Assembly (NCBI GenBank): GCA_022764165.1
Contig: JALERM010000116.1
Span: 1-64,000 of the forward strand
Direction: 5' to 3'
DNA: 64,000 nt
Origin: Eubacterium sp.
Lineage (GTDB): Bacteria; Bacillota; Clostridia; Lachnospirales; Lachnospiraceae
The position numbers and the translations under genes were made by a program. The notes beneath the pieces are model-generated. The model worked only from the letters and a program-made list of their open reading frames with translations, did not search any database and was not told where the DNA came from. Numbering within the stretch: position 1 is the first letter of the stretch; each line of letters begins with the position of its first letter. Below, one piece after another: positions 1-64,000 of this stretch.

Positions 1-1
1 G

Positions 2-67
2 TGCTTTGCGATTGAAGAAGTGCGAAGCGTTTTAGAGGTTGACGCTGAACAGAAGATAAGAGAATAG
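2..67 (+). CDS. C-terminal end of an unidentified upstream gene
   Basis: An open frame enters from the left edge and stops at a TAG 13 bases before the MATE start. The visible 21 residues (ending AEQKIRE) are acidic and helix-like, and too short to assign. The close spacing suggests it was co-transcribed with the MATE gene. It could also be a chance open frame. Confidence 0.3.
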   Translation, partial: CFAIEEVRSVLEVDAEQKIRE

Positions 68-80
68 AAAGACAAATTTT

Positions 81-540
81 ATGAATTTACTGGTAAAAGA
101 CAAATGTTTTTATAAAAAAATGGCAGTTATCGCCATTCCGATTTCCTTGCAGAGCATGATCACCATCGGTGTCAATATGACCGATACCGTCATGGTGGGA
201 AAGCTTGGGGAAACCTCGCTTTCTGCTACGGCTCTGGCTAATCAGTTTGTGAATATATACTAGATCTGCTGTATACTAATGACAGTGCGGTAATTGTGCA
301 AGGAGTTCAATATTTTAAGTGGATGGTATACTGCTATTTTCTGCAAGGAATGACCATGACCTGTACGATTGTGCTTCGAAGCGTCGGACAGGTGAATTTT
401 CCGCTCTTTACATCCATAGGTTCTTTTTTGTAAATATACTATTCAACTATATGTTTATATTCGGCAAGCTGGGAGTTCCCCGGATGGAAGTAGAAGGCGC
501 AGGAAATGGTGGAGGTGGAACCCGGGGATGAAATCCGTTT
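81..540 (+). pseudogene. Broken MATE family efflux transporter
   Basis: Residues 1-60 (ORF 81-263) match the start of a MATE multidrug/Na+ antiporter, with the IPISLQSM and DTVMVGKLG segments of the first helices. The frame then stops at a TAG. MATE-like sequence resumes near 265-425 (YFLQGMTMTCTIVLRSVGQ) in one frame and from about 425 (VNILFNYMFIFGKLGVP) in another. This implies an internal deletion of roughly 70 residues, a frameshift at a T-rich run near 421-430, and loss of everything after the fifth helix. A MATE protein is about 450 residues, so this cannot be functional. Confidence 0.85.
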
Positions 541-731
541 TGGGAAGAGGAATTTCTGTTTTCGGTGAGAGCTCCTGCTTTCTGTTTGCCCATGAGTTAT
601 CCTGTCATATAAAATTGCTGTTCTGTATGTATGCTGGCATTCACAGAAAGCAATTTTGTATGGCTCTGAATAGTTATAAATTTTAGATAGGCTAGCGTAA
701 CTTTTTCTTCGGATGAATAAAAAAATTTAAG

Positions 732-798
732 AGAACACCAAAGTCTGATAAAGTTAAAGGCGACCAAACCAAACTTTAGAAAGACAGAGGTGTTCTCC
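732..798. repeat. Inverted repeat (gagaacacc / ggtgttctc)
   Basis: GAGAACACC at 732-740 is repeated as its exact reverse complement at 790-798, with about 49 bases between. A further short palindrome (tcacgca-tgc-tgcgtga) lies at 829-845. They sit between the MATE pseudogene and a truncated recombinase, and look like ends of a decayed mobile element rather than a gene. An open frame across them on the minus strand (597-836) has no recognisable product. Confidence 0.4.
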
Positions 799-867
799 AT
801 GGTTAAAAGTATACAGTATTGAACCAAATCACGCATGCTGCGTGATAGCCTTTTTATAGTTTCTCGA

Positions 868-899
868 CTCCGCTATTGCTTTTGCGGAGTTTTTCTTTT
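868..899 (+). terminator. Rho-independent terminator
   Basis: CTCCGC (868-873) pairs with GCGGAG (884-889) and is followed directly by TTTTTCTTTT. It lies in the gene-free stretch 541-1119 downstream of the MATE remnant. Confidence 0.7.
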
Positions 900-928
900 A
901 CAATCATCTTATCTTAAGACAAAGGAAA

Positions 929-982
929 AACCCTACGGATGATTGTCCATGTTTGGCGACGCGGCTCTCATTCCGTAGGGTT
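929..982. repeat. Perfect 11-bp inverted repeat upstream of recombinase remnant
   Basis: AACCCTACGGA (929-939) and TCCGTAGGGTT (972-982) are exact reverse complements around a 32-base loop. CAATCATC (901-908) and GATGATTG (938-945) could form a competing stem. The hairpin is about 140 bases upstream of the truncated tyrosine recombinase. It may be a recombination or end structure of that element, or an RNA leader; the sequence alone does not decide. Confidence 0.5.
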
Positions 983-1119
983 ACCCACAGCTATGAGTAT
1001 ACAGCCTTTTTATTCTTTTTTCAAGATGATTCGTGCACCTCCGGTTAGATTTTTGAAATGGCTTTTTGAAATACTGAAATCGTTTTTTCAATTATCTACT
1101 ATTTAAGGAGGCTATTGCC

Positions 1120-1521
1120 ATGAATAAAAACAATACGAGTTATCTGCGCCAACACGAGGATATCCTGTCCTTTCGTGACCTTGCGGTCGGCACTGTAAAC
1201 ACTTATGTTTCCTACCTGTCTCAGTTCATTGACTGGACAGAATCATTTCTCGGGTCAAAACCTCTTCCTGATATTTCCTGGGAAGAGCTCCGGTCCTATA
1301 TCCGTTACCTTAAAGATGTGCGCTATTTGAATCTACGAACCATCAATGTCCATATCGCCCAGCTTCGGGATTTTTATCAGTATGTACTCCATCGCGACTG
1401 GGATCGTTATCAGGTTCCTTACCTCCATTATGACCAGCTGCTTCCCCGTGTTCCTGACAAACAGCAGATTAATGCCGTTATTGACTCTCTTGAAAATCTG
1501 AAACAAATTTATGCTCCCTGA
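1120..1521 (+). pseudogene. Truncated tyrosine recombinase, N-terminal core-binding domain only
   Basis: The 133 residues match the SAM-like N-terminal core-binding domain of phage-integrase/XerC-D type recombinases (TVNTYVSYLSQF, RTINVHIAQLRDFY). A full-length enzyme has about 300 residues and a catalytic domain with the R...HxxR...Y residues; that part is absent, the frame ending just after the interdomain linker (SLENLK). The ribosome site AAGGAGG at 1106-1112 is excellent, so a domain-only protein could be made. From memory, closely similar recombinases accompany IS91-type transposases in Clostridia; no such transposase remains here. I treat it as a relic of a mobile element. Confidence 0.75.
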
Positions 1522-1668
1522 ACTAATTATGTCACCATTCACAGGGCAGACATAGCTACATATTAAGGCAGAACTGTTTTGGTACCGGTTCTGCGTACAT
1601 ATTCCATATATTACTGCCTATTAATATAATACTTTTTCCCCCATGATGAAATGCATAACCATCACCAC

Positions 1669-1939
1669 CTATACTACTTCAAAAATCAAAATCTTTTCCC
1701 TCGGATCATTTCCGGGAAATATATCTCTGCAGTCAATCTCGTCCAAAAACATCAGAGAATCCCGTGTCAAGAGAAAGTGGTTTTTTGTAATAAGACTCCA
1801 TCACTCTGGCAAACGCTTTCTGCAGGATCTCTACGGAAAACGGGTTAAAGAAGAATACCCGGTCTACTTCAGTTGAAACCGGATATTGCTCTGCATTCTG
1901 CATTTCGAAACTGACCCTTCTGCCGGAAACAGCTGTCAA
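1669..1939 (-). pseudogene. C-terminal remnant of a class I SAM-dependent methyltransferase
   Basis: On the minus strand one frame reads VSFEMQNAEQYPVSTEVDRV and FFFNPFSVEILQKAF, and after a frameshift near 1755 a second frame reads MFLDEIDCRDIFPGNDPREK and ILIFEVV before a TAG at 1669. These segments resemble the last third of a Rossmann-fold methyltransferase (the FFFNPFS strand and the closing ILIFEV strand). The SAM-binding N-terminal part is missing upstream of about 1939. It is a doubly damaged relic, unrelated to the ADP-ribose genes beside it. Confidence 0.6.
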
Positions 1940-1963
1940 TTATAGCAATAAAACCGTCCATCC

Positions 1964-2173
1964 TTAGGGAGCTGAAATATGTTTATCCATTCTGGTGGGT
2001 GTCCATATATGGTATAAGTCTAACCCTGAAACCATCAATTCAAACGGATAAACACATTGCTCGTCTACCACCTCTTTCAGTCTCTGGATATACGGATGGT
2101 CTTGTGAAACAGCAATGGTAATATGGAAAAATGAAGAAGTCTGCATTCCCATTACATTCTGGATATTCTCCAT
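1964..2173 (-). CDS. Small unassigned ORF overlapping the end of the glycohydrolase gene
   Basis: The frame gives about 69 residues from an ATG (MENIQNVMGMQT) inside the last codons of the ADP-ribosylglycohydrolase, on the same strand in another frame. It contains a β-strand-like HITIAV segment and ends HISAP. I recognise no family. It could be the fourth gene of the ADP-ribose operon, or the displaced tail of a longer glycohydrolase after a frameshift near 2220. The overlap and lack of a clear ribosome site keep confidence low. Confidence 0.3.
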   Translation of the reverse strand: MENIQNVMGMQTSSFFHITIAVSQDHPYIQRLKEVVDEQCVYPFELMVSGLDLYHIWTPTRMDKHISAP

Positions 2174-3165
2174 CGCATGCAAGAATTCATCGTCTTGTAA
2201 AACTTCTTGACTTTGCCTTCCAGCCATTCAAATCTGGACAGTTGTTTCATCCATTCCTGTGGAATTCCGTTCTCCTCATTTCGTCCATATACATATCCTG
2301 CCAGGCTTCCCGACACTGCAGCAACAGTATCTGTATCACCTCCGAGATTAACTGCCTTCAAAACACACTCTTTAAAAGAATTTGTGGTAAGCAGACACCA
2401 GACTGCTGCCTCTAATGTATGAACAACAAATCCTGTGCTTCGGATTTCTTTCTCTTCCAGTTGCCGAAACTCAGACAAGTTCTCCATACGACGATACTGT
2501 CTTAAGGAGGCTGCCAGGTATGCATCCTCTCCGTTTTCATACATAAAGAATGCTCTGTCGATTCCCTTCTGCAATATTTCACACACATCCGCTCCAGGCT
2601 CTGCCTTCAGAAGTTCTTCTACTAAAAAAGCGTAGATTCCGCACCCTGTCAGACTGATTGGATGAGCATGGGTCAACTTTGAAACATTATGGATTACTTC
2701 CAATGTGTTCTCATCCAATACTTTTCCATCTTTCAGAACGAATAAAACAGCCGGAAGGATTCTCATCAGAGAACCGTTACCATTGGAACCTTCTTCATCG
2801 ATACCACATTCCAACACATCAAATCCCATTTTATAATTCTTGATTGCTCTTCTGCATACACCACCCACATCGAAAACCTCTCCATGGGGAGTGTATTCTT
2901 TATTATAAAAAAGCCAGTCTTTAAACCGCTTCATCATGTTTTCGTAATCCAGACCATGACAAAGACTGTCCATTGTCGCCAGTGTCATGCTTGTATCATC
3001 AGACCATGTTCCCACTTCCTGCCAATGGGTTCCGAAACCATTCATCATCATAACCGGCATCCTGCGAAGCATCTCTCTGTCTTTGAATTCTGCCGGTACC
3101 CCAAGGGCATCTCCAACCATGAGTCCCCAGAGACCATCCATTTGATTTACATGTTCTCTCATCAT
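2152..3165 (-). CDS. ADP-ribosylglycohydrolase family protein (DraG-like)
   Basis: The protein is 337 residues, the usual length for a DraG/ARH hydrolase that removes ADP-ribose from modified residues using two metal ions. The N-terminal GLMVGDALGVPAEF, the metal-ligand motif WSDDTSM near residue 55 and the second metal motif GGDTDTVAAV near residue 277 are all intact, so it should be active. It lies 28 bases downstream of the VWA gene and in line with the macro-domain gene, which suggests one operon that reads or erases ADP-ribosylation. The last 12 residues may be altered by a frameshift. Confidence 0.9.
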   Translation of the reverse strand: MMREHVNQMDGLWGLMVGDALGVPAEFKDREMLRRMPVMMMNGFGTHWQEVGTWSDDTSMTLATMDSLCHGLDYENMMKRFKDWLFYNKEYTPHGEVFDVGGVCRRAIKNYKMGFDVLECGIDEEGSNGNGSLMRILPAVLFVLKDGKVLDENTLEVIHNVSKLTHAHPISLTGCGIYAFLVEELLKAEPGADVCEILQKGIDRAFFMYENGEDAYLAASLRQYRRMENLSEFRQLEEKEIRSTGFVVHTLEAAVWCLLTTNSFKECVLKAVNLGGDTDTVAAVSGSLAGYVYGRNEENGIPQEWMKQLSRFEWLEGKVKKFYKTMNSCMRWRISRM

Positions 3166-3193
3166 CCTATCTCACCACTTTCTATCATATAAA

Positions 3194-3868
3194 TTATTTC
3201 TTCCAAAATTTTAACTTGCCACGATTTTCGTAATCTTCACTGATTTCCTGCTTCCATTCACCGCCGACGCGTTCACTCGGTGCACATACACGCATTGTTG
3301 CCAGTGTCTTTCCTACCACGTGATAATTCAACTGCACACCCTGACTGTCATTTTCAAATGTTACCGCACGATCTTCCGAAATACCAAATTTTTTTGCTTC
3401 TGCAACTGCATCCATATTGGCACCGAGGAAAATAAACTCCCAATTATACTTTTCCTTCTGATGCTCAATCATCTCCTGCAGACGTTTATAGGAATACTCT
3501 CTGCTGGAATTTTCCAGACCATCAGTAGTAATAACAAAAATAACCTTTTCTGCTCTTTCTTCCTCAGGAAGATATTTCTGAATCCGTCCAATTTTATCAA
3601 TGGTCTTTCCCACTGCATCCAAAAGTGCTGTACATCCCCTTGCATAATAATCTTTATCTGTCAACGGATGAATCATTTCCATACGAAACCGATCATGGAT
3701 CACTTCATATTTATCATCAAATAATACCGTTGTTACCAAAACTTCACCTGGTTCTCTTCTCTGCTTATCAATCATGGAATTAAAACCACCGATTGTATCG
3801 CTTTCCAATCCTCCCATAGAACCACTTCGGTCAAGTATGAATACTAATTCTGTTAATCCTTTTTTCAT
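3194..3868 (-). CDS. VWA domain protein
   Basis: This 224-residue soluble protein is almost entirely one von Willebrand factor A domain. The MIDAS metal site is complete: DRSGSM at residues 13-18, the threonine in GCTALLDAV near 79, and the aspartate in TTDGLENSS near 114. VWA proteins of this size act as protein-binding partners, often in stress or phage-defence operons (TerF/TerY-like). It lies between the macro-domain and ADP-ribosylglycohydrolase genes in the same orientation, so it may recruit their target. The ribosome site GAGAGGAG precedes the ATG. Confidence 0.85.
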   Translation of the reverse strand: MKKGLTELVFILDRSGSMGGLESDTIGGFNSMIDKQRREPGEVLVTTVLFDDKYEVIHDRFRMEMIHPLTDKDYYARGCTALLDAVGKTIDKIGRIQKYLPEEERAEKVIFVITTDGLENSSREYSYKRLQEMIEHQKEKYNWEFIFLGANMDAVAEAKKFGISEDRAVTFENDSQGVQLNYHVVGKTLATMRVCAPSERVGGEWKQEISEDYENRGKLKFWKK

Positions 3869-3969
3869 GTGATTTTCTCCTCTCTATGTTTTCTTTTTTT
3901 GTATCTATAGAATACAGAAAGCAAGAGAGGATTTGGTCGCATGAGAAGCGACATTTTATTCAGCCCGTT

Positions 3970-5046
3970 CTACTCTCCCAGAATCGGCTGTCCATAGAAA
4001 AATAAAACTTCATTAATCTCAAAAACATTATAGTTTCTATTTTCAATGAAAAACGAAATGATTATATCCGACTTCGAACTATTCGAAAACGCATATCCGG
4101 CTTTCATAAGCAGATCCTTCGTTTCATCTAAAGAAAGTTCCAGCGCAATTGCAAATGCCAATACAGTCTTCTTCGTCGGCGCATAGTTGACATCATTTCT
4201 GATTTTTGAAAACAGACGACGGTCAATGTTGGCTTTGTGGTAAACGGCAGAATCCTTTAATCCCCTTTCGTCAATCAAGTGCAGCAGCATTTGTGAAAAT
4301 GTCTCATCCATGTGAGACACCAGCTCGTCCAGCTTTCGTCCCTTTGGAACAGAAAGTTTTTTCAGGAAATCTGGCATCTTTGAAGAGTTTACCTGCCTCC
4401 TCGGCTCGTCAGAAAACAACGGATGTGAAGTTGCTTTATCATGTACCATCATATCTGGCGGCAGGGAATTACATTCGAATGAAGGCTTCTGATAAGAATA
4501 TCCCTCGTCCTTCATTTCCACATAATGGTCATCAATATACTCTTCAATTTTTGAAAACAGTTTTTTACTGACTTCCACAGACTCATGATCATACAGCACC
4601 AGATACACGGTCATTTCATGTTCCAGTAAAAATTCGCTGATTACAGTCGTAGCCAGATGGAACGCCTCCGCTTTTGGCCATCCGTAAAATCCCGATGACA
4701 GCAAAGGAAACGCTACTGATTGAAAACCACATTCTGCTGCAACCTGTAAGGCACAGTGATATGCATTCTTCAAATATGCCTTGTCCTGTTCTCCCCCATC
4801 CCTCCAGGTCGGGCAAACAGCGTGAATGATAAACTTTGCCGGGAGTGCAAATCCTTTTGTCAACACGGCTTTTCCAGCTTCGCAGCCGCCGATTTTTCTG
4901 CACGCATTTGTCAGTTCTGTCTCACCCGCTGCATGATAAATTGCCCAGCTGGTTCTTCGTCCCATATGAAGTTCTGGATTGGATGGATTCACAACCGCAT
5001 CCACCTGCATTTTTGTTATATCATTGCGAATCATAAACAATGGCAT
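3970..5046 (-). CDS. Macro domain protein with C-terminal helix-turn-helix-like domain
   Basis: Residues 1-170 form a macro domain (VNPSNPELHMG near residue 20; LLSSGFYGWP near 115), the fold that binds ADP-ribose and in many members hydrolyses it from proteins or O-acetyl-ADP-ribose. The usual glycine-rich catalytic loop is replaced by MGRRTSWAIYHAAGE, so binding may outlast catalysis. Residues about 235-350 form an all-helical XRE-like domain (DRRLFSKIRND...KKTVLAFAIALEL), implying DNA binding or dimerisation. It is the first gene of a minus-strand set with VWA and DraG genes (101-bp gap). Auto-regulation is possible but not shown. Confidence 0.85.
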   Translation of the reverse strand: MPLFMIRNDITKMQVDAVVNPSNPELHMGRRTSWAIYHAAGETELTNACRKIGGCEAGKAVLTKGFALPAKFIIHAVCPTWRDGGEQDKAYLKNAYHCALQVAAECGFQSVAFPLLSSGFYGWPKAEAFHLATTVISEFLLEHEMTVYLVLYDHESVEVSKKLFSKIEEYIDDHYVEMKDEGYSYQKPSFECNSLPPDMMVHDKATSHPLFSDEPRRQVNSSKMPDFLKKLSVPKGRKLDELVSHMDETFSQMLLHLIDERGLKDSAVYHKANIDRRLFSKIRNDVNYAPTKKTVLAFAIALELSLDETKDLLMKAGYAFSNSSKSDIIISFFIENRNYNVFEINEVLFFYGQPILGE

Positions 5047-5235
5047 GATTTACATTCCTTCTTTCTTACTCTTATGTTTCATATTATACTATAATCAATA
5101 CCTATCCTCCAGAAAAAATGCGGCTAAAAATAATCCAGACCGCATTTTCCTGCATCTTTCTTTTTTCTAAAATCAATACTATAATGAAAATAAGAATTGT
5201 GCAAACAATTAACTCACAATAAGGAGTTTTTCCAG

Positions 5236-5298
5236 ATGAAAAAGGAGCGTCTGCTTGATTCGGAAGAAGAGGAGTCGGGGACTCCGGCTGAGATGTAA
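5236..5298 (+). CDS. Possible 20-residue peptide
   Basis: An ATG 9 bases after AAGGAG (5221-5226) opens a short acidic reading frame (MKKERLLDSEEEESGTPAEM) ending 12 bases before a terminator. The ribosome site and terminator suggest a transcribed unit; the peptide has no recognised family and may be the decayed start of a lost gene. Confidence 0.35.
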   Translation: MKKERLLDSEEEESGTPAEM

Positions 5299-5310
5299 AG
5301 TGACAATTTT

Positions 5311-5359
5311 GCCCACTGGAGGGCCTGTTTATACAGCAGATCTTTCAGTGGGCTTTTTT
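5311..5359. terminator. Bidirectional terminator between small ORF and merR-type gene
   Basis: GCCCACTG (5311-5318) pairs with CAGTGGGC (5346-5353) and is followed by TTTTTTC on the plus strand; AAAATTG precedes it, giving a shorter U-run on the minus strand. It can end transcription of the short ORF and of the MerR gene, whose stop is at 5369. Confidence 0.7.
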
Positions 5360-5368
5360 CGTTGTTGG

Positions 5369-5806
5369 TTATTCGTGTGAAATATCGTAAAGTCTCTGAA
5401 TCTCTTCCGGGAGTTTGTCCGGCAGCATGGCATTGATGCCATCTTCATTGCCGTCTTTTATCGCGGTCTCGTAGTACCAGCATTTAAACTTCAGCAGAGC
5501 AAGGGTTCTCTCCATGGCTTTGATCTCGTCTTCCACGGCAGCTTTTCTGGTCTCGAACAGCTCTTTTCTCTTCCCATAGCTGGAAGGGCCTTCCATAACC
5601 CACTGGAAGAACTGCTTGATATCCTTGATCTCAAGACCGGAGCGCTTGAGGCACTCAATCACGCGGATAGCCTCTAGTTCATCGTCGCTGAAGTAACGGA
5701 TATTACCTTTTCTCATCAGATTAGGGAAGAATCCTTCCTTGTCATAATATCTTAAAGTCGAAATAGGGAGATTGTACATCTCCGAAACCTGACCAATCGT
5801 GTACAT
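5369..5806 (-). CDS. MerR family transcriptional regulator
   Basis: The start is the ATG at 5806 (MYTIGQVSEMYN), behind a GAAGG ribosome site; a longer frame upstream is not MerR-like. Residues 1-70 are the MerR winged helix (LPISTLRYYDKEGFFP, IRYFSDDELEAI), then a coiled coil (about 80-120) and a 145-residue total typical of this family. There is no metal-binding cysteine loop, so the effector is more likely an organic or electrophilic compound. It is transcribed away from the hydrolase operon and shares its promoter region, which contains the 19-bp spacer that MerR proteins untwist. Confidence 0.9.
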   Translation of the reverse strand: MYTIGQVSEMYNLPISTLRYYDKEGFFPNLMRKGNIRYFSDDELEAIRVIECLKRSGLEIKDIKQFFQWVMEGPSSYGKRKELFETRKAAVEDEIKAMERTLALLKFKCWYYETAIKDGNEDGINAMLPDKLPEEIQRLYDISHE

Positions 5807-5832
5807 GATGCACCTTCCTTCAAAAAAAGTTC

Positions 5833-5863
5833 TTGACCTAAAGTTAGGTTTAGGTTGTATAAT
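5833..5863 (+). promoter_or_regulatory. MerR-type promoter with 19-bp spacer and operator dyad
   Basis: A -35 TTGACC (5833-5838) and a -10 TATAAT (5858-5863) are separated by exactly 19 bases, the over-long spacing that MerR activators correct. The dyad ACCTAA-AG-TTAGGT (5836-5849) overlaps the -35 box and the spacer. The hydrolase start at 5928 lies about 60 bases downstream. This is the strongest regulatory prediction in the window. Confidence 0.85.
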
Positions 5864-5927
5864 AAGATCATTATAAGATATATTCCAGTAATATTCAAGA
5901 AAAATGACCGCAAGGAGGATAAAAATA

Positions 5928-6926
5928 ATGATGAAGACAGAAGAGCTTAAGTTGGTTGCTGAATGGGATAAGACATTTCCAAAGAGCGACAAGGTAGATC
6001 ACAAGAAGGTGACATTCATTAACCGTTACGGAATTACCCTGGCAGCTGATATGTATACACCAAAGAATGCAGAAGGCAAGCTTCCTGCAATCGCAGTTTC
6101 CGGACCTTTTGGTGCCGTAAAGGAGCAGTGTTCAGGACTCTATGCCCAGACTATGGCTGAGAGAGGATACCTGACCATCGCATTCGATCCTTCTTTCACA
6201 GGTGAGAGCGGTGGACAGCCAAGATATATGGCATCTACTGATATCAACACCGAGGATTTCATGGCTGCAGTAGATTTCTTATCTATTCAGGAAAATGTTG
6301 ATGCGGATCAAATCGGTATCATCGGTATCTGTGGATGGGGCGGCATGGCTCTTAATACAGCAGCTCTTGATACCAGAATTAAGGCAACAATTGCATCTAC
6401 CATGTACGATATGACCAGAGTCAATGCCAACGGATATTTCGATTCGGAAGCTAGCGAGGAGGTACGATTTGCAAAGAAGCAGGCTATGAATGCGCTCAGA
6501 ACAGAGGAATACAAAAAGGGTGAATACTCAAAAGCCGGCGGATGTCTTCCACTTCCGGTACCGGAAGATGCTCCATTCTTCGTAAAGGATTACAGCGAAT
6601 ACTACAAGGGAAGATGCTACCATGCGAGAAGCCTTAACTCTAATGAAGGCTGGAATAGTCTTGGCTGCCAGTCCTTTATGAATCAGCCTATTCTTAAATA
6701 CAGCAATGAGATCAGAAGTGCCGTATTGATTATGCACGGCGATAAGGCACACAGCTATTACTTTGGCAAGGATGCTTATGAAGCTATGATTAAGGACAGC
6801 AAATATACAGAGAACAAAGAACTTCTCACCATCCCGGGTGCAGTACATACAGATCTGTATGACAACCTGAAAGTCATTCCATTTGACAAGATGCAGCAGT
6901 TTTTAAAGGAAAACGGGGTGGGTTAA
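5928..6926 (+). CDS. Alpha/beta hydrolase (dienelactone-hydrolase-like)
   Basis: The ATG at 5928 follows AAGGAGG (5912-5918); the longer frame from 5904 lacks a ribosome site. The 332-residue cytoplasmic protein has an alpha/beta hydrolase fold with a Cys-type nucleophile elbow GICGWGG near residue 135, a SFTGESGG loop, and a probable catalytic histidine in PGAVHTDLYD near residue 308. Cysteine-nucleophile hydrolases of this type act on lactones and esters of aromatic breakdown products. It is the first gene of the MerR-controlled operon, so it probably meets the inducing compound or its derivative. Confidence 0.85.
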   Translation: MMKTEELKLVAEWDKTFPKSDKVDHKKVTFINRYGITLAADMYTPKNAEGKLPAIAVSGPFGAVKEQCSGLYAQTMAERGYLTIAFDPSFTGESGGQPRYMASTDINTEDFMAAVDFLSIQENVDADQIGIIGICGWGGMALNTAALDTRIKATIASTMYDMTRVNANGYFDSEASEEVRFAKKQAMNALRTEEYKKGEYSKAGGCLPLPVPEDAPFFVKDYSEYYKGRCYHARSLNSNEGWNSLGCQSFMNQPILKYSNEIRSAVLIMHGDKAHSYYFGKDAYEAMIKDSKYTENKELLTIPGAVHTDLYDNLKVIPFDKMQQFLKENGVG

Positions 6927-6927
6927 G

Positions 6928-7470
6928 ATGGCAAAGAAAGTACTTATTATTTCGACAAGCCTTCGTGGCGGCAGTAATTCCGACATTCTTGCAAAGGAAT
7001 GTGAAAAGGGAGCAAAAGAGGCCGGACACGAGGTAGAATACATTTCCCTGAAGGGAAAGGACATTAAGTTTTGTATCGGATGTTTGACCTGTCAGACAAA
7101 AGGCAGCTGCGTACTTACAGATGATGTGGCAGAGATTATGGAGAAGGTGCTGGCTGCCGAGGTTATCGTCTATGCAACTCCAATCTACTATTACGAGATG
7201 AGCGGACAGATGAAGACGCTTCTGGACAGAATGAACCCGATGTATCCGATGGATTATGCTTTTCGCGATATCTATATGATCGCAACTGCCGCAGAGGAAG
7301 AGGAAAGCGCATTTGAAAAAGCCTACAACGGTCTTCAAGGTTGGGTGGACTGCTTTGAAAAGGCAGAACTCAAGGGTCTCGTAACCGGTGGCGGCATCGG
7401 TGATGCGAATGACGCTCCGAATCATGAAGAGACCATGAAGAGGGCTTATGAGCTCGGAAAGGCTCTGTAA
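6928..7470 (+). CDS. Flavodoxin-fold NAD(P)H-dependent oxidoreductase
   Basis: The start codon lies one base after the hydrolase stop, with GGGGTGGG as ribosome site. The 180 residues form a flavodoxin fold: phosphate loop STSLRGGSNSD at 10-20, a CIGCLTC motif near residue 50 as in iron-sulfur flavoprotein relatives, and the ATPIYYYEMSGQMK FMN-contact loop near 92. Such proteins reduce quinones, nitro compounds or azo bonds using FMN. The tight coupling places it in the electrophile-detoxification operon. Confidence 0.85.
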   Translation: MAKKVLIISTSLRGGSNSDILAKECEKGAKEAGHEVEYISLKGKDIKFCIGCLTCQTKGSCVLTDDVAEIMEKVLAAEVIVYATPIYYYEMSGQMKTLLDRMNPMYPMDYAFRDIYMIATAAEEEESAFEKAYNGLQGWVDCFEKAELKGLVTGGGIGDANDAPNHEETMKRAYELGKAL

Positions 7471-7472
7471 AA

Positions 7473-8258
7473 ATGAGAAAAATGGAAATTATGAAGAAGA
7501 TAGTACAGACAGCAGGCAGAGCTGCTCTCGGTGAATTCGCACCGGAGTTTGCGCATTATAATGACGATGTTCTTTTTGGAGAGAACTGGAATAATCAGGA
7601 TATCGATGTAAAGACAAGAAGCATAATCACCGTAGTTGCATTGATGTCCTCAGGCATTACGGATTCTTCTCTGAAATATCATCTGCAGAATGCGAAAGCA
7701 CATGGTGTAACACAGAAAGAAATCGCTGCAGTGATCACACATGTAGCCTTTTATGCAGGATGGCCAAAAGGCTGGGCCGTATTCAACCTGGCAAAAGAAG
7801 TATGGGAAACAGGCGAAGGTGATCTTCCTTACGAAGATGAAGCTATGAGAGCCCATGCAAAGGAAATGGTATTCCCGATCGGAGCACCAAATGATGCATA
7901 TGCAAAATACTTCGTGGGCAAGTCTTATCTTGCACCTATATCAACAAGTCAGGTTGGAATCTTTAATGTAACTTTTGAGCCAGGGTGCAGAAATAACTGG
8001 CACATTCATCATGCAACAGAAGGCGGCGGACAGATCCTTGTCTGCGTGGCAGGCCGTGGTTACTATCAGGAATGGGACAAGGATGCAGTAGAAATGAAGC
8101 CAGGAGACTGCATCAATATTCCGGTAGGCGTAAAGCACTGGCATGGAGCTGCACCGGATTCCTGGTTCAGCCATCTGGCAATTGAGGTGCCTGGCAAGGA
8201 TGGCTCCAATGAGTGGCTAGAAGCAGTAGACGATGAGCAATATGGCAAGATCGATTAA
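7473..8258 (+). CDS. Carboxymuconolactone decarboxylase domain fused to a cupin domain
   Basis: Residues about 20-115 are a CMD/AhpD-like all-helical domain (HLQNAKAHGVTQKEIA, THVAFYAGWP) without the CxxC redox pair of true AhpD. Residues about 150-245 are a cupin barrel with the metal-site histidines in WHIHHATEGGG, the PGDCINIPVGVKHWHG motif and a final FSHLAIE strand. Two-domain CMD-cupin proteins are common in Clostridia beside flavin reductases; the substrate is not settled. The start follows the preceding stop by two bases, with GGAAAGG as ribosome site. Confidence 0.85.
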   Translation: MRKMEIMKKIVQTAGRAALGEFAPEFAHYNDDVLFGENWNNQDIDVKTRSIITVVALMSSGITDSSLKYHLQNAKAHGVTQKEIAAVITHVAFYAGWPKGWAVFNLAKEVWETGEGDLPYEDEAMRAHAKEMVFPIGAPNDAYAKYFVGKSYLAPISTSQVGIFNVTFEPGCRNNWHIHHATEGGGQILVCVAGRGYYQEWDKDAVEMKPGDCINIPVGVKHWHGAAPDSWFSHLAIEVPGKDGSNEWLEAVDDEQYGKID

Positions 8259-8276
8259 TGAGAAAGGTGAATTGCA

Positions 8277-8606
8277 ATGGCTATAACCGTAAATATTTAT
8301 TATAAAGGGACTGGGTCCGCAGCAAAACAATTTGCAAGGGAAATGACAGAAAGCGGAACGGTGGATGCTATCAGGAACGAAGCGGGAAATCTTCGCTATG
8401 ATTATTTCTTGCCGTTGGATGATGAAGAAACAGTGTTGTTAATTGACAGTTGGGAGAATCAGGAAGCGATTGATGTCCATCATGCATCTCCAATAATGAA
8501 TACCATCGTAGAATTAAGAGAAAAGTATAATCTTCATATGAAGGTTGAACGTTATGTATCAGATGATGGAATACCGGATTCAGACAAGAAATTCATAAAG
8601 GAATAG
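8277..8606 (+). CDS. Antibiotic biosynthesis monooxygenase (ABM) family protein
   Basis: The 109 residues match the small ferredoxin-like ABM/YgiN fold: a first strand TVNIYYKG, the central ETVLLIDSWENQEAIDVHHA segment with the family histidines, and a terminal MKVERY strand. Relatives oxidise quinols or other aromatic compounds without a bound metal and act as dimers. AAAGGTG precedes the ATG. Its position after two flavin-type proteins fits a role in quinone or aromatic turnover. Confidence 0.8.
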   Translation: MAITVNIYYKGTGSAAKQFAREMTESGTVDAIRNEAGNLRYDYFLPLDDEETVLLIDSWENQEAIDVHHASPIMNTIVELREKYNLHMKVERYVSDDGIPDSDKKFIKE

Positions 8607-8615
8607 GTGATAATT

Positions 8616-8888
8616 ATGGCAAAAACATTAGTAGCATATTTCAGTGCCAGTGGCGTAACAAAGAAAGCAGCAGAAAAGCTGGCATCTGCAGCAAAGACAG
8701 ATACCTATGAGATCAAGCCTGCAGTTCCTTATACAAAGGCCGATCTGAACTGGATGGATAAGAAATCGAGAAGCAGCGTAGAGATGGGAAACAAGTCCTT
8801 TAGACCGGAAATTGTGAAAGATGATTTGGATTTATCTCAGTACGATACTATTCTGGTTGGCTTCCCTAAAATGGAGTATAGTTTATAG
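8616..8888 (+). pseudogene. Truncated flavodoxin
   Basis: From ATG 8616 the frame reads a flavodoxin start (LVAYFSASGVTKKAAEKL) and continues to YDTILVGFP, then stops after KMEYSL. In flavodoxins this point is followed by the WW loop and about 80 more residues, all lost here. The next 120 bases (8889-9008) hold only a degenerate 22-codon frame. The lipoprotein flavodoxin at 9009 is a related, complete copy. The break looks like a deletion ending near 8870. Confidence 0.75.
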
Positions 8889-9008
8889 TAGTGTATAGCG
8901 TGTATCAAGTTATAATTATGAGGTTGAAAACTACGGTATACACAGATGATGCAGAAAAATGTGTACAGCGTTTATATAGAGAATGACATAGAAAAGGAGA
9001 TGCTGTAA

Positions 9009-9704
9009 GTGAAGAAACACATAAATTGGATGTTACTTGCCATTTGCATATTAGCAGGAGTTTTATTGACAGGGTGCGGATCGAATAACTCAGACAAGCA
9101 GAGTAGTGAAACCGCACAGAATACAGAAACGGAACAGGAGAGTTCAGAGAAAGAAAAGTCTGATGAAGCAGAAACAACGGCAACCGAAGCATCTGAACAG
9201 GATAGCACAGAAGAAACCAGTAAAGTTCTGGTTGTATATTATTCCGCAACAGGAAATACAAAAGCAGTAGCAAATTATATTGCAGATGCTACAGGTGGCG
9301 ATTTATTTGAACTGGAGCCAGTGGAACCGTATACGGACGAAGATCTTAATTACAATGATCCTGACAGCCGAGTATCTCGTGAACATGACGATGAGAGTTT
9401 AAGAGATGTAGAGCTGGTTTCCACGACAGTTGATAATTTCGGTGAGTACGATGAAATTCTGATAGGTTACCCCGTATGGTGGCAAGTAAGTGCATGGCCA
9501 GTAAATCAGTTCATCCAAAACAATGATTTTACAGGAAAAACAGTTATTCCATTCTGTACATCAGCATCTTCTGGACTCGGAGATAGCGGAAAACTCTTAG
9601 AGGAAATGGCTGGAACTGGAGACTGGCAGGAAGGAAAGAGATTTTCTTCTAGTGCATCAGAAGAAGAGGTTCAGGACTGGGTAAAGAGTTTGAATCTGAA
9701 TTAA
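9009..9704 (+). CDS. Flavodoxin-domain lipoprotein
   Basis: The start is GTG 9009 behind AAAAGGAG (8993-9000). Residues 1-22 are a lipoprotein signal with lipobox LLTGC, followed by a 45-residue Ser/Glu/Thr-rich linker and a flavodoxin domain: FMN phosphate loop YYSATGNTKAV near 77, PVWWQVSAWPVNQF near 157, and CTSASSGLGDSG near 183. It is therefore a surface-anchored flavodoxin, rare outside Clostridia, able to carry electrons outside the membrane. It may reduce quinones or the same compounds as the upstream operon. Confidence 0.88.
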   Translation: MKKHINWMLLAICILAGVLLTGCGSNNSDKQSSETAQNTETEQESSEKEKSDEAETTATEASEQDSTEETSKVLVVYYSATGNTKAVANYIADATGGDLFELEPVEPYTDEDLNYNDPDSRVSREHDDESLRDVELVSTTVDNFGEYDEILIGYPVWWQVSAWPVNQFIQNNDFTGKTVIPFCTSASSGLGDSGKLLEEMAGTGDWQEGKRFSSSASEEEVQDWVKSLNLN

Positions 9705-9722
9705 ATATAATAGAATGATATA

Positions 9723-9767
9723 AGCAGCAGGGACAACGATAAAAAGTCGAGGTTCTTGCTGCTTTTC
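9723..9767 (+). terminator. Terminator after flavodoxin lipoprotein gene
   Basis: AGCAGCA (9723-9729) pairs with TGCTGCT (9757-9763), followed by TTTTCT. It closes the operon that begins at 5928. Confidence 0.65.
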
Positions 9768-9903
9768 TAATATTTAGCAACAGTGAGAAGGTTGCACAGT
9801 ATTTGCCACGTCATTTCAGTAGATCTGCTGAATAGCTTTCTTCCATAAGTGTGGTATAGTCTTGTGCTTGGAATAGGAAAACTACACAGAAGGGAGAACC
9901 GAT

Positions 9904-10512
9904 ATGACAGCAAAGCCAGATATTATCTGGAATGAGCAGTGCCTGGGGATTCGGATAAGCGAACAGATATGCAATTATCTGAAAAAGCACGATGCGGAAT
10001 ACCAGAGACTGCAGAAGGAAATACTGAAACTTATAGAGAGGTATCCAGTGATAGAAACATTTATGGAGTCGAATCAGTCAATCAGCCTAACGACCGAAGA
10101 GCATAAGGCAGTGCATCGATATTTCCAACTGGAGAACGGGAAGGAAATGATAGAAGAACAGTACCATTTTTATATGGGACAGGCACAAATGATCTCTTAT
10201 GGAGCAATGCTTGGAAAAATTAAAAAAGCAATAAAGGGAAAGGATGACAGTGACACAAAGAAACTGTTGGAGTTGCTGATGGATACCTGGATTGATGAGG
10301 TAGAAGATGAGCTGAAAGAAAATACAGTGTACCAGGGAATGCTGGAAAAAATATCAAAATATGAAGAACAGGTTCAGACAATGGAATTATCAAAAGAAAA
10401 GCGAAAAACGATAGATGCATATGTTACAGAAGTAAGCGAGAGGTGGATACTATATTCGGAATCCTTATATCAGGCTGGTATGCAGAAAATCTTGGAACTG
10501 CTGAATCTGTAA
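9904..10512 (+). CDS. Helical protein of unknown function
   Basis: The 202 residues are predicted helical throughout, rich in Glu, Lys and Leu, with no signal, membrane span or catalytic motif (start MTAKPDIIWNEQCLGIRISE). GAAGGGAGA precedes the ATG. It resembles conserved hypothetical proteins of Lachnospiraceae, but I cannot name a function. It ends 52 bases before the convergent XRE gene. The helical bundle and charged surface suggest a binding or regulatory role. Confidence 0.7.
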   Translation: MTAKPDIIWNEQCLGIRISEQICNYLKKHDAEYQRLQKEILKLIERYPVIETFMESNQSISLTTEEHKAVHRYFQLENGKEMIEEQYHFYMGQAQMISYGAMLGKIKKAIKGKDDSDTKKLLELLMDTWIDEVEDELKENTVYQGMLEKISKYEEQVQTMELSKEKRKTIDAYVTEVSERWILYSESLYQAGMQKILELLNL

Positions 10513-10564
10513 AAGGGACGGATAAAATGGGGAAGCACGAAAGGAACTTCCCCATTTGTCACTT

Positions 10565-10816
10565 TTATTCCTCTTTTCCATCGATGAGAAATATGTATGA
10601 AACTTGAAAGATTTCAGCAATGGCTTTTAATTCAAGGTCAGTGACATAACGCTTGTTTGTTTCGATTCTGGTGATTACATTTTTATCCATATCGTAACCA
10701 GCTAACTGGAGTTTATAGGCAAGATCACGCTGAGACATATTGTGAGTCCTGCGAAGCTCAATCAACCGCTGGCTGATCAGATTCTTCTCACCAGACTGTG
10801 CTCTTGGCTTTGGCAT
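10565..10816 (-). CDS. XRE family helix-turn-helix repressor
   Basis: I take ATG 10816 (MPKPRAQSGEKN) because GGAAGAG lies just before it and the upstream extension is not conserved in type. The 83 residues are one lambda-repressor-like domain: RLIELRRTHNMSQRDLAYKL then VITRIETNKRYVTDLELKAI. It is divergent from the gene at 10949 and separated from it by a perfect 12-bp inverted repeat around a promoter, so it most likely represses both. Confidence 0.88.
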   Translation of the reverse strand: MPKPRAQSGEKNLISQRLIELRRTHNMSQRDLAYKLQLAGYDMDKNVITRIETNKRYVTDLELKAIAEIFQVSYIFLIDGKEE

Positions 10817-10850
10817 CTTAAATCTCTTCCTCTCTGGTAAAAAGATGGTT

Positions 10851-10923
10851 TGTCTCACTTTTTGCACCATCTGTATTGATTTTAACGATTGGACAAGGTA
10901 GAATCGGTTGTAAAAGTGAGACA
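10851..10923 (+). promoter_or_regulatory. Divergent control region with perfect 12-bp inverted repeat
   Basis: TGTCTCACTTTT (10851-10862) and AAAAGTGAGACA (10912-10923) are exact reverse complements 49 bases apart. Between them lies a forward promoter, TTGATT (10876-10881), a 17-bp spacer and TAGAAT (10899-10904). The arrangement fits two XRE operators whose occupation would loop or block the promoter. Confidence 0.75.
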
Positions 10924-10948
10924 AAAACTGAAGAGAAGGGAGAAATGT

Positions 10949-11299
10949 ATGGAGCAGGCAAAGATAGAACAGCTTGCATTTTTATATTTATGCAGTGAGC
11001 ATGATAAAAAGCTATTACTCAAGAAAGAAAAAATGCAGTTAGCTGATTTTGACAGGTTGACCTATTTGATTTATCATTTGGGTTTTAAAGAATACCATAT
11101 AAAAATATGGATGGAATTTGCAGGGGATTTCCAAAAGGAATGGGATTGCCTGGAAGCACTTCAGGAAACAGAAGGGTGTGTTGGAAACATAGATAGTACT
11201 GAATCAGAAGTTAGACTCCATGAGATGTGGATTCAGGAATTTTGCAAAAATACACCAATGGAAATCAGAGAATGGATACGAGAACTAGATTATCAATAA
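10949..11299 (+). CDS. Small hypothetical protein under XRE control
   Basis: ATG 10949 (MEQAKIEQLAFLYL) follows GAAGGGAG; a longer frame begins inside the promoter. The 116 residues are helical with aromatic patches (YHLGFKEYHIKIWMEFAGDF) and no known domain. It is transcribed from the TTGATT/TAGAAT promoter and its neighbour is the XRE repressor, so it is a regulated accessory gene, perhaps part of a toxin-antitoxin-like or stress pair. That role is inference. Confidence 0.6.
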   Translation: MEQAKIEQLAFLYLCSEHDKKLLLKKEKMQLADFDRLTYLIYHLGFKEYHIKIWMEFAGDFQKEWDCLEALQETEGCVGNIDSTESEVRLHEMWIQEFCKNTPMEIREWIRELDYQ

Positions 11300-11370
11300 A
11301 AAATATGATACCATTGTCGATGAAAGTGAATTTAGCAAATCGGAATTTGTAAAGGAGGAGAAATAATTTT

Positions 11371-11439
11371 ATGACTTTTGAAGATATGTTTAATCGTTTC
11401 TTCTCAAAGGGGAAGCCATATAAAGAAGTTCGTTCGTAA
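11371..11439 (+). CDS. Possible 22-residue peptide
   Basis: AAAGGAGG (11352-11359) lies 11 bases before an ATG opening MTFEDMFNRFFSKGKPYKEV and two more codons. It ends 28 bases upstream of the aldo-keto reductase. The strong ribosome site suggests it is translated, as a leader peptide or as the start of a deleted gene. Confidence 0.4.
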   Translation: MTFEDMFNRFFSKGKPYKEVRS

Positions 11440-11467
11440 AAAATATTGATGAAAGGACGAACTATAT

Positions 11468-12319
11468 ATGGAATATGTAAAATTGAATAATGGTATAGAA
11501 ATGCCAATGGTTGGTTTTGGAGTATTTGAGATTCCAGCAGAGCAGACAGCACAATGTGTATTTGATGCAATAGAGTGTGGCTATCGTTTAATTGATACTG
11601 CACAGGCGTATTATAATGAAACAGAGGTTGGTGAAGGAATTCAGAATGCAATTCAAAAGTTGGGCATAAAGCGAGAAGATATTTTTCTGACAACAAAGGT
11701 CTGGGTGACAGAATTTGGATACGAGAAAACCAAAGCATCAGTAGAAGAATCAATGAGGAAGTTGAAAACTGATTACATTGATCTTGTATTGATTCATCAA
11801 TGCCTGTCAGATTATTACGGAGCATATCATGCCTTGGAGGATATGTATGAAGAAGGTAAAATTAAAGCAATAGGTATTTCTAATTTCAGTGCTGAGAGAA
11901 TGGCAGATATTGCAACCTTTAATCGAATTGTACCTGCGGTTAATCAGGTAGAAACGCATATGTTTTGGCAACAGTATGAACTTCATGGATGGATGGAGAA
12001 ATATAATATTCAGCATGAAGCATGGGGACCGCTTGCACAACATCGTCTGAAAGAAGTAATAGAACATCCTGTTGTAAAAGAAATTGCCCTAAAATATGGA
12101 AAAGAACCTGTACAGATTGCACTTCGCCATCATGTGCAAAGGGGGATTGTTGTGATTCCTAAAAGTATACATAAAGATCGTATGAAGCAAAATTTGGATA
12201 TTTTTGATTTTAAGTTATTTGATGAGGATATGGAGCAACTCAAGAAACTTGATGAAAATAAATCTATGTGGGCAGAATACGATGATCCAATGATTGTACA
12301 GTATGCTATGGAAGAATAG
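11468..12319 (+). CDS. Aldo/keto reductase
   Basis: The 283-residue protein is a complete TIM-barrel aldo-keto reductase of the 2,5-diketo-gluconate reductase type, using NADPH to reduce aldehydes or ketones. The catalytic tetrad is present: Asp and Tyr in LIDTAQAYYNE (about 44-54), Lys in TTKVW (about 78) and His in LIHQC (about 112). The cofactor segment IPKSIHKDRMKQNL is near residue 230. GAAAGGACG precedes the ATG. It is followed after 12 bases by an SDR, so the two reductases form an operon for carbonyl detoxification. Confidence 0.92.
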   Translation: MEYVKLNNGIEMPMVGFGVFEIPAEQTAQCVFDAIECGYRLIDTAQAYYNETEVGEGIQNAIQKLGIKREDIFLTTKVWVTEFGYEKTKASVEESMRKLKTDYIDLVLIHQCLSDYYGAYHALEDMYEEGKIKAIGISNFSAERMADIATFNRIVPAVNQVETHMFWQQYELHGWMEKYNIQHEAWGPLAQHRLKEVIEHPVVKEIALKYGKEPVQIALRHHVQRGIVVIPKSIHKDRMKQNLDIFDFKLFDEDMEQLKKLDENKSMWAEYDDPMIVQYAMEE

Positions 12320-12331
12320 GGGAATATCAAC

Positions 12332-13081
12332 ATGAATAATATTGAAGGAAAAGTAGTTATTATTACAGGAGCATCCAGTGGCATTGGAGAGGCAACTGCG
12401 AAAAAATTAGGAAGTTTAGGTGCAAAAATTGTACTTGCAGCAAGACGTAAGGAACGTTTGGAGGTATTGAAAAAACAGATTGAACAGAATGGAGGTACTG
12501 CAGTATATAAAGTAACCGATGTTGCGGATAAAAAACAGGTAGCAGAACTTGTGGAATATGCAATCAGCAAATTCGGTCGGATTGATGTACTTGTGAATAA
12601 TGCTGGCATCATGCCGGCATCGTTCCTTGTGAAGAACTGTACAGATGAATGGGACAGAATTATTGATATAAACATAAAAGGAATTCTTTATAATATAGGA
12701 GCTGTGCTTCCACATATGAGAGAACAGAACTCCGGACATATCATAAATATTTCGTCAAACGCTGCTTATACGGAAATAAGTCCATATTCTACCGTGTATT
12801 GCATGACGAAACATGCTGTTAAAAACATCAGTAGTGGATTACGTCAGGAGGAGGCAATCGCTGGTTCTAAAATCAGAGTAACAGATATAGGACCGGGAAT
12901 GGTTGATACAGAGCTGGTGTCAACCATTATAGAACCAGAAATGAAGGCAGTTGCGGATCAGCTTTTCAGTGATAAGTCAAAAATGATTACACCAGAGCAG
13001 ATAGCAGATGCAGTTATTTATTCTATTGAACAGCCGGAGCATACGATGGTAACATCCGTTGTGATTCAGCCTAATTTATAA
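12332..13081 (+). CDS. Short-chain dehydrogenase/reductase
   Basis: The 249 residues form a classical SDR: cofactor motif TGASSGIG at 13-20, NNAG near 89, and the catalytic Ser (ISSNAAYTE, near 142) and YCMTK (Tyr/Lys, near 155). It uses NAD(P)H to reduce or oxidise small alcohols or ketones. Spacing of 12 bases to the aldo-keto reductase and a shared downstream terminator indicate co-transcription. Confidence 0.92.
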   Translation: MNNIEGKVVIITGASSGIGEATAKKLGSLGAKIVLAARRKERLEVLKKQIEQNGGTAVYKVTDVADKKQVAELVEYAISKFGRIDVLVNNAGIMPASFLVKNCTDEWDRIIDINIKGILYNIGAVLPHMREQNSGHIINISSNAAYTEISPYSTVYCMTKHAVKNISSGLRQEEAIAGSKIRVTDIGPGMVDTELVSTIIEPEMKAVADQLFSDKSKMITPEQIADAVIYSIEQPEHTMVTSVVIQPNL

Positions 13082-13150
13082 GATATTATAAACTGCACTG
13101 ACAAATAAATTTCAGTTTGTAGCGTTAATTAACAACTAAAAATTATTGGA

Positions 13151-13197
13151 TACAGCTATGCGTATTTATTTACAAAATATACATAGCTGTATTTTTT
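13151..13197 (+). terminator. Terminator ending the chromosomal reductase operon
   Basis: TACAGCTATG (13151-13160) pairs with CATAGCTGTA (13182-13191), followed by TTTTTTA. It ends the operon at the last recognisably chromosomal gene. Confidence 0.75.
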
Positions 13198-13202
13198 ATT
13201 AC

Positions 13203-13239
13203 GGGCAGGGCTCTTCGGGGTTCTGCCCTTTTTCTTTTT
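13203..13239 (+). terminator. Strong terminator near left side of the conjugative element
   Basis: GGGCAG (13203-13208) pairs with CTGCCC (13223-13228), with inner pairs and a TTCG loop, then TTTTTCTTTTT. Two terminators in 60 bases isolate the element from the upstream operon. The element boundary probably lies close by, but no attachment repeat can be proven because the right end is outside the window. Confidence 0.75.
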
Positions 13240-13300
13240 CCAGACCAAAAGACCACCTGCTGGAAAAGAACAAGAAAAACCAGAAAGGATGTGGTGACTT

Positions 13301-14209
13301 ATCATTATAGGAATCGATCATGGATATTATGCCATCAAAACTCCCCATGTGTGCTTCCCGACCGGATTGACCGGATACGATTACGAGCCGTATACCATGC
13401 AGAATGTCCTGCAGTACAATGGGAAATTTTATGTGTGTGGAACCGGGCGGCAGACGCTGGTGAGAAGCAAGACTTCCAATGACAATTATTATCTTTTGAC
13501 AATGGCAGCCATTGCCCAGGAGATCCGCTATCGCCGGGGAGAGCGGAAAACAGATGTAGTTCTGGCAGCCGGTCTCCCTTTGGCAAGTTTTGGCAGGGAG
13601 AAAAAAGGCTTCCGGGAATATCTGTTTCGGAAAGAGCAGCCTCTGCTTTTCCGGTACGAGGATGAGAGCTATGAGATCCGGATTCAGGATGTAAAACTGT
13701 TCCCACAGGGATACTCTGCGTTGGCCCTCCACCCGGAATGTGTTCGGGAAGAACCTTCTGTTCTTCTAGCAGACATTGGTGGTTGGACCGTAGACCTGAT
13801 GCGGCTGGACAATAGTGTTCCAAACGCCGCTACCTGCCGCAGCCTGGAGCTTGGTGTGATCCGGTGTGTGGATGAGATTACCGAGCAGGTACGCAGAAAT
13901 ACCGGACTGTCTGTAACGGACATTCAGATTGAACGTGTTCTGAACGGTCAGAGCTGCAGTATGGACCCGGTAGCAAAAGAAATCATTGTCCGGCATGGAC
14001 GGCTTTATACGGAGAAAATTCTGTCTGCAATCATGGAAGCCGGGTTCGATCTGAAGGCAATTCCGTCCGTGATCATGGGCGGCGGAGCCAGCATCCTGAA
14101 ACGGCACGTGACACTGCAGGACGGGCTGTGTCGGCAGATTTACCTGACGGACGTACACGCCAACGCTTCCGGCTACGAGCGGATTGTGGGGCAGATGTGC
14201 ACGAAGTAA
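13301..14209 (+). CDS. ParM/StbA-type actin-like segregation protein
   Basis: This is an actin-fold ATPase that would move element copies during the excised phase. The first phosphate motif IIGIDHGYYAIKT precedes the only conventional start (GTG 13349), so the true start must lie upstream; yet a TGA at 13295 leaves only CTT (13298), ATC (13301) or ATT (13304). I chose ATC, 11 bases after AAAGGA. Further motifs are the phosphate-2 loop LADIGGWTVDL near residue 157 and the adenosine motif VIMGGGAS near 258. It overlaps the next gene by 13 bases. Either a rare start codon or a mutation has to be assumed. Confidence 0.8.
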   Translation: MIIGIDHGYYAIKTPHVCFPTGLTGYDYEPYTMQNVLQYNGKFYVCGTGRQTLVRSKTSNDNYYLLTMAAIAQEIRYRRGERKTDVVLAAGLPLASFGREKKGFREYLFRKEQPLLFRYEDESYEIRIQDVKLFPQGYSALALHPECVREEPSVLLADIGGWTVDLMRLDNSVPNAATCRSLELGVIRCVDEITEQVRRNTGLSVTDIQIERVLNGQSCSMDPVAKEIIVRHGRLYTEKILSAIMEAGFDLKAIPSVIMGGGASILKRHVTLQDGLCRQIYLTDVHANASGYERIVGQMCTK

Positions 14210-14490
14210 AGAGACCCGTTTTCTCGTTCCGCCTGAACCTTGATAATCCGGACCACAAAAAGGCATGGGAGATCCTGCAAAGTGTTCCGGATGGACAGAA
14301 GAGCAGCTATCTGGTTCAGGTGATCTTAAAAGACCAGGAAAACAACCAGCTGGAGAAAAGCATCCGGCAGGCGATCCGGGAAGAACTGGCAGGTGTTTCC
14401 ATTTTTGGCTCCGGGGAGAGTGTTTCAAAGAAGGAAGAAATCCCGTCTCAGATGCTGGATTTTCTCTCCGGGCTTGAGGATGCATTCTGA
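14197..14490 (+). CDS. ParR-like partner of the ParM homologue
   Basis: GTG 14197 lies inside the last codons of the parM-type gene, so the two are translationally coupled. The 97 residues begin with a β-strand-like FSFRLNLDN and continue with helices, like the ribbon-helix-helix centromere-binding proteins that follow parM on plasmids. The C-terminal tail (SGLEDAF) could be the filament-contacting peptide. Assignment rests mainly on position and size. Confidence 0.6.
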   Translation: MHEVKRPVFSFRLNLDNPDHKKAWEILQSVPDGQKSSYLVQVILKDQENNQLEKSIRQAIREELAGVSIFGSGESVSKKEEIPSQMLDFLSGLEDAF

Positions 14491-14580
14491 AAAAGTCAAG
14501 TCTTTCCCAGTGCTAAAATAGCCAAAATTCAAGCAGTCAAATTAGTATAAATCACGGATTTTTGAAAGGGGTGATGCCTA

Positions 14581-14619
14581 TTGAATGTTATTAGATCTGC
14601 ATCCTTTGGGGGCTTTTGA
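14581..14619 (+). CDS. Candidate 12-residue leader peptide
   Basis: TTG 14581 opens MNVIRSASFGGF and stops at 14619. It is preceded by GAAAGGGGTGATGCCTA, the same ribosome-site block found before 27760, 28600 and 38540, so it is probably translated. It lies in the 218-bp gap before the RHH gene and could be a leader controlling it. The rest of the gap (14491-14563, 14620-14690) shows no other gene. Confidence 0.5.
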   Translation: MNVIRSASFGGF

Positions 14620-14708
14620 AGGCCTCATATTCGTTGGGTATTGTGAATAGCTTTCTGTCACGTTTTAGGGTATGTTGTGTGTAGAAAAAAGAAAGGAGAA
14701 CAGACGCA

Positions 14709-15263
14709 ATGGAGATGAAAAACATATGTGGAAAGATCCCGGTAGAGCTGCATGAGAAGCTAAAGCTGGAGGTCGAAGAGTTAGGAATCAGCATACCAAA
14801 ATACCTTGAAATGGTAATCGAAGAACACATGACAAGAAAAGGAGAAAAGATGAACATGGCAAATTCAAGAACAGTAGCAGTACAGGTAGACGAAGAGTTA
14901 TTTTCCAGACTGAAAGCAGTCCTCGCCAAAAACGGCATGAAACAGAAAGACTTCCTGATCGGACTGATTGAAGCGGCACTCGAAAAAGAGGAAGCCAAAT
15001 GGAAAACGGAGTCAGAAGAAACTGAGGAAGAGCCAGCATTGGAAGAAGTTGAACCAGAGGAAACGGAGCCAGCAGAACTGGAAGAGAATCAGCCAGAGAA
15101 GCCAGAGCCGGAAGCCGAAGAGCCAGAAGAGCCCGAGGAAGAGCCGACTGAACCGGAAACGGAAGAGCCCGAGGAAACAGAGCCGGCAGAAGCAGACGAA
15201 GAGGAACCAGAACTGGAAACCGAAGAGCCGGAAGTAACAGATCCAGAGGAAGCAGAAGCATAG
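14709..15263 (+). CDS. Tandem ribbon-helix-helix-like protein with Glu/Pro-rich tail
   Basis: Residues 1-40 (ICGKIPVELHEKLKLEVEEL) and 57-98 (TVAVQVDEELFSRLKAVLAK) are two similar strand-helix-helix units, as in RHH DNA-binding proteins. Residues 98-184 are almost only Glu and Pro with a few Thr and Ala, an extended acidic tail. AAAGGAG precedes the ATG. An accessory DNA-binding or regulatory role in the element is likely. The tail might mimic DNA, or act as an acceptor for the amidoligase encoded 1.4 kb downstream; both are speculation. Confidence 0.65.
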   Translation: MEMKNICGKIPVELHEKLKLEVEELGISIPKYLEMVIEEHMTRKGEKMNMANSRTVAVQVDEELFSRLKAVLAKNGMKQKDFLIGLIEAALEKEEAKWKTESEETEEEPALEEVEPEETEPAELEENQPEKPEPEAEEPEEPEEEPTEPETEEPEETEPAEADEEEPELETEEPEVTDPEEAEA

Positions 15264-15296
15264 ACATCAAAAAACAGAAACCAAAAGACTAAGACG

Positions 15297-15323
15297 GTGC
15301 AGAGAAATCTGCACTGTTTTTTT
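15297..15323 (+). terminator. Terminator with GAAA loop before the C5 methyltransferase
   Basis: GTGCAGA (15297-15303), loop GAAA, TCTGCAC (15308-15314), then TGTTTTTTT. The stem contains the GTG at 15297, which is why that codon is unlikely to be the methyltransferase start. Confidence 0.8.
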
Positions 15324-15338
15324 CGCAGCGAAGGGAGG

Positions 15339-16640
15339 CTGATAGCCGGAACAATTCGATTTTTTGATCTTTTCAGCGGAATCGGAGGATTCCGAGAAGG
15401 ACTGCACAGAGCAGGGGGCTTCACCTGTGTCGGACACTGTGAAGCAGACGCGTATGCAGACCACAACTACCGGGTGCTGTTTGATACGGAAGGAGAGTGG
15501 TTCTGCAATGACGCAAGAAATATTGAAACAGAACGAATGCCGGACTTTGATCTTTTATGCGCGGGATTTCCTTGCCAGGCATTCTCCATCGCTGGACGAA
15601 GGGAAGGATTTGCCGATGCAAGAGGAACCCTTTTCTTCGAAGTTGCCAGACTGGTTGCAGACAAACGACCTTCGTATTTTCTCCTTGAAAACGTACCCGG
15701 TCTGCTTTCGCATGACAAAGGGCGGACGTTTCACACCATCCTCAGTACGCTATCTGAACTGGGGTACCATGTCGAATGGAAGGTGCTTAACAGCAAGGAT
15801 TTCGGAGTCCCCCAGTCAAGGAAGCGGGTGTATATTATCGGATATCTTGATGGAAGATGTGCCGGAAAAATATTACCTTTCCCAAAAGCAAATGGAACAG
15901 CTCTTATACAAGTCCATGCTGGCAAACAAGGAGAAAGAGTCTACGCAGAAGAAGGACTGAGCTGCACGCTGACCAGTGGAGCTGGCGGTATGGGCGGTAA
16001 GACCGGATTATACGAAGTCGGTATCCCCATCAAGGAAAACACCCGAAAAGGGTACAAGATGGCTTATGAGGGTGACAGCATCGACCTTGGCTATCCGGGC
16101 ATCAACAGCCGCAGGGGAAGAGTCGGGCATGAAATCGCCCATACTCTGACGACCGGAAACCAGCAGGGGACACTGCATTTTGTAGATATTTCCCCTCCGC
16201 CGCTGGTGACTGAGGTTGCAAGATGTCTGAACACCAGAAAGGATTCCAGCATCCATAACCACAGGGGCGAAAGCTCCGGGGTGCTGGTAGAAGAACCGCC
16301 GAGGGCAGTGTTGACACCGGCCAAGGAAAAAGTCCGCCAGAATGGAAGAAGGATGAAAGGACCGGAAGAGCCGATGTTCACCATTACGGCAACCGACCGT
16401 CATGGCGTGATCTACCACGGCAGAATCCGCAGACTGACACCAAGGGAGTGTCTGCGGCTGCAGGGATACCGGGACGATCAGATATCTAAAATGGAAAAAG
16501 AGACATCTGACAACCAGCTTTACAAGCAGGCCGGGAACGGCGTCACCGTCAATGTCATTGAAGCGATAGGCAGAAATCTGAAAGCCGTGGATGAAGAGAT
16601 CCGAAGCAGCTCACCTGTTCCAGAAGCGAAGGGTGGGTGA
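15339..16640 (+). CDS. DNA (cytosine-5) methyltransferase
   Basis: This complete C5 methyltransferase contains motif I DLFSGIGG, motif IV AGFPCQAFS with the catalytic Cys, motif VI LENVPGL, motif VIII QSRKRVYIIG, and motif X GNGVTVNVIE near the C-terminus. The long insert between VIII and X is the target-recognition domain. Solitary C5 enzymes on mobile elements usually protect the incoming DNA from host restriction. No endonuclease adjoins it. The start is unclear: AAGGGAGG (15331-15338) sits directly before CTG 15339, ATA 15342 and ATT 15354, and the only GTG in frame lies in a terminator stem. Confidence 0.92.
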   Translation: MIAGTIRFFDLFSGIGGFREGLHRAGGFTCVGHCEADAYADHNYRVLFDTEGEWFCNDARNIETERMPDFDLLCAGFPCQAFSIAGRREGFADARGTLFFEVARLVADKRPSYFLLENVPGLLSHDKGRTFHTILSTLSELGYHVEWKVLNSKDFGVPQSRKRVYIIGYLDGRCAGKILPFPKANGTALIQVHAGKQGERVYAEEGLSCTLTSGAGGMGGKTGLYEVGIPIKENTRKGYKMAYEGDSIDLGYPGINSRRGRVGHEIAHTLTTGNQQGTLHFVDISPPPLVTEVARCLNTRKDSSIHNHRGESSGVLVEEPPRAVLTPAKEKVRQNGRRMKGPEEPMFTITATDRHGVIYHGRIRRLTPRECLRLQGYRDDQISKMEKETSDNQLYKQAGNGVTVNVIEAIGRNLKAVDEEIRSSSPVPEAKGG

Positions 16641-17596
16641 AACAGATCGATTTAAAAGACCAGTATTTCGGTACAGAGATTGAGATGACAGGTATCAGCC
16701 GTTACAATGCGGCTGTTGCTGTTGGAAGAATGTTTGGAACAGAGCCATATTCGATTCGTTCATACAGCTCATGGTGTGTGAAAGATCCAGATGGAAAGGT
16801 TTGGAAGTTTTCCTATGATTCCAGTATCCGTTGTCAGTACAAGTCTCATGGGCGTTGTCTGGATGCTGACAGCGACTATGCGACTGAGATGGTATCCCCG
16901 AAACTGGAATATTCGGAAATGGGGAAGCTCCAGGAAGTGGTGCGGTGTGTCAAAAACGCAGGTGCTTTTGTCAATTCATCCTGTGGCATGCATGTCCATG
17001 TGGATGCATCCAACCATACACCAAGGAGTCTGAAAAATGCACTGACGATCATGTACTGCAAAGAGGACATTCTGTTCAAAGCATTGAATGTACAGACCAG
17101 AAGGGAAGATGAGTACTGCCAGAAAGTCCGGCCTATGGTATTAGAGAAGATTCGCCGGATGCCGAACAGCACCATCACAATGGAAAAATTCAAAAGGGCA
17201 TGGTATGAGGGAAATGACGGAAGCTCCGAGCATTACAACTGGACAAGGTATTATGCATTAAACCTACACGCTGTTTTTTCCAAGGGAACACTGGAATGGA
17301 GGTGTTTTGAAAGCATCCTCCATGCAGGAAAAGTCCGGTCGAACATCACACTGGCACTTGCCATATCCGCACAGGCAATCAACCAATCCTGTACCCATGC
17401 AAAAAAGACGGAAATCGGGGACAACCCGGCGTTTACTTTTCGTACCTTTTTACTTCGTCTCGGATTGATCGGGGACGAGTATAAAAATGTGCGAAAACAT
17501 CTTCTTGCCAATCTGGACGGCGATAAAGCATGGCGGTACGACAAAAGCACCTATGCCTGTCTGCAGAATCCAAGACGGACAGAAGATGCAAGGTAA
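16637..17596 (+). CDS. Amidoligase family protein
   Basis: GTG 16637 overlaps the methyltransferase stop by four bases (GTGA). The 319 residues match the Amidoligase_2 family, ATP-dependent COOH-NH2 ligases with a glutamine-synthetase-like fold: FGTEIEMTG at 11-19, the metal-ligand segment CGMHVHVDA near 116, and the LEWRCFES strand near 220. These enzymes join amino acids or peptides by an isopeptide or peptide bond. Published surveys (Iyer and colleagues) tied them to gamma-glutamylcyclotransferases; here such a gene lies just past the adhesin. Substrate unknown. Confidence 0.8.
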   Translation: MKQIDLKDQYFGTEIEMTGISRYNAAVAVGRMFGTEPYSIRSYSSWCVKDPDGKVWKFSYDSSIRCQYKSHGRCLDADSDYATEMVSPKLEYSEMGKLQEVVRCVKNAGAFVNSSCGMHVHVDASNHTPRSLKNALTIMYCKEDILFKALNVQTRREDEYCQKVRPMVLEKIRRMPNSTITMEKFKRAWYEGNDGSSEHYNWTRYYALNLHAVFSKGTLEWRCFESILHAGKVRSNITLALAISAQAINQSCTHAKKTEIGDNPAFTFRTFLLRLGLIGDEYKNVRKHLLANLDGDKAWRYDKSTYACLQNPRRTEDAR

Positions 17597-17612
17597 TAGA
17601 ATAACAGGAACA

Positions 17613-17641
17613 AACAGGCCGGGTGGGAACATCCGGCTGTT
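17613..17641 (+). promoter_or_regulatory. Hairpin in the leader of the adhesin gene
   Basis: AACAGGCCGG (17613-17622) pairs with CCGGCTGTT (17633-17641), one bulged G. It lacks a U-run, so it is more likely an mRNA-stabilising or processing hairpin between the amidoligase and the very long adhesin message. Confidence 0.4.
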
Positions 17642-17681
17642 CTTATGCTAGATGAAGAAAAAGAAGAAAGAGGTAGAAAAC

Positions 17682-20600
17682 ATGAAGAGTAAATATCGTT
17701 TCAGGCGAATCCTTTCAGGAGTGATGGCGGCAGTTACCATCTTATCCACGGTCATTTCACCGCTGACCGTTTATGCTTCAGAAGAGCCAAAAGCGGCAAA
17801 ACCGCCAGCTTATGAATCTGTAAAGGATCTTCTGGATGAAAATGAAGTGGTAAAAGCAACCGATCTGGAGTTGGAGGTCGGACAGGAGTTTGATGTTTCC
17901 ATGGATTTTACAAATCTGGAAATCAAGGATGAAAGCAAAGTCAAGGTGACATTCCAGAAAGCAGAGAATGACGCTGGAGAGAGCTTCAGTACCAGCCATG
18001 CGGACACTTATCATGCCGTTTATTATGTGGAGCCAGTTAACCAGAACCATCCGGTTTATCAGATTGGAAGAAACCTGATCGTAAAAGAGCCTGTGACAGC
18101 GGCTCAAAGTGAACCGCAGACAGAACAGGCAGTCACAGAAGAGGATACCGGTTCTGATGATGAGGAAGTTGCCTCGCAGGAAGAACCGGAGACAGAGCCT
18201 GTAGAGACAGAAATTGTTGAACCGGAGACGGCTGAATCTGAAACAGATGAAGCTGCGACAGAGGAAACTGAGACAGAAGAACCGGAAGAAACCGAATCTG
18301 AATTTCAGGACGGACTTTCCGAATCCGAGTTTGATGCCGCATTAAAGGAATCCGAAATGGAAAATACAACCGATGAAGAATCCGGGCTGACACTCAGCGA
18401 TGTTCTGGAGCAGGCAGGGGAACAGGATATTGACCTGATGGCAATGGAAGATGGGGAAACGGTTTCTTTTACAGCATTCAATGCCAGTACAAGAGCAACA
18501 CAGGACGTGGATGTGACAAGAGGGACTGCATACTATTATGCAGACTACGGTCTGGGTTCCTATGTAACTTATAAATATACCGTAAAATTTGGAAATGTGT
18601 CTGCAACCGCTTACTGTGTGCAGCCGTCCAAGGCAGGACCTGGGGATGGTGTCTATAAGATTACCAAGCTGGGTGATAGCAAAGCACTGGCGAAAGTCTG
18701 CTACTACGGAACAAAAGCATCCGGTGAAAATGGATTCTTTTCAGAAAAACATCCTGATTTTTCCGCTGGAAAACAGTTTATCATTGTCCATCTGGCGGCC
18801 TCTTATGCCAACAACAGCGGTGACGCTTTTTCTGGTACGAATGCAACCGGACAGGCTCTTGCAAAAGAACTCTATGATTACTGCATGAGCCAGCCGGAGA
18901 TCCCGGAAGTGGACATGAGTTTTTCCAACGCAGATGTTACTGCATACATCGACGGAAACAGCCAGAGAACAGAAGAGATCACCTTCAAGGCATCCGAGCT
19001 GCAGACCATCACCATGAAACTGCCGTCCGGTGTCAAACTGCATAACGTGACAACTGGAAAAACAAGCAGTGCAGGGGCATCCGTGGAGATCTGCGGCGGT
19101 ACCAAATTCTATTTATCCGCACCGCTGACACAGGCTGTGGATGTCAAAGGGGAATGGTCTGTCACCATGAAGGGAAGCATCACCAAAGACTACTCCGCTT
19201 ACAAGATCACAACCGGAAGCGAGACACAGGACCTTGCCCTGGTATTTGGAGAGGGCGTGACCGATGAGAAATATGTAGATTTTAAAGTATCATGGGTAAA
19301 ACAGGCAACTCTGGAGATCGTAAAGAAAGACCGCAAGAGCAACAAAGCCATCGCAGGTGCAGTCTATGGCGTTTACAGTGACAAGGACGGAAAGAACCTG
19401 ATCACAAAGATGCCGGCCACAGATGCCAACGGAGCTTCCAGCGTTACGATCACCAAAACACAGGATACCGTATACCTGAAAGAGATCTCCGTACCAAACG
19501 GATATGTGCTGGATACCAAAGCCTACGATGTGAAACTGGTCATCGGGGGTACCGTAAAACAGACCGTTACCGATGCAGAGCAGATGGCAAGCCTGACTGT
19601 TTATAAATTAGGCGAAGTCCTGACTGGAGCAAAGGTGACAGATGATGGAGTTTCCTTTGTTTATACCGAGCAGAAACAGAAGGGTGCGGTTTATAACGTT
19701 TATGCCGCAGCGGACATTGTATCCGCAGACGGAACCGTCATCTATAAAAAAGACGCACTGGTCAAAGCCGGACTTACCACCGGAGATGACGGAAGTGCCA
19801 CACTGGATAATCTATATCTGGGCAAATATGTGGTAAAAGAAATGCAGGCACCACAAAATCTGGTATGCACAGGCGAAAGTCAGGAAATCACTCTTTCCTA
19901 TGCCGGAAGCAACGTAGAGAAGGTCATGGGAAGCGTGACATTCAAAAATGACCGCCAGAAAGCAAGCGTGAGTGTATACAAACAGGATAAGGAAACCAAG
20001 AAATACCTTCCGGGCGGTACTTATGGCCTGTATGCCGGAAATGACATTAAAGCAGCGGACGGAACCGTTGTGGTCAAGAAAGATACCCTCATTGAGAAGG
20101 CAGTGACCGGAACAGACGGAAAAGCCGTATATCAGGCAGACCTGCCGATTGCCAACAGCTATTACATGAAAGAGGTGGCTGCACCGGCCGGATATACCAG
20201 AAACAGCGAGGATGTGTATTCCTTTACGTTCCAGTACACCACAGACAAAGAGGCAACGGTTTCTTTCAGCCATACGTTCCAGAATGAGCGTGTAAATGCG
20301 AAGATCAAACTGGTAAAAGAGGATTCTGAAACCGGAAAGACCGCACAGGGAGATGCAACCCTTGAGGGAGCGGTTTACGGACTGTATGCCCGTGAGGATA
20401 TCGTCCATCCGGATGGACAGACAGGTGTCCTTTACCAGGCAGGAACACAGATTGCAACCCTGACTACGGATGCAGATGGAAATGCAGAAGTCGCAGACCT
20501 CTATCTCGGAAAGTATTACGTTAAAGAATTGACGCCGCCTATCGGATATCTGGCAGACACGGAAGAACATGATCTGGAGTGCAATGACGAGGGAGATCTG

Positions 20601-23600
20601 GTTCAGACCGTAGAACGTACCGTAACTTCTCTGGAAGATGTGATCAAACAGCCGTTCCAGGTCATCAAGGCGGCCAATAACGGAAAGACGGATGCCGATC
20701 TGTTAAAAGGTGTGGGATTCAGTGCATATCTGGAGAGCAGCCTGAAGAAAAATAAGGATGGTTCCTATGACTTCACATCCGCAACCCCGGTTGTGCTGAC
20801 CGCAGACGGACAGACAGAAATGTTTACGGATGAGCGTGGATATGCATGCTCCATTCCGCTTGCATACGGAACCTATATTGTAAGAGAGACCACCACACCG
20901 CACAACTTCAAACCAGTTGATGATTTCAAAGTTGTGATCTCAGAGAACCATCCGGATCAGCCGCAGGTATGGCGTGTGCTTCTGGATGAAGAGTTTGAAG
21001 CAAAATTAAAGATCGTCAAAAAAGATGATGAGACAAAGAAATCTGTCCTGGTTCCGAATACCGAGTTTAAGGTATACGATCTGGACAACAAGAAATATGT
21101 GGAACAGGTAACCACCTATCCATCTACTACGGTACATAAATCCTATTTTACCGATGAGAACGGATACCTGATCCTGCCGCAGAATCTTGCTTGTGGAAAT
21201 TACCGCATCGAAGAAGTGACTGCACCGGATGGATATACCCACAGCACCAATACCGTGGAAATCAAGGTAGACAGCGATACCGCATACCAGGAAGATCCAG
21301 TCAGCGGTGACTTGATCATCGAGGTGGATTTCGAGAACCACCCGGCAAAAGGCAGACTGACCATCCGCAAGGAAGGAGAAGTAGTCAAAGGCTTTGACAA
21401 GGATTTCAGTTATGAGGAAGCCAGCCTTGCAGGAGCTGTGTTTGAGGTTTATGCTGCAGAAGATATCTATACCGCAGACCATCAGAAAGATGAGAACGGC
21501 AACCGCTATCTGGAATATGCCAAGGACACACTGGTGGCAACGGTAACGACCGATGAAACCGGAAGTGCTGTAGTTGAGAATCTTCCGCGCGGAAAATACC
21601 GTGTAGAAGAGAAAAAAGCACCGGAAGGATACACCTGGAATGCCAAAGGCGAAGAAGTGACCTTTATCTATGCCGGACAGGATACCCCGGTCGTAGACGA
21701 AGAAGTGACCTTTACCAATGAACGCCAGAAAGTAAGCATCACGGTAGAAAAACAGGATGCAGAAACAGGAAGCACGGTAGCTGGAGCTACATTCGGTCTC
21801 TATAATAAGAAAGAAATCAAATCCGGCAACAAGGTAATCGTGAAAGCGGACACCTTATTACAGGAGATCACAAGCGATGAAAAAGGACAGGCACACTTCA
21901 CTCTGGACCTGCCGCTTGGAACTTATTATGTAAAAGAAATCTCCGCACCGGATGGTTTTGTCTCTTCCGACGAAGTACTGGAATTTGATGCCACCTATCA
22001 GGGACAGGACATCCCGACCATCAAGCTGAAATCTGTGAAAAAGAACCAGCCGACCACCATCGAGGTGACAAAATCTGACCTGACCACAGGCGTAGAGCTG
22101 AACGGGGCATCCCTTTCCGTTCTGGACAAAGATGGAAACGTGATCGACAGCTGGACTTCCGTAAAGGATGAGGCCCATGTGATCAAATACCTGACTGTTG
22201 GAAAAACCTACATCCTCCGTGAATCCCTTGCACCGCTTGGTTATTTAAAGACCACAGATGTGGAATTCACCGTTCAGGATACCGCAGAAGTACAGAAAGT
22301 GGAAATGAAAGACGATGTGCCGAAAGCACTGCTAATCGTAAACAAGAAAGGCGAATTCCTCGATAAGATCACCCTGCTGGACAATGTCAAAGGCGTTGTA
22401 GAGCATCTGTTTGAGTACATCACAGGAAGCCTGTCAGACGTTACCTTTGAGATTTACGCTGCAGAGGATATTAAAGCAGCCGATGGCGTAAGCCCGGATT
22501 ATTATTCCAAAGACGAACTGGTAGCAACTGTGACAACGGATGCAAACGGCATTGCAAAAGTATCTGATCTTCCGGTTGGAAAATACTATGTCAAAGAGGT
22601 AGGCACAGCATATGGGTATGTGCTAGATGAAGAACCACGATATGTAGATCTTTCCTACCGTGATCAGGATACCCCGGTTGTCGTATACGATGAGGACTGG
22701 CAGAACAACCGTCAGAAAGTAAAAGTGAATGTCCTGAAGAAAGAAAAGGATACAGATCGTGTATTAAAAGGCGGCATCTTTGGTCTGTACACCAGAAACG
22801 ACATCCTGTCCGCATCTGGAACGGTGCTGATGGAAGCAGATACTCTGATTGAGTTAAAAACAACAGATGCAGATGGAAAGATTTCCTTTATTGCAGATCT
22901 GCCGATTGACGGAACCTATTATGTGAAGGAGCTGTATGCACCGGATGGATTTGTCACCACCGGAGAAGAGCAGGAATTTGTTTTTGAGTACCAGGGAGAT
23001 AAAGAAGCAGAAGCGTCCTATGAGTTTGTATTTGAAGATGAGCCAACAACCGTGGAGCTTTCCAAAACCGATCTGACCACGGGCGAGGAACTGCCGGGAG
23101 CCAGATTACAGCTGACCGATGAAAACGGTGCTGTTGTTGAGGAATGGACATCCACCGAGGAGCCGCACATCATCAAAGAACTGGTTGTAGGAAAATCTTA
23201 TACACTGACAGAGACAAAGCCGGCCGATGGATATGCCACTGCGGAAAGCATCACATTTGTTGTGGACAATACTGCAGAAATCCAGAAACAGGTAATGGAA
23301 GATGACGTGACCAAAGTGGAGATCAGCAAAACGGATATTACCGGAGACAACGAGATCGAAGGAGCCAAACTGACCATCACAGATGAGAATGGCAAGGTTG
23401 TAGAGAGCTGGATTTCTGGAAAAGAGCCGCATTATATCGAAAAACTTCCGATTGGGAAATACACCCTGAAAGAAGAGCAGGCTCCAAACGGTTATGTCGT
23501 TGCGGAAGAAATCACCTTTGAGGTGTCTGACACCGCAGAAATTCAGAAAGTAGCCATGAAAGACGATACCGCAAAGGGACGCCTGATCGTTGAGAAAACG

Positions 23601-24041
23601 GATAAGGATACCGGAGCTGCACTGAAGGGTGCAGAATTTGAACTGAGGGATGCCGATGGCAAAGTTGTGGAAACACTGACCACCGATGAAAACGGTCATG
23701 CAACCAGCGGACTGCTTGCAATCGGAACTTATAAGGATGGCAAATTTGACAAAGCAGTCACTTACTATCTGGTTGAGACCAAAGCACCGGAAGGATACCA
23801 GTTGGATGAGACCAAGTATGAAGTGACTTTTACCTATGTAGATGACAAAACCCCAGTAATCGAAGTCATTCAGAAAGTAACCAACGAGAAACTGCCGGAG
23901 GATACCCCGGTCGTCAGCAACCCGAAAACAGGTGATAATACCAATCTCTGGATTCCGGCCCTGTGCCTGATCCTTTCCGCAGGCGGTCTGATCGGTATGG
24001 GTGTGGCATCCAGAAGAAAGAAGAAAAAAGGGGGCAGATAG
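17682..24041 (+). CDS. Giant CnaB-repeat surface adhesin with NPKTG sorting signal
   Basis: ATG 17682 has AAAGAGGT seven bases upstream and opens a signal peptide (RRILSGVMAAVTILSTV) with cleavage near VYAS-EE. Residues about 143-218 are Glu-rich. Residues about 270-430 resemble a thioester-type (TQXA) head with a YCVQP cysteine near 310; the matching Gln is not obvious. From about 541 to 2080 I count 14 CnaB/SpaA repeats, each with a strand such as LEIVKKD and a GKYYVKE-like strand holding the isopeptide Lys and Glu. The end has NPKTG, a hydrophobic span and RRKKKKGGR, for wall anchoring. The total is 2,119 residues. The sortase B encoded downstream is the likely anchor enzyme. Confidence 0.92.
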   Translation: MKSKYRFRRILSGVMAAVTILSTVISPLTVYASEEPKAAKPPAYESVKDLLDENEVVKATDLELEVGQEFDVSMDFTNLEIKDESKVKVTFQKAENDAGESFSTSHADTYHAVYYVEPVNQNHPVYQIGRNLIVKEPVTAAQSEPQTEQAVTEEDTGSDDEEVASQEEPETEPVETEIVEPETAESETDEAATEETETEEPEETESEFQDGLSESEFDAALKESEMENTTDEESGLTLSDVLEQAGEQDIDLMAMEDGETVSFTAFNASTRATQDVDVTRGTAYYYADYGLGSYVTYKYTVKFGNVSATAYCVQPSKAGPGDGVYKITKLGDSKALAKVCYYGTKASGENGFFSEKHPDFSAGKQFIIVHLAASYANNSGDAFSGTNATGQALAKELYDYCMSQPEIPEVDMSFSNADVTAYIDGNSQRTEEITFKASELQTITMKLPSGVKLHNVTTGKTSSAGASVEICGGTKFYLSAPLTQAVDVKGEWSVTMKGSITKDYSAYKITTGSETQDLALVFGEGVTDEKYVDFKVSWVKQATLEIVKKDRKSNKAIAGAVYGVYSDKDGKNLITKMPATDANGASSVTITKTQDTVYLKEISVPNGYVLDTKAYDVKLVIGGTVKQTVTDAEQMASLTVYKLGEVLTGAKVTDDGVSFVYTEQKQKGAVYNVYAAADIVSADGTVIYKKDALVKAGLTTGDDGSATLDNLYLGKYVVKEMQAPQNLVCTGESQEITLSYAGSNVEKVMGSVTFKNDRQKASVSVYKQDKETKKYLPGGTYGLYAGNDIKAADGTVVVKKDTLIEKAVTGTDGKAVYQADLPIANSYYMKEVAAPAGYTRNSEDVYSFTFQYTTDKEATVSFSHTFQNERVNAKIKLVKEDSETGKTAQGDATLEGAVYGLYAREDIVHPDGQTGVLYQAGTQIATLTTDADGNAEVADLYLGKYYVKELTPPIGYLADTEEHDLECNDEGDLVQTVERTVTSLEDVIKQPFQVIKAANNGKTDADLLKGVGFSAYLESSLKKNKDGSYDFTSATPVVLTADGQTEMFTDERGYACSIPLAYGTYIVRETTTPHNFKPVDDFKVVISENHPDQPQVWRVLLDEEFEAKLKIVKKDDETKKSVLVPNTEFKVYDLDNKKYVEQVTTYPSTTVHKSYFTDENGYLILPQNLACGNYRIEEVTAPDGYTHSTNTVEIKVDSDTAYQEDPVSGDLIIEVDFENHPAKGRLTIRKEGEVVKGFDKDFSYEEASLAGAVFEVYAAEDIYTADHQKDENGNRYLEYAKDTLVATVTTDETGSAVVENLPRGKYRVEEKKAPEGYTWNAKGEEVTFIYAGQDTPVVDEEVTFTNERQKVSITVEKQDAETGSTVAGATFGLYNKKEIKSGNKVIVKADTLLQEITSDEKGQAHFTLDLPLGTYYVKEISAPDGFVSSDEVLEFDATYQGQDIPTIKLKSVKKNQPTTIEVTKSDLTTGVELNGASLSVLDKDGNVIDSWTSVKDEAHVIKYLTVGKTYILRESLAPLGYLKTTDVEFTVQDTAEVQKVEMKDDVPKALLIVNKKGEFLDKITLLDNVKGVVEHLFEYITGSLSDVTFEIYAAEDIKAADGVSPDYYSKDELVATVTTDANGIAKVSDLPVGKYYVKEVGTAYGYVLDEEPRYVDLSYRDQDTPVVVYDEDWQNNRQKVKVNVLKKEKDTDRVLKGGIFGLYTRNDILSASGTVLMEADTLIELKTTDADGKISFIADLPIDGTYYVKELYAPDGFVTTGEEQEFVFEYQGDKEAEASYEFVFEDEPTTVELSKTDLTTGEELPGARLQLTDENGAVVEEWTSTEEPHIIKELVVGKSYTLTETKPADGYATAESITFVVDNTAEIQKQVMEDDVTKVEISKTDITGDNEIEGAKLTITDENGKVVESWISGKEPHYIEKLPIGKYTLKEEQAPNGYVVAEEITFEVSDTAEIQKVAMKDDTAKGRLIVEKTDKDTGAALKGAEFELRDADGKVVETLTTDENGHATSGLLAIGTYKDGKFDKAVTYYLVETKAPEGYQLDETKYEVTFTYVDDKTPVIEVIQKVTNEKLPEDTPVVSNPKTGDNTNLWIPALCLILSAGGLIGMGVASRRKKKKGGR

Positions 24042-24042
24042 G

Positions 24043-24540
24043 CTGAAACAATTATATTTTGCGTATGGAAGCAACATGGATCTGGACCAGATGGCATATC
24101 GGTGCCCAAAGGCGGAGGCGGTAGAAACCGTCCGCCTGGAGGGGCATCGGCTGACCTTTGCAGGTGTAGGAAGCGGTCTTGCCACCATCTTCCCGGAAGA
24201 GGGAAGCCATGTGGACGGCGTCCTCTGGTCACTGACCGGGGACTGCGAAAAGAGCCTGGATCTTTATGAAGGCTATCCTGATTTTTACGACAAACAGGAA
24301 ATCACTGTCAAGAATAAAGGTGGAAGGGAAATTAAAGCCATTGTCTATATCATGACAAAAGACTATATGCAGAACTTTAATCCACCCGGACGGTCGTACC
24401 TGACCGGAATCTTGAAGGGCTGCAGGCAGAACCAGATCCCGACAGAGCCGATCCTGAAAGCAGCGAGGAAACCACCTGTACCGGGAAAGACACAGAAGAG
24501 TCAGCCAAAGAAGCAGAGGAAAGCCGGCCCGGAACGATGA
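24043..24540 (+). CDS. Gamma-glutamylcyclotransferase-like (AIG2/GGCT) protein
   Basis: The N-terminus FAYGSNMDLDQM is the substrate-loop signature of GGCT folds; a Glu-containing strand GVLWSLT and LDLYEGYPDFYDK follow, with the catalytic Glu likely in LYEGYP. These enzymes release 5-oxoproline from gamma-glutamyl amines or peptides. No ATG precedes the motif: CTG 24043 sits 8 bases after AAAGGGGG and is my choice, one base after the adhesin stop. Residues 130-165 are a basic Lys/Pro tail. With the amidoligase it could form a make-and-break pair. Confidence 0.82.
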   Translation: MKQLYFAYGSNMDLDQMAYRCPKAEAVETVRLEGHRLTFAGVGSGLATIFPEEGSHVDGVLWSLTGDCEKSLDLYEGYPDFYDKQEITVKNKGGREIKAIVYIMTKDYMQNFNPPGRSYLTGILKGCRQNQIPTEPILKAARKPPVPGKTQKSQPKKQRKAGPER

Positions 24541-25334
24541 AAATCGTGAAAAAACTTTTTCAAACGGTATGCCTTACAGCCCTTTTCTTAAGTGCCGGGT
24601 TTCTGATTTACCACATGGTATATCTCCCAATGGAGAACAAAAAGCTGGTGGCAGAGCTGAAAGGGAATTTCCCGGAGCCGGAAGCTCCGGGAGCCTCAGG
24701 CTCTGAAAAGAAAGACCAACCAGCTGGAAGAAAATGCCCGGTGGCTGCGGTAGACCTTGTTTCTCTTCGGGAACAATACCCGGATGTACAGGGGTGGCTG
24801 ACAATACTGGATACCGGGATCGATTACCCGGTGCTTCAGTCCGAACAGGAAAATGGAGAATTTTATCTGAAGCGGAATTACAAAAAGGAGTATGACATCA
24901 ACGGAAGTCTGTTTTTGCAGGCAGACTGCAAAGTGTCTGAAAGCAGGAATCTCATCATTTACGGTCACAACATGAACAGCGGAGCGATGTTTGGAAACCT
25001 GGACTTATATGCGAATGAAACGTATTATCAGGAGCATCCCTTTACTTATCTTCAGACAGAGGATGGCATTCAGGAATACAGGATTGTCACGGTGCTAAAA
25101 GCAGACCTGGAGTTGTTCCCCTTCCAGAAGAAACTCGCAGATGCGGAGGCAGTGCAGGAGTACTTAAAAGCAGCCAAGCAAAGAGAAGTGTTCGAAACTG
25201 GGGATGATTACCTGACGTGTATATACGATAAGGTTTTAACTCTCGTCACGTGTTCGTATGAATGGAGCGGTGCCAGGAACATCGTCCTGGCTGTACCCGT
25301 TTCCGGGGCATTTTGGAGCGAGAAGTGTTCGTAA
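24537..25334 (+). CDS. Class B sortase
   Basis: The start overlaps the GGCT stop (ATGA). Residues 8-30 are a membrane anchor, then a Pro/Glu linker and a sortase domain from about 75. The catalytic residues are visible: His in IIYGHNM (about 141), Cys in TLVTCSYEW (about 237) and Arg in GARNIVL (about 244). The length and the helix before the catalytic core fit class B. It should cleave the adhesin's NPKTG, which resembles the NPxT(G/N) and (S/P)PxTG signals of known class B enzymes rather than LPxTG. Confidence 0.92.
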   Translation: MKIVKKLFQTVCLTALFLSAGFLIYHMVYLPMENKKLVAELKGNFPEPEAPGASGSEKKDQPAGRKCPVAAVDLVSLREQYPDVQGWLTILDTGIDYPVLQSEQENGEFYLKRNYKKEYDINGSLFLQADCKVSESRNLIIYGHNMNSGAMFGNLDLYANETYYQEHPFTYLQTEDGIQEYRIVTVLKADLELFPFQKKLADAEAVQEYLKAAKQREVFETGDDYLTCIYDKVLTLVTCSYEWSGARNIVLAVPVSGAFWSEKCS

Positions 25335-25574
25335 GTACCCCAAAAGTGCAGAAAATGAGACAAATAATGACCGCGCGGAACGGGAAGTGTTCAAAACAAG
25401 GGGATTATATGAGGTTAGGTGTTGGGAGTATTCAGGAGGAAAAAAGTGTTCCAAAATGGAAACTCTAACCATACTTTACGGGATATCCGCCAATGTTCCG
25501 GCGAAAAGTGTCTGCCCCCCTGAAAAGTGCAGAATGTGAGACAACTTATAACCCAGATCCGGCAGGAAGTGTTC
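25323..25574. repeat. AAGTGTTC boxes at about 60-bp intervals (iteron-like)
   Basis: AAGTGTTC occurs at 25323, 25385, 25444 and 25567, with a variant AAGTGTC at 25506: spacings 62, 59, 62 and 61. A further copy is at 25186 in the sortase. A second conserved block, AAAAGTGCAGAA followed by TGAGACAA, occurs at 25342 and 25523, 181 bases (three units) apart. The 294-bp gap 25335-25628 has no convincing gene. CGGCAGGAA (25560-25568) pairs with TTCCTGCCG (25588-25596) just before metK. The regular spacing suggests protein-binding iterons or a decayed tandem repeat. Confidence 0.65.
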
Positions 25575-25628
25575 CAGAAAGGAGCGTTTCCTGCCGTTGT
25601 TATTTACTTGGAAAGGATGGTAACGATT

Positions 25629-26789
25629 ATGAAACGATTTTATACAGCGGAATCCGTAACGGAAGGACACCCGGATAAGCTCTGCGACCTGATCGCAGAC
25701 AGCATTCTGGATGCGTGTCTGAAAGAGGATGAAAATTCCAGGGTGGCCTGCGAGGTGATGGCGACCAAAGGAAACATCATCGTGGCAGGAGAGATCACAA
25801 GCAGATTTGAGCCGCAGGTGTTTGAAATCATCAAAAAAGTGTTGGAGAGCGCAGGCTATGAAGCGGAAGAAATCCACATGGATGCGCTCATCCACAGGCA
25901 GAGTCCTGACATTGCCGGGGCGGTGGAGCAATCCAGAGAATGCAGGGCAGGGACTGTTTCTGTTCAGAGCGGACTTGCCAGCGGTGCCGGGGATCAGGGC
26001 ATCATGGTTGGATACGCCTGCGATGAGACACCTCAGCTCATGCCGATGCCAGTAGTTCTAGCAAACCGCATCGTGAGGGAACTGTCTGCAAGCCGCAGAA
26101 GCGGTTATATCATGGGAATCCTGCCGGACGGAAAGACACAGGTCACGGTGGAATACGAAGATGACAGGCCAGTCCGTCTGGATACGGTCATTGTTTCCTG
26201 CCAGCATGAAGAGGAAAAATCTCTTCGGAAGCTGGAGCATGAGATCCGGGAGAAAGTATTGCGCCCGGCACTTCGTATGCTGCCGCCGGATGAGGACACC
26301 AAAATTCTGATCAATCCATCGGGCAGATTTGTGTGCGGAGGTCTGGATGCAGATACCGGACTGACCGGAAGGAAGCTGATGGTGGATACCTACGGCGGTC
26401 TGGTTCCGCATGGCGGCGGTGCATTCTCCGGGAAGGACTGTTCCAAAGTTGATCGTTCCGGGGCATATATGGCACGTTACATCGCCAAAAACATGGTGGC
26501 TGCAGGACTTGCCAGCCGATGCCAGGTGTCCCTTGCCTACGCCATTGGGGTTGCCCAGCCAGTCATGGTACAGGTAGATACCTTTGGAACTGGGAAAATC
26601 TGTGCGGATGACTGCCTTGCTGCAGCAATCCCTCTGGTGTTCGGGCTTACCCCAAGCCAGATCTGTGACACCCTGCACCTGAAGCGGCCGATCTACCGAC
26701 AGAGTGCCGTGTTCGGGCATTTTGGCAGAAAGGAATTCCCGTGGGAGAAAATAGATAAGGTAGAGCAGCTCCGGGATACCGTGATGTAA
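25629..26789 (+). CDS. metK: S-adenosylmethionine synthetase
   Basis: ATG 25629 (MKRFYTAESVTEGHPDK) follows GGAAAGGA; the longer frame upstream crosses the repeat region. The 386 residues carry all MetK signatures: GHPDKLCD at 13-20, the ATP/Met loop GAGDQGIMVGYACDET near 118-133 and the phosphate loop GGGAFSGKD near 260-268. It makes SAM from ATP and methionine. As a copy on a conjugative element it sits between two DNA methyltransferase genes, suggesting a dedicated methyl-donor supply. I see no SAM riboswitch upstream. Confidence 0.95.
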   Translation: MKRFYTAESVTEGHPDKLCDLIADSILDACLKEDENSRVACEVMATKGNIIVAGEITSRFEPQVFEIIKKVLESAGYEAEEIHMDALIHRQSPDIAGAVEQSRECRAGTVSVQSGLASGAGDQGIMVGYACDETPQLMPMPVVLANRIVRELSASRRSGYIMGILPDGKTQVTVEYEDDRPVRLDTVIVSCQHEEEKSLRKLEHEIREKVLRPALRMLPPDEDTKILINPSGRFVCGGLDADTGLTGRKLMVDTYGGLVPHGGGAFSGKDCSKVDRSGAYMARYIAKNMVAAGLASRCQVSLAYAIGVAQPVMVQVDTFGTGKICADDCLAAAIPLVFGLTPSQICDTLHLKRPIYRQSAVFGHFGRKEFPWEKIDKVEQLRDTVM

Positions 26790-27754
26790 TGCCGTGGATT
26801 CCAGAAGAGGAAATCAAACGGGCAAGGGAGATCACCGCCATTGAGTACCTGAAGAAATACCAGCCGAACCGCCTGAAAAAATCTTCAGCCAGAAATGAAT
26901 GGGAGCTGACGGACCACGACAGCTTCAAGATCAACGAACTCACCAGCCAGTGGCACTGGAAATCCAGAGATATCGGGGGTACCAGTGCTTTAAATTTCCT
27001 GATCCATGTAGATGGGTGTTCATTTCTGGAAGCGGTGCAGATGCTGAAAGATGAGTATCCCACCTATATCCCTCCGCCTGTGGAGGCAAAGCCCAAGAAG
27101 CCGTTTGTCCTGCCGCCGGCCAGCCCGGACTGCCGCAGAGTGTTCCGATACCTGAAAGAGCGGGGCATCAGCGGCGAGATCTTACAGCGGTGTGTTCATC
27201 TGGGAATCCTATATGAAAGCCTGCCCTACCATAACGCTGTGTTCGTAGGCCGGGACGAAAATCAGGTGGCAAGATATGCTTTTCTGCGTGGAATTTACGA
27301 TGCCAGCGGAAAGTCTTTTAAGATGGAACAGGCCGGAAGTGAAAAGGCATACGCTTTTTGTGTTCCGGCAGAAGAGGGCTGCAGACGGGTTGCCGTTTAT
27401 GAAGCCTGTGTGGATGTGCTGGCTCACATGACACTGGAACAGGGAAACCGGGATAAGTACCGTCTGGAGCTTGGCGGGATCAGCGCCCCAAAAGAAGGAC
27501 AGAGCCAGCGGAGCATGAAAAAGCCGCAGGCATTGGAACATTTTTTGTCCCAGCACCCGGAGATCACCGAAATCGAAGTGTGTACCGACAATGACTTTGC
27601 CGGACGGTGGGCGTGTGAACATATCCGAAAAGCCTACGAAGGTAGCTATCAGATCATCGAGAACCTGCCGGAAATCGAAGGAGCGGACTGGGCAGATATG
27701 GCAAAGATAGCTGCCCGGACACCAGAGAAACGGCAGGGCAAGGAAGTGAGGTGA
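26789..27754 (+). CDS. DUF3991/Toprim protein (primase-like)
   Basis: The start overlaps the metK stop by one base. Residues about 10-100 resemble the CHC2-like/DUF3991 N-terminal domain without zinc cysteines (LTDHDSFKINELTSQWHW), and about 190-300 form a Toprim fold: acidic VYEACVDVLAH and VCTDNDFAG. Proteins of this type occur in nearly all Tn1549-like elements and may prime the transferred strand. The Toprim Glu is in VYEAC, so metal binding is plausible. Confidence 0.8.
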   Translation: MPWIPEEEIKRAREITAIEYLKKYQPNRLKKSSARNEWELTDHDSFKINELTSQWHWKSRDIGGTSALNFLIHVDGCSFLEAVQMLKDEYPTYIPPPVEAKPKKPFVLPPASPDCRRVFRYLKERGISGEILQRCVHLGILYESLPYHNAVFVGRDENQVARYAFLRGIYDASGKSFKMEQAGSEKAYAFCVPAEEGCRRVAVYEACVDVLAHMTLEQGNRDKYRLELGGISAPKEGQSQRSMKKPQALEHFLSQHPEITEIEVCTDNDFAGRWACEHIRKAYEGSYQIIENLPEIEGADWADMAKIAARTPEKRQGKEVR

Positions 27755-27759
27755 TGCCT

Positions 27760-28533
27760 ATGAAAAACAAAATAGAAGTGGAAATACTTTCCCCTGTTAT
27801 GGCAAGTTTTATCCCGGAACGCTCAGACAGTGTGGACTGGGAAGATGCAGACCCATTGGAAGGAAACGAGCTGGTGCCATACCAAGAAGCCATAGCAGAA
27901 AAAATTGACCAGGTCAACCGACTTGGTTCACCGGACGACACCCCCTGTAATCTAATGGATTATTTTCACGGAAGCGACAGTGTCCGGGAAAAAGTAGAAC
28001 GCATTACAATAGGGGTAAAAGAACAGGATAATGTTTTATACGGATGTGCCAGACTGACGCTTTGCAAACCTCTGACATCAAGAGAATATGTCGAGGTGGA
28101 AGAGTATCTGCGAGGCCAGTACAGCGATGGCTGGGGTGAGGGCATGGAGCAGAGGGAGATCAAAGTAGACGGCGGCGAATTATATCTGCATTTTTATGTT
28201 GGTGCAGGTTCGGATTTTCTGATTCAGATGAAAGCACCGGAAAACGGTATGCAGGAAAAGCAGCCGGAACAAAAGCCGTCCCGTCCAGAGCTTAAGCTCT
28301 TAGGGCATGACGGAAATATTTTCTCAATCCTTGGGGATGCCTCAAGACTGCTCAGACGTGCCGGAATGTCCGAACAGGCTAATGAGATGGAAGAACGTAT
28401 CTACAAGAGTGGCAATTACCATGAAGCGCTGAGAATCATCAGCGAATATGTGGAAACCGAACTGTCGGATCATCGTGAACAGCCCAGAACGCCGAGAAAA
28501 GAAACACCGAAAAAAGAGGATATCTGCCGATGA
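27760..28533 (+). CDS. Conserved element protein of unknown function
   Basis: ATG 27760 follows GTGATGCCT (27751-27759), the element's common start context. The 257-residue cytoplasmic protein has an acidic first half and a helical C-terminal module near 190-245 (DGNIFSILGDASRLLRRAG, then YHEALRIISEYVE) that recurs in proteins of phages and conjugative elements. I cannot assign a reaction. It lies between the Toprim and methyltransferase genes, consistent with a DNA-processing accessory. Confidence 0.6.
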   Translation: MKNKIEVEILSPVMASFIPERSDSVDWEDADPLEGNELVPYQEAIAEKIDQVNRLGSPDDTPCNLMDYFHGSDSVREKVERITIGVKEQDNVLYGCARLTLCKPLTSREYVEVEEYLRGQYSDGWGEGMEQREIKVDGGELYLHFYVGAGSDFLIQMKAPENGMQEKQPEQKPSRPELKLLGHDGNIFSILGDASRLLRRAGMSEQANEMEERIYKSGNYHEALRIISEYVETELSDHREQPRTPRKETPKKEDICR

Positions 28534-28599
28534 GCAGTTCCATAGATAGAAGCACTTCCGGAGAAATCTGGAAAATAAGCAACCGAAAGGATGATGCCT

Positions 28600-29412
28600 A
28601 TGGGAAATACCCTGAAACTTGAAAACCTTTTAAAACCGGACTGCCTGCCAGATGAGTCTGCCGGAGGGGAGAACTGGCGTATCCTGCATGGGGATACCTT
28701 AAAGCTGGTCAAGGGATTCCAGCCGGGGATCTTTGATGCAGTCGTGACTGATCCGCCCTATGCGTCCGGGGGAACCAAGCAGAATGAACGCAACCGTACC
28801 ACCAACCAGAAGTATAGCAGTATGAAATCGGAGAACGCCCTGCCGGATTTTGATGGGGATAACAAGGACCAGCGTTCCTGGACCCACTGGATGGCAGAAT
28901 GGCTGTACGATGTACGGAAAGCCTGCAAGAAAGGGGCTCCGATCTGCCTTTTTATTGACTGGAGACAGTACCCGTCCATCACCGATGCCCTTCAGTGGGC
29001 AGGCTGGATCTGGAGAGGAACCGCAGTCTGGGACAAGGGAAACTCCCGTCCTCAGAAAGGCAGGTTCCGCCAGCAGGCAGAATATATTGTCTGGGGGAGC
29101 AACGGCCCGATGCCGATCAACCGCCCGGTGTCCTGCCTTCCGGGGGTATTCCGTTATGGAAATCCGCAGAACCGCATCCATGTGACAGAAAAACCTCTCC
29201 AGCTGATGAAGGATGTCATTCAGATCTGCGAGCCGGGCGGTCTGATCTTAGACCCGTTTGCCGGAGCTGGTACTACTATCCTCGCTGCGGCAGAGTCAGG
29301 ATATCAGGCAGTCGGTATTGAGGTAACGGATGCGTATTATAAGCTGGGAAGTGACCGTGTCCGAACCGCACTGGAAGCATTGGAAGAAACAGAAAACAAA
29401 GAATCGCAGTAA
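28600..29412 (+). CDS. DNA methyltransferase, N4/N6-type
   Basis: The start at 28600 again follows ATGATGCCT. The 270 residues have motif IV DPPYASGG near 49 before motif I DPFAGAGTT near 220, the order of beta-class adenine-N6 or cytosine-N4 methyltransferases. There is no restriction partner. It is the element's second solitary DNA methylase and is likely to mask transferred DNA or mark replication. KPLQLMKDVI precedes motif I, as in related enzymes. Confidence 0.9.
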   Translation: MGNTLKLENLLKPDCLPDESAGGENWRILHGDTLKLVKGFQPGIFDAVVTDPPYASGGTKQNERNRTTNQKYSSMKSENALPDFDGDNKDQRSWTHWMAEWLYDVRKACKKGAPICLFIDWRQYPSITDALQWAGWIWRGTAVWDKGNSRPQKGRFRQQAEYIVWGSNGPMPINRPVSCLPGVFRYGNPQNRIHVTEKPLQLMKDVIQICEPGGLILDPFAGAGTTILAAAESGYQAVGIEVTDAYYKLGSDRVRTALEALEETENKESQ

Positions 29413-29469
29413 CCGGATGTCTGTCAGACATCTGAAAAAAGAAAAAGAAGAATCCAGATGTCCACAAGA

Positions 29470-29507
29470 CATCCACAGAGCCGGGATGCTTTGTGGGTGT
29501 TTTTTTA
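29470..29507 (+). terminator. Terminator after the second methyltransferase
   Basis: CATCCACAGAG (29470-29480) pairs with CTTTGTGGGTG (29489-29499, two G-U pairs), followed by seven T. Confidence 0.75.
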
Positions 29508-29558
29508 GATCACGCCGGACAGAGGTAAACTGTCCGGTCAGGAAAGGAGATGGTCGTA

Positions 29559-29882
29559 TTGGAACAGGCACTTGCTTATGTATGCTGTTCTGCAGAAGAG
29601 GGAAAGACCAAGGTACAGCGGTACTGCCGGAAGATCTACGAACTGGGATATGTACCGATCTGCCCGCAGTACAGCTTTTCCCCATTCCTTGATGATGGGG
29701 ATGCAGAGGATATGCAGGCCATGCGGAGAATGTCCCACCAGATCTTAAGACGATGCAGGATGGTGGTCGTCTGCGGAAAAGAGACCACCGGGACGATGAA
29801 CACGGAGATCAGCATGGCTGACAGACTCCATATCATCTGTACCACGCTGGATGGGTTGAGCAAAATCAAGGAAAACGAATGA
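29559..29882 (+). CDS. DUF4406/DUF7768-like nucleoside-deoxyribosyltransferase-fold protein
   Basis: TTG 29559 lies 9 bases after AAAGGAG, better placed than ATG 29550, which touches it. The 107 residues show the Rossmann-like pattern of DUF4406-type proteins: AYVCCSAEEGKTKVQRYC, then GYVPICPQYSFSPF, then VVVCGKETTGTMNTEIS. The fold is related to nucleoside 2-deoxyribosyltransferases, but a catalytic role is unproven. It is a frequent passenger of phages and conjugative elements. Confidence 0.65.
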   Translation: MEQALAYVCCSAEEGKTKVQRYCRKIYELGYVPICPQYSFSPFLDDGDAEDMQAMRRMSHQILRRCRMVVVCGKETTGTMNTEISMADRLHIICTTLDGLSKIKENE

Positions 29883-29942
29883 TTCAGAAAAACGACTGGT
29901 TCAGAGGGGACGAAACCGGATGCGACTGGTTTTGCAAGCATA

Positions 29943-29981
29943 GCGTTTGGATATCCAAACGCACTTTGGGGAGAACCCCAA
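29943..29981. other. oriT: Candidate oriT: 20-bp palindrome followed by G4/C4 hairpin
   Basis: GCGTTTGGAT and ATCCAAACGC form a perfect 20-bp palindrome (29943-29962). Four bases on, TTGGGG-AGAA-CCCCAA (29966-29981) forms a second hairpin, followed by TCCCCCATACTG. The 142-bp gap 29883-30024 holds no gene and lies about 550 bp upstream of mobC and the relaxase, the usual site for the transfer origin. A nick site cannot be placed from sequence alone. Confidence 0.6.
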
Positions 29982-30024
29982 TCCCCCATACTGAGCCGTA
30001 AACAAACGAAAGGAGAACAAAAAA

Positions 30025-30402
30025 ATGTTAGGATTTATACTTGGCACAATGACCGGAGGAGTAATGGGCGTTTTTGCAATGTGTCTTTTCATAGCTGGAA
30101 AGCGGGAAGATGAGGCACTGGAGCGGTGCCGGATGAAACGGAAAGAGATCATCAATCACGGTGCATGCATCTGTTTTGTAGACGGCAAAGGAAAGGAACT
30201 GTTCCGACTCTCAGACGGGGAGAGCCTTGTGCAGAATGCCCCCAATGGAGAGCGGAACGTATCCACCTGTCACTATCTGGATGCAGAATCTGCTATGATC
30301 GATGGGAAGAAATGGAACCTTCTGGAGTTTGCAAAAGAGATGGAAAAGAGAGGGATCATGTTCGCCCCAATGGAGCTGTGCCAGGTACCGGAAAGGGGGT
30401 GA
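30025..30402 (+). CDS. DUF3789-like membrane-anchored small protein
   Basis: AAAGGAG precedes the ATG. Residues 1-25 are a membrane helix (ILGTMTGGVMGVFAMCLFIAG) as in the very short DUF3789 proteins of these elements; here about 100 extra cytoplasmic residues follow, with HGACICFVDGKGKELFRL. It may be a fusion or a longer variant. Function unknown; the position just after oriT suggests a link to transfer. Confidence 0.6.
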   Translation: MLGFILGTMTGGVMGVFAMCLFIAGKREDEALERCRMKRKEIINHGACICFVDGKGKELFRLSDGESLVQNAPNGERNVSTCHYLDAESAMIDGKKWNLLEFAKEMEKRGIMFAPMELCQVPERG

Positions 30403-30409
30403 GACCCAT

Positions 30410-30490
30410 ATGAAGAAAAAGATCATTGCTGCAGCGGTAGCCATCGGCGTTCTGGCAGGTTTCCTGATCTGGAAAAACCGTGAAATGTAA
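30410..30490 (+). CDS. 26-residue single-span membrane peptide
   Basis: ATG 30410 follows AAAGGGGGTGAG and opens MKKKIIAAAVAIGVLAGFLI, then WKNREM. The lysine-rich start and one hydrophobic helix indicate an inner-membrane peptide. It starts 8 bases after the previous stop. Its role is unknown. Confidence 0.6.
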   Translation: MKKKIIAAAVAIGVLAGFLIWKNREM

Positions 30491-30528
30491 TGGAGTAATC
30501 AATAACCCGTCGGAAAGCAGGTGAAGAG

Positions 30529-30837
30529 ATGAGAAAAAGAAACCATGTGATACCAGTCCGCCTCAATGCAAAGGAGCTGCGTTTTCTGGAAGAGCAGGTA
30601 GAAAAAAGCGGCCTGTCCCGTGAGGAATATATCCGTTCCATTGTCATGGGCGGCGAAGTCCGGGCAAGACCCTGTGAGCATCATACGGAGCTTTTGCGGA
30701 AAATATCCGGTCTGTGCAACAACGCCAATCAGCTTGCCCATGTAGCCAACGGCTGCGGGCTGGCAGGGGAAGAGAGCATCCGGGAAATGCTCCGCATAAC
30801 GAAAGAAACATGGAGGCTGGTCAAAGAGGAATGGTAG
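30529..30837 (+). CDS. mobC: MobC-family relaxosome accessory protein
   Basis: The 102 residues have a ribbon-helix-helix start (HVIPVRLNAKELRFLEEQVE, then SGLSREEYIRSIV) and the helical MobC tail with GLCNNANQLAHVAN near residue 62, a signature of this family. MobC binds oriT and helps the relaxase open it. It ends 3 bases before the relaxase gene, and GGTGAAGAG precedes its ATG. Confidence 0.9.
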   Translation: MRKRNHVIPVRLNAKELRFLEEQVEKSGLSREEYIRSIVMGGEVRARPCEHHTELLRKISGLCNNANQLAHVANGCGLAGEESIREMLRITKETWRLVKEEW

Positions 30838-30840
30838 CCG

Positions 30841-32139
30841 ATGGCATATACCAGTATCATCCCGGTCAGCCGTCTGGACAATTCCATCACTTACATCCGA
30901 AACAAGGATAAGACCACAAAGAAAGGGCAGAATGCCGGCTCTCTGGAAGAAGCCATTGATTATGCCATGAACCGGAACAAGACGGAGCGTTCCGTTTTTG
31001 AGGATGCCATCGGCTGTGTCTGTGAGACTGCCTATCAAGATATGGTAGCTACAAAGAAACGGTACCACAAGATGGATGGAGTACAGGGCTATCATCTGGT
31101 GCAGAGCTTTGCCAAAGGGGAAGTTACACCGGAACTGGCCCACCAGATTGGCATAGAGCTGGCAGAAAGGCTCCTTCAGGGAAAATATGAAGCAGTGATC
31201 ACCACCCATCTGAACACGGAGCATTACCACAACCACATCGTGTTTAACTCCGTGAGCATGGAAGATGGGAAAAAGTACCACAGTAACAGCAGAAGCTACT
31301 ACGAGGACGTGCGGAAAGCTTCGGATGCCCTGTGCCTGAAATATGGCTTATCAGTTATCGAACCGAAAAACGGCAAAAGGAAGTCCTATGCCCAGTGGAT
31401 GGCAGAACAGGACGGAAAGCCGACCTGGAGAACCTCGATCCGTCTGGATATCCGGGATGCGGTGGCAGAGAGCTTCACATGGAAACAATTTCTGGACCAG
31501 ATGAAACAGAGGGGATACCAGTGGAAGCTGAACCAGAAGTACATTGCATTAAAAGCACCGGGGATGGAACGGTATATCCGCCTGCGGAGCCTTGGGAAGA
31601 ATTACTCGGAAGAGAGCATCCGGCAGTGGATTTTGCAGCCCAAAAGCAGGATACCTGCTGAAATGGAACATACTTCCCGAACCCCGAAAAAGAAGTTAAA
31701 AGGGATACAGGCCCTGTACTATTCCTATCTGTACCAGATGGGTGTTTTAAAGCAGAAGCCCAAAAGGATCTCCCCGGTGCTCCGGGCAGATATCCGGAAA
31801 CTGGATGCCAGAATTGAGCAGATGGAATTTCTCCAGAAGCATCAGATCACCACCCGTGAAGAGCTGATGGCATACCGAACCCCATTGGAAGAACAGGTAC
31901 AGGCACTCACAAAGGAACGAAAGCGGCTCTACCGGAGCGAACCGGACAGTGTCAGGATCGGTCAGATCACCGAAGAACTGAAGCCGCTTCGGAAGGATAT
32001 CCGCCTTTGTATCCGGATCGAACAGCAGTCCAAAGAGATGGAAGAAAAGATGCGTCTTGCAGAGCAGATTCAGAGACAGGCAGAACAGGAAGAAGCACAG
32101 ACGGAGAAAACCAGACAACCGAGAACAGAAAGCAGGTGA
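30841..32139 (+). CDS. Relaxase/mobilisation nuclease (MobA/VirD2-like)
   Basis: The 432-residue protein has the MOB_P fold: N-terminal residues with a candidate nicking Tyr (MAYTSIIP or YIRNKD), the motif GYHLVQSF near 84, and the metal-binding histidines in HLNTEHYHNHIVFN near 121-134. It would nick oriT, stay bound to the 5' end and lead the strand into the secretion channel. The C-terminal third is a charged coiled coil that probably contacts MobC or VirD4. Confidence 0.93.
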   Translation: MAYTSIIPVSRLDNSITYIRNKDKTTKKGQNAGSLEEAIDYAMNRNKTERSVFEDAIGCVCETAYQDMVATKKRYHKMDGVQGYHLVQSFAKGEVTPELAHQIGIELAERLLQGKYEAVITTHLNTEHYHNHIVFNSVSMEDGKKYHSNSRSYYEDVRKASDALCLKYGLSVIEPKNGKRKSYAQWMAEQDGKPTWRTSIRLDIRDAVAESFTWKQFLDQMKQRGYQWKLNQKYIALKAPGMERYIRLRSLGKNYSEESIRQWILQPKSRIPAEMEHTSRTPKKKLKGIQALYYSYLYQMGVLKQKPKRISPVLRADIRKLDARIEQMEFLQKHQITTREELMAYRTPLEEQVQALTKERKRLYRSEPDSVRIGQITEELKPLRKDIRLCIRIEQQSKEMEEKMRLAEQIQRQAEQEEAQTEKTRQPRTESR

Positions 32140-32144
32140 ACAAT

Positions 32145-32978
32145 ATGAACTATGGAGGCGATGCGGCGGACCAGATCGTCCGGTATTCCCTGGACGGTGT
32201 GGACCACGGGCTCAGGCTTTCGGGTACGCTGGCAAAGCATCTGGCGGTATTTGTTGCCGCCGTATTAAAAGATCAGAAGAAAACGAGGGGCAGAACCCGG
32301 ATGGTGCGGATGTTAAAGGAGAATAAGCCATTGAAATTTTTTACCGTACCGTCCGACCGCCTGCGTGAATTCTGCAGTGAGGGCAGGAAACGAGGGCTGC
32401 TCTATGTCATTATCCGGGATAAAAAGAACCCGGAGATGAGCGAGGTCATGGTCTTTGCAGATGACGCAGCCAAGGTCAACCGGGTCATGGATAAGATGAA
32501 CCTTGATTTTGTAAGAAGCGAAGTCGGGGAAGCTGTCCATGAGGTAACCGCAGGAATGGAAACGCCGGAAACCGGAATGGTGCAGGAAACCGTACAGATG
32601 CCAGAGGGCGAGGTGCAGTTCGAGATCAGCGATCTGGACGAAGCATTCCAGGTTGGTGATATGGATTTTTCTGAAGGAGAAAAGAACCAGAACCACGATG
32701 GAAAGGAAATGTCCGAACCGGAAAATTTTATCCCGGTGCAGGAAGAGGGGGAAGAGAATCTGTCCGGCTCTTCCTTGCACAGCAGAAATATTTCTACCGG
32801 GCAGGAAAACGGGACTGAAGGGACAAAGCAACAGGAACGTCCCAGTGTCCGCCGGGAGCTGGAGAACATCAAACGGGAGAAAACAGAGGAATCCCAGAAG
32901 CGGAGCCGGGAAAAGAACCGTGGACCAAAGAAAACGCAGAAGAAAGCAAGAAATAAACGAAAGGTGAAAGCGAGGTAG
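32145..32978 (+). CDS. PcfB family protein
   Basis: ATG 32145 (MNYGGDAADQIVRYSLDG) was preferred over GTG 32136, which overlaps the ribosome site. Residues 1-120 match PcfB/DUF3801, the relaxosome component that brings DNA to the coupling protein in pCF10-like systems (LRLSGTLAKHLAVFVAAVLK). The remainder is acidic, then a strongly basic Lys/Arg tail from about 235 likely to bind DNA. It follows the relaxase by five bases. Confidence 0.82.
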   Translation: MNYGGDAADQIVRYSLDGVDHGLRLSGTLAKHLAVFVAAVLKDQKKTRGRTRMVRMLKENKPLKFFTVPSDRLREFCSEGRKRGLLYVIIRDKKNPEMSEVMVFADDAAKVNRVMDKMNLDFVRSEVGEAVHEVTAGMETPETGMVQETVQMPEGEVQFEISDLDEAFQVGDMDFSEGEKNQNHDGKEMSEPENFIPVQEEGEENLSGSSLHSRNISTGQENGTEGTKQQERPSVRRELENIKREKTEESQKRSREKNRGPKKTQKKARNKRKVKAR

Positions 32979-32981
32979 TAG

Positions 32982-33920
32982 ATGGACCTGACAAAATTTT
33001 TAGGGCAGGACACGCAGGAGCAGTCCACCCAGCGGTTATCGAAAGAGGAATATGCCGCGCAGAAAAAGCAGGAGAGGGAAGAAATCTGGGGCATGATCGA
33101 TGGAAAGGCACAGGAGGTCTTCCAGAATGGGGACTCCTTAAAAGGATTCCTTGATTTTATGGGACAATGCAAGCCGCAGAGGACAGACAACCTGTTCCTG
33201 CTCTATGCACAGAACCCGGAAATCCGGCAGGTCAAGACCTTTGAAAAATGGAAGGAAGAAGGAAAGGTGGTCAAGACCGGAAGCAAGGGATACAACTTCA
33301 TTGTCGGACAGGAATATGAAAAGGATGGTGTCATCCAGCAGGGGTACTCCATCCAGAAAGCCTATGACATCAGCCAGATCCGCACCAAGCAGCCGGAAGA
33401 GGCGGAGCCAAAGCCGATGGACCAGCTAATGGAAGCACTGCTGACCGACAGCGAGGTACGGATTCAGATTGCAGACAATCTGCCAGATAAGGTGCAGGCG
33501 CAGTACATCCCAAACAAGCGGACGATCTATGTCCGAAATGGCATGAGCAAAAATGCAACGTTCCATTCCATCAGCCGGGAACTGGCCTGTGCGTCCCTTG
33601 ACCATCACGATGGAAGCTACAGCCGGGCAGGGGTATCGGCACAGGCCTATTGTGCGGCGTATGTAACGGCACAGAAATACGGCGTGGATGTCTCCGGCTT
33701 TTCCTTTGACAAGGTATGCCAGATGCAGGCATTCGGTCAGAAAGATCCGAAAGAACTCCGTTCCTTTATCCAGGATGTAAAGAGTGCAGCCTATTCCATC
33801 GGCAAGCAGGTAGACCGCAACCTTGGCAAAAGTGAGCAGGAATTTATGACCGATGAATTTGCCATCCCGGAGGAAAAAACAGAGAAACCAGCCAAAAGTA
33901 AAAAGTCCCCGGAACGCTGA
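32982..33920 (+). CDS. ArdC-like ssDNA-binding protein with degenerate metalloprotease domain
   Basis: Residues about 35-130 resemble the ArdC N-terminal ssDNA-binding domain (LLYAQNPEIRQVKTFEKWKE, then GSKGYNFIVG). Residues about 175-250 follow an ImmA/IrrE-like layout, but where HExxH is expected the sequence is FHSISRELACAS, lacking the metal-binding pair. An anti-restriction or strand-protecting role in transfer is likely, without protease activity. The tail is Lys-rich. It starts four bases after pcfB. Confidence 0.65.
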   Translation: MDLTKFLGQDTQEQSTQRLSKEEYAAQKKQEREEIWGMIDGKAQEVFQNGDSLKGFLDFMGQCKPQRTDNLFLLYAQNPEIRQVKTFEKWKEEGKVVKTGSKGYNFIVGQEYEKDGVIQQGYSIQKAYDISQIRTKQPEEAEPKPMDQLMEALLTDSEVRIQIADNLPDKVQAQYIPNKRTIYVRNGMSKNATFHSISRELACASLDHHDGSYSRAGVSAQAYCAAYVTAQKYGVDVSGFSFDKVCQMQAFGQKDPKELRSFIQDVKSAAYSIGKQVDRNLGKSEQEFMTDEFAIPEEKTEKPAKSKKSPER

Positions 33921-34015
33921 TAAAAAGGGCGTTTTTGGGCTCTTTTGCAGTAGCTTTCCAGGAGCAAGTGTGGTATGTTGTGGTTGAGAAAAAGAGGAAA
34001 AAAGGAGGCTCGCCT

Positions 34016-34330
34016 ATGACAAGAATGCGATATGTAAAGATGGACCGGATCATGAACCACATGCTGATTCATGCCCTTCGGGAAGTGTTCCGGCAGGAAA
34101 AAGAACAGGGGCTTCCGGTAGATACCACACGGGATCTGGTTCTGAAACTTGCAGAGCAGGAAGAAGGAAAGCTCTACCTGACAGAAGCCGAACACACCAA
34201 ATCCGTAGAAGCCTTAAACAAGCTCCGGGACACATACATCAACAACGGACGCTATTCCGATGGGATCGACAGCGTCCTGTTAAAAATCATGAAATCCAGA
34301 TACCGCCCATACCGTGGACGGGGAAGATGA
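34016..34330 (+). CDS. Small hypothetical transfer-region protein
   Basis: ATG 34016 follows AAAGGAGGCTCGCCT. The 104 residues are helical and basic, ending in an Arg-rich tail (KSRYRPYRGRGR), suggesting nucleic-acid contact. No family is recognised. It sits between the ArdC-like gene and DUF4314 within the transfer operon. Confidence 0.65.
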   Translation: MTRMRYVKMDRIMNHMLIHALREVFRQEKEQGLPVDTTRDLVLKLAEQEEGKLYLTEAEHTKSVEALNKLRDTYINNGRYSDGIDSVLLKIMKSRYRPYRGRGR

Positions 34331-34345
34331 AAGGAGGCGGTACAT

Positions 34346-34609
34346 ATGTATCGAAACATGACAAGTGAAAGGGTGGAATCCATGCGGAGAAGATATCCGC
34401 CGGGAACAGAAGTTACTCTGAACAGCATGGAAGGGGAAAGTCATATGCCACCCGGTTTAAAGGGAACGGTGGATATGGTGGATGATGCAGGGCAGATCCA
34501 TGTAAACTGGGAGAACGGAAGCAGCCTTGCCCTCGTTCCGGGAGTGGACAGCTTCCACATCACGGATCTGCCAAGAGCAGAGAGGCCAAAACAGCAGCCA
34601 TCCCAGTAA
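34346..34609 (+). CDS. DUF4314 family protein
   Basis: The 87 residues form a small SH3-like β-barrel (PGTEVTLNSM, LKGTVDMVDDAGQIHVNWENG, SLALVPGVDSF) characteristic of DUF4314, a marker of Tn1549-type elements. GGAGG precedes the ATG. Function is unknown; such barrels often bind proteins or RNA. Confidence 0.8.
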   Translation: MYRNMTSERVESMRRRYPPGTEVTLNSMEGESHMPPGLKGTVDMVDDAGQIHVNWENGSSLALVPGVDSFHITDLPRAERPKQQPSQ

Positions 34610-34632
34610 TAAACAGCCGGAAGTCGGACTGG

Positions 34633-36366
34633 GTGATCTGGCTTGCCGGACTGCCTGTTATCTGGTGGGCAGCGATCCTGATTGGGGATGCCATCCAGCC
34701 GGGCAGGAATCTTTTTGAGCTGATGGAGGTTCTCACGGAAAAACTGAACCATCCATTCCAGCTTCATTATACGGAATATACCATCAAGTCGGTGCTGGTC
34801 TGCACGTTACTTTACGCAGCCGGGATCGGCATTTTTTATTCCAGCCAGAAGAACTACCGCAGAGGGGAAGAGCATGGCTCTGCCAGATGGGGAGATGCCC
34901 GGCAGATCTGTAAGAAATACAGCCAGAAGCCGTACTCCCAGAACATCCTGCTGACGCAGAACTTCCGCATCAGCCTGGACACCCACAAGCACCGCAGGTG
35001 TCTCAACATCCTCGTGGTGGGAGGCTCCGGTGCAGGAAAGTCCAGAGGCTTTGCCCTGCCGAACATCATGCAGTGCTGCTGTTCGATGGTCATCACCGAT
35101 CCGAAAGCCGAGCTGCTCCGAAAGACAGGCGGTCTGCTGGAAAAGAAGGGATATGAGGTGCGTGTCTTTGACCTCATCAATCCCGACACATCTTTTTGCT
35201 ACAATCCATTCGAGTACGTCCACGATGACAAAGACGTACTCCGTCTTATTTCCAATCTGATACAAAACACCACACCAAAAGGTTCCCACTCCTCCGACCC
35301 TTTCTGGGAGAAGAGCGAGACAGCACTGCTTCAGGCACTGATGCTGTACCTGCTTCACGAAGCTCCGCCGGAAGAACAGAACTTTGCCATGATTATGGAG
35401 ATGTTAGGTTCTGCCCAGGTAAAGGAAGAGGACGAGGACTATGAGTCCCCTCTGGATATTTTGTTTGACCGTCTGGAGATGCGGGACCCGGACAGCATTG
35501 CCGTCAAGCAGTACCACATCTACAAGCAGGCGGCGGGAAAGACCGCCAAGTCCATCCTGATCAGTGTTGGTGTCCGTCTGGCGGCCTTTAACCTGCCGCA
35601 GATCGCCAAGCTGACCAATACCGATGAACTGGATCTTTCCAGCATGGGTGAGAAGAAAGTAGCCCTTTTCTGCTGTATCCCGGATGCGGATACTTCTTTG
35701 AATTATCTGGTAGGCATGATCTACAGCCAGCTTTTCCAGACGCTTTATTACATGGCAGACCGTGTGCATGGCGGTGCCCTCCCGGTTCCGGTCAACTGCA
35801 TTATGGATGAGTTTCCAAACGTATCCCTGCCCAATGAGTTTGAGAAGATCCTGGCAACCTGCCGATCCCGTTCCATTTACTGCAGCATCATCATCCAGAA
35901 CATGAGCCAGCTAAAAGCTCTGTTCAAGGACTCCTGGGAGAGTCTGGTGGGAAACTGCGATGAGTTTTTATATCTGGGCGGCAACGAAAAAGAGACACAC
36001 AAATATGTATCAGAATTACTGGGAAAAGAAACCATAGACACCAATACCTACGGGCAGACCAAGGGCAAATCCGGCAGCTACTCCACCAACTTCCAGCAGA
36101 GCGGAAGGGAACTGTTACAGCCGGATGAAGTCCGCATGCTGGACAACCAGAATGCCCTTCTGTTTATCCGTGGGGAGCGGCCCATACTGGATGCCAAGTA
36201 TGACCTGATGAAGCATCCCAACATCCGGTATACCGAGGACGGTGGAGCCGGCCCGTTCAACTATGCGAAAGCACCGCTGGCACATGACGATTTTACGTTT
36301 GACGAAACAAGATATGACGATTACGAACTGCTTCTGGATGAGGACATCATCGGGGAGCTTTTTTGA
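34633..36366 (+). CDS. virD4: VirD4/TraG-type coupling ATPase
   Basis: The 577-residue protein has two N-terminal membrane helices, EHGSARWG near 78, Walker A VGGSGAGKSR near 128-137, ITDPKAELL near 155 and the Walker B-like NCIMDEFPN near 388. It pumps the relaxase-bound strand into the type IV channel. GTG 34633 is the first normal start, but the frame stays open upstream through KSDW to the DUF4314 stop, so initiation may be slightly earlier. Confidence 0.93.
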   Translation: MIWLAGLPVIWWAAILIGDAIQPGRNLFELMEVLTEKLNHPFQLHYTEYTIKSVLVCTLLYAAGIGIFYSSQKNYRRGEEHGSARWGDARQICKKYSQKPYSQNILLTQNFRISLDTHKHRRCLNILVVGGSGAGKSRGFALPNIMQCCCSMVITDPKAELLRKTGGLLEKKGYEVRVFDLINPDTSFCYNPFEYVHDDKDVLRLISNLIQNTTPKGSHSSDPFWEKSETALLQALMLYLLHEAPPEEQNFAMIMEMLGSAQVKEEDEDYESPLDILFDRLEMRDPDSIAVKQYHIYKQAAGKTAKSILISVGVRLAAFNLPQIAKLTNTDELDLSSMGEKKVALFCCIPDADTSLNYLVGMIYSQLFQTLYYMADRVHGGALPVPVNCIMDEFPNVSLPNEFEKILATCRSRSIYCSIIIQNMSQLKALFKDSWESLVGNCDEFLYLGGNEKETHKYVSELLGKETIDTNTYGQTKGKSGSYSTNFQQSGRELLQPDEVRMLDNQNALLFIRGERPILDAKYDLMKHPNIRYTEDGGAGPFNYAKAPLAHDDFTFDETRYDDYELLLDEDIIGELF

Positions 36367-36380
36367 TGGGAGGAATGCCA

Positions 36381-36740
36381 ATGAATTTACTGAAAAATAA
36401 GAAACACACAGAAACCAAGAAAGAGACCGCACTGCTGAAGATGAAGAGAGGGCAGAAGAAACTGTTTGTCCTGTATGCGGTCATGGTGCTGACGATCTGC
36501 ATCGGGGCAACCTGCGTTTACGCTGCAGGCGATCCGCTGACCGTAGTCAATAACCTGTCCACCTTTATCTTTTCCCTGATCCGAGCCATTGGCCTGATCC
36601 TGCTGGGATTTGGTATTGTGCAGGTCGGCCTGTCCTTAAAGAGCCACGATCCAAGCCAGAGGGCAAATGGATTTTTGACACTGGCAGGCGGTATCATCAT
36701 TACCTTTGCAAAAGAGATCCTGGACCTGATCATGGGATAG
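36381..36740 (+). CDS. Maff2/VirB2-like small membrane protein
   Basis: ATG 36381 follows GGGAGGAATGCCA. The 119 residues have a basic N-terminus, a first hydrophobic helix ending VYAAG (possible signal cleavage) and two more helices (FSLIRAIGLILLGFGIVQVG, ANGFLTLAGGIIITFA). This matches the Maff2 family, the position-equivalent of the VirB2/TrbC pilin in Gram-positive type IV systems. The next 75-bp gap has a GAGCCA/TGGCTC hairpin at 36760-36781. Confidence 0.8.
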   Translation: MNLLKNKKHTETKKETALLKMKRGQKKLFVLYAVMVLTICIGATCVYAAGDPLTVVNNLSTFIFSLIRAIGLILLGFGIVQVGLSLKSHDPSQRANGFLTLAGGIIITFAKEILDLIMG

Positions 36741-36815
36741 GAAGAGAGACTAGAAGGGGAGCCATGCGACAAGCTGGCTCTCCGCTCACTTTTGCAGGAT
36801 GGGAGGTGAAACTGT

Positions 36816-37655
36816 TTGAGTGATAACTGGATCGTACAGAATCTAAATTCTGCCTTGCAGACCTGGAGTGACAAGCTGGCTGAGATCTGGACACTGCTGA
36901 CGCAAAACCCGGAGAATTTCAAGGGCGGTGCGATCTGGAGTGTGATGACGAACATCAACGGTGGACTGAAAGCCATCGGGTACGGCCTGCTGGTTCTGTT
37001 CTTTGCAGCGGGGCTTGTGAAAACCTGTGGAAGCTTCACGGATATGAAAAAGCCGGAACACGTCGTGAAAGCCTTTATCCGATTTGCACTGGCACAGGGA
37101 GCCGTCATGTCCGGCATGGAGCTTCTGACTGCAATCTTTTCCATAGTGCAGGGCATCGTGACAAACATCATGTCCCACTCCGGGATGGCAGGGGGAACCG
37201 TAACGGAACTGCCCTCGGAGATCGTGGACAAGATCGAAGCGGTGGGAATGCTGGAATCCATCCCGTTGTGGATCGTAACCCTATTGGGAAGCCTGCTGAT
37301 TACGGTATTGTCGTTTGTCATGATTCTGACCGTATATGGAAGAATGTTCAAGCTGTACATGTATACAGCCATCGCACCGATTCCGCTGGCAACCTTTGCC
37401 GGGGAGCCGACCCAGTCCGTGGGGAAGAACTTTATCCGTTCTTACGCCGGGGTATGTCTGGAAGGAGCCATCATCGCACTGGCCTGCATCATCTTTTCGG
37501 TGTTTGCGGCAAGCCCGCCGGCCATCGGGGACACCAGCCTGTCAGCCGTGACCATTGTCTGGAATTACGTCGGGGAGCTGGTATTTAACCTGCTGGTACT
37601 GGTTGGGGCAGTCAAGGCATCCGACCGGATCGTAAAAGAAATCATGGGATTATAG
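36816..37655 (+). CDS. TrbL/VirB6-like polytopic channel protein
   Basis: TTG 36816 lies 8 bases after GGGAGGTG. The 279 residues contain about six membrane helices (ALGYGLLVLFFAAGLV-type segment near 52, PLWIVTLLGSLLITVLSFVM near 150, CLEGAIIALACIIFSVFA near 218) and a conserved loop APIPLATFAGEPTQSVGK near 190. It corresponds to VirB6/TrbL, the inner-membrane channel of the secretion system. Confidence 0.87.
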   Translation: MSDNWIVQNLNSALQTWSDKLAEIWTLLTQNPENFKGGAIWSVMTNINGGLKAIGYGLLVLFFAAGLVKTCGSFTDMKKPEHVVKAFIRFALAQGAVMSGMELLTAIFSIVQGIVTNIMSHSGMAGGTVTELPSEIVDKIEAVGMLESIPLWIVTLLGSLLITVLSFVMILTVYGRMFKLYMYTAIAPIPLATFAGEPTQSVGKNFIRSYAGVCLEGAIIALACIIFSVFAASPPAIGDTSLSAVTIVWNYVGELVFNLLVLVGAVKASDRIVKEIMGL

Positions 37656-37666
37656 GAGGCAAGAAA

Positions 37667-38104
37667 ATGGAAGAACCAAAGACACTAAGCTATGACTGGC
37701 AATATGGCCGGGAGGAATTATTTCTCCAGATAGACGGTTATGGGGAGGATGACAATCTCTATATCGGGCTTTACCACATGGAAGATGGATGCCCGGAAAG
37801 TTTTGCAGACCTTACGGTAAATCTGCCTTTTGCTCCACTGAATAATATCAATGAAGCCTATATTGATCACAATTTCAGTAAAGAAAAGCTCCATTTTATA
37901 AGGCAGCATAAGCTGGGAAAGATACTGCCGGATACCGCATCCTCCGGTTACTGTATCTTCCAGAAAGTCGCATTTGATCTGAAAAAACTGGCAGAGCTTG
38001 ATCCGGAAGGAACCAAAGCATTTATGGAAAGACATGGTATCCAGATAGAGGATGCACCAAAACAGAAACCAAAGAAAAAACAGAGATCACAAAGAGAAAG
38101 GTAG
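37667..38104 (+). CDS. DUF4313-like conserved transfer-operon protein
   Basis: The 145-residue soluble protein (start MEEPKTLSYDWQYG) has a β-rich first half (LFLQIDGYGEDDNLYIGLYH) and a basic Lys/Gln/Arg tail. Proteins of this type lie between TrbL and PrgI in related elements. AGGAGG precedes the ATG. Family name is from memory of element gene order; function unknown. Confidence 0.6.
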   Translation: MEEPKTLSYDWQYGREELFLQIDGYGEDDNLYIGLYHMEDGCPESFADLTVNLPFAPLNNINEAYIDHNFSKEKLHFIRQHKLGKILPDTASSGYCIFQKVAFDLKKLAELDPEGTKAFMERHGIQIEDAPKQKPKKKQRSQRER

Positions 38105-38112
38105 AAAATGAC

Positions 38113-38547
38113 ATGGAAGTGAAAATGAATAAAGAAATCCGCGACTATCAGGAGGCAATGTTCTGGGGCTTAAGTTTCCGGCAGTGCCTTTTTTCAGTGC
38201 TGGCAATTCTGGCAGCCCTTGGGATCTATTTTATTACCAGGAAATACGCCGTAGAACAGGTAACCGGATGGCTGTGTGTGCTTGGGGCGGCTCCCTTTGC
38301 AGCCTGTGGCTTTTTCCGTTACCACGGCATGACTGCGGAACAGTTTGTATGGGCAGTCATCAAATCCGAACTGCTGTACCCGAAACGGCTGGTATTCAAA
38401 TCGGAGAACCTGTACTTTTCCTGCATGGAAGAAAGCCTGCAGCTAGGTGAAAAGATGATGGGAAACGGAGCGGAGCTTCTGGAGAAGAAGCGGACGAAAC
38501 AGAAGAAACCAAAGAAACTAAGAGGAAGGGGTGATGCCTTTGATTAA
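38113..38547 (+). CDS. PrgI family type IV secretion protein
   Basis: The 144 residues start with a conserved RDYQEAMFWGLSFRQ segment, then two adjacent membrane helices (LFSVLAILAALGIYFI and GWLCVLGAAPFAACGFF) and a cytoplasmic basic tail. This is the PrgI/VirB3-like component that docks the VirB4 ATPase; the downstream virB4 overlaps it by eight bases. ATG 38113 or 38125 may be used. Confidence 0.85.
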   Translation: MEVKMNKEIRDYQEAMFWGLSFRQCLFSVLAILAALGIYFITRKYAVEQVTGWLCVLGAAPFAACGFFRYHGMTAEQFVWAVIKSELLYPKRLVFKSENLYFSCMEESLQLGEKMMGNGAELLEKKRTKQKKPKKLRGRGDAFD

Positions 38548-40870
38548 AACCCTGAATCAGACACTGAAACAGGACAAAGAAAAATTCAAAGTACCGAAGT
38601 CTGTCCAGCAGGCCATCCCGATCCGTAAGATCTGGCCAGATGGGATTTTCCAGGTGGAGAGCAAGTATTCCCGTACATTCCGGTTTACGGATATCAACTA
38701 TTCCATTGCCAGCAAAGCGGACAAGACGGAAATGTTTCTGGATTACTCGGAACTTTTAAATGCACTGGATTCCGGCTGTACGGCGAAGATCACCCTGAAC
38801 AACCGCAAGATCAACAAGGAAGAATTTGAGCAGTCCCTGCTGATTCCAATGAAAGGGGATGGGCTGGATGAATACAGGAAGGAATACAACGATATGCTCC
38901 TTTCCAAAATCTCCGGTACCAACAACAGTATCTACCAGGAACGTTATCTGACTGTCAGCGTCCACAAGAAGAATATCGATGAAGCCAGGACATACTTCGC
39001 CCGTGTGGGAACGGATATCATCACCCATCTGGCCAAGCTGTCCTCCATCGGGGAAGAGCTGGATGCGGAACAGAGGCTCCAGATCTTCCGGGACTTTTTC
39101 AAGGCAGACGTTCCGCAGAGCTTTCCGTTTGATATGAAAGCCTTTGCGAAAAAGGGACACCGCTTCAAGGACTGGATCTGCCCGGACACGATGGAGTTCC
39201 ACAACGACCATTTCAAGCTGGGTGAGCAGTACGGCAGAGTCCTTTTTATGGAAGATTACGCCAGCTATGTAAAGGATGAGATGATCTCCGAACTGTGCAG
39301 CCTTGGCAGGAACCTGATGCTGTCCATTGACATTATTCCGGTGCCTACAGATGAAGCGGTGCGTGAGATCCAGAACCGACTGCTGGGTGTAGAGACCAAC
39401 GTGACGAACTGGCAGAGACGCCAAAATGCAAACAATAACTTTTCTGCTGTGGTTCCCTATGACATGGAGCTGCAGAGAAAAGAAACCAAGGAGATGCTGG
39501 ACGATCTGACCACCAGGGACCAGAGGATGATGTTCGGTATCCTGACAATGGTACATATGGCAGACAGCAAGAAACAACTGGATTCCGACACGGAAACCCT
39601 GTATTCCATTGCAAGAAAGCACCTCTGCCAGATGGCAACTCTGAAATGGCAACAGGCCGATGGGCTGAATACTGTCCTGCCGTATGGCCTGCGGAAGATC
39701 GATGCGGTGCGTACCCTTACCACAGAATCCACTGCCGTCCTGATTCCGTTTCATACGCAGGAGATCATGCAGCCGGGCGGCATCTACTATGGGCAGAATG
39801 CCGTCAGCAAAAATATGCTGGTGGCAGACCGAAGGAAGCTGTTAAATGGAAACTCGTTCCGACTGGGAGTCAGTGGTTCAGGAAAGAGCTTCTCGGCAAA
39901 GGAAGAGATCGTAGACCTTGCCCTTTCCACAGAAGATGACATTCTCATCCTTGATCCAGAGTCGGAGTTTACTTCTCTGGTGGAAGCCTTAAACGGAGAG
40001 GTCATCCAGATCTCGGCAACCTCCGATACCCATCTGAATGCACTGGATATGGACTCTGCCTATGGCAATGACCGTAATCCTCTGATTGAAAAGTCGGAAT
40101 TTATCCTGTCCCTGTTTGAGCAGCTTGTAGGAGCCGGAAACCTTTCGGCAAAGGAAAAATCCATCCTCGACCGCTGCACCGCAGATGTGTACCGGGATTA
40201 TATGAGGGGCGGATACCAAGGGCAAGTGCCGACCTTAAAAGACCTGTACCGACAGCTCATGCTCCAGCCGGAGGAAGAAGCCAGAGGGCTGGCATTGTCT
40301 TCGGAATTGTTTATCAATGGCAGTCTGAACACCTTTGCCCAGGAAACCAATGTCAATACGAAGAGCCGTATCATCGACTATGACATCCGGGAGCTGGGCG
40401 AACAGTTGATGCCCCTTGGCATGCTGGTCACACTGGATTCGATTTTCAACCGTGTGATCCAGAACTGGAAGAAGGGAAAAACGACATGGATCTTTGCGGA
40501 TGAGTTTTATCTGCTGTTCCGCTACGAATACAGTGCGGACTTTTTCTACCGTCTGTACAAGCGTATCCGTAAGTATTCCGGTTTTGTAACTGGGCTTACC
40601 CAGAACGTAGAGGAACTTCTGAAATCCGATACCGCCCGCCTGATGCTGGCAAACAGTGAGTTCCTGATCCTTTTGAATCAGGCCACTACCGACCGGGATG
40701 AGCTTGCGGCACTTCTGAATATTTCAGACAACCAGTTATCCTACATCACCAATGTGGGTGCCGGCCACGGCCTGATCCGCTGCTCTGGAAATCTGGTGCC
40801 ATTTGAAAATTCGTTCCCAAGAAACACCAAGCTGTACCGTCTGATGACGACCAAGCCGGGCGAAGCGTAA
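38540..40870 (+). CDS. virB4: VirB4-family conjugation ATPase
   Basis: TTG 38540 is chosen because GTGATGCCT immediately precedes it, as at 27760 and 28600. The 776 residues have the VirB4 N-terminal domain, Walker A LGVSGSGKSF near 443, a DILILDPESEF strand near 468, Walker B TWIFADEFYLLF near 650 and a QNVEELL motif near 690. It powers assembly of the channel. Overlap with prgI indicates coupled translation. Confidence 0.93.
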   Translation: MIKTLNQTLKQDKEKFKVPKSVQQAIPIRKIWPDGIFQVESKYSRTFRFTDINYSIASKADKTEMFLDYSELLNALDSGCTAKITLNNRKINKEEFEQSLLIPMKGDGLDEYRKEYNDMLLSKISGTNNSIYQERYLTVSVHKKNIDEARTYFARVGTDIITHLAKLSSIGEELDAEQRLQIFRDFFKADVPQSFPFDMKAFAKKGHRFKDWICPDTMEFHNDHFKLGEQYGRVLFMEDYASYVKDEMISELCSLGRNLMLSIDIIPVPTDEAVREIQNRLLGVETNVTNWQRRQNANNNFSAVVPYDMELQRKETKEMLDDLTTRDQRMMFGILTMVHMADSKKQLDSDTETLYSIARKHLCQMATLKWQQADGLNTVLPYGLRKIDAVRTLTTESTAVLIPFHTQEIMQPGGIYYGQNAVSKNMLVADRRKLLNGNSFRLGVSGSGKSFSAKEEIVDLALSTEDDILILDPESEFTSLVEALNGEVIQISATSDTHLNALDMDSAYGNDRNPLIEKSEFILSLFEQLVGAGNLSAKEKSILDRCTADVYRDYMRGGYQGQVPTLKDLYRQLMLQPEEEARGLALSSELFINGSLNTFAQETNVNTKSRIIDYDIRELGEQLMPLGMLVTLDSIFNRVIQNWKKGKTTWIFADEFYLLFRYEYSADFFYRLYKRIRKYSGFVTGLTQNVEELLKSDTARLMLANSEFLILLNQATTDRDELAALLNISDNQLSYITNVGAGHGLIRCSGNLVPFENSFPRNTKLYRLMTTKPGEA

Positions 40871-40901
40871 GAGCAGTACAGACCGGGACTGGAGGTGAGA
40901 G

Positions 40902-42893
40902 ATGAAGGATATCAAAACCAAAGAAGTTACAACAAAACCAAAGACCAAAAATCCTGCCTCCAGAATCCCCAAGGAGCTGATGCGGACGGCCATACTGGAG
41001 AGCAAGGAAAAATCCCAGACCATCGCAAATGCCAGGGATAATGATATGGGAGAACAGTCCCCATCAGAATATGCCAGTGGGAAAGTCTCATCCGCAGAGG
41101 AATGGGCTGCCAGAAAGACTGGCAGAACCGTAACCAGAGCTGGAAAGACAGCAGCACAGGCTTCCTACGAGAAGATCAAAACAAGAGCCGCGGGCAAAAA
41201 AGAAGCACAAGAAAAAGCGGAGAAAGAAGCTTCCAGAGGAACCGGGGACACACAGGCTCCTGATCAGGCCAGCCGGGAAGCACCGAAGCAGAAGAGTCGG
41301 GAACAGGCGGTATCCCGTGTGAGGATCAAAGAACGGGAAAACCAGGAAGTCCAGATCCAGAAAGCACAGCGGCAAAAGGCGATTTCAGATGCTGTCAAAA
41401 CGAAAGAACAGAAGATCCGGGCAGCCAGGGAGACACCGAGAATCCAGAATGGGCAGGAGCTACCAGAAACGAAGCGGTTCTCCATCCGAGAACAGAGCCA
41501 GAAAGCGGCAGCAACAGATACCGCAAGGCAGAATGCCATTCGTCAGAAACAGCCGGAAACCATCTGGATCAAGGAGAAGCCAAGGAAGCCGCCGGAGCCG
41601 AAAACCATGCAGAAGCGTACTATCAAGACGGCTCCCCAGTCTGCGAAGATCAGCGCCCAGCCAGAGCAGAAGCTCCGAGTGGCCAGCTCCAATGCTCTGA
41701 CAGCCCGGATGCAGAATCAGATGGAACGATGGGCTGCGAAACAGGCGGCAAAGAAAGCAGCCTTGCAGACTTCCGATGGAGTCCGCCGGATACAGAAAAC
41801 GGCAAGGGCAGGGGAGAATACCTTCAAGGCAGCCAAAGCCGCCGTGGAAGCGGCAGCGAAAACCGTACAATCCATGATGGCTGCTCTGGGAGCCGCCGGA
41901 GCGGTCATGGTTCTGCTTCTGGTTATCATAGTCGGAATCATAGGAGGTGCGGCATTCTCTGGAACTTCGGAGAGCAACGAAGCACTTAGCCAGGAAGTCC
42001 TTTCCTATACGTCAACCATCCAGAAATATGCCAACCAGTATGGAATCTCCGAATACGTCTCGGTGATACAGGCAATCATGATGCAGGAATCCGGTGGCCG
42101 GGGGACAGATCCCATGCAGAGCAGTGAGTGCCCATACAACACCCGGTACTCCAACAGCCCAAATGCAATCCAGGATGCAGACTACTCCATACAGGTGGGA
42201 ATCCAATATTATGCGGACTGCCTGAAAGAAGCCGGATGCACCAGCCCACAGGATATGGACAAGCTGAAGCTGTCCCTGCAAGGGTATAACTACGGCAACG
42301 GATACATAACGTGGGCGCTTCGAAACTACGGGGGCTACAGTGCAGAAAATGCCCTGCAGTTTTCCAACGAGCAGGCGGCTTCGCATGGCTGGAGTGCCTA
42401 TGGAGATCCAGAATACGTCCCTCATGTCCTGCGGTATTATTCCAGCGGCGGATTGTTTGCCGGCCTGTTTGGAGGCAACGGCCAGATCGTATCCGTGGCA
42501 CTTACCCAGCTTGGAAATGAAGGTGGCCAGAAGTTCTGGTCGTGGTATGGCTTTGACAGCCATGTAGCATGGTGTGCCTGCTTTGCCAGCTGGTGTGGGG
42601 ATCAGGCTGGACTGATCGAGAGCGGCAAGATGCCGAAGTTTTCCATGTGCGATGATGGAATTGCATGGTTCCAGAGCAAGGGAAAATGGAAGAGCCGGGG
42701 ATACTCGCCAGCACCCGGAACCCTGATCTTTTTTGACTGGAACGGGGACGGAACCTCAGATCATGTGGGAATCGTGGAGAAAACCGAGGGAAATGTCATT
42801 TATACAGTAGAAGGAAACACCAGCAATATGGTTGCCCAGAGAAGTTATAATATAAATGACAATACAATTATGGGTTATGGACTGATTAATTGA
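40902..42893 (+). CDS. Bifunctional lysozyme/CHAP cell-wall hydrolase
   Basis: The 663 residues contain a long charged cytoplasmic coiled region (1-320), one membrane helix (MVLLLVIIVGIIGGAAF near 340), a goose-type lysozyme/SLT-like domain (QAIMMQESGGRG near 388; VGIQYYADCL near 430) and a CHAP amidase/endopeptidase domain with Cys in WCACFASWCG near 563 and His in SDHVGIVEK near 618. This CwlT/VirB1 role opens the wall for the channel. From about 42,836 the codons turn AT-rich, so the last dozen residues may come from the inserted island. Confidence 0.9.
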   Translation: MKDIKTKEVTTKPKTKNPASRIPKELMRTAILESKEKSQTIANARDNDMGEQSPSEYASGKVSSAEEWAARKTGRTVTRAGKTAAQASYEKIKTRAAGKKEAQEKAEKEASRGTGDTQAPDQASREAPKQKSREQAVSRVRIKERENQEVQIQKAQRQKAISDAVKTKEQKIRAARETPRIQNGQELPETKRFSIREQSQKAAATDTARQNAIRQKQPETIWIKEKPRKPPEPKTMQKRTIKTAPQSAKISAQPEQKLRVASSNALTARMQNQMERWAAKQAAKKAALQTSDGVRRIQKTARAGENTFKAAKAAVEAAAKTVQSMMAALGAAGAVMVLLLVIIVGIIGGAAFSGTSESNEALSQEVLSYTSTIQKYANQYGISEYVSVIQAIMMQESGGRGTDPMQSSECPYNTRYSNSPNAIQDADYSIQVGIQYYADCLKEAGCTSPQDMDKLKLSLQGYNYGNGYITWALRNYGGYSAENALQFSNEQAASHGWSAYGDPEYVPHVLRYYSSGGLFAGLFGGNGQIVSVALTQLGNEGGQKFWSWYGFDSHVAWCACFASWCGDQAGLIESGKMPKFSMCDDGIAWFQSKGKWKSRGYSPAPGTLIFFDWNGDGTSDHVGIVEKTEGNVIYTVEGNTSNMVAQRSYNINDNTIMGYGLIN

Positions 42894-42930
42894 TAGCCAT
42901 ATTATAAGATTTCTTTGCTTAAAACCAAAT

Positions 42931-43061
42931 TTCCAGGCAAAGCATTATTATATGCCTGCCTGGAAAAGGGGAGATATCTATATAAATCTGTTATAACAGA
43001 ATTGTTGTTAGGCGATGCCGTTTAAAAAATTGGGTACCCGGAGGTTTAAACGGCATCTTTT
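42931..43061. terminator. Two hairpins at the left edge of the island
   Basis: TTCCAGGCA (42931-42939) pairs with TGCCTGGAA (42957-42965). GATGCCGTTTAAA (43014-43026) pairs with TTTAAACGGCATC (43045-43057), followed by TTTTG. They separate the convergent CHAP and AraC genes; no gene is seen in the 246-bp gap. Confidence 0.65.
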
Positions 43062-43139
43062 GAACTTGCAGGGATAAGAATAAAATAATAATGTGGTAAA
43101 AATATGGTGAAATGAAAAAAATTTAATTTGCAGGCTATT

Positions 43140-44129
43140 TTAGAGTTTCCGATATTCAGATGGCGATACATGAAATATTTCTTTAAAGGCAATAGAAAAT
43201 TTACTTTGGCTTTCGTATCCAACACATTTGGCAATCTGGGAGACACTGTCATCTGTATCCTTAAGTAATCTGGCAGCTTCTTTCAATCTATGTTCTTTCA
43301 TATGTGCGGCAATGGAATCACCATATACTGCCTTGAATACCTCTTTTAACGTTGAGGTATTGACAAGAAACTGTTTGGATAATTGTTCGATTGTGATTCG
43401 TTCTCCAAGGTTCTGCATCATATATTCATGTATTTTTTTGATCAGTTCCGTTTGCTCGGACGAATAGGAGGAAGGTGTTTTTGCATGGGAATCAGGGAGC
43501 GTGCTTAGGTATAAAAAAAGTTCCAGAACTTTTAATTTGCATATATCGTTCTGGATCTTAGAAGATATTTTATCAATACCGAAAAAAAGATGTCCGATCT
43601 GCTCATTTCCTGAAAAGACAGAGAAATTTTTATCATAGCAAAGATTAGTAATCCAGGACAGATCAGAAATACCTTTTTTTAATGGATATTCGGAAAGGGT
43701 ATGTTCCAGATATTCAGGAGCTACGAACAGGGAGATACCTTTGTAGTAACCTAAAGGAAAGTAAAGAGTAGAGTGTACACAGTTATCCATACGATGAACA
43801 GACAGATCCCCGCTGCCAAGGTAGATATGGCTGGAATGATCAAGTTCCCATTCTAAACGTCCATGCTGGCAAAAATCAATCTGGATCAGAGATTCATATG
43901 CCGGATGATATCCGGAAAGACTGTTTGCCCGGAAAGTAAAAAAAGTCATAAAACATCCGGGGAAGAGTGGAAGAATGGTTGCTTTTCCAGTGCCATTTAT
44001 TTTGGTTTGAAAATTCATTTTTTGTGGAAAGATATCTGTATTCAAAGATGTTTTTCCTAAAATTTTTATATTTCCATATGGAATATCCTGTAATTCCTGT
44101 GAAATTAAATTCTGATCATATACAGCCAT
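43140..44129 (-). CDS. AraC family transcriptional regulator
   Basis: The 329 residues have an N-terminal sensing domain and a C-terminal pair of AraC helix-turn-helices: ITIEQLSKQFLVNTSTLKEV near 247 and DSVSQIAKCVGYESQSKFSI near 292, ending HVSPSEYRKL. It is transcribed toward the CHAP gene, 19 bases downstream of the ArsR gene, so the two regulators probably share a message. The N-terminal ligand is not identifiable. Confidence 0.9.
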   Translation of the reverse strand: MAVYDQNLISQELQDIPYGNIKILGKTSLNTDIFPQKMNFQTKINGTGKATILPLFPGCFMTFFTFRANSLSGYHPAYESLIQIDFCQHGRLEWELDHSSHIYLGSGDLSVHRMDNCVHSTLYFPLGYYKGISLFVAPEYLEHTLSEYPLKKGISDLSWITNLCYDKNFSVFSGNEQIGHLFFGIDKISSKIQNDICKLKVLELFLYLSTLPDSHAKTPSSYSSEQTELIKKIHEYMMQNLGERITIEQLSKQFLVNTSTLKEVFKAVYGDSIAAHMKEHRLKEAARLLKDTDDSVSQIAKCVGYESQSKFSIAFKEIFHVSPSEYRKL

Positions 44130-44148
44130 AAATTGAAACCTCTTTTCT

Positions 44149-44523
44149 TTAGCGTGTATTGGATGGACAGGTTATTTCAAGTGTTTTTTCAATACTCAGA
44201 TGCAGCAGGCGGCTCTGTTCTGTATCGGATGCTTTATAGCAGACTTCCTTTCCATTTCGCCGGCTGGTTACAAGACCGTTTGATTTTAAAAGACGCAGAT
44301 GATGAGATACCGCCGGGCTTGTCATACCCATCAATGTAGAAATATTGAGGACACATTCTTCACAGTGACATAGCAGCCAGAAGATACGTAAACGGCTGGT
44401 GTCTCCGAGAAGTTTAAAGATATCGGCAGCAGCTCCAAAGTTTTCTGCATTAGAAAGCTGAGGAAGAAGTTCTTCCACATTTTTTTCCTCATGGTTATGA
44501 GGTAAATGAAATTCAGATGTCAT
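44149..44523 (-). CDS. ArsR/SmtB family metal-responsive repressor
   Basis: ATG 44523 (MTSEFHLPHNHEEKN) follows AAAAGGAGCC; the upstream extension lacks a ribosome site. The 124 residues hold a winged helix (DTSRLRIFWLLCHCEEC, MTSPAVSHHLRLLKS). Candidate metal ligands are the His-rich N-terminus and the Cys-His-Cys-Glu-Glu-Cys segment in the position of CadC/SmtB sites, pointing to Zn, Cd or Pb. It is divergent from the HMA and ATPase genes, with an operator-like dyad between them. Confidence 0.9.
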   Translation of the reverse strand: MTSEFHLPHNHEEKNVEELLPQLSNAENFGAAADIFKLLGDTSRLRIFWLLCHCEECVLNISTLMGMTSPAVSHHLRLLKSNGLVTSRRNGKEVCYKASDTEQSRLLHLSIEKTLEITCPSNTR

Positions 44524-44601
44524 AATCAGGCTCCTTTTCTTTTGAGATTGTTCCATTTGGAAGATGTTTGGTTCTGTTTGGAAGAAGAAAACCAAAGTGT
44601 G

Positions 44602-44665
44602 TTGACACTCCTTTATGATGCGATTATACTACAGCCATAACAAATAAACAAGTGCTTAATGCTTG
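44602..44665 (+). promoter_or_regulatory. Promoter and ArsR-type operator for the metal operon
   Basis: TTGACA (44602-44607), a 17-bp spacer and TATACT (44625-44630) form a near-consensus promoter. Downstream, CAAGTGCTTAATGCTTG (44649-44665) is an imperfect dyad like ArsR/CzrA operators. AAAGGAG at 44675 precedes the HMA gene. Confidence 0.75.
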
Positions 44666-44690
44666 AACAAAAGAAAGGAGTTTTCTATTT

Positions 44691-44909
44691 ATGAAGAAAA
44701 CATATAAGATTGAAGTAGACTGTGCAAACTGTGCAAACCTGATGGAAGATGCAGCAAAGAAAACTGCCGGAGTTGCAAATGCAACGGTTAATTTTATGAC
44801 ACAGAAAATGATCGTAGAATTTGAAGAAGGTCAGGAACCGAAAACAGTTATGGCAAGTGTTGTGAAAGCCTGCAAAAAAGTAGAACCTGACTGTGAAGTG
44901 TTTATCTGA
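44691..44909 (+). CDS. Stand-alone heavy-metal-associated (HMA) protein
   Basis: The 72 residues form one ferredoxin-like HMA domain with the metal-binding pair in DCANCANLMED at 10-20. Such proteins carry soft or transition metals to P1B ATPases. The ATPase encoded 144 bases downstream has no HMA domain, so this looks like its detached metal-binding module. The gap holds a CGCCCC/GGGGCG hairpin (44963-44991) that may set the relative expression of the two. Confidence 0.92.
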   Translation: MKKTYKIEVDCANCANLMEDAAKKTAGVANATVNFMTQKMIVEFEEGQEPKTVMASVVKACKKVEPDCEVFI

Positions 44910-45052
44910 TAGACAAAAGTTTCCCTTGTTCCTGAAAATTAATAAAGACTATAAAACCAAATCGCCCCGGAATAGGATATATTTTGGGGCGTATATTTCA
45001 AATAATATATGAAAAAATAATCATATGTTCAATAAAAAGGTGGGACAACATT

Positions 45053-46942
45053 ATGACAAAAAAACAGAAAACTATGCTGATCAGAATTTTAATAGCTACA
45101 GCAATGTTAATCGGACTTTCATTGGCCCCGATTAGTGGCTTGCCGAGGATGGCACTTTATATGGCCACATATCTGATCATTGGATATGACATTTTAAGAA
45201 AAGCGATAAAAGGAATCATTAATGGACAGATCTTTGATGAAAATTTTCTGATGGCAGTGGCAACGGTAGGTGCGATCGCACTGGCTATTTATGAAAAAAG
45301 CGGTGATTATAATGAAGCGATTGCTGTTATGTTATTTTATCAGATCGGTGAATTGTTTCAGAGCTATGCCGTTGGAAAAAGCCGTCGCAACATCAGTGCG
45401 CTGATGGATATCCGTCCGGATTATGCGAATATTGAAAAAGACGGAAAACTGGAAAAAGTAGATCCGGATGAAGTGGAAATTGGCAGTATTATTGTTGTCC
45501 AGCCGGGCGAAAAAGTTCCGCTGGATGGAATCATAACAGAGGGAAACTCTTCACTGAATACCAGTGCCCTGACGGGTGAAAGCCTCCCAAGAGAAGCAAA
45601 TATCGGAGATGAAGTGATCAGTGGATGTATCAATATGACGGGTGTCCTTAAGATTCGAACAACAAAAGAGTTTGGAGAATCTACCGTATCAAAGATTCTG
45701 GAGCTTGTAGAAAATTCCAGTTCCAGAAAATCAAAATCAGAAGATTTTATTTCAAAATTTGCAAAGGTATATACCCCTGCAGTTTGTATCGCAGCACTGG
45801 CACTGGCAATTTTACCGCCGGTTGTTCGAAGTCTGTTCATGGGACTTCCGGCACAATGGGGTTCCTGGATTTACAGAGCATTAACCTTCCTTGTAATTAG
45901 CTGTCCATGTGCGCTTGTAATCAGCATTCCGTTAAGTTTCTTTGCCGGAATTGGTGGTGCAAGCCATGAAGGAATCCTGGTAAAAGGTTCTAATTATCTG
46001 GAAACTCTGTCAAAAACAAAGGTTGTAGTATTTGATAAGACAGGTACTTTGACACAGGGTGTATTTGAAGTAAACGGCGTTCATCATAACACAATGGAAG
46101 AAGCAAAGCTTCTGGAGTATGCAGCACTGGCAGAAAGCTCTTCTTCCCATCCGATCAGTAAGAGTCTGCAGCGCGCATATGGAAAAGAAATTGACAGGAA
46201 CCGTGTCAGTGATATACAGGAAATCAGCGGTCATGGTATTCTGGCAAAGGTAGATGGAACATCTGTTGCAGCCGGAAACAGCAAATTGATGAAAAAACTG
46301 GGTATTTCTTATTCAGACTGCCATAGTGTAGGGACCATAATCCACATTGCAGTAAATGGAAGTTATGCTGGTCACATTGTAATTTCGGATGTGGAAAAAC
46401 CACATGCAAAAGATGCGATTAAGGCTCTGAAAAAAGCAGGTGTTGAAAAGACAATCATGCTTACCGGAGATGCAAAACGAGTGGCAGATCAGGTGGCTGC
46501 AAATCTTGGGGTTGATGAAGTACACAGTGAACTTCTGCCAGGAGACAAAGTTGACGAAGTTGAGAAAATTCTGGAATCCAGAAAAGGAACAAAGGGAAAG
46601 GTTGCATTTGTTGGTGATGGCATCAACGATGCTCCGGTACTTTCCAGAGCCGACATAGGAGTTGCAATGGGAGCAATGGGAAGTGATGCTGCCATTGAGG
46701 CTGCAGATGTTGTTTTAATGGATGATGATCCGATTAAGATTGCAAAAGCAATCAGAATTTCAAGAAAATGTCTTGGAATCGTATATCAGAACATTGTTTT
46801 TGCTTTAGTAGTAAAATTTGCCTGCCTGATTCTTGGCGCATTAGGTATTGCGAATATGTGGTTTGCGATTTTTGCAGATGTGGGAGTAATGGTTCTTGCA
46901 ATTTTAAATGCAATCAGAACCTTACATGTTAAGAACTTGTAG
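45053..46942 (+). CDS. P1B-type metal-exporting ATPase (CadA/ZntA-like)
   Basis: ATG 45053 follows AAAAGGTGGG. The 629 residues include the membrane metal motif SCPCAL near 284, the phosphorylation motif DKTGTL near 326, the P1B histidine-proline SSHPI near 367, and the hinge GDGIND near 522. The CPC motif and C-terminal helix pair point to Zn/Cd/Pb(/Co) export. It begins directly with a membrane helix; no N-terminal CxxC domain is present. Confidence 0.94.
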   Translation: MTKKQKTMLIRILIATAMLIGLSLAPISGLPRMALYMATYLIIGYDILRKAIKGIINGQIFDENFLMAVATVGAIALAIYEKSGDYNEAIAVMLFYQIGELFQSYAVGKSRRNISALMDIRPDYANIEKDGKLEKVDPDEVEIGSIIVVQPGEKVPLDGIITEGNSSLNTSALTGESLPREANIGDEVISGCINMTGVLKIRTTKEFGESTVSKILELVENSSSRKSKSEDFISKFAKVYTPAVCIAALALAILPPVVRSLFMGLPAQWGSWIYRALTFLVISCPCALVISIPLSFFAGIGGASHEGILVKGSNYLETLSKTKVVVFDKTGTLTQGVFEVNGVHHNTMEEAKLLEYAALAESSSSHPISKSLQRAYGKEIDRNRVSDIQEISGHGILAKVDGTSVAAGNSKLMKKLGISYSDCHSVGTIIHIAVNGSYAGHIVISDVEKPHAKDAIKALKKAGVEKTIMLTGDAKRVADQVAANLGVDEVHSELLPGDKVDEVEKILESRKGTKGKVAFVGDGINDAPVLSRADIGVAMGAMGSDAAIEAADVVLMDDDPIKIAKAIRISRKCLGIVYQNIVFALVVKFACLILGALGIANMWFAIFADVGVMVLAILNAIRTLHVKNL

Positions 46943-46948
46943 AATATA

Positions 46949-47257
46949 TTGGATAACTGGGGAATTTCATATTTGAATGAAAATGAACTGTATTCTGTAG
47001 CAGAACTGTTTAAAATTTTTGGAAATACTTCACGAATCAGGATTTTACTTGCCCTCCACGAAAAAGAAACATGTGTAAATTGTCTTGCCAAAGAACTGGA
47101 TATGTCAGAATCATCCGTATCGCACCAGTTAAATATTCTAAAAGCACACCGCTTAATAAAGAGGAGACGGGAAGGAAAACTGATATTTTACAGTCTTGCA
47201 GATAAACATGTTCGCCTGATTATTGATACAGGTCTGGAACATATATGTGAATTATAG
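46949..47257 (+). CDS. Second ArsR/SmtB family repressor
   Basis: TTG 46949 starts 6 bases after the ATPase stop. The 102 residues form a winged helix (NTSRIRILLALHEKETCVNC, SESSVSHQLNILKAH) with a CVNC pair in the alpha-3 metal site, as in CadC/CzrA-type sensors. It probably senses the exported metal and may act on the same operon or on the downstream foldase/SPFH genes. Confidence 0.88.
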   Translation: MDNWGISYLNENELYSVAELFKIFGNTSRIRILLALHEKETCVNCLAKELDMSESSVSHQLNILKAHRLIKRRREGKLIFYSLADKHVRLIIDTGLEHICEL

Positions 47258-47282
47258 AATATATGGTGATCCGACAAAGGGA

Positions 47283-47307
47283 GTGGCAGCGCAGGCTGCC
47301 ACTTTTT
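47283..47307 (+). terminator. Terminator between metal genes and foldase gene
   Basis: GTGGCAG (47283-47289) pairs with CTGCCAC (47296-47302), followed by TTTTTC. It makes the downstream foldase/SPFH cluster a separate unit, although no strong promoter was seen in 47308-47387. Confidence 0.75.
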
Positions 47308-47387
47308 CTGTAAATCCCCATAATTTTCCCATAACTTTTCTTTATACTGTGCCTGCAAAATATTTATGCATTTCAGGAGAATGTAAA

Positions 47388-49538
47388 ATGGCAGAAAATG
47401 ACAAAATACCGCAGGTACAGGATGATGAAAATGAACTGGAACAAAAGGGAAAGGATGGTGATCTGAATAACGAGATAGAATCAGAAACAGTGCTGTCGGA
47501 CTTTTTACATGCTATGGGATTTAAAAATACGAAAAAGGAGAAAAAAACTAAAGACAAGCAGGAAGAAGTGCCTAGGGATGGTGAAATGACGGAATCCGTC
47601 GAGGAGGAAGAGTCAGAACCAGAACATGAGATAATGGTTGTACCAGAACAACGTACCAGAAGGAGATGGCCGCTGGGGGTATTTGGAGCGATGGCTTTGG
47701 GCGGGGCAGCATTGGGCATATACCACAGCCTGCCAATGCTACAGGAGCCAAAGCCACCGGCCCCGGATGTTGTAGCAACTTATAATGATCAGAAGATAAC
47801 AATAGAAGAACTAAAGAATTTTATTGCTGCAGAAGGTGCAAAAGAAAGAGAGCATATGCTATGTCCAACACATGGTTATGACCATTCAAAGTGTGATGCA
47901 ACGGAAGAGTGCGAAATACATCCTGTAGATTCATTAGAAGGATATCAGGAAATGGTATCCAAAATGGCTTCGGAACAAATGATTTTAAACTGGGCCAAAG
48001 AAAAGGGAATCACTGGCAGGGAAGAAGTTCAGCATAATATGGAAGATCTGTTGAATGATGCAACAGTTGAACAGTATATGTCGCAGCTTCATGAAGAAAA
48101 TGTATCTCCTGAGTCAATTTCCAAGACAGAAGTTCAGCAGTACTATTCAGAAAATCAGGATAAATTCAAAGGAAAAAGCCTGGATGAGTCAGAAGAAGAA
48201 ATCAGAAAGACACTTGCTTCTGAAAAAGATGGAAGTTTTTTTGAAACATACTTTGAGGATTTGAAAAAAACATCAGGATTACAGGTGAATTATGACGTAT
48301 TAGAAGTTAATACACCAACAAAAGAAGAAATCTCTGATTACTATGAGCAGAATAAAGAAAAATATCAAACGTCTGCTTCAGCGGATTACAGCGAAATAAA
48401 AATTGCGGACGGAAAGATGGATACTGCTACAGAAGCAGTAAGAAAAATACGTTCCGGAGAAAGTCTCGAAAATATAGCAGGTTCTTTTGGCAAAGATAAG
48501 AAGGTATTCAAAAATTCGATAGACCTGTCTTCGGATACAGAACTGGGAAAAACAATTGCCACTATGAAAGAAGGTGAAATCAGCGAACCGATAGAAAATG
48601 AAGATGGAAGTATCAGTATCATAAAAGTAAATCAGAAAAAAGAAGGAGGGGTAAAAAAATTATCCGAAGTAACAAAAGAAATTGAAAATATTTTGTTGCA
48701 GGAAAATATAGATAAAGAATATACAACAAGAAAAAATGACACTTTATTTGTGGTTCACAGCAGACGTTATACACTGGGTGACTTTTATAAAGAATTTCAG
48801 GAATTATCAGAAGAATATCGTTCCAAATTTTCTACTTTTGAGGAGAAAAAGAAACTGGTAGAACAGATGATTGCCAAAGAATTGTTATTGGAAAAAAGCA
48901 CTGATGGTGCGGATGATGGAGAAAACAGCCACAGTTTTGAAGAACTGCAGGTTCAGTATCTTTATCAGGTGATGCACCAGGAAACAGTAGATACAAATCT
49001 AGATGAACCTACAGAGGAAGAAATCAAACAGTATTACGAAGAGAATAAAGAATCTCTGGTGACACCGGCCTCTGTAGAGCTGAGTCTGATCTGGATCAGT
49101 CAGGGAGAAAATGGCGAAAAGAAAGAGCAGGCAAAGGCTTCTGCCGAAGAAGCATATGGGTTATTAAAAGAAGGGAAAGATTTTGCTGAAGTAGCAAAAC
49201 AATATTCTGAAGATACTTCAGCTGAGAATGGTGGACAGATAACGGGGCAAATCTACAAAAATCATTTGGCTGAACCACTTGCTGAAGCAGTGTTTTCTTT
49301 AAATGAAAATGAATTCAGTAATGTGATCGAATACCAGAATGCTTTTTATATTTTGTTGGTAAGAAGCAAATCTGCAGAAGAGTTAAAGCCATTAGAGGAA
49401 CTGTCAGATGCAATAAAAAGTCATTTAAATGAACAGGCACATGATAAGCTCTCGGAAGAGTTATCACAACAGATTCTAAATGATGCGGATCTAAAGATTT
49501 ATGACAGAACCCTGAAAAAGATGCTAACAGAGACATAG
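47388..49538 (+). CDS. Membrane-anchored parvulin-type foldase (PpiC/PrsA/SurA-like) with Cys/His-rich segment
   Basis: ATG 47388 (MAENDKIPQV) follows AGGAGAATG. The 716 residues have an acidic cytoplasmic start (1-90), a membrane helix (VFGAMALGGAALGIY near 105), a SurA-like region, and at least one parvulin domain near 560-660 (AEVAKQYSEDTSAENGGQI, LNENEFSNVIEYQNAFYI); an earlier copy near 325-420 is degenerate. Residues about 157-177 hold three Cys and three His (CPTHGYDHSKCD...CEIH), a likely metal site on the outer face. Position in a metal island suggests folding of metal-exposed envelope proteins. Confidence 0.82.
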   Translation: MAENDKIPQVQDDENELEQKGKDGDLNNEIESETVLSDFLHAMGFKNTKKEKKTKDKQEEVPRDGEMTESVEEEESEPEHEIMVVPEQRTRRRWPLGVFGAMALGGAALGIYHSLPMLQEPKPPAPDVVATYNDQKITIEELKNFIAAEGAKEREHMLCPTHGYDHSKCDATEECEIHPVDSLEGYQEMVSKMASEQMILNWAKEKGITGREEVQHNMEDLLNDATVEQYMSQLHEENVSPESISKTEVQQYYSENQDKFKGKSLDESEEEIRKTLASEKDGSFFETYFEDLKKTSGLQVNYDVLEVNTPTKEEISDYYEQNKEKYQTSASADYSEIKIADGKMDTATEAVRKIRSGESLENIAGSFGKDKKVFKNSIDLSSDTELGKTIATMKEGEISEPIENEDGSISIIKVNQKKEGGVKKLSEVTKEIENILLQENIDKEYTTRKNDTLFVVHSRRYTLGDFYKEFQELSEEYRSKFSTFEEKKKLVEQMIAKELLLEKSTDGADDGENSHSFEELQVQYLYQVMHQETVDTNLDEPTEEEIKQYYEENKESLVTPASVELSLIWISQGENGEKKEQAKASAEEAYGLLKEGKDFAEVAKQYSEDTSAENGGQITGQIYKNHLAEPLAEAVFSLNENEFSNVIEYQNAFYILLVRSKSAEELKPLEELSDAIKSHLNEQAHDKLSEELSQQILNDADLKIYDRTLKKMLTET

Positions 49539-49547
49539 GAGTAATTA

Positions 49548-51086
49548 ATGATGGGAAGAAAAGAAAAAACAATTTTAGTGACAATCATTGCAAATATCAT
49601 TTTGATTATCCTGAGATTCTTTCTTGCAGATATTTCGGGGAGTATTGGTCTTGCGGCAAATGCATACCATTCTTTCACCGATTTATTTGTAACAAGTGTT
49701 GTATTTGCAGGACTTATGATTGCAAGATTCTGTGGAGAAAAAGCAAGAAATATATCAAGAAAAATGGAACATATCCTGGCAATTTTTGTATCAATATTCA
49801 TTTTTTATATGGGAATTGAGATTTTATCTGATGCACTCAGTGGAGAACAGACAGAATTAAAATATGTTCCGTTTGTTGCAGCCGGAGCTTTTGTAGGTGT
49901 TGTGATTAATTATTTTATGGCACGGTACAAGATTTATGTTGGCGAGCAGACCGGATCGGAAAGTCTTAAAGCAGATGGATACCATTCCAAAATGGATATG
50001 TATTGTGGGATTGCCGTGTTAGTGGGTGTAATTGGTTCCTTGTTTGGAATGCCGGATCTGGACAAACTGGCAGCTATTGTAGCAATGGTTCTTCTGATGA
50101 TTTCCGGGTATGAAATTTTAACCGAAAATATTCGGGCATTGATGCACCCGGATGCGGTGGAAGAACATGGACATTATAATCATGGATTTCATGAAAATAA
50201 AAAGATGGCAGCAGGTATGTGTGCTGTAATGCTCATCTCATATTTGTTATCTGGAATATATACCGTAAAACTGGATGAGGAAGGTGTAGTCAGAAGATTT
50301 GGGAAAATTACCAAGGACGTTTCACCAGGTATTCATTACAGACTACCCAGTCCAATTGAAGAAGTTTCAATTGTAAATACAGGAGAGGTTCAGAGAATTG
50401 AAACAGGCATTCAGGAATTGCTTACAGGAGATACCAATCTGGTAAATATAAATTTATCAGTGCATTATCGGATTAATGATGCAACGGCATATTTACTGAA
50501 TGTGAATAACATAGACACTCTGATACAGTCAGCTGCATCAACAAGCATTCGTCAGATTGTAGGAACCAGTAAAATAGATGATATTTTAACAGATGGTAAA
50601 GAACAGATGGAAGCTGCTGCCAGGGATTCACTCAGTCAGACATTGAACAAGAGTGACTCAGGGATCGAGATTGTGAATGTTCAGCTTATCCAAGCTGATC
50701 CACCTGAAAGTGTATTATCCAGTTTTCAGGATCTTGCGACTGCAAGGCAGGATAAGAGCATTTACATAAATGAAGCACTGTCTTATAAAAATACGATAGT
50801 ACCACAGGCAAATGCTGATGCATATAAGATTGTGTCAGAGGCTGAAAGTTATAAAGAAGATAAAATTCAGACAGCCAAAGGAGATGCTGCTTTATTTGCC
50901 CAAAAAGAAAATGCGTACTCTAAATCGAAAAAAGTAACAAAGTTCCGTTTATATCTGGAAGCGATGGAAAAAGTACTTCCGGATGCACAGAAACTTCTGC
51001 TCGGTGCGGATGTAAATGTGAATAATGCAGAACTTTGGATTGGAAATAATACAAATTCAGGAAACCAGGAGGATAATGCAAATTGA
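49548..51086 (+). CDS. Cation diffusion facilitator fused to an SPFH/HflK-like domain
   Basis: Residues 1-200 form a CDF transporter membrane domain with two HxxxD sites, AYHSFTDLF near 41 and DGYHSKMDMY near 147. Where CDF proteins have a cytoplasmic dimer domain, a His-rich linker (EEHGHYNHGFHENKK, about 205-220) leads to a further membrane helix and then an SPFH domain: GVVRRFGKITKDVSPGIHYR near 248 and a coiled-coil NEAL...PQANADAYKIVSEA near 412. The whole is 512 residues, 10 bases after the foldase. I know of no described CDF-SPFH fusion. Confidence 0.85.
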   Translation: MMGRKEKTILVTIIANIILIILRFFLADISGSIGLAANAYHSFTDLFVTSVVFAGLMIARFCGEKARNISRKMEHILAIFVSIFIFYMGIEILSDALSGEQTELKYVPFVAAGAFVGVVINYFMARYKIYVGEQTGSESLKADGYHSKMDMYCGIAVLVGVIGSLFGMPDLDKLAAIVAMVLLMISGYEILTENIRALMHPDAVEEHGHYNHGFHENKKMAAGMCAVMLISYLLSGIYTVKLDEEGVVRRFGKITKDVSPGIHYRLPSPIEEVSIVNTGEVQRIETGIQELLTGDTNLVNINLSVHYRINDATAYLLNVNNIDTLIQSAASTSIRQIVGTSKIDDILTDGKEQMEAAARDSLSQTLNKSDSGIEIVNVQLIQADPPESVLSSFQDLATARQDKSIYINEALSYKNTIVPQANADAYKIVSEAESYKEDKIQTAKGDAALFAQKENAYSKSKKVTKFRLYLEAMEKVLPDAQKLLLGADVNVNNAELWIGNNTNSGNQEDNAN

Positions 51087-51991
51087 GAAAAATACCTAAA
51101 CAAGTAGTAATCGGAACAGGGCTTATAGCAATTCTTTTTGTGGCAACTTTAATGGTATATAAAGTGGATGTAACTGAATATGCAGTTGTAACGCAATTCG
51201 GAAATCCTGTAAATGTAAATGAAAATCCTGGACTGAAAGTAAAACTTCCAGATCCGGTTCAGTCTGTGCAGAAGCTGGATAAGAGAGTTCAGGTATATCA
51301 GACTAATTCCATAGAACTTCTGACATTAGATAAGAAAAGTGTGTCATTAGATTATTATGGAGCATGGAAAATAACAGATCCTGTTTTGTATCTGAAAACG
51401 GTGAAAGATCAGATCGGAGCAGAAGCCAGACTTACAGATGTTTTCTCTTCCAGTCTGGGTGTCCAGCTTGGTAAGTACAATCTGGAGCAGCTGGTAAATA
51501 CCAATGCAGAAGAACTGCAGCTTGATACGGTGATAACAGATGCTGTTACCTATGCCAAAGAAAAAGCAGCAGAATATGGCATTGAAGTTGTGGATGCACA
51601 GATTCGTGTATTAAATTTTCCAGAAGCCAACAAGCAGAGTGTTTATGACAGAATGAGTGCTGAACGTGAGCAGATGGCTCAGAAATACAGAGCAGAAGGA
51701 AGTGAAGAGGCAGCTAAAATACGTGCTGATGCAGAAAAAGAACAAAAGCTGATTCTTGCGGAGGCATATCAGCAGGAACAGCAGATTAAAGGTGAAGGTG
51801 ATGCGGAGGCCATTCGGATTTATGGAGAAGCATACCAAAAAGATCCTGAGTTTTATGAATTTATCCGTACACTGGAAACTTATGAGAAAACAATAGATGG
51901 TAACACAACACTGATTTTGCCGTCAACAGCAGAGATACTGAAATATTTAAGTGGAAGCACAGATGGGGCGGAAGGAGAGAATGCTGAATGA
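51083..51991 (+). CDS. hflC: HflC-like SPFH protein
   Basis: TTG 51083 overlaps the fusion gene's TGA (TTGA) behind AGGAGG. The 302 residues have an N-terminal membrane helix and an SPFH domain (TEYAVVTQFGNPV near 28; YGAWKITDPVLYL near 91) followed by an Ala/Glu coiled coil (RAEGSEEAAKIRADAEKE). HflC normally partners HflK around FtsH; no ftsH gene is in the island. Confidence 0.9.
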   Translation: MRKIPKQVVIGTGLIAILFVATLMVYKVDVTEYAVVTQFGNPVNVNENPGLKVKLPDPVQSVQKLDKRVQVYQTNSIELLTLDKKSVSLDYYGAWKITDPVLYLKTVKDQIGAEARLTDVFSSSLGVQLGKYNLEQLVNTNAEELQLDTVITDAVTYAKEKAAEYGIEVVDAQIRVLNFPEANKQSVYDRMSAEREQMAQKYRAEGSEEAAKIRADAEKEQKLILAEAYQQEQQIKGEGDAEAIRIYGEAYQKDPEFYEFIRTLETYEKTIDGNTTLILPSTAEILKYLSGSTDGAEGENAE

Positions 51992-53091
51992 AAATACCAT
52001 TAAAAAGAATAAAATCCACCTCAAAAAGTGATGAAACACAAAATCCTGAGAAAAAGAGATTTCGATTCAGATTAAAGAAAATTAAAATGCCGCATGAAAA
52101 TGAAGTGGTAAAAGATCTTAAGGGTGCATTCGGACATATTAATCCCAAAAAGATAATTGGTATTATGGGGATTTCTATTGTCGCAATCTATTTTCTGACA
52201 GGAATTTATATAGTAAATCCAGGTGAACAGGCTGTTGTAAGAAGGTTTGGCAGTATCAGCAGCCAGTCTGTAGGAGAAGGTCTGCATTACAGATTTCCAT
52301 GGCCAATAGATGAAGTACAGAAAGTCAATGTCTCAGAAGTTCGAAGAGCAGATGTTGGAATGTCACTGCCGGAACATATTCACCAGCCAGATGAAGAACC
52401 ACAGGCGATTCAGCTTTTAACAGGAGATGAAAATATTATAACGACACAGGCAATTGTTCATTATAAAGTCAGTGATGCAGCAAAATTTCTTTATAATGTA
52501 AATGGAAATAATGAACAGCTGGTAAGATACAGTGTCGAGGCAGCACTTGTCAGGCTGATGGCAAATACAGCGGTTGATGATATTTTAAGTACAGAAAAGA
52601 CTGCTGCACAGAATGAGATACTGAAATTTGCACAGGAAGAATTGAACAGGTATGATACGGGAATTCAGATCACAGCATTTAATATTCAGGAAATTGTACC
52701 ACCGGATACAGTATCAGCAGCATTTTTGGACGTAACAACTGCAAAAGAAGAAAAAGAAACAGCTATCAATGAAGCAAATGGATATTATAATAGTCTGATT
52801 CCTCAGGCCAGAGCGGACGCAAGTGCATTGATATCTAATGCGGAAGCATATAAAGAAGAACAGATTGCAAAAGCAACTGGTGATACTGAGAAGTTTTTAA
52901 GTATGCTGACAGAATATAAAAATAATTCAAAAATATATTCGGAAGATACAACGAAATACAGACTTTTACTGGAAACAATGGATAAAATACTTCCACTTGT
53001 GAAAATGTATATTGTCGATTCAGCGGATGGAAATGTAGATCTGAAATTATATGATTCTGCATTATCCGGAAATATTTCTGTGACAGAATAA
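51988..53091 (+). CDS. hflK: HflK-like SPFH protein
   Basis: ATG 51988 overlaps the hflC stop (ATGA). The 367 residues have a basic cytoplasmic start, a membrane helix (GIMGISIVAIYFLTGIYI near 52) and an SPFH domain with NPGEQAVVRRFGSI and GEGLHYRFPWPIDEV near 73-110, the HflK signature. It is the third SPFH domain in a row. Three translationally coupled genes should yield a mixed membrane assembly. Confidence 0.9.
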   Translation: MKIPLKRIKSTSKSDETQNPEKKRFRFRLKKIKMPHENEVVKDLKGAFGHINPKKIIGIMGISIVAIYFLTGIYIVNPGEQAVVRRFGSISSQSVGEGLHYRFPWPIDEVQKVNVSEVRRADVGMSLPEHIHQPDEEPQAIQLLTGDENIITTQAIVHYKVSDAAKFLYNVNGNNEQLVRYSVEAALVRLMANTAVDDILSTEKTAAQNEILKFAQEELNRYDTGIQITAFNIQEIVPPDTVSAAFLDVTTAKEEKETAINEANGYYNSLIPQARADASALISNAEAYKEEQIAKATGDTEKFLSMLTEYKNNSKIYSEDTTKYRLLLETMDKILPLVKMYIVDSADGNVDLKLYDSALSGNISVTE

Positions 53092-53169
53092 AATAGAGAA
53101 ACAGTGCATTTGGCAAAAAACGAATTATAAATGCACTGTTTTTCGAGTGTTAATGAATGGGTGTGAAAA

Positions 53170-53403
53170 ATGGAAAAAAGGTTTTTCTTATTATATTTAC
53201 CAGCCGGAACATCTGCACAAATGATCTGTGTGGAAATCCGAAAAATATATGGTGTGGAATTTGTGGATTTTGAAAAAGAAACGAATATCCTTACGATAGT
53301 AGCCTTAAAGAAAAATATGGAAAGAATCATATATGCTTCCGGTATCATTCTTAAAATTCTGAATGACAGGATTACCATGCAAGAATACAGAACGTTAAAG
53401 TGA
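53170..53403 (+). CDS. Small protein, possibly a Cys-less HMA-like fold
   Basis: The 77 residues suggest a β-α-β-β-α order (FFLLYLPAG, MICVEIRKIYGVEFV, TNILTIVALKKNMERII) like an HMA domain, but with no CxxC. It lies between the SPFH genes and a two-component system. It could be a regulatory relic of a metallochaperone or an unrelated small protein; I lean to the former only weakly. Confidence 0.45.
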   Translation: MEKRFFLLYLPAGTSAQMICVEIRKIYGVEFVDFEKETNILTIVALKKNMERIIYASGIILKILNDRITMQEYRTLK

Positions 53404-53430
53404 AATAAAAAATATACGGAAGGTGAACTT

Positions 53431-54117
53431 ATGAAACAGTCAAAAAAAATATTAATTGTAGATGACGAGAAAAAAATCACAGAGGTACTTCAGGCTTATC
53501 TGGAAAAAGCCGGATATCTGACTGCTGTTGCCTATGATGGAAGAAATGCCATAAAGCTGGCAGAAACAGAGTTACCGGATCTGATCCTGCTTGATTTAAT
53601 GCTGCCAGATATTATGGGAAAAGAAGTGTGCCAGGTTATCCATCAGAAAAAAGATATTCCGATTATTATGCTTACTGCAAAAGTGGATGAAAGTGACATG
53701 ATCGCAGGACTGCAATGCGGTGCAGATGACTATATTGTAAAGCCTTTCAGTCCCAGAAATGTTATTGCAAGGGTGGAGGCAGTATTAAGACGGGTGGAAA
53801 GAAGCCAGCCGGAAATATTGAAAATTGGAACTGATTATTTAGATGTTAATTTTCAGGCACACAGTATAAAAAAGAATAATGAAGAACTTCATCTTACACC
53901 TACGGAATACAATATTTTTGAATTGCTGGTAAAATCACCGGGACGTGCATTCACGAGAGAGCAGATTATTGATTTTGCTTTGAAAGATGAATTTGATGGA
54001 TATGACAGAAGTGTTGATACTTATATAAAATATCTCAGACAGAAAATTGAACCAGATCCAAAATCACCACAATATATTGTTACGATATATGGTGTTGGAT
54101 ATAAATTTGTACCATAA
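53431..54117 (+). CDS. OmpR-family response regulator
   Basis: The 228 residues have a complete receiver (acidic VDDE near 10, phospho-Asp in LLDLMLPD near 53, Thr in MLTAK near 81, Lys in VKPF near 104) and a winged-helix output domain ending IYGVGYKFVP. AAGGTG precedes the ATG. It is paired with the kinase 9 bases downstream and likely controls the envelope genes of the island. Confidence 0.94.
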   Translation: MKQSKKILIVDDEKKITEVLQAYLEKAGYLTAVAYDGRNAIKLAETELPDLILLDLMLPDIMGKEVCQVIHQKKDIPIIMLTAKVDESDMIAGLQCGADDYIVKPFSPRNVIARVEAVLRRVERSQPEILKIGTDYLDVNFQAHSIKKNNEELHLTPTEYNIFELLVKSPGRAFTREQIIDFALKDEFDGYDRSVDTYIKYLRQKIEPDPKSPQYIVTIYGVGYKFVP

Positions 54118-54126
54118 GGAGCAAAG

Positions 54127-55515
54127 ATGAAAACAATAAAAGGCAGGCTTATATTTTCGTATTCTTTTATTTCCATTGTTATTCTTTTATCTCTGGCGCT
54201 ATTTTATACAGTTTCCATGGAAAATGTGTTCAGCGGATATGCAAAAGAACAGCTTGATGAAAAAATGCGAACTGTCGTTGAACAAATGAAAGGAGTTTAT
54301 CAGAAAGACAAACAAAAATACGAAACGACAGGGGTTGAAATTGTTGGAAATGCAGCTTTACAAAATGGCCTTTTGGTACGGCTTCAGACGCTGGATGGTG
54401 AATTAGACTGGGATATCCGGACACATAAGGAAGAGGAATGTCAGCTTACACTTCAACATGCAGAAAGTAATATGCACAGCCGTTATATTAAATTTGAAGG
54501 TTCCTATCAGGAAAAAGAATATTTGCTTGAATCAGATGGAGTTCAGACCGGAAAACTGACAATCGGATATTATGGACCGTATTCTTATACAGATGGAGAA
54601 ATCCGACTTTTGGGAACATTAAATCGATTTCTGATTTTACTGTCCGGTATATTCATTTTTGTGGCAGTTATACTTGGTGTTATTATGTCAAAAAAACTGA
54701 CAAAACCAATCTCTGATGTTACCAGATCTGCGGCTGAGATTTCAAAAGGAAAATTCGGGGTACAGATTCAGGAAAAGAGCTCCATAGATGAAACGCAGAG
54801 TTTAATAACTGCAATTAACGAAATGTCTGCCGCTTTGGAAAAAGAAGAAATACAAAAACGTCAGATTTCATCAGATGTGGCTCATGAGCTTCGGACACCA
54901 TTAACCAACCTGCAGCTGCATCTGGAAGCGATGCTGGATGGAATATGGGAACCGACAACTGAACGATTGGAGAGCTGTTATGAGGAAATTCTGCGACTGA
55001 TCCATATTGTCCGTCAGCTGCAGGAATTATATGTACTGGAAAATCAAAGAGAACCGCTGCGTTTGGAATCATTTGATTTTAGCAGCTTGTGTGAAAAATT
55101 ATGCTGGAGCTTTGAACCGAAACTCCAGGAAAAAAATCTGAAACTGACACTATGTACCAGATCGGGAGATATGTTGTGTGGAGACCGTCAGAGAATTCAG
55201 CAGTGTATGACAAACCTGGTAGCAAATGCAATCAAATATGCAGAAACCGGAAGCAGTATACGCATTATTTATAAACAGATGACGGATTCAGTCCTGATCC
55301 AGGTTCAGAATAAAGGAAATATCATACCGAAAGATGCTTTAGAGCATCTGTTTGAACGGTTTTACCGAGTTGATAAATCCAGAAACACAAAGACTGGAGG
55401 AATGGGCATTGGTCTTTCTATCACAAAAGCTATTGTGGAAAGGCATAATGGACGAATATGGGCATCCAGTGATGAAACAAACGGAACTGTTTTTTCTATA
55501 GAATTACCGAAATAG
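54127..55515 (+). CDS. Sensor histidine kinase
   Basis: The 462 residues have two membrane helices (near 10-30 and 160-185) flanking a 130-residue extracellular sensor, a HAMP linker (KKLTKPISDV), the H-box VAHELRTPLTN near 253, the N-box NLVANAIKYAE near 362 and the G-box GGMGIGLSI near 423. Its signal is unknown; the neighbours suggest metal or cell-wall stress. Confidence 0.94.
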   Translation: MKTIKGRLIFSYSFISIVILLSLALFYTVSMENVFSGYAKEQLDEKMRTVVEQMKGVYQKDKQKYETTGVEIVGNAALQNGLLVRLQTLDGELDWDIRTHKEEECQLTLQHAESNMHSRYIKFEGSYQEKEYLLESDGVQTGKLTIGYYGPYSYTDGEIRLLGTLNRFLILLSGIFIFVAVILGVIMSKKLTKPISDVTRSAAEISKGKFGVQIQEKSSIDETQSLITAINEMSAALEKEEIQKRQISSDVAHELRTPLTNLQLHLEAMLDGIWEPTTERLESCYEEILRLIHIVRQLQELYVLENQREPLRLESFDFSSLCEKLCWSFEPKLQEKNLKLTLCTRSGDMLCGDRQRIQQCMTNLVANAIKYAETGSSIRIIYKQMTDSVLIQVQNKGNIIPKDALEHLFERFYRVDKSRNTKTGGMGIGLSITKAIVERHNGRIWASSDETNGTVFSIELPK

Positions 55516-55558
55516 CAGTATGAAATTAAAATATGGGGAGATAAAAGGAGCATTGAAA

Positions 55559-57040
55559 ATGAGTGAACGAAAGAAGAGAGGAGAACAAAGACAACCAACA
55601 AACAGAAAAGGGAAGAGGAAGCAGAAGTTAAAATTCATTTTATCTATAAGCATCCTGCTGATGATCGTTTTGACCGTGGGATTTGTCGCATATGAGATCG
55701 TAACAGATACACAGACAATGGGTTGTAAAACATTTGTCTATGGACAGAATGTATCCCGTCTCACACCAGATCAGGCAACAGAAAAAATAAATACGGCTTT
55801 TGAAGATAAAACGGTTTCTTTTTATGAGAATGGAAAGAGTGTTTATACGGTTTCATTAAGAGAACTGGGATATTCGCTTAATACACAGACATTAGAAACA
55901 GAACTGTTTAAACTGAAGAAAGAAATATGGAAGAAAAGAACAATATTTGAGCCTAGAGAAGATTGGAAAATTCCATATGAAATTGTCAGGGATGATAACC
56001 GATTATCTGAGACACTCTCAGCGGAGCATTTTACAGCAGATACAGAGCGAATCAGTTCTGAAGATGCCTATATAAAATATGACGATACAAGCAAAAAATT
56101 TATTATTGTTGATGCAGTGCAGGGCAATCAGATTGATCCAAACCGATTATTGCAGTACACATCCGATTGTATCCAAAGAAATCTGGAAGAGGATTTTTCC
56201 AGAAAGGCGATATCTGTAGATATAAATGAAAATACATACAGTCAGGCTGCTGTTACAGCATCATCTGAAGAACTGCTCAGTCGTTTATCAGAACTAAACA
56301 CGAATATAGAAAAATATAATAATACTTCAATTACTTATCTGTTTGGTGATGTAACAGAAACAATTGATTCTGCAACGATCAATTCCTGGATGGTCATTTC
56401 AGGGGACAAAGTTGAAATTGACTCTGATAAAGTCAGAGCGTATATAGAAAGTCTGGCAAGTGAATACAACACAATATATGTGCCAAGATCTTTCTATACA
56501 TCCAATGGTCAGACTGTAACAATAAGTAATAATGAGTATGGCTTTCGCATTGACCAGGATGCCGAATTCGAACAGCTTTGTGCAGATCTGCAAAGCGGAA
56601 CAACCATTCAGCGTTCACCAATTTATGAAAAAGAAGGTCTGTCACGAAATGGAACAGATGATCTGAATGGAAGCTATATAGAAGTCAGTCTGGAACAGCA
56701 ACATCTCTGGCTGTATAAAAACGGAGTACTTGTGACAGACACAGACGTAATCAGCGGACTTCCAACAGAAGATCGTGCAACTTATACGGGTGCTTATGCG
56801 ATTGCTTATAAAGCAAGTCCATTCACACTGTCCAGTGACATTTATGGATATGAAGTTCCGGTTACATACTGGATGCCATTTGTATATGGACAGGGACTGC
56901 ATGATGCGGACTGGCAGCCGGAATTTGGAGGAGACGTATATAAAACAAACGGAAGTCATGGATGTATAAATCTGCCGCCTGATCAGGCAGAAGTGATATA
57001 CAATGCGATTGATGGTGGATATCCGATCATTCTATATTAG
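55559..57040 (+). CDS. L,D-transpeptidase (YkuD) with peptidoglycan-binding-like domain
   Basis: ATG 55559 follows AAAAGGAG; the upstream in-frame ATG 55520 is weaker. Residues 20-45 are a membrane anchor (ILSISILLMIVLTVGF), then about 300 residues of PG_binding_4-like repeats and a C-terminal YkuD domain with the catalytic SHGCINLPP near 470. It makes 3-3 cross-links resistant to many beta-lactams, and being encoded 44 bases after the kinase it is a probable target of that system. Confidence 0.92.
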   Translation: MSERKKRGEQRQPTNRKGKRKQKLKFILSISILLMIVLTVGFVAYEIVTDTQTMGCKTFVYGQNVSRLTPDQATEKINTAFEDKTVSFYENGKSVYTVSLRELGYSLNTQTLETELFKLKKEIWKKRTIFEPREDWKIPYEIVRDDNRLSETLSAEHFTADTERISSEDAYIKYDDTSKKFIIVDAVQGNQIDPNRLLQYTSDCIQRNLEEDFSRKAISVDINENTYSQAAVTASSEELLSRLSELNTNIEKYNNTSITYLFGDVTETIDSATINSWMVISGDKVEIDSDKVRAYIESLASEYNTIYVPRSFYTSNGQTVTISNNEYGFRIDQDAEFEQLCADLQSGTTIQRSPIYEKEGLSRNGTDDLNGSYIEVSLEQQHLWLYKNGVLVTDTDVISGLPTEDRATYTGAYAIAYKASPFTLSSDIYGYEVPVTYWMPFVYGQGLHDADWQPEFGGDVYKTNGSHGCINLPPDQAEVIYNAIDGGYPIILY

Positions 57041-58082
57041 GGGGGGGGAATCAAATATAAAATCAAAGGAACAGGGAGTACCATATTTTTTTCTGATCAA
57101 TAATATAAAAGTTATCTTGATCTTTTTGGTAGTCTTTAATCATATTATTGCATTTCAGCTTGTAAAAGTGAATCCGGCAGTGCGTCAGTTGTGGTATGCT
57201 ATCACGGTTTTTCATATGCCAGCTTTCATTTTTGTTTCAGGATTTTTGTCAAAAAGTAAACAAAATGTACTGAAAAATATTCAGAACCTGTTGGTTCCAT
57301 ATATTCTGGGATATAGTTTTACATGGGCAGTCAAGGTATGGCTTGGTTATAACATGGATTATGATATCTTGCGCCCTTCCGGAACCGTTATGTGGTATGT
57401 ATTGGCACTATTTGTTTACAGACTTATCATAGAGGCTTTTGGAAGAATAAGATTTATTGTTCCACTAAGTATTATATTTTCATTGTGGGCCGGAACAAGA
57501 AATGAATTTTCCACATACCTGTCAGCTTCCAGAATAGTTGTGTTTTTTCCGTTTTTTGTAGCTGGATATTTATGGAAAAGCCAATATATCACAGTATTAA
57601 GAAACTTCAGGAGAAAATGGATCTTAATGAGTCTGACTCTGATTTTGCTGTATCTGATGACAGCATATATGCTGGGAAATAATCTTCCGGTAGATATATT
57701 CAGGGGAAATCATTCCTACAGGGCAAGTAATATCAGTGAGATGGAAGGAATGCTTATTCGGTTATTTACATATTTAGCCTCGTTTTTAATGATAATTTCG
57801 TTACTTGCAATTATTCCTGACAGAAATTTGTTTCTTACTTTTATTGGAAGCGGGCGAAGAACAATGGGAATATATTTCTTCCACTATCCGATGCAGATTG
57901 CAATGAACAGTTTCCAGATCTTAAAAATACCGCTGTTATTGAATGTGGGAAGTTTATTTCTGATTTCTTTACTGATGGTTTTAATTTTAGGAAGTGTTCC
58001 TGTAAATTGGGCATATAATCATGTGCTGAGATTAATCAACATTATGTTTTTTAAAGAAAAGGCATGGTGTACTGACGAATAA
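57003..58082 (+). CDS. Acyltransferase 3 family membrane protein
   Basis: The protein has about ten membrane helices and the family start INNIKVILIFLVVFNHII with its conserved His near residue 47, then HMPAFIFVSGF near 73 and FFHYPMQ near 300. Such enzymes O-acylate cell-wall or surface sugars. The 5' end is unsettled: ATG 57003 lies inside the preceding gene and reads through the G9 tract, while ATA 57057 lies 8 bases after the tract. Modification of wall polymers fits the neighbouring transpeptidase. Confidence 0.82.
   Translation: MRLMVDIRSFYIRGGESNIKSKEQGVPYFFLINNIKVILIFLVVFNHIIAFQLVKVNPAVRQLWYAITVFHMPAFIFVSGFLSKSKQNVLKNIQNLLVPYILGYSFTWAVKVWLGYNMDYDILRPSGTVMWYVLALFVYRLIIEAFGRIRFIVPLSIIFSLWAGTRNEFSTYLSASRIVVFFPFFVAGYLWKSQYITVLRNFRRKWILMSLTLILLYLMTAYMLGNNLPVDIFRGNHSYRASNISEMEGMLIRLFTYLASFLMIISLLAIIPDRNLFLTFIGSGRRTMGIYFFHYPMQIAMNSFQILKIPLLLNVGSLFLISLLMVLILGSVPVNWAYNHVLRLINIMFFKEKAWCTDE
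57040..57048 (+). repeat. G9 homopolymer at the junction of two genes
   Basis: Nine G follow the TA of the L,D-transpeptidase TAG stop, sharing its last base. It lies in the 5' part of the acyltransferase frame. A tract of this length can slip during replication and could change either the frame from ATG 57003 or the strength of the ribosome site for a start at 57057. Confidence 0.75.
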
Positions 58083-58101
58083 CTTCTGAAAGAAAATATA
58101 T

Positions 58102-58815
58102 ATGTGTGATAACGACTATAATATCCTGTTCTATACGGAAAAGGATATGCACATTGAAATCAAAAAACAAATAAAATCATGCTATGTAACCACTGTTTAT
58201 GAGTGCCTGAAGAAATTGAGTTTATTTCATTTCGATATTATAGTAATTGGCAGTACTGATTCTCTGGATCTTACCGCAGAAATAATTTCAACAATAAGAA
58301 TAATCACATATACGCCAGTTATTGCTTTAACAGAAAATCCGTTGCGGCATAAAAAGACTCTTATACATGCAGGTGCAGATTCTGTATTTGATATTAATAT
58401 TGGAAAAGAAGAATTAGAACTGCATATTTTTTCGTTAACTCGAAGATATTTAGAATGGGCAAGAAAAGCAGAAGATAAGAAAAAAGAATTAAACATCAGA
58501 GAAGGAAAATTGTTAATATCCAGAGAGTTACATAAGACATATTGGAACCAAACCGAATTGAATCTCAATAAAAAAGAATATGATTTTCTCTACCTGCTTG
58601 CGTCATCGCCTAGGAGAATTTATACATTTGAACAGATCTACCAGATTGTCTGGAAAGATTATCCTGTTGGTGATATAAAAAATATTATTTGGTGTCTGGT
58701 TAAAAGATTGAGAAAAAAGCTGAATACCATTGAAGATGGTGCCGGAAACTGCATTGTCAGTGTGCGAGAGGTAGGATACAAATTTGAATTGAATAATGAA
58801 AATGAAAAACAGTAA
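58102..58815 (+). CDS. Atypical response-regulator-like protein
   Basis: The 237 residues have a receiver-like first half (DIIVIGSTDSLDL) in which the phospho-acceptor Asp is replaced by Gly, and a C-terminal OmpR-type winged helix (LNLNKKEYDFLYLLASSPRR, IVSVREVGYKFEL). It should act without phosphorylation. It is the last gene of the island and may regulate it or its mobility. Confidence 0.82.
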   Translation: MCDNDYNILFYTEKDMHIEIKKQIKSCYVTTVYECLKKLSLFHFDIIVIGSTDSLDLTAEIISTIRIITYTPVIALTENPLRHKKTLIHAGADSVFDINIGKEELELHIFSLTRRYLEWARKAEDKKKELNIREGKLLISRELHKTYWNQTELNLNKKEYDFLYLLASSPRRIYTFEQIYQIVWKDYPVGDIKNIIWCLVKRLRKKLNTIEDGAGNCIVSVREVGYKFELNNENEKQ

Positions 58816-58881
58816 GGCGAATGATCCGTAAAAAGATTGTTCGTCTTATTTTTATTTATTCTGGAAAGAAGGTGATAAAAA

Positions 58882-58966
58882 CTGACCGTCAATTGACAGT
58901 TTTCTGACCGTTAGCTGACAGGTACATCCGATACACTGTGCCTTTGTAAAGATATGATTACAAAGG
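58882..58966. repeat. Direct and inverted repeats at the right edge of the island
   Basis: CTGACCGT at 58882 and 58904 is a direct repeat with 22-bp period, each copy followed within 7 bases by TGACAG or GACAG. CCTTTGTAA (58941-58949) and TTACAAAGG (58958-58966) form a perfect 9-bp inverted repeat. They lie where base composition changes back to that of the element, so they may be regulator sites or recombination signals. An AGGCGAA/TTCGTCTT hairpin at 58816-58850 may end the last island gene. Confidence 0.5.
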
Positions 58967-59055
58967 AGATCCGTGTTTGCAGGGAAACAGCAGAGATGCC
59001 GGGCATTCCTGTAGACAGGAAGAACGAGCCAGATCACCGCCACACTCCGATTTGA
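58954..59055 (+). CDS. Possible 33-residue peptide
   Basis: ATG 58954 opens a frame with element-like codon use (MITKEIRVCRETAEMPGIP) ending RHTPI. There is no clear ribosome site. It may be the 3' fragment of an element gene cut by the island, which would place the junction just upstream. Confidence 0.35.
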   Translation: MITKEIRVCRETAEMPGIPVDRKNEPDHRHTPI

Positions 59056-59088
59056 TTTCACAAAAATTCAGGTCGGAGGAAAAGATAA

Positions 59089-59529
59089 GTGGCTTATAAC
59101 AAAGCAAAAGAAGAATATAGATGGAACCAGTGGAAAGCAGAGGAAGAGAAGATCCTGCGTGAACAGGGCGTGGATGAAGTGACGATCCAGAAGCTCCGTG
59201 AGTATGACTGGGATGATTTCAAGGCAGAGCGGAGATTCCGGGAACATCAGACCTCGCTTCTGGACTGCATGGAACTGCTTCTGGAAGAAAAAGAAACCGA
59301 AGAGTCCCAGCCAGAGAGCGTGGAAGCCCTGCTGGATACCGTGGAGAATGAAGATCTGCTTCAGATTCTGCTATCAACTGACAAGAAAACCCTTCAGATG
59401 GTTGTCATGAAGATGATGGGATATGCACCAAAAGAGATTAGTCATCATATGGAACTGCCGGAGCAGACGGTTTATACAAGATTGCGGAGATTACGGGGAA
59501 AGATCAAAAAGTCCATGAAATTTGAATAA
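59089..59529 (+). CDS. Sigma-70-like (region 4) protein
   Basis: GTG 59089 follows CGGAGGAAAAG. The 146 residues are mostly acidic helices, ending in a sigma region 4 helix-turn-helix (MMGYAPKEISHHMELPEQTV, then YTRLRRLRGKIKKS). Region 2 is absent, so it is more likely an element-specific activator or partial sigma factor. Similar genes precede DUF3846 genes in related elements. Confidence 0.75.
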   Translation: MAYNKAKEEYRWNQWKAEEEKILREQGVDEVTIQKLREYDWDDFKAERRFREHQTSLLDCMELLLEEKETEESQPESVEALLDTVENEDLLQILLSTDKKTLQMVVMKMMGYAPKEISHHMELPEQTVYTRLRRLRGKIKKSMKFE

Positions 59530-59585
59530 AACAAAAGGGGTTCATCGGCTGACTATTAGAACGAACAGACAGGAGGATTGATACG

Positions 59586-60080
59586 ATGGATGAAAAAGAA
59601 GCATCTGGAATGCAGGAAGAAATGATGACAGTGCTGGTAGTTGAGCCTATGAAAGAACCCTATGTCAAGAACATTCCGAATGCGCTGGAGGATCTGCAGC
59701 AGGCAGTAGGCGGTGACATTGAAATGACCTATCCATTCGAGGACGAGGTTGGAATCCTTTTAAATGGAAACGGGAAATTTGAAGGATTGCCCCTGAATCG
59801 GGCGTTATATGATGATCATGGACAGGTCTATGATGCGATAGCCGGGACTTTCCTTGTAGTAGGGCTGACAGAAGATGATTTTACTTCACTGACACCGGAG
59901 CAGATTGAAAAATTTAAAGAAAAATATCAGTCACCGGAAATTTTTACTTTGTTTAACGGGGAACTTCATGTGATGAAGATGCCGCAGCAGGAACAAAAAG
60001 AACAGAAGGAAAGCAGGAAGAACGATGCACAACAGAAAAATCCGGCAAAGAAGAAAAACAGATCCGGGGATGCAAGATAA
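59586..60080 (+). CDS. DUF3846 family protein
   Basis: The 164 residues contain the DUF3846 core (VLVVEPMKEPYVKNIPNALE, then NRALYDDHGQVYDAIAGTF) found widely in conjugative elements and phages, and a basic Lys/Gln tail. AGGAGG precedes the ATG. Function unknown. It is followed by the 520-bp gene-free stretch. Confidence 0.8.
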   Translation: MDEKEASGMQEEMMTVLVVEPMKEPYVKNIPNALEDLQQAVGGDIEMTYPFEDEVGILLNGNGKFEGLPLNRALYDDHGQVYDAIAGTFLVVGLTEDDFTSLTPEQIEKFKEKYQSPEIFTLFNGELHVMKMPQQEQKEQKESRKNDAQQKNPAKKKNRSGDAR

Positions 60081-60109
60081 AAAATTTTCTGTAGACTGAA
60101 TAAAAAAAT

Positions 60110-60495
60110 ATACTGCCATCGGCTAGTAAGCAGAGGGACATCCCTCGGCTGTTCTTTGGCAAGTGAATATCGGCACTACAGGTACGTTCCCAACCGTAGA
60201 AGCGTGACAGCATGAGCGCCATGATTAAGTGAAGGGTAAAGATTCTTAGACTTGGAGCGAGGAAGCATAGCTGTGAATAAGGCGGTGGCAGCCTTTCGCC
60301 AGGATCACGGACGGGGGATAATGATACACGTTACCAGCCAAAGAGCGGAAGATGGACTCCGGGTTGTAATCAGAAAGACCCCCAGGACATCTGTGAGAGG
60401 CGGCAGGCCAGCCGTCCGCCTGTAGTGTCCCCTTTCCTGAAAGCAGGATGGTTCCGGGGGTGCGAGGTCAAATGCGGAACAGCAAGATAAAATAA
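60110..60495 (+). ncRNA. Candidate structured non-coding RNA
   Basis: The gap 60081-60601 has no plausible ORF yet is GC-rich and full of complementary segments: TGCCA/TGGCA enclosing GAGGG-ACAT-CCCTC, a GGCG/CGCC stem in the GGTGGCAGCC region, and a distal ACCCCC/GGGGGT pairing around GGCGG/CCGCC. This looks like a multi-branched RNA rather than a promoter region. CGGCTGT/ACAGCCG (60539-60560) forms one more hairpin before the next gene. I cannot match it to a named RNA class. Confidence 0.5.
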
Positions 60496-60601
60496 TAGAA
60501 ATCAATGAAGAAGTGTGTCGTTGATATCAGATACCATGCGGCTGTGGGAAACTACAGCCGTATTCTTGTGGTATTAACGTCACATCAAGGGGAGAGAACA
60601 G

Positions 60602-61327
60602 ATGGAAGAAACAAAAAGAAGTGGAATGAGCAAGGATCAATTCTGGAATCTGATTGAAAAAGCAAAGGAAGTCTGCGGCACCGATCTGGAGGCTTCGGCA
60701 GTGTGGATCAAGCAGCAGCTTTTCTATATGCCACCAGAGGATGTCCTGCAATTTCACAATCTTGTTTACAGTTATCGGGATGCGGCTTATAAGTATGGCT
60801 TATGGACAGCGGCAGGTATTATGATGGAAACCGGGTGCAGTGATGACAGGTTTTCTGATTTTCGGATGTGGCTGATTGCCCAGGGGAAAGAAGTCTATCT
60901 GAATGCCTTAAAAGATCCGGATTCCCTTTCTGGCGTAACTCCGTATGGGTACTGCAGTTTTGAATCACTGGGATACATCTCATCGCAGGTCTACAGTGCC
61001 ATGAAAGGAAAAAATATCTATCAGGACAGTACGGCCAGAATGCAGATGGCATGCTATGAAGAGGTGATCCGGGATATTGTGTATCATCCTATGATCGAAT
61101 ATCCGCTGGAATTGCCGGAAGCAATGGTGGTTTATCCAAAACTATGTGAATGTCATTTATCCGAGCAGGTAAAGAAAGCTCCACAGAAAGTAAAGACATG
61201 GAATGTTTCCAGGACAGATATCCGAAGGATGATGGCAAAGGGAAATGCTGCTATAAAGAACATGCAGGAGCAGGGACAAAAAGTACCGGATGTTGCAAGA
61301 GCTGTCCGTAAGGGAATGGTAAGATAA
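60602..61327 (+). CDS. DUF4240 domain protein
   Basis: The 241 residues begin with the DUF4240 signature (MSKDQFWNLIEKAKE near 9, DFRMWLIAQGKEVYLNALKDP near 82) and end with a basic helical tail. DUF4240 proteins are small cytoplasmic proteins of unknown role, at times linked to toxin or immunity loci. GGGGAGAG precedes the ATG. Confidence 0.78.
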   Translation: MEETKRSGMSKDQFWNLIEKAKEVCGTDLEASAVWIKQQLFYMPPEDVLQFHNLVYSYRDAAYKYGLWTAAGIMMETGCSDDRFSDFRMWLIAQGKEVYLNALKDPDSLSGVTPYGYCSFESLGYISSQVYSAMKGKNIYQDSTARMQMACYEEVIRDIVYHPMIEYPLELPEAMVVYPKLCECHLSEQVKKAPQKVKTWNVSRTDIRRMMAKGNAAIKNMQEQGQKVPDVARAVRKGMVR

Positions 61328-61348
61328 GCTTTCCGGCAAGGAGAAATA

Positions 61349-63325
61349 ATGTGTTATAAAAATGAATATCAGAAAAGGGCGCATGGCGAAGTGGAAAGGA
61401 TCTTTCGGGAACTTCTCCCAGAAGCCGGGCTTCATGTAAGAGAAGAACAAATTCGTCTCTGCCATGAAATGCTGGATGCCCTTATGAAAAATGAGATCAC
61501 GCTCTGTGATGCAGGAGTCGGTATCGGAAAGACCTATGCCTATCTGACAGCCTGCATCCTGATGCGGAAATATAGTGTACTGCATTCCGGCTATTCGGGA
61601 TGCGACAGGCGGCCTGTGGTGGTATCCACTTCCAGTATCGCCTTACAGAAAGCAATCATAGAAGAATATGTTCCTTTCTTATCGGAGGTACTGTTAAAAG
61701 CAGATCTGCTTCAGGGAGAATTAAAAGCAGTCGTCCGCAAGGGAAAGGAACACTTTGTATGCGATTACAGGCTGGCCCAGAGATTAGAGGCAGTCCGGGA
61801 CAAGAATAAAAATCAGGCACAGATGGAGGCATTGAAGTTCCTCCGGCATAACTTTGATTTAGATTCCGTACATAACCTGAGCGGTTTTGACCGCAGGCTG
61901 GTGTGCGTACCGAAATTCTGCCCCAGGGAGTGTCCGGGGAAAGCAGGATGCCGTTATCAGAAGCATCTGGATATTTCCAGGAAAGAGGACATTTTTTTAC
62001 AGATCTGCAATCACAATTATCTTCTGGCAGATGCCATGCACCGGGCGAATGGGTACCGGCCGCTTCTGGCAGATTACAGGGCTCTGGTTGTGGATGAGGC
62101 TCACAAGCTCCCGGAAGCTGCCAGCCAGATGTATGGACGAAGCATTGGTAGGGAAGATGTGCAGGAAATCCGTTATTTTTTAGCCAGGGAGCATAAGGGA
62201 ACAGAAGGAAAATGGCTGCAGGAAGGATTTAACACTCTTCAGGAAGAAATCCGAAAGCACCGGAAAGATGGCATCGAAGACATGGCTGGAAAAGAAAGTT
62301 TTTATTTTCCGCCGGGAGCTGGCACAGCCTTAGCCCAGATGCAGGAAAGGCTTCAGCTTATGATCAAAAGGCTCGCCGGGAACATTCCTTACTGGATCTT
62401 TCGGCGGCTGGAAGAGATGGAAGAGCTGTTCGGCTGGTTTTTAAAGAACGACAAAAGGTATATTTTATTTTTACAGCAGGACAGCCGGGAACATTTAACT
62501 TTTATGGCGGTTAACCGGGAGATCCCGAAATATCTGGACGCCACTTTATGGAGCCGGGGATTTCCGGCGATCTTAACCAGCGGCACCTTAAAAGCCGGAA
62601 ACGGTTTTGCAAGGACCAGACAGATGACCGGGCTGGAAAAAGAAACGGGCGTCCGGGAGTGTGTGGCAGAATCCCCCTTCTGCTACAAAGAGAACTGTCT
62701 GCTTTACATCCCGGAGCATTTAAAACCAAGGAAAAAGGGAAGCCGGGAAGAGGCCGAACAGCTTGCCGGACAGATCCGTGATCTGGTGTGTTCCACTTAC
62801 GGGCATACGCTGGTACTGTTCACATCTTATACCCTGATGGGAAATGTGCAGCAGCTTTTGCGGGATCAGATCCCGTTCCCGATGGTGCAGGTATGGAGAA
62901 ACTCTCAGGAAGAGATCGCACGGTTTAAGAAGATGGAGAATGCAGTGCTGTTCGCAGCCGGCTCCTGCTGGGAAGGTGTGGACTTTCCGGGGGACATGGT
63001 ATCCTCTCTCATTATCGTAAAACTGCCGTTTTCTGTTCCGGACCCCATCCATGAAGCACAGAAGGAACAGTACCGATCCCTGGAATCCTATATCCAGACC
63101 ATCGTAGTCCCGGATATGCAGAAGAAACTGCGCCAGGGATTCGGCCGGGCGATCCGCACAGAGCAGGACACCTGCGTTGTGTCTATTTTAGACCACCGAG
63201 CCACGAAGAAAGGCAGGTACCGGAGTGATGTTCTGGATGCCCTGCCAAAGTGCCGGATGGCAGAGCGAATCGAAGAGGTAGAAGATTTCATTCGAAGCCG
63301 GAAGGTGGAGCGTTACTACAGCTGA
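61349..63325 (+). CDS. DinG/XPD-like superfamily 2 helicase with Fe-S cluster
   Basis: AAGGAG precedes the ATG. The 658 residues show Walker A GVGIGKTYAY near 57, cluster cysteines (one near 139, then CPRECPGKAGC near 190-200), DEAH box VVDEAHKL near 248, and C-terminal motifs LFTSYT near 490, GSCWEGVDFPG near 532 and QGFGRAIR near 595. It is a 5'-3' DNA helicase of the DinG type. In an element it could unwind R-loops or assist strand processing. Confidence 0.92.
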   Translation: MCYKNEYQKRAHGEVERIFRELLPEAGLHVREEQIRLCHEMLDALMKNEITLCDAGVGIGKTYAYLTACILMRKYSVLHSGYSGCDRRPVVVSTSSIALQKAIIEEYVPFLSEVLLKADLLQGELKAVVRKGKEHFVCDYRLAQRLEAVRDKNKNQAQMEALKFLRHNFDLDSVHNLSGFDRRLVCVPKFCPRECPGKAGCRYQKHLDISRKEDIFLQICNHNYLLADAMHRANGYRPLLADYRALVVDEAHKLPEAASQMYGRSIGREDVQEIRYFLAREHKGTEGKWLQEGFNTLQEEIRKHRKDGIEDMAGKESFYFPPGAGTALAQMQERLQLMIKRLAGNIPYWIFRRLEEMEELFGWFLKNDKRYILFLQQDSREHLTFMAVNREIPKYLDATLWSRGFPAILTSGTLKAGNGFARTRQMTGLEKETGVRECVAESPFCYKENCLLYIPEHLKPRKKGSREEAEQLAGQIRDLVCSTYGHTLVLFTSYTLMGNVQQLLRDQIPFPMVQVWRNSQEEIARFKKMENAVLFAAGSCWEGVDFPGDMVSSLIIVKLPFSVPDPIHEAQKEQYRSLESYIQTIVVPDMQKKLRQGFGRAIRTEQDTCVVSILDHRATKKGRYRSDVLDALPKCRMAERIEEVEDFIRSRKVERYYS

Positions 63326-63491
63326 GAGCAATCGCAGTGTTGTTGGTTCTGCCCAGATCTGGACGGCAGATAGGACAAAAAGTTTAGTGGTATTTCAGGG
63401 ACGGTTTTGACCGAATTGGTGGTATTGGTGATAGCTTTATCGGCATGAGTTGGGTATACTGTGTATAGCGTTAGAGGAAAGGAGGCAGTTC

Positions 63492-64000
63492 ATGAGCTAC
63501 AAAGTAGAAACGATAAAAGATGGAACAGAAAGATATTTTTACATCCGAGATCTTGATACGATGGCAATCGAAGAACTGCCGAGCAAATATCTGATGCACA
63601 AGATTAAATGCAGACGGTCACCAAATACCGTAAAGCGATCCGCCTTTGCCATCTGCTATTATATGGGCTACATGGAAGAAAAGGAAATGGAGCTTACTGA
63701 AGTCTACCAGCTGGACTATGAAGAACAGACAGAGCATTTTGTGGGGTTCTTATACTGGCTCAGAGTTGGAAATCACACGAAACAATCCAATGGAAAAATG
63801 AAGAAATGTCCAAATCAAGGAACCTGCAACGCATACTTAAAAGATGTGTTCAGGTTCTATTTATTTATTGAGGCGGAATACGAACAGTATGGCAGCCTCA
63901 AGACATTATCTTATAACCAGATCATCGCAGTCGATCAGGTCGGTGTTAAAAAGGTGCTTCGAAATCATTCTTTTAAAGGCTATCTAAAAGAGGAAGAACA
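63492..64000 (+). CDS. tnpA: Tn554-type tyrosine recombinase TnpA (N-terminal part)
   Basis: ATG 63492 follows AAAGGAGG. The visible 169 residues (MSYKVETIKDGTERYFYIRD) have the N-terminal layout of TnpA/integrases of the Tn554 family, including a SAM-like segment (NAYLKDVFRFYLFIEAEYEQ); the catalytic part lies beyond the window. In Tn554 relatives TnpB and TnpC follow. The gap 63326-63491 after the helicase holds no gene and may contain the left end of this transposon. Confidence 0.7.
   Translation, partial: MSYKVETIKDGTERYFYIRDLDTMAIEELPSKYLMHKIKCRRSPNTVKRSAFAICYYMGYMEEKEMELTEVYQLDYEEQTEHFVGFLYWLRVGNHTKQSNGKMKKCPNQGTCNAYLKDVFRFYLFIEAEYEQYGSLKTLSYNQIIAVDQVGVKKVLRNHSFKGYLKEEE

Follow-up and report, generated by a model that had tools for sequence, protein, structure and literature searches.

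The window analysed here is the whole stretch of 64,000 nucleotides from a contig of Eubacterium sp. (family Lachnospiraceae), and the four-gene unit described below, its hairpins and its linked metal and signalling genes lie on the forward strand unless stated otherwise. Positions 49548–51086 encode a protein of 512 amino acids in which one chain joins a CDF transporter domain to an HflK-type SPFH subunit, as identified by the open reading frame call, Pfam, NCBIfam and homologues. The reading frame is unbroken, begins with ATG and is preceded by an AGGAG ribosome site at 49537–49541. Residues 10–199 (49575–50144) form the six-helix transporter domain and match Pfam Cation_efflux PF01545 (E 1.7e-26, 93.7 bits, cut-off 26.6); the protein is also assigned to the CDF family by NCBIfam TIGR01297 (94.7 bits, cut-off 82.35). 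Two HxxxD sites, H41/D45 and H146/D150, make up the A-site quartet in helices 2 and 5. They are followed by a His-rich linker (residues 193–219, 50124–50204; five His, predicted to be cytoplasmic), a seventh helix that corresponds to the HflK membrane helix (residues 220–238, 50205–50261) and an SPFH domain predicted to lie outside (residues 239–410, 50262–50777), which matches Pfam Band_7 (E 1.5e-26, 94 bits, cut-off 23.6).

The fusion is recognized by the HflK equivalog model TIGR01933 (243.1 bits, cut-off 159.4), and, in keeping with an HflK, a single predicted membrane helix directly precedes the outside SPFH domain and hflC adjoins the gene. The enterobacterial-type full-length HflK model NF008181 scores 191.6 bits against a cut-off of 660, so that the fusion does not correspond over its full length to an HflK of the E. 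coli type. A cytoplasmic C-terminal dimer domain is usual in CDF proteins although not universal; the Pfam scan returned no match to this domain (ZT_dimer) in the fusion, which is for this reason classed as a CDF transport domain in a new architecture and not as a standard CDF. A sequence-only reading of this DNA had described two HxxxD metal sites in a membrane domain, with a His-rich linker and a membrane helix leading into an HflK-like SPFH domain, and both descriptions are borne out by the domain matches.

Seven hydrophobic segments are present in the fusion. The mean number of Lys and Arg residues per loop, taken over 118 homologues, is 3.0, 0.4, 3.9, 1.2, 3.2, 1.0 and 4.1. This pattern predicts that the N-terminus, loops 2–3 and 4–5 and the His linker are inside and hence that the SPFH part is on the outer face of the membrane. 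An HflK normally has its SPFH domain on this side, whereas a CDF dimer domain would lie on the other. The same reading had taken the SPFH domain to replace the CDF cytoplasmic domain. The helix count and the charge pattern set it on the opposite side, so it is not an in-place substitute for that domain, which is absent.

A search for near relatives returned 295 proteins at E ≤1e-3, and both Pfam domains are present in 120/120 of the matches listed (53–100% identity). With a profile that included distant members, 1551 proteins were found at E ≤1e-60, again with both domains in 120/120 of those listed. The sequence-only reading had named homologues that are always two separate genes as an outcome against the fusion, and this outcome did not occur. 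Source names among the listed near relatives include Lachnospiraceae, Oscillospiraceae, Sedimentibacter, Desulfosporosinus and Synergistaceae, and those among the listed distant relatives include Rhizobium, Oceanicaulis, Planctomycetes, Chloroflexi, Actinobacteria and Entotheonellia. As several of these entries are metagenome bins, the phylum given for any one of them may be incorrect. Across several bacterial phyla, related proteins retain the fusion, with the same partners encoded alongside. That a frameshift or an artefact of sequencing or assembly has joined two genes is so improbable that this explanation was rejected, as both domains occur in 240/240 of the relatives listed, in other assemblies and in a complete plasmid record, and a 100% identical fusion protein is found in two named assemblies (loci L045 and L046).

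The His-Asp-His-Asp quartet is kept in 118/118 near relatives (two of the 120 listed, not over 480 amino acids, were omitted), in 120/120 of the distant relatives listed and in 28 of the 29 fusions from the loci described below. A linker with at least two His is present in 117/118 near and 104/120 distant relatives among the matches listed. The single locus fusion to have lost the quartet, that of L092 (L092:3761-6217), reads M-N-H-H and carries about 290 extra N-terminal residues that resemble membrane helices; the CDF half of at least one member thus cannot work in the usual way. Short relatives that consist of the CDF part only were also recognized by reading of the ends in 12/38 matches (including P0131, P0139 and P0142). 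These have 212–224 amino acids, are without the dimer domain and end in or just after a His-rich stretch, and some may be truncated at contig ends.

The fusion belongs to a unit of four genes, inherited together, that encode a peptidyl-prolyl isomerase (PPIase), the CDF-HflK fusion, HflC and a second, unfused HflK (HflK2). In the window hflC (51083–51991) overlaps the fusion gene by 4 nt and hflK2 (51988–53091) overlaps hflC by 4 nt; both were assigned with Pfam and NCBIfam. The PPIase gene directly upstream, missed by the sequence-only reading, is as firm a member of the unit as hflC and hflK2. Thirty distinct loci were compared: 26 of the 36 obtained from a scan with the peptides INYFMARY and HSKMDMY, which favours members keeping them, together with L092, L094, L102 and L104. 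Near-copies (L046, L049, L051, L056, L057, L068, L073, L075 and L079) and the short and broken L076 were left out. The PPIase is present in 29/30 loci, L102 being the one without it, and HflC and HflK2 are present in 28/28 and 27/27 of the loci whose contigs extend to them, the HflK2 matches in L078 and L094 being the fusion itself. The order PPIase, fusion, HflC, HflK2 is found in 24 loci, and on a plasmid described below the PPIase comes last; the remaining five loci are cut or, in L102, have no PPIase.

Several local variations were seen around the unit. A DUF1385 gene lies between the PPIase and fusion genes in L054, L055, L056, L057 (9084–9989) and L075, and an extra stretch occupies the same position in L070. 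A P-II-type protein gene follows HflK2 in L102 (L102:11715-12056), and the HflC of L092 reads in two pieces. Just upstream of the L092 PPIase, L092:15-1352 encodes what appears by eye to be a thioredoxin/CcdA-like membrane protein, with no Pfam match. Near the unit of Flavonifractor, L057:4229-4621 encodes a small protein that begins with a signal-like segment and contains repeated Cys/His-Asp-His units, likewise with no Pfam match. In the window a small open reading frame follows hflK2 (53170–53406); it has no NCBIfam match and, among the loci searched, is kept only in the identical L045 and L046.

Terminator-like hairpins are found before the PPIase gene (47275–47310, z −4.5) and after hflK2 (53096–53144, z −6.1). 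The terminator scan gave 13 hairpins against 5.6 expected, so that single hairpins there mean little; these two are far better than shuffles, none of which was as good as either. Within these boundaries the four genes appear to be transcribed together, separately from the neighbouring ATPase and arsR genes. The promoter scan was weak (32 found, 26.7 expected), and an ArsR operator pattern gave no signal (32 matches, where shuffles averaged 39.7). The window's genome encodes a separate HflK/HflC pair and a separate CDF besides the unit, which is thus an extra and not the housekeeping set.

The PPIase (47388–49538; 716 amino acids from the ATG at 47388) is membrane anchored and contains PpiC domains, with a match to the rotamase domain PF13145 of 113.8 bits (cut-off 27). 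Its N-terminal part, ahead of the PpiC domains, carries a Cys/His motif (residues 156–178, 47853–47921) of the form H-x2-C-x2-H-G-x-[DN]-H-x2-C ... C-[ED]-x-H, which is present in 22 of 27 complete, distinct PPIases. The motif as written is absent from the other five: those of L062, L074, the plasmid, L094, where the open reading frame begins at the contig edge, and L092, where a longer Cys/His-rich stretch replaces it. The motif is a putative metal-binding site. The PPIase is predicted to be outside the membrane, a location supported by the lipobox in the PPIases of L070, L071 and L092.

In a tree of HflK sequences three groups are resolved, comprising 28 fused HflKs (support 99/92), 27 HflK2 proteins (98/92) and 29 HflKs of the host family (100/100). 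The fused HflKs and HflK2 group together (100/100), away from the host-family HflKs. The bootstrap of this tree was not quite settled, and L104 and L092 lie on long branches. A quick tree that included HflK from E. coli, Azospirillum and Pontibacillus recovered these groups again, although the fused group was less well supported (88) and the outgroups lay on long branches. Pairwise distances of the CDF part, the HflK part, HflC, HflK2 and the PPIase correlate with r of 0.83–0.92 over 25 loci, and 0/999 permutations were as high; this demonstrates shared inheritance and is not proof of contact. The simplest reading of these trees and distances would be one duplication and one fusion, followed by spread as a unit.

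Genes for metal handling are linked to the unit, outside its core. Upstream lie genes for a small HMA metal-binding protein (44691–44909), a ZntA-like P-type ATPase (44984–46942, likely ATG at 45053) and an ArsR/SmtB-family regulator (46949–47257). The ATPase is closest to ZntA (solved zinc ATPase 4umv, E 2.4e-99) and has a CPC motif, and by eye DxG is found near the end in 12/12 distinct ATPases of its cluster; CPC together with DxG in the last helix is a signature of P1B-2 (ZntA-type) ATPases. The nearest solved relatives of the regulator are CzrA and SmtB. It has an ArsR fold and, in helix 5, the pattern D-x-H, ten residues, H-x-x-E/H, presumably the SmtB/CzrA zinc site. This pattern occurs in 7/23 distinct open reading frames of a mixed cluster and is absent from several ArsR-like neighbours. 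Divergent from the HMA gene before the ATPase, on the reverse strand at 43140–44595, an AraC-type and a second ArsR-type regulator were noted by eye. A response regulator (53431–54117) and a sensor histidine kinase (54127–55515), often linked to the unit, follow on the downstream side.

A ZntA-like ATPase is near the unit in 15/30 loci and an ArsR-type regulator in 14/30; the ATPase was not found in the other 15, some of them with 10 kb on each side (L066, L067, L077), nor the regulator in the other 16. On a Poribacteria contig an ArsR gene with the zinc-site pattern lies directly before the PPIase and fusion genes with no ATPase match on the contig, and a likely metal sensor is thereby tied to the unit proper. 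Zn(II) is the most likely metal, with Cd(II) or another divalent ion as possibilities. A firmer call is weakened by the ArsR neighbours that lack the pattern, by the plasmid copy, which sits among copper genes, and by the limited correlation between site and metal described for CDF proteins in the available text of PMC5703985.

The fusion is thinly scattered. It was found in 3/150 genomes of the host family and, in scans of wider groups for which the query was the CDF half or a close CDF, in 1/391 genomes of the host class and 1/398 of the host phylum (in both cases the window's own genome only), in 2/185 genomes in the phylum of a Synergistaceae member, in 1/299 in that of a Desulfosporosinus member (the seed only) and in 2/84 in that of the Poribacteria member, where a third match is a different CDF. 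In two genomes of this last phylum, L093:45-1304 and L103:5562-6776 encode another kind of CDF fusion, with Cation_efflux, ZT_dimer and Nitro_FeMo-Co in one protein.

This patchy occurrence is consistent with horizontal transfer. In the window the metal genes are flanked by conjugation genes (30841–42893; relaxase at 30841, coupling protein at 34633, VirB4-like protein at 38531, lysozyme/CHAP protein at 40902) and by a helicase gene (61349–63325), which suggests that an integrative conjugative element is present in the window. A conjugative plasmid of Aquibium oceanicum carries a copy of the fusion (39% identity) followed by genes for HflC, HflK, the PPIase and a P-type ATPase that is ZntA-like by eye; it is the one record of 47 matching plasmid records in which a single place covers at least 80% of the query. 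A phage origin was rejected, as the phage collection matched the HflK half only (two records), and none of the 177 stretches of viral contigs that fitted a pattern encoded a relative. A role as a defence system was likewise rejected, with 0 PADLOC families for the four unit proteins.

Taken with the known behaviour of related proteins, the arrangement suggests that CDF-HflK, HflC and HflK2 assemble as a cage on the outside of the membrane, and that the CDF part would export zinc-like ions into it for a foldase predicted to reside there and bind them; we give this reading a probability of about 0.5. Precedents for such a cage exist in HflK/C cages and in stomatin domes with transport proteins inside, and by analogy we infer cage formation, the direction of transport and the use of the metal. 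The fused HflK would alternate with HflC as in the E. coli cage, bringing several CDF units into one membrane patch, where adjacent units could pair without the usual cytoplasmic dimer domain. Exported metal would enter a partly closed space and be bound there by the PPIase motif, and might then metallate or refold exported proteins or be kept off them. Metal stress may be the trigger, acting through the linked ArsR regulator and two-component system. The partners found with the fusion fit the metal-export microdomain proposed in the sequence-only reading; they are HflC and HflK2, the PPIase with its Cys/His motif, and the ZntA-like ATPase and ArsR regulator encoded nearby. A bolder form of the proposal, advanced tentatively, is that the unit is a mobile and so far undescribed microcompartment, in which an SPFH cage of transporter subunits pumps zinc-like ions into an outer chamber with a metal-binding foldase and combines export with metallation, folding or protection of secreted proteins in one enclosed place.

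The CDF part could instead serve mainly as an anchor or metal sensor, with metal at the quartet and His linker altering an HflK/HflC ring that controls the PPIase or FtsH, and with transport secondary or lost. HflK relatives are known modulators of FtsH, three FtsH genes score over the cut-off in the window's genome, and in L092 the architecture persists although the quartet is lost, with a further membrane region at the N-terminus. However, all three FtsH genes lie on contigs other than the window's, and the retention of the quartet in all listed relatives (118/118 and 120/120) and in 28/29 locus fusions makes this explanation unlikely. A plainer alternative, doubtful though not far-fetched, is an ordinary CDF resistance exporter for which HflK is a handy oligomer domain that makes up for the lost dimer domain, the closed chamber being irrelevant. 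The metal-resistance neighbours, the mobile location and the CDF-only relatives with a His tail would all suit such an exporter. An oligomer domain alone would not need HflC, HflK2 and the PPIase, yet in the loci studied these proteins accompany the fusion and their distances correlate, which counts against this explanation.

If the proposed export cage is correct, a transporter covalently built into an SPFH ring would make directly testable what SPFH cages enclose, and why. The source names of the fusion relatives, among the matches listed, are mostly 'HflK', which hides the transporter half, and this database name is corrected by the present assignment. As the unit is compact and mobile, it should be transferable whole into laboratory strains.

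Each part of the unit is of a known kind, but neither the covalent union of transporter and SPFH subunit nor the four-gene arrangement is described in the open-licence literature searched. No account of a CDF-SPFH protein was found in that literature (subscription papers being outside its scope). The available text of a 2009 SPFH survey (PMC2636767) contains neither 'cation' nor 'transporter', and in PMC7997004 CDF and SPFH terms occur only in unrelated places. Pseudomonas aeruginosa paFlo5-6-7 (2026 study, PMC13086221) resembles the unit in having three SPFH genes in one operon and a patchy distribution; the words 'cation', 'transporter' and 'fused' are absent from the description at hand.

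Similar to foldases of the PrsA/SurA type, the unit PPIase has PpiC-type rotamase domains, is anchored and is predicted to lie outside; unlike them, it has an N-terminal Cys/His motif and the constant company of CDF-HflK. The CDF half shares the six-helix Cation_efflux domain and HD-HD quartet of YiiP/FieF and ZnT-type zinc transporters, although its sequence match to solved FieF/YiiP chains is weak (E ~2e-4). This quartet is reported for Zn clades among others, in the portion of PMC5703985 available. In contrast to YiiP/FieF, the fusion has no detected cytoplasmic dimer domain and continues with a seventh helix and an SPFH domain. Residues 225–486 align with HflK of the E. coli HflK/HflC cage with FtsH (PDB 7vhp and others; E 2.2e-49). 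In the accessible text of PMC12048511 this cage encloses FtsH with 24 subunits in alternation, and an open, nautilus-like form was also seen. Common to both are one membrane helix followed by an SPFH domain, predicted here to be outside, and an adjoining HflC gene. The present unit differs in having a CDF domain before the helix, two HflK paralogues and a PPIase, with no FtsH on the window's contig. The interiors of such cages have been likened to chaperonin chambers (PMC12624060, in the part available). The stomatin dome around aquaporin-1 and the urea transporter UT-B, as outlined in the text at hand of PMC12407830, is a further SPFH assembly that encloses transport proteins; there the protein is a eukaryotic stomatin and not an HflK, and the transporter is a separate cargo, whereas in the unit described here it is fused to the SPFH subunit.
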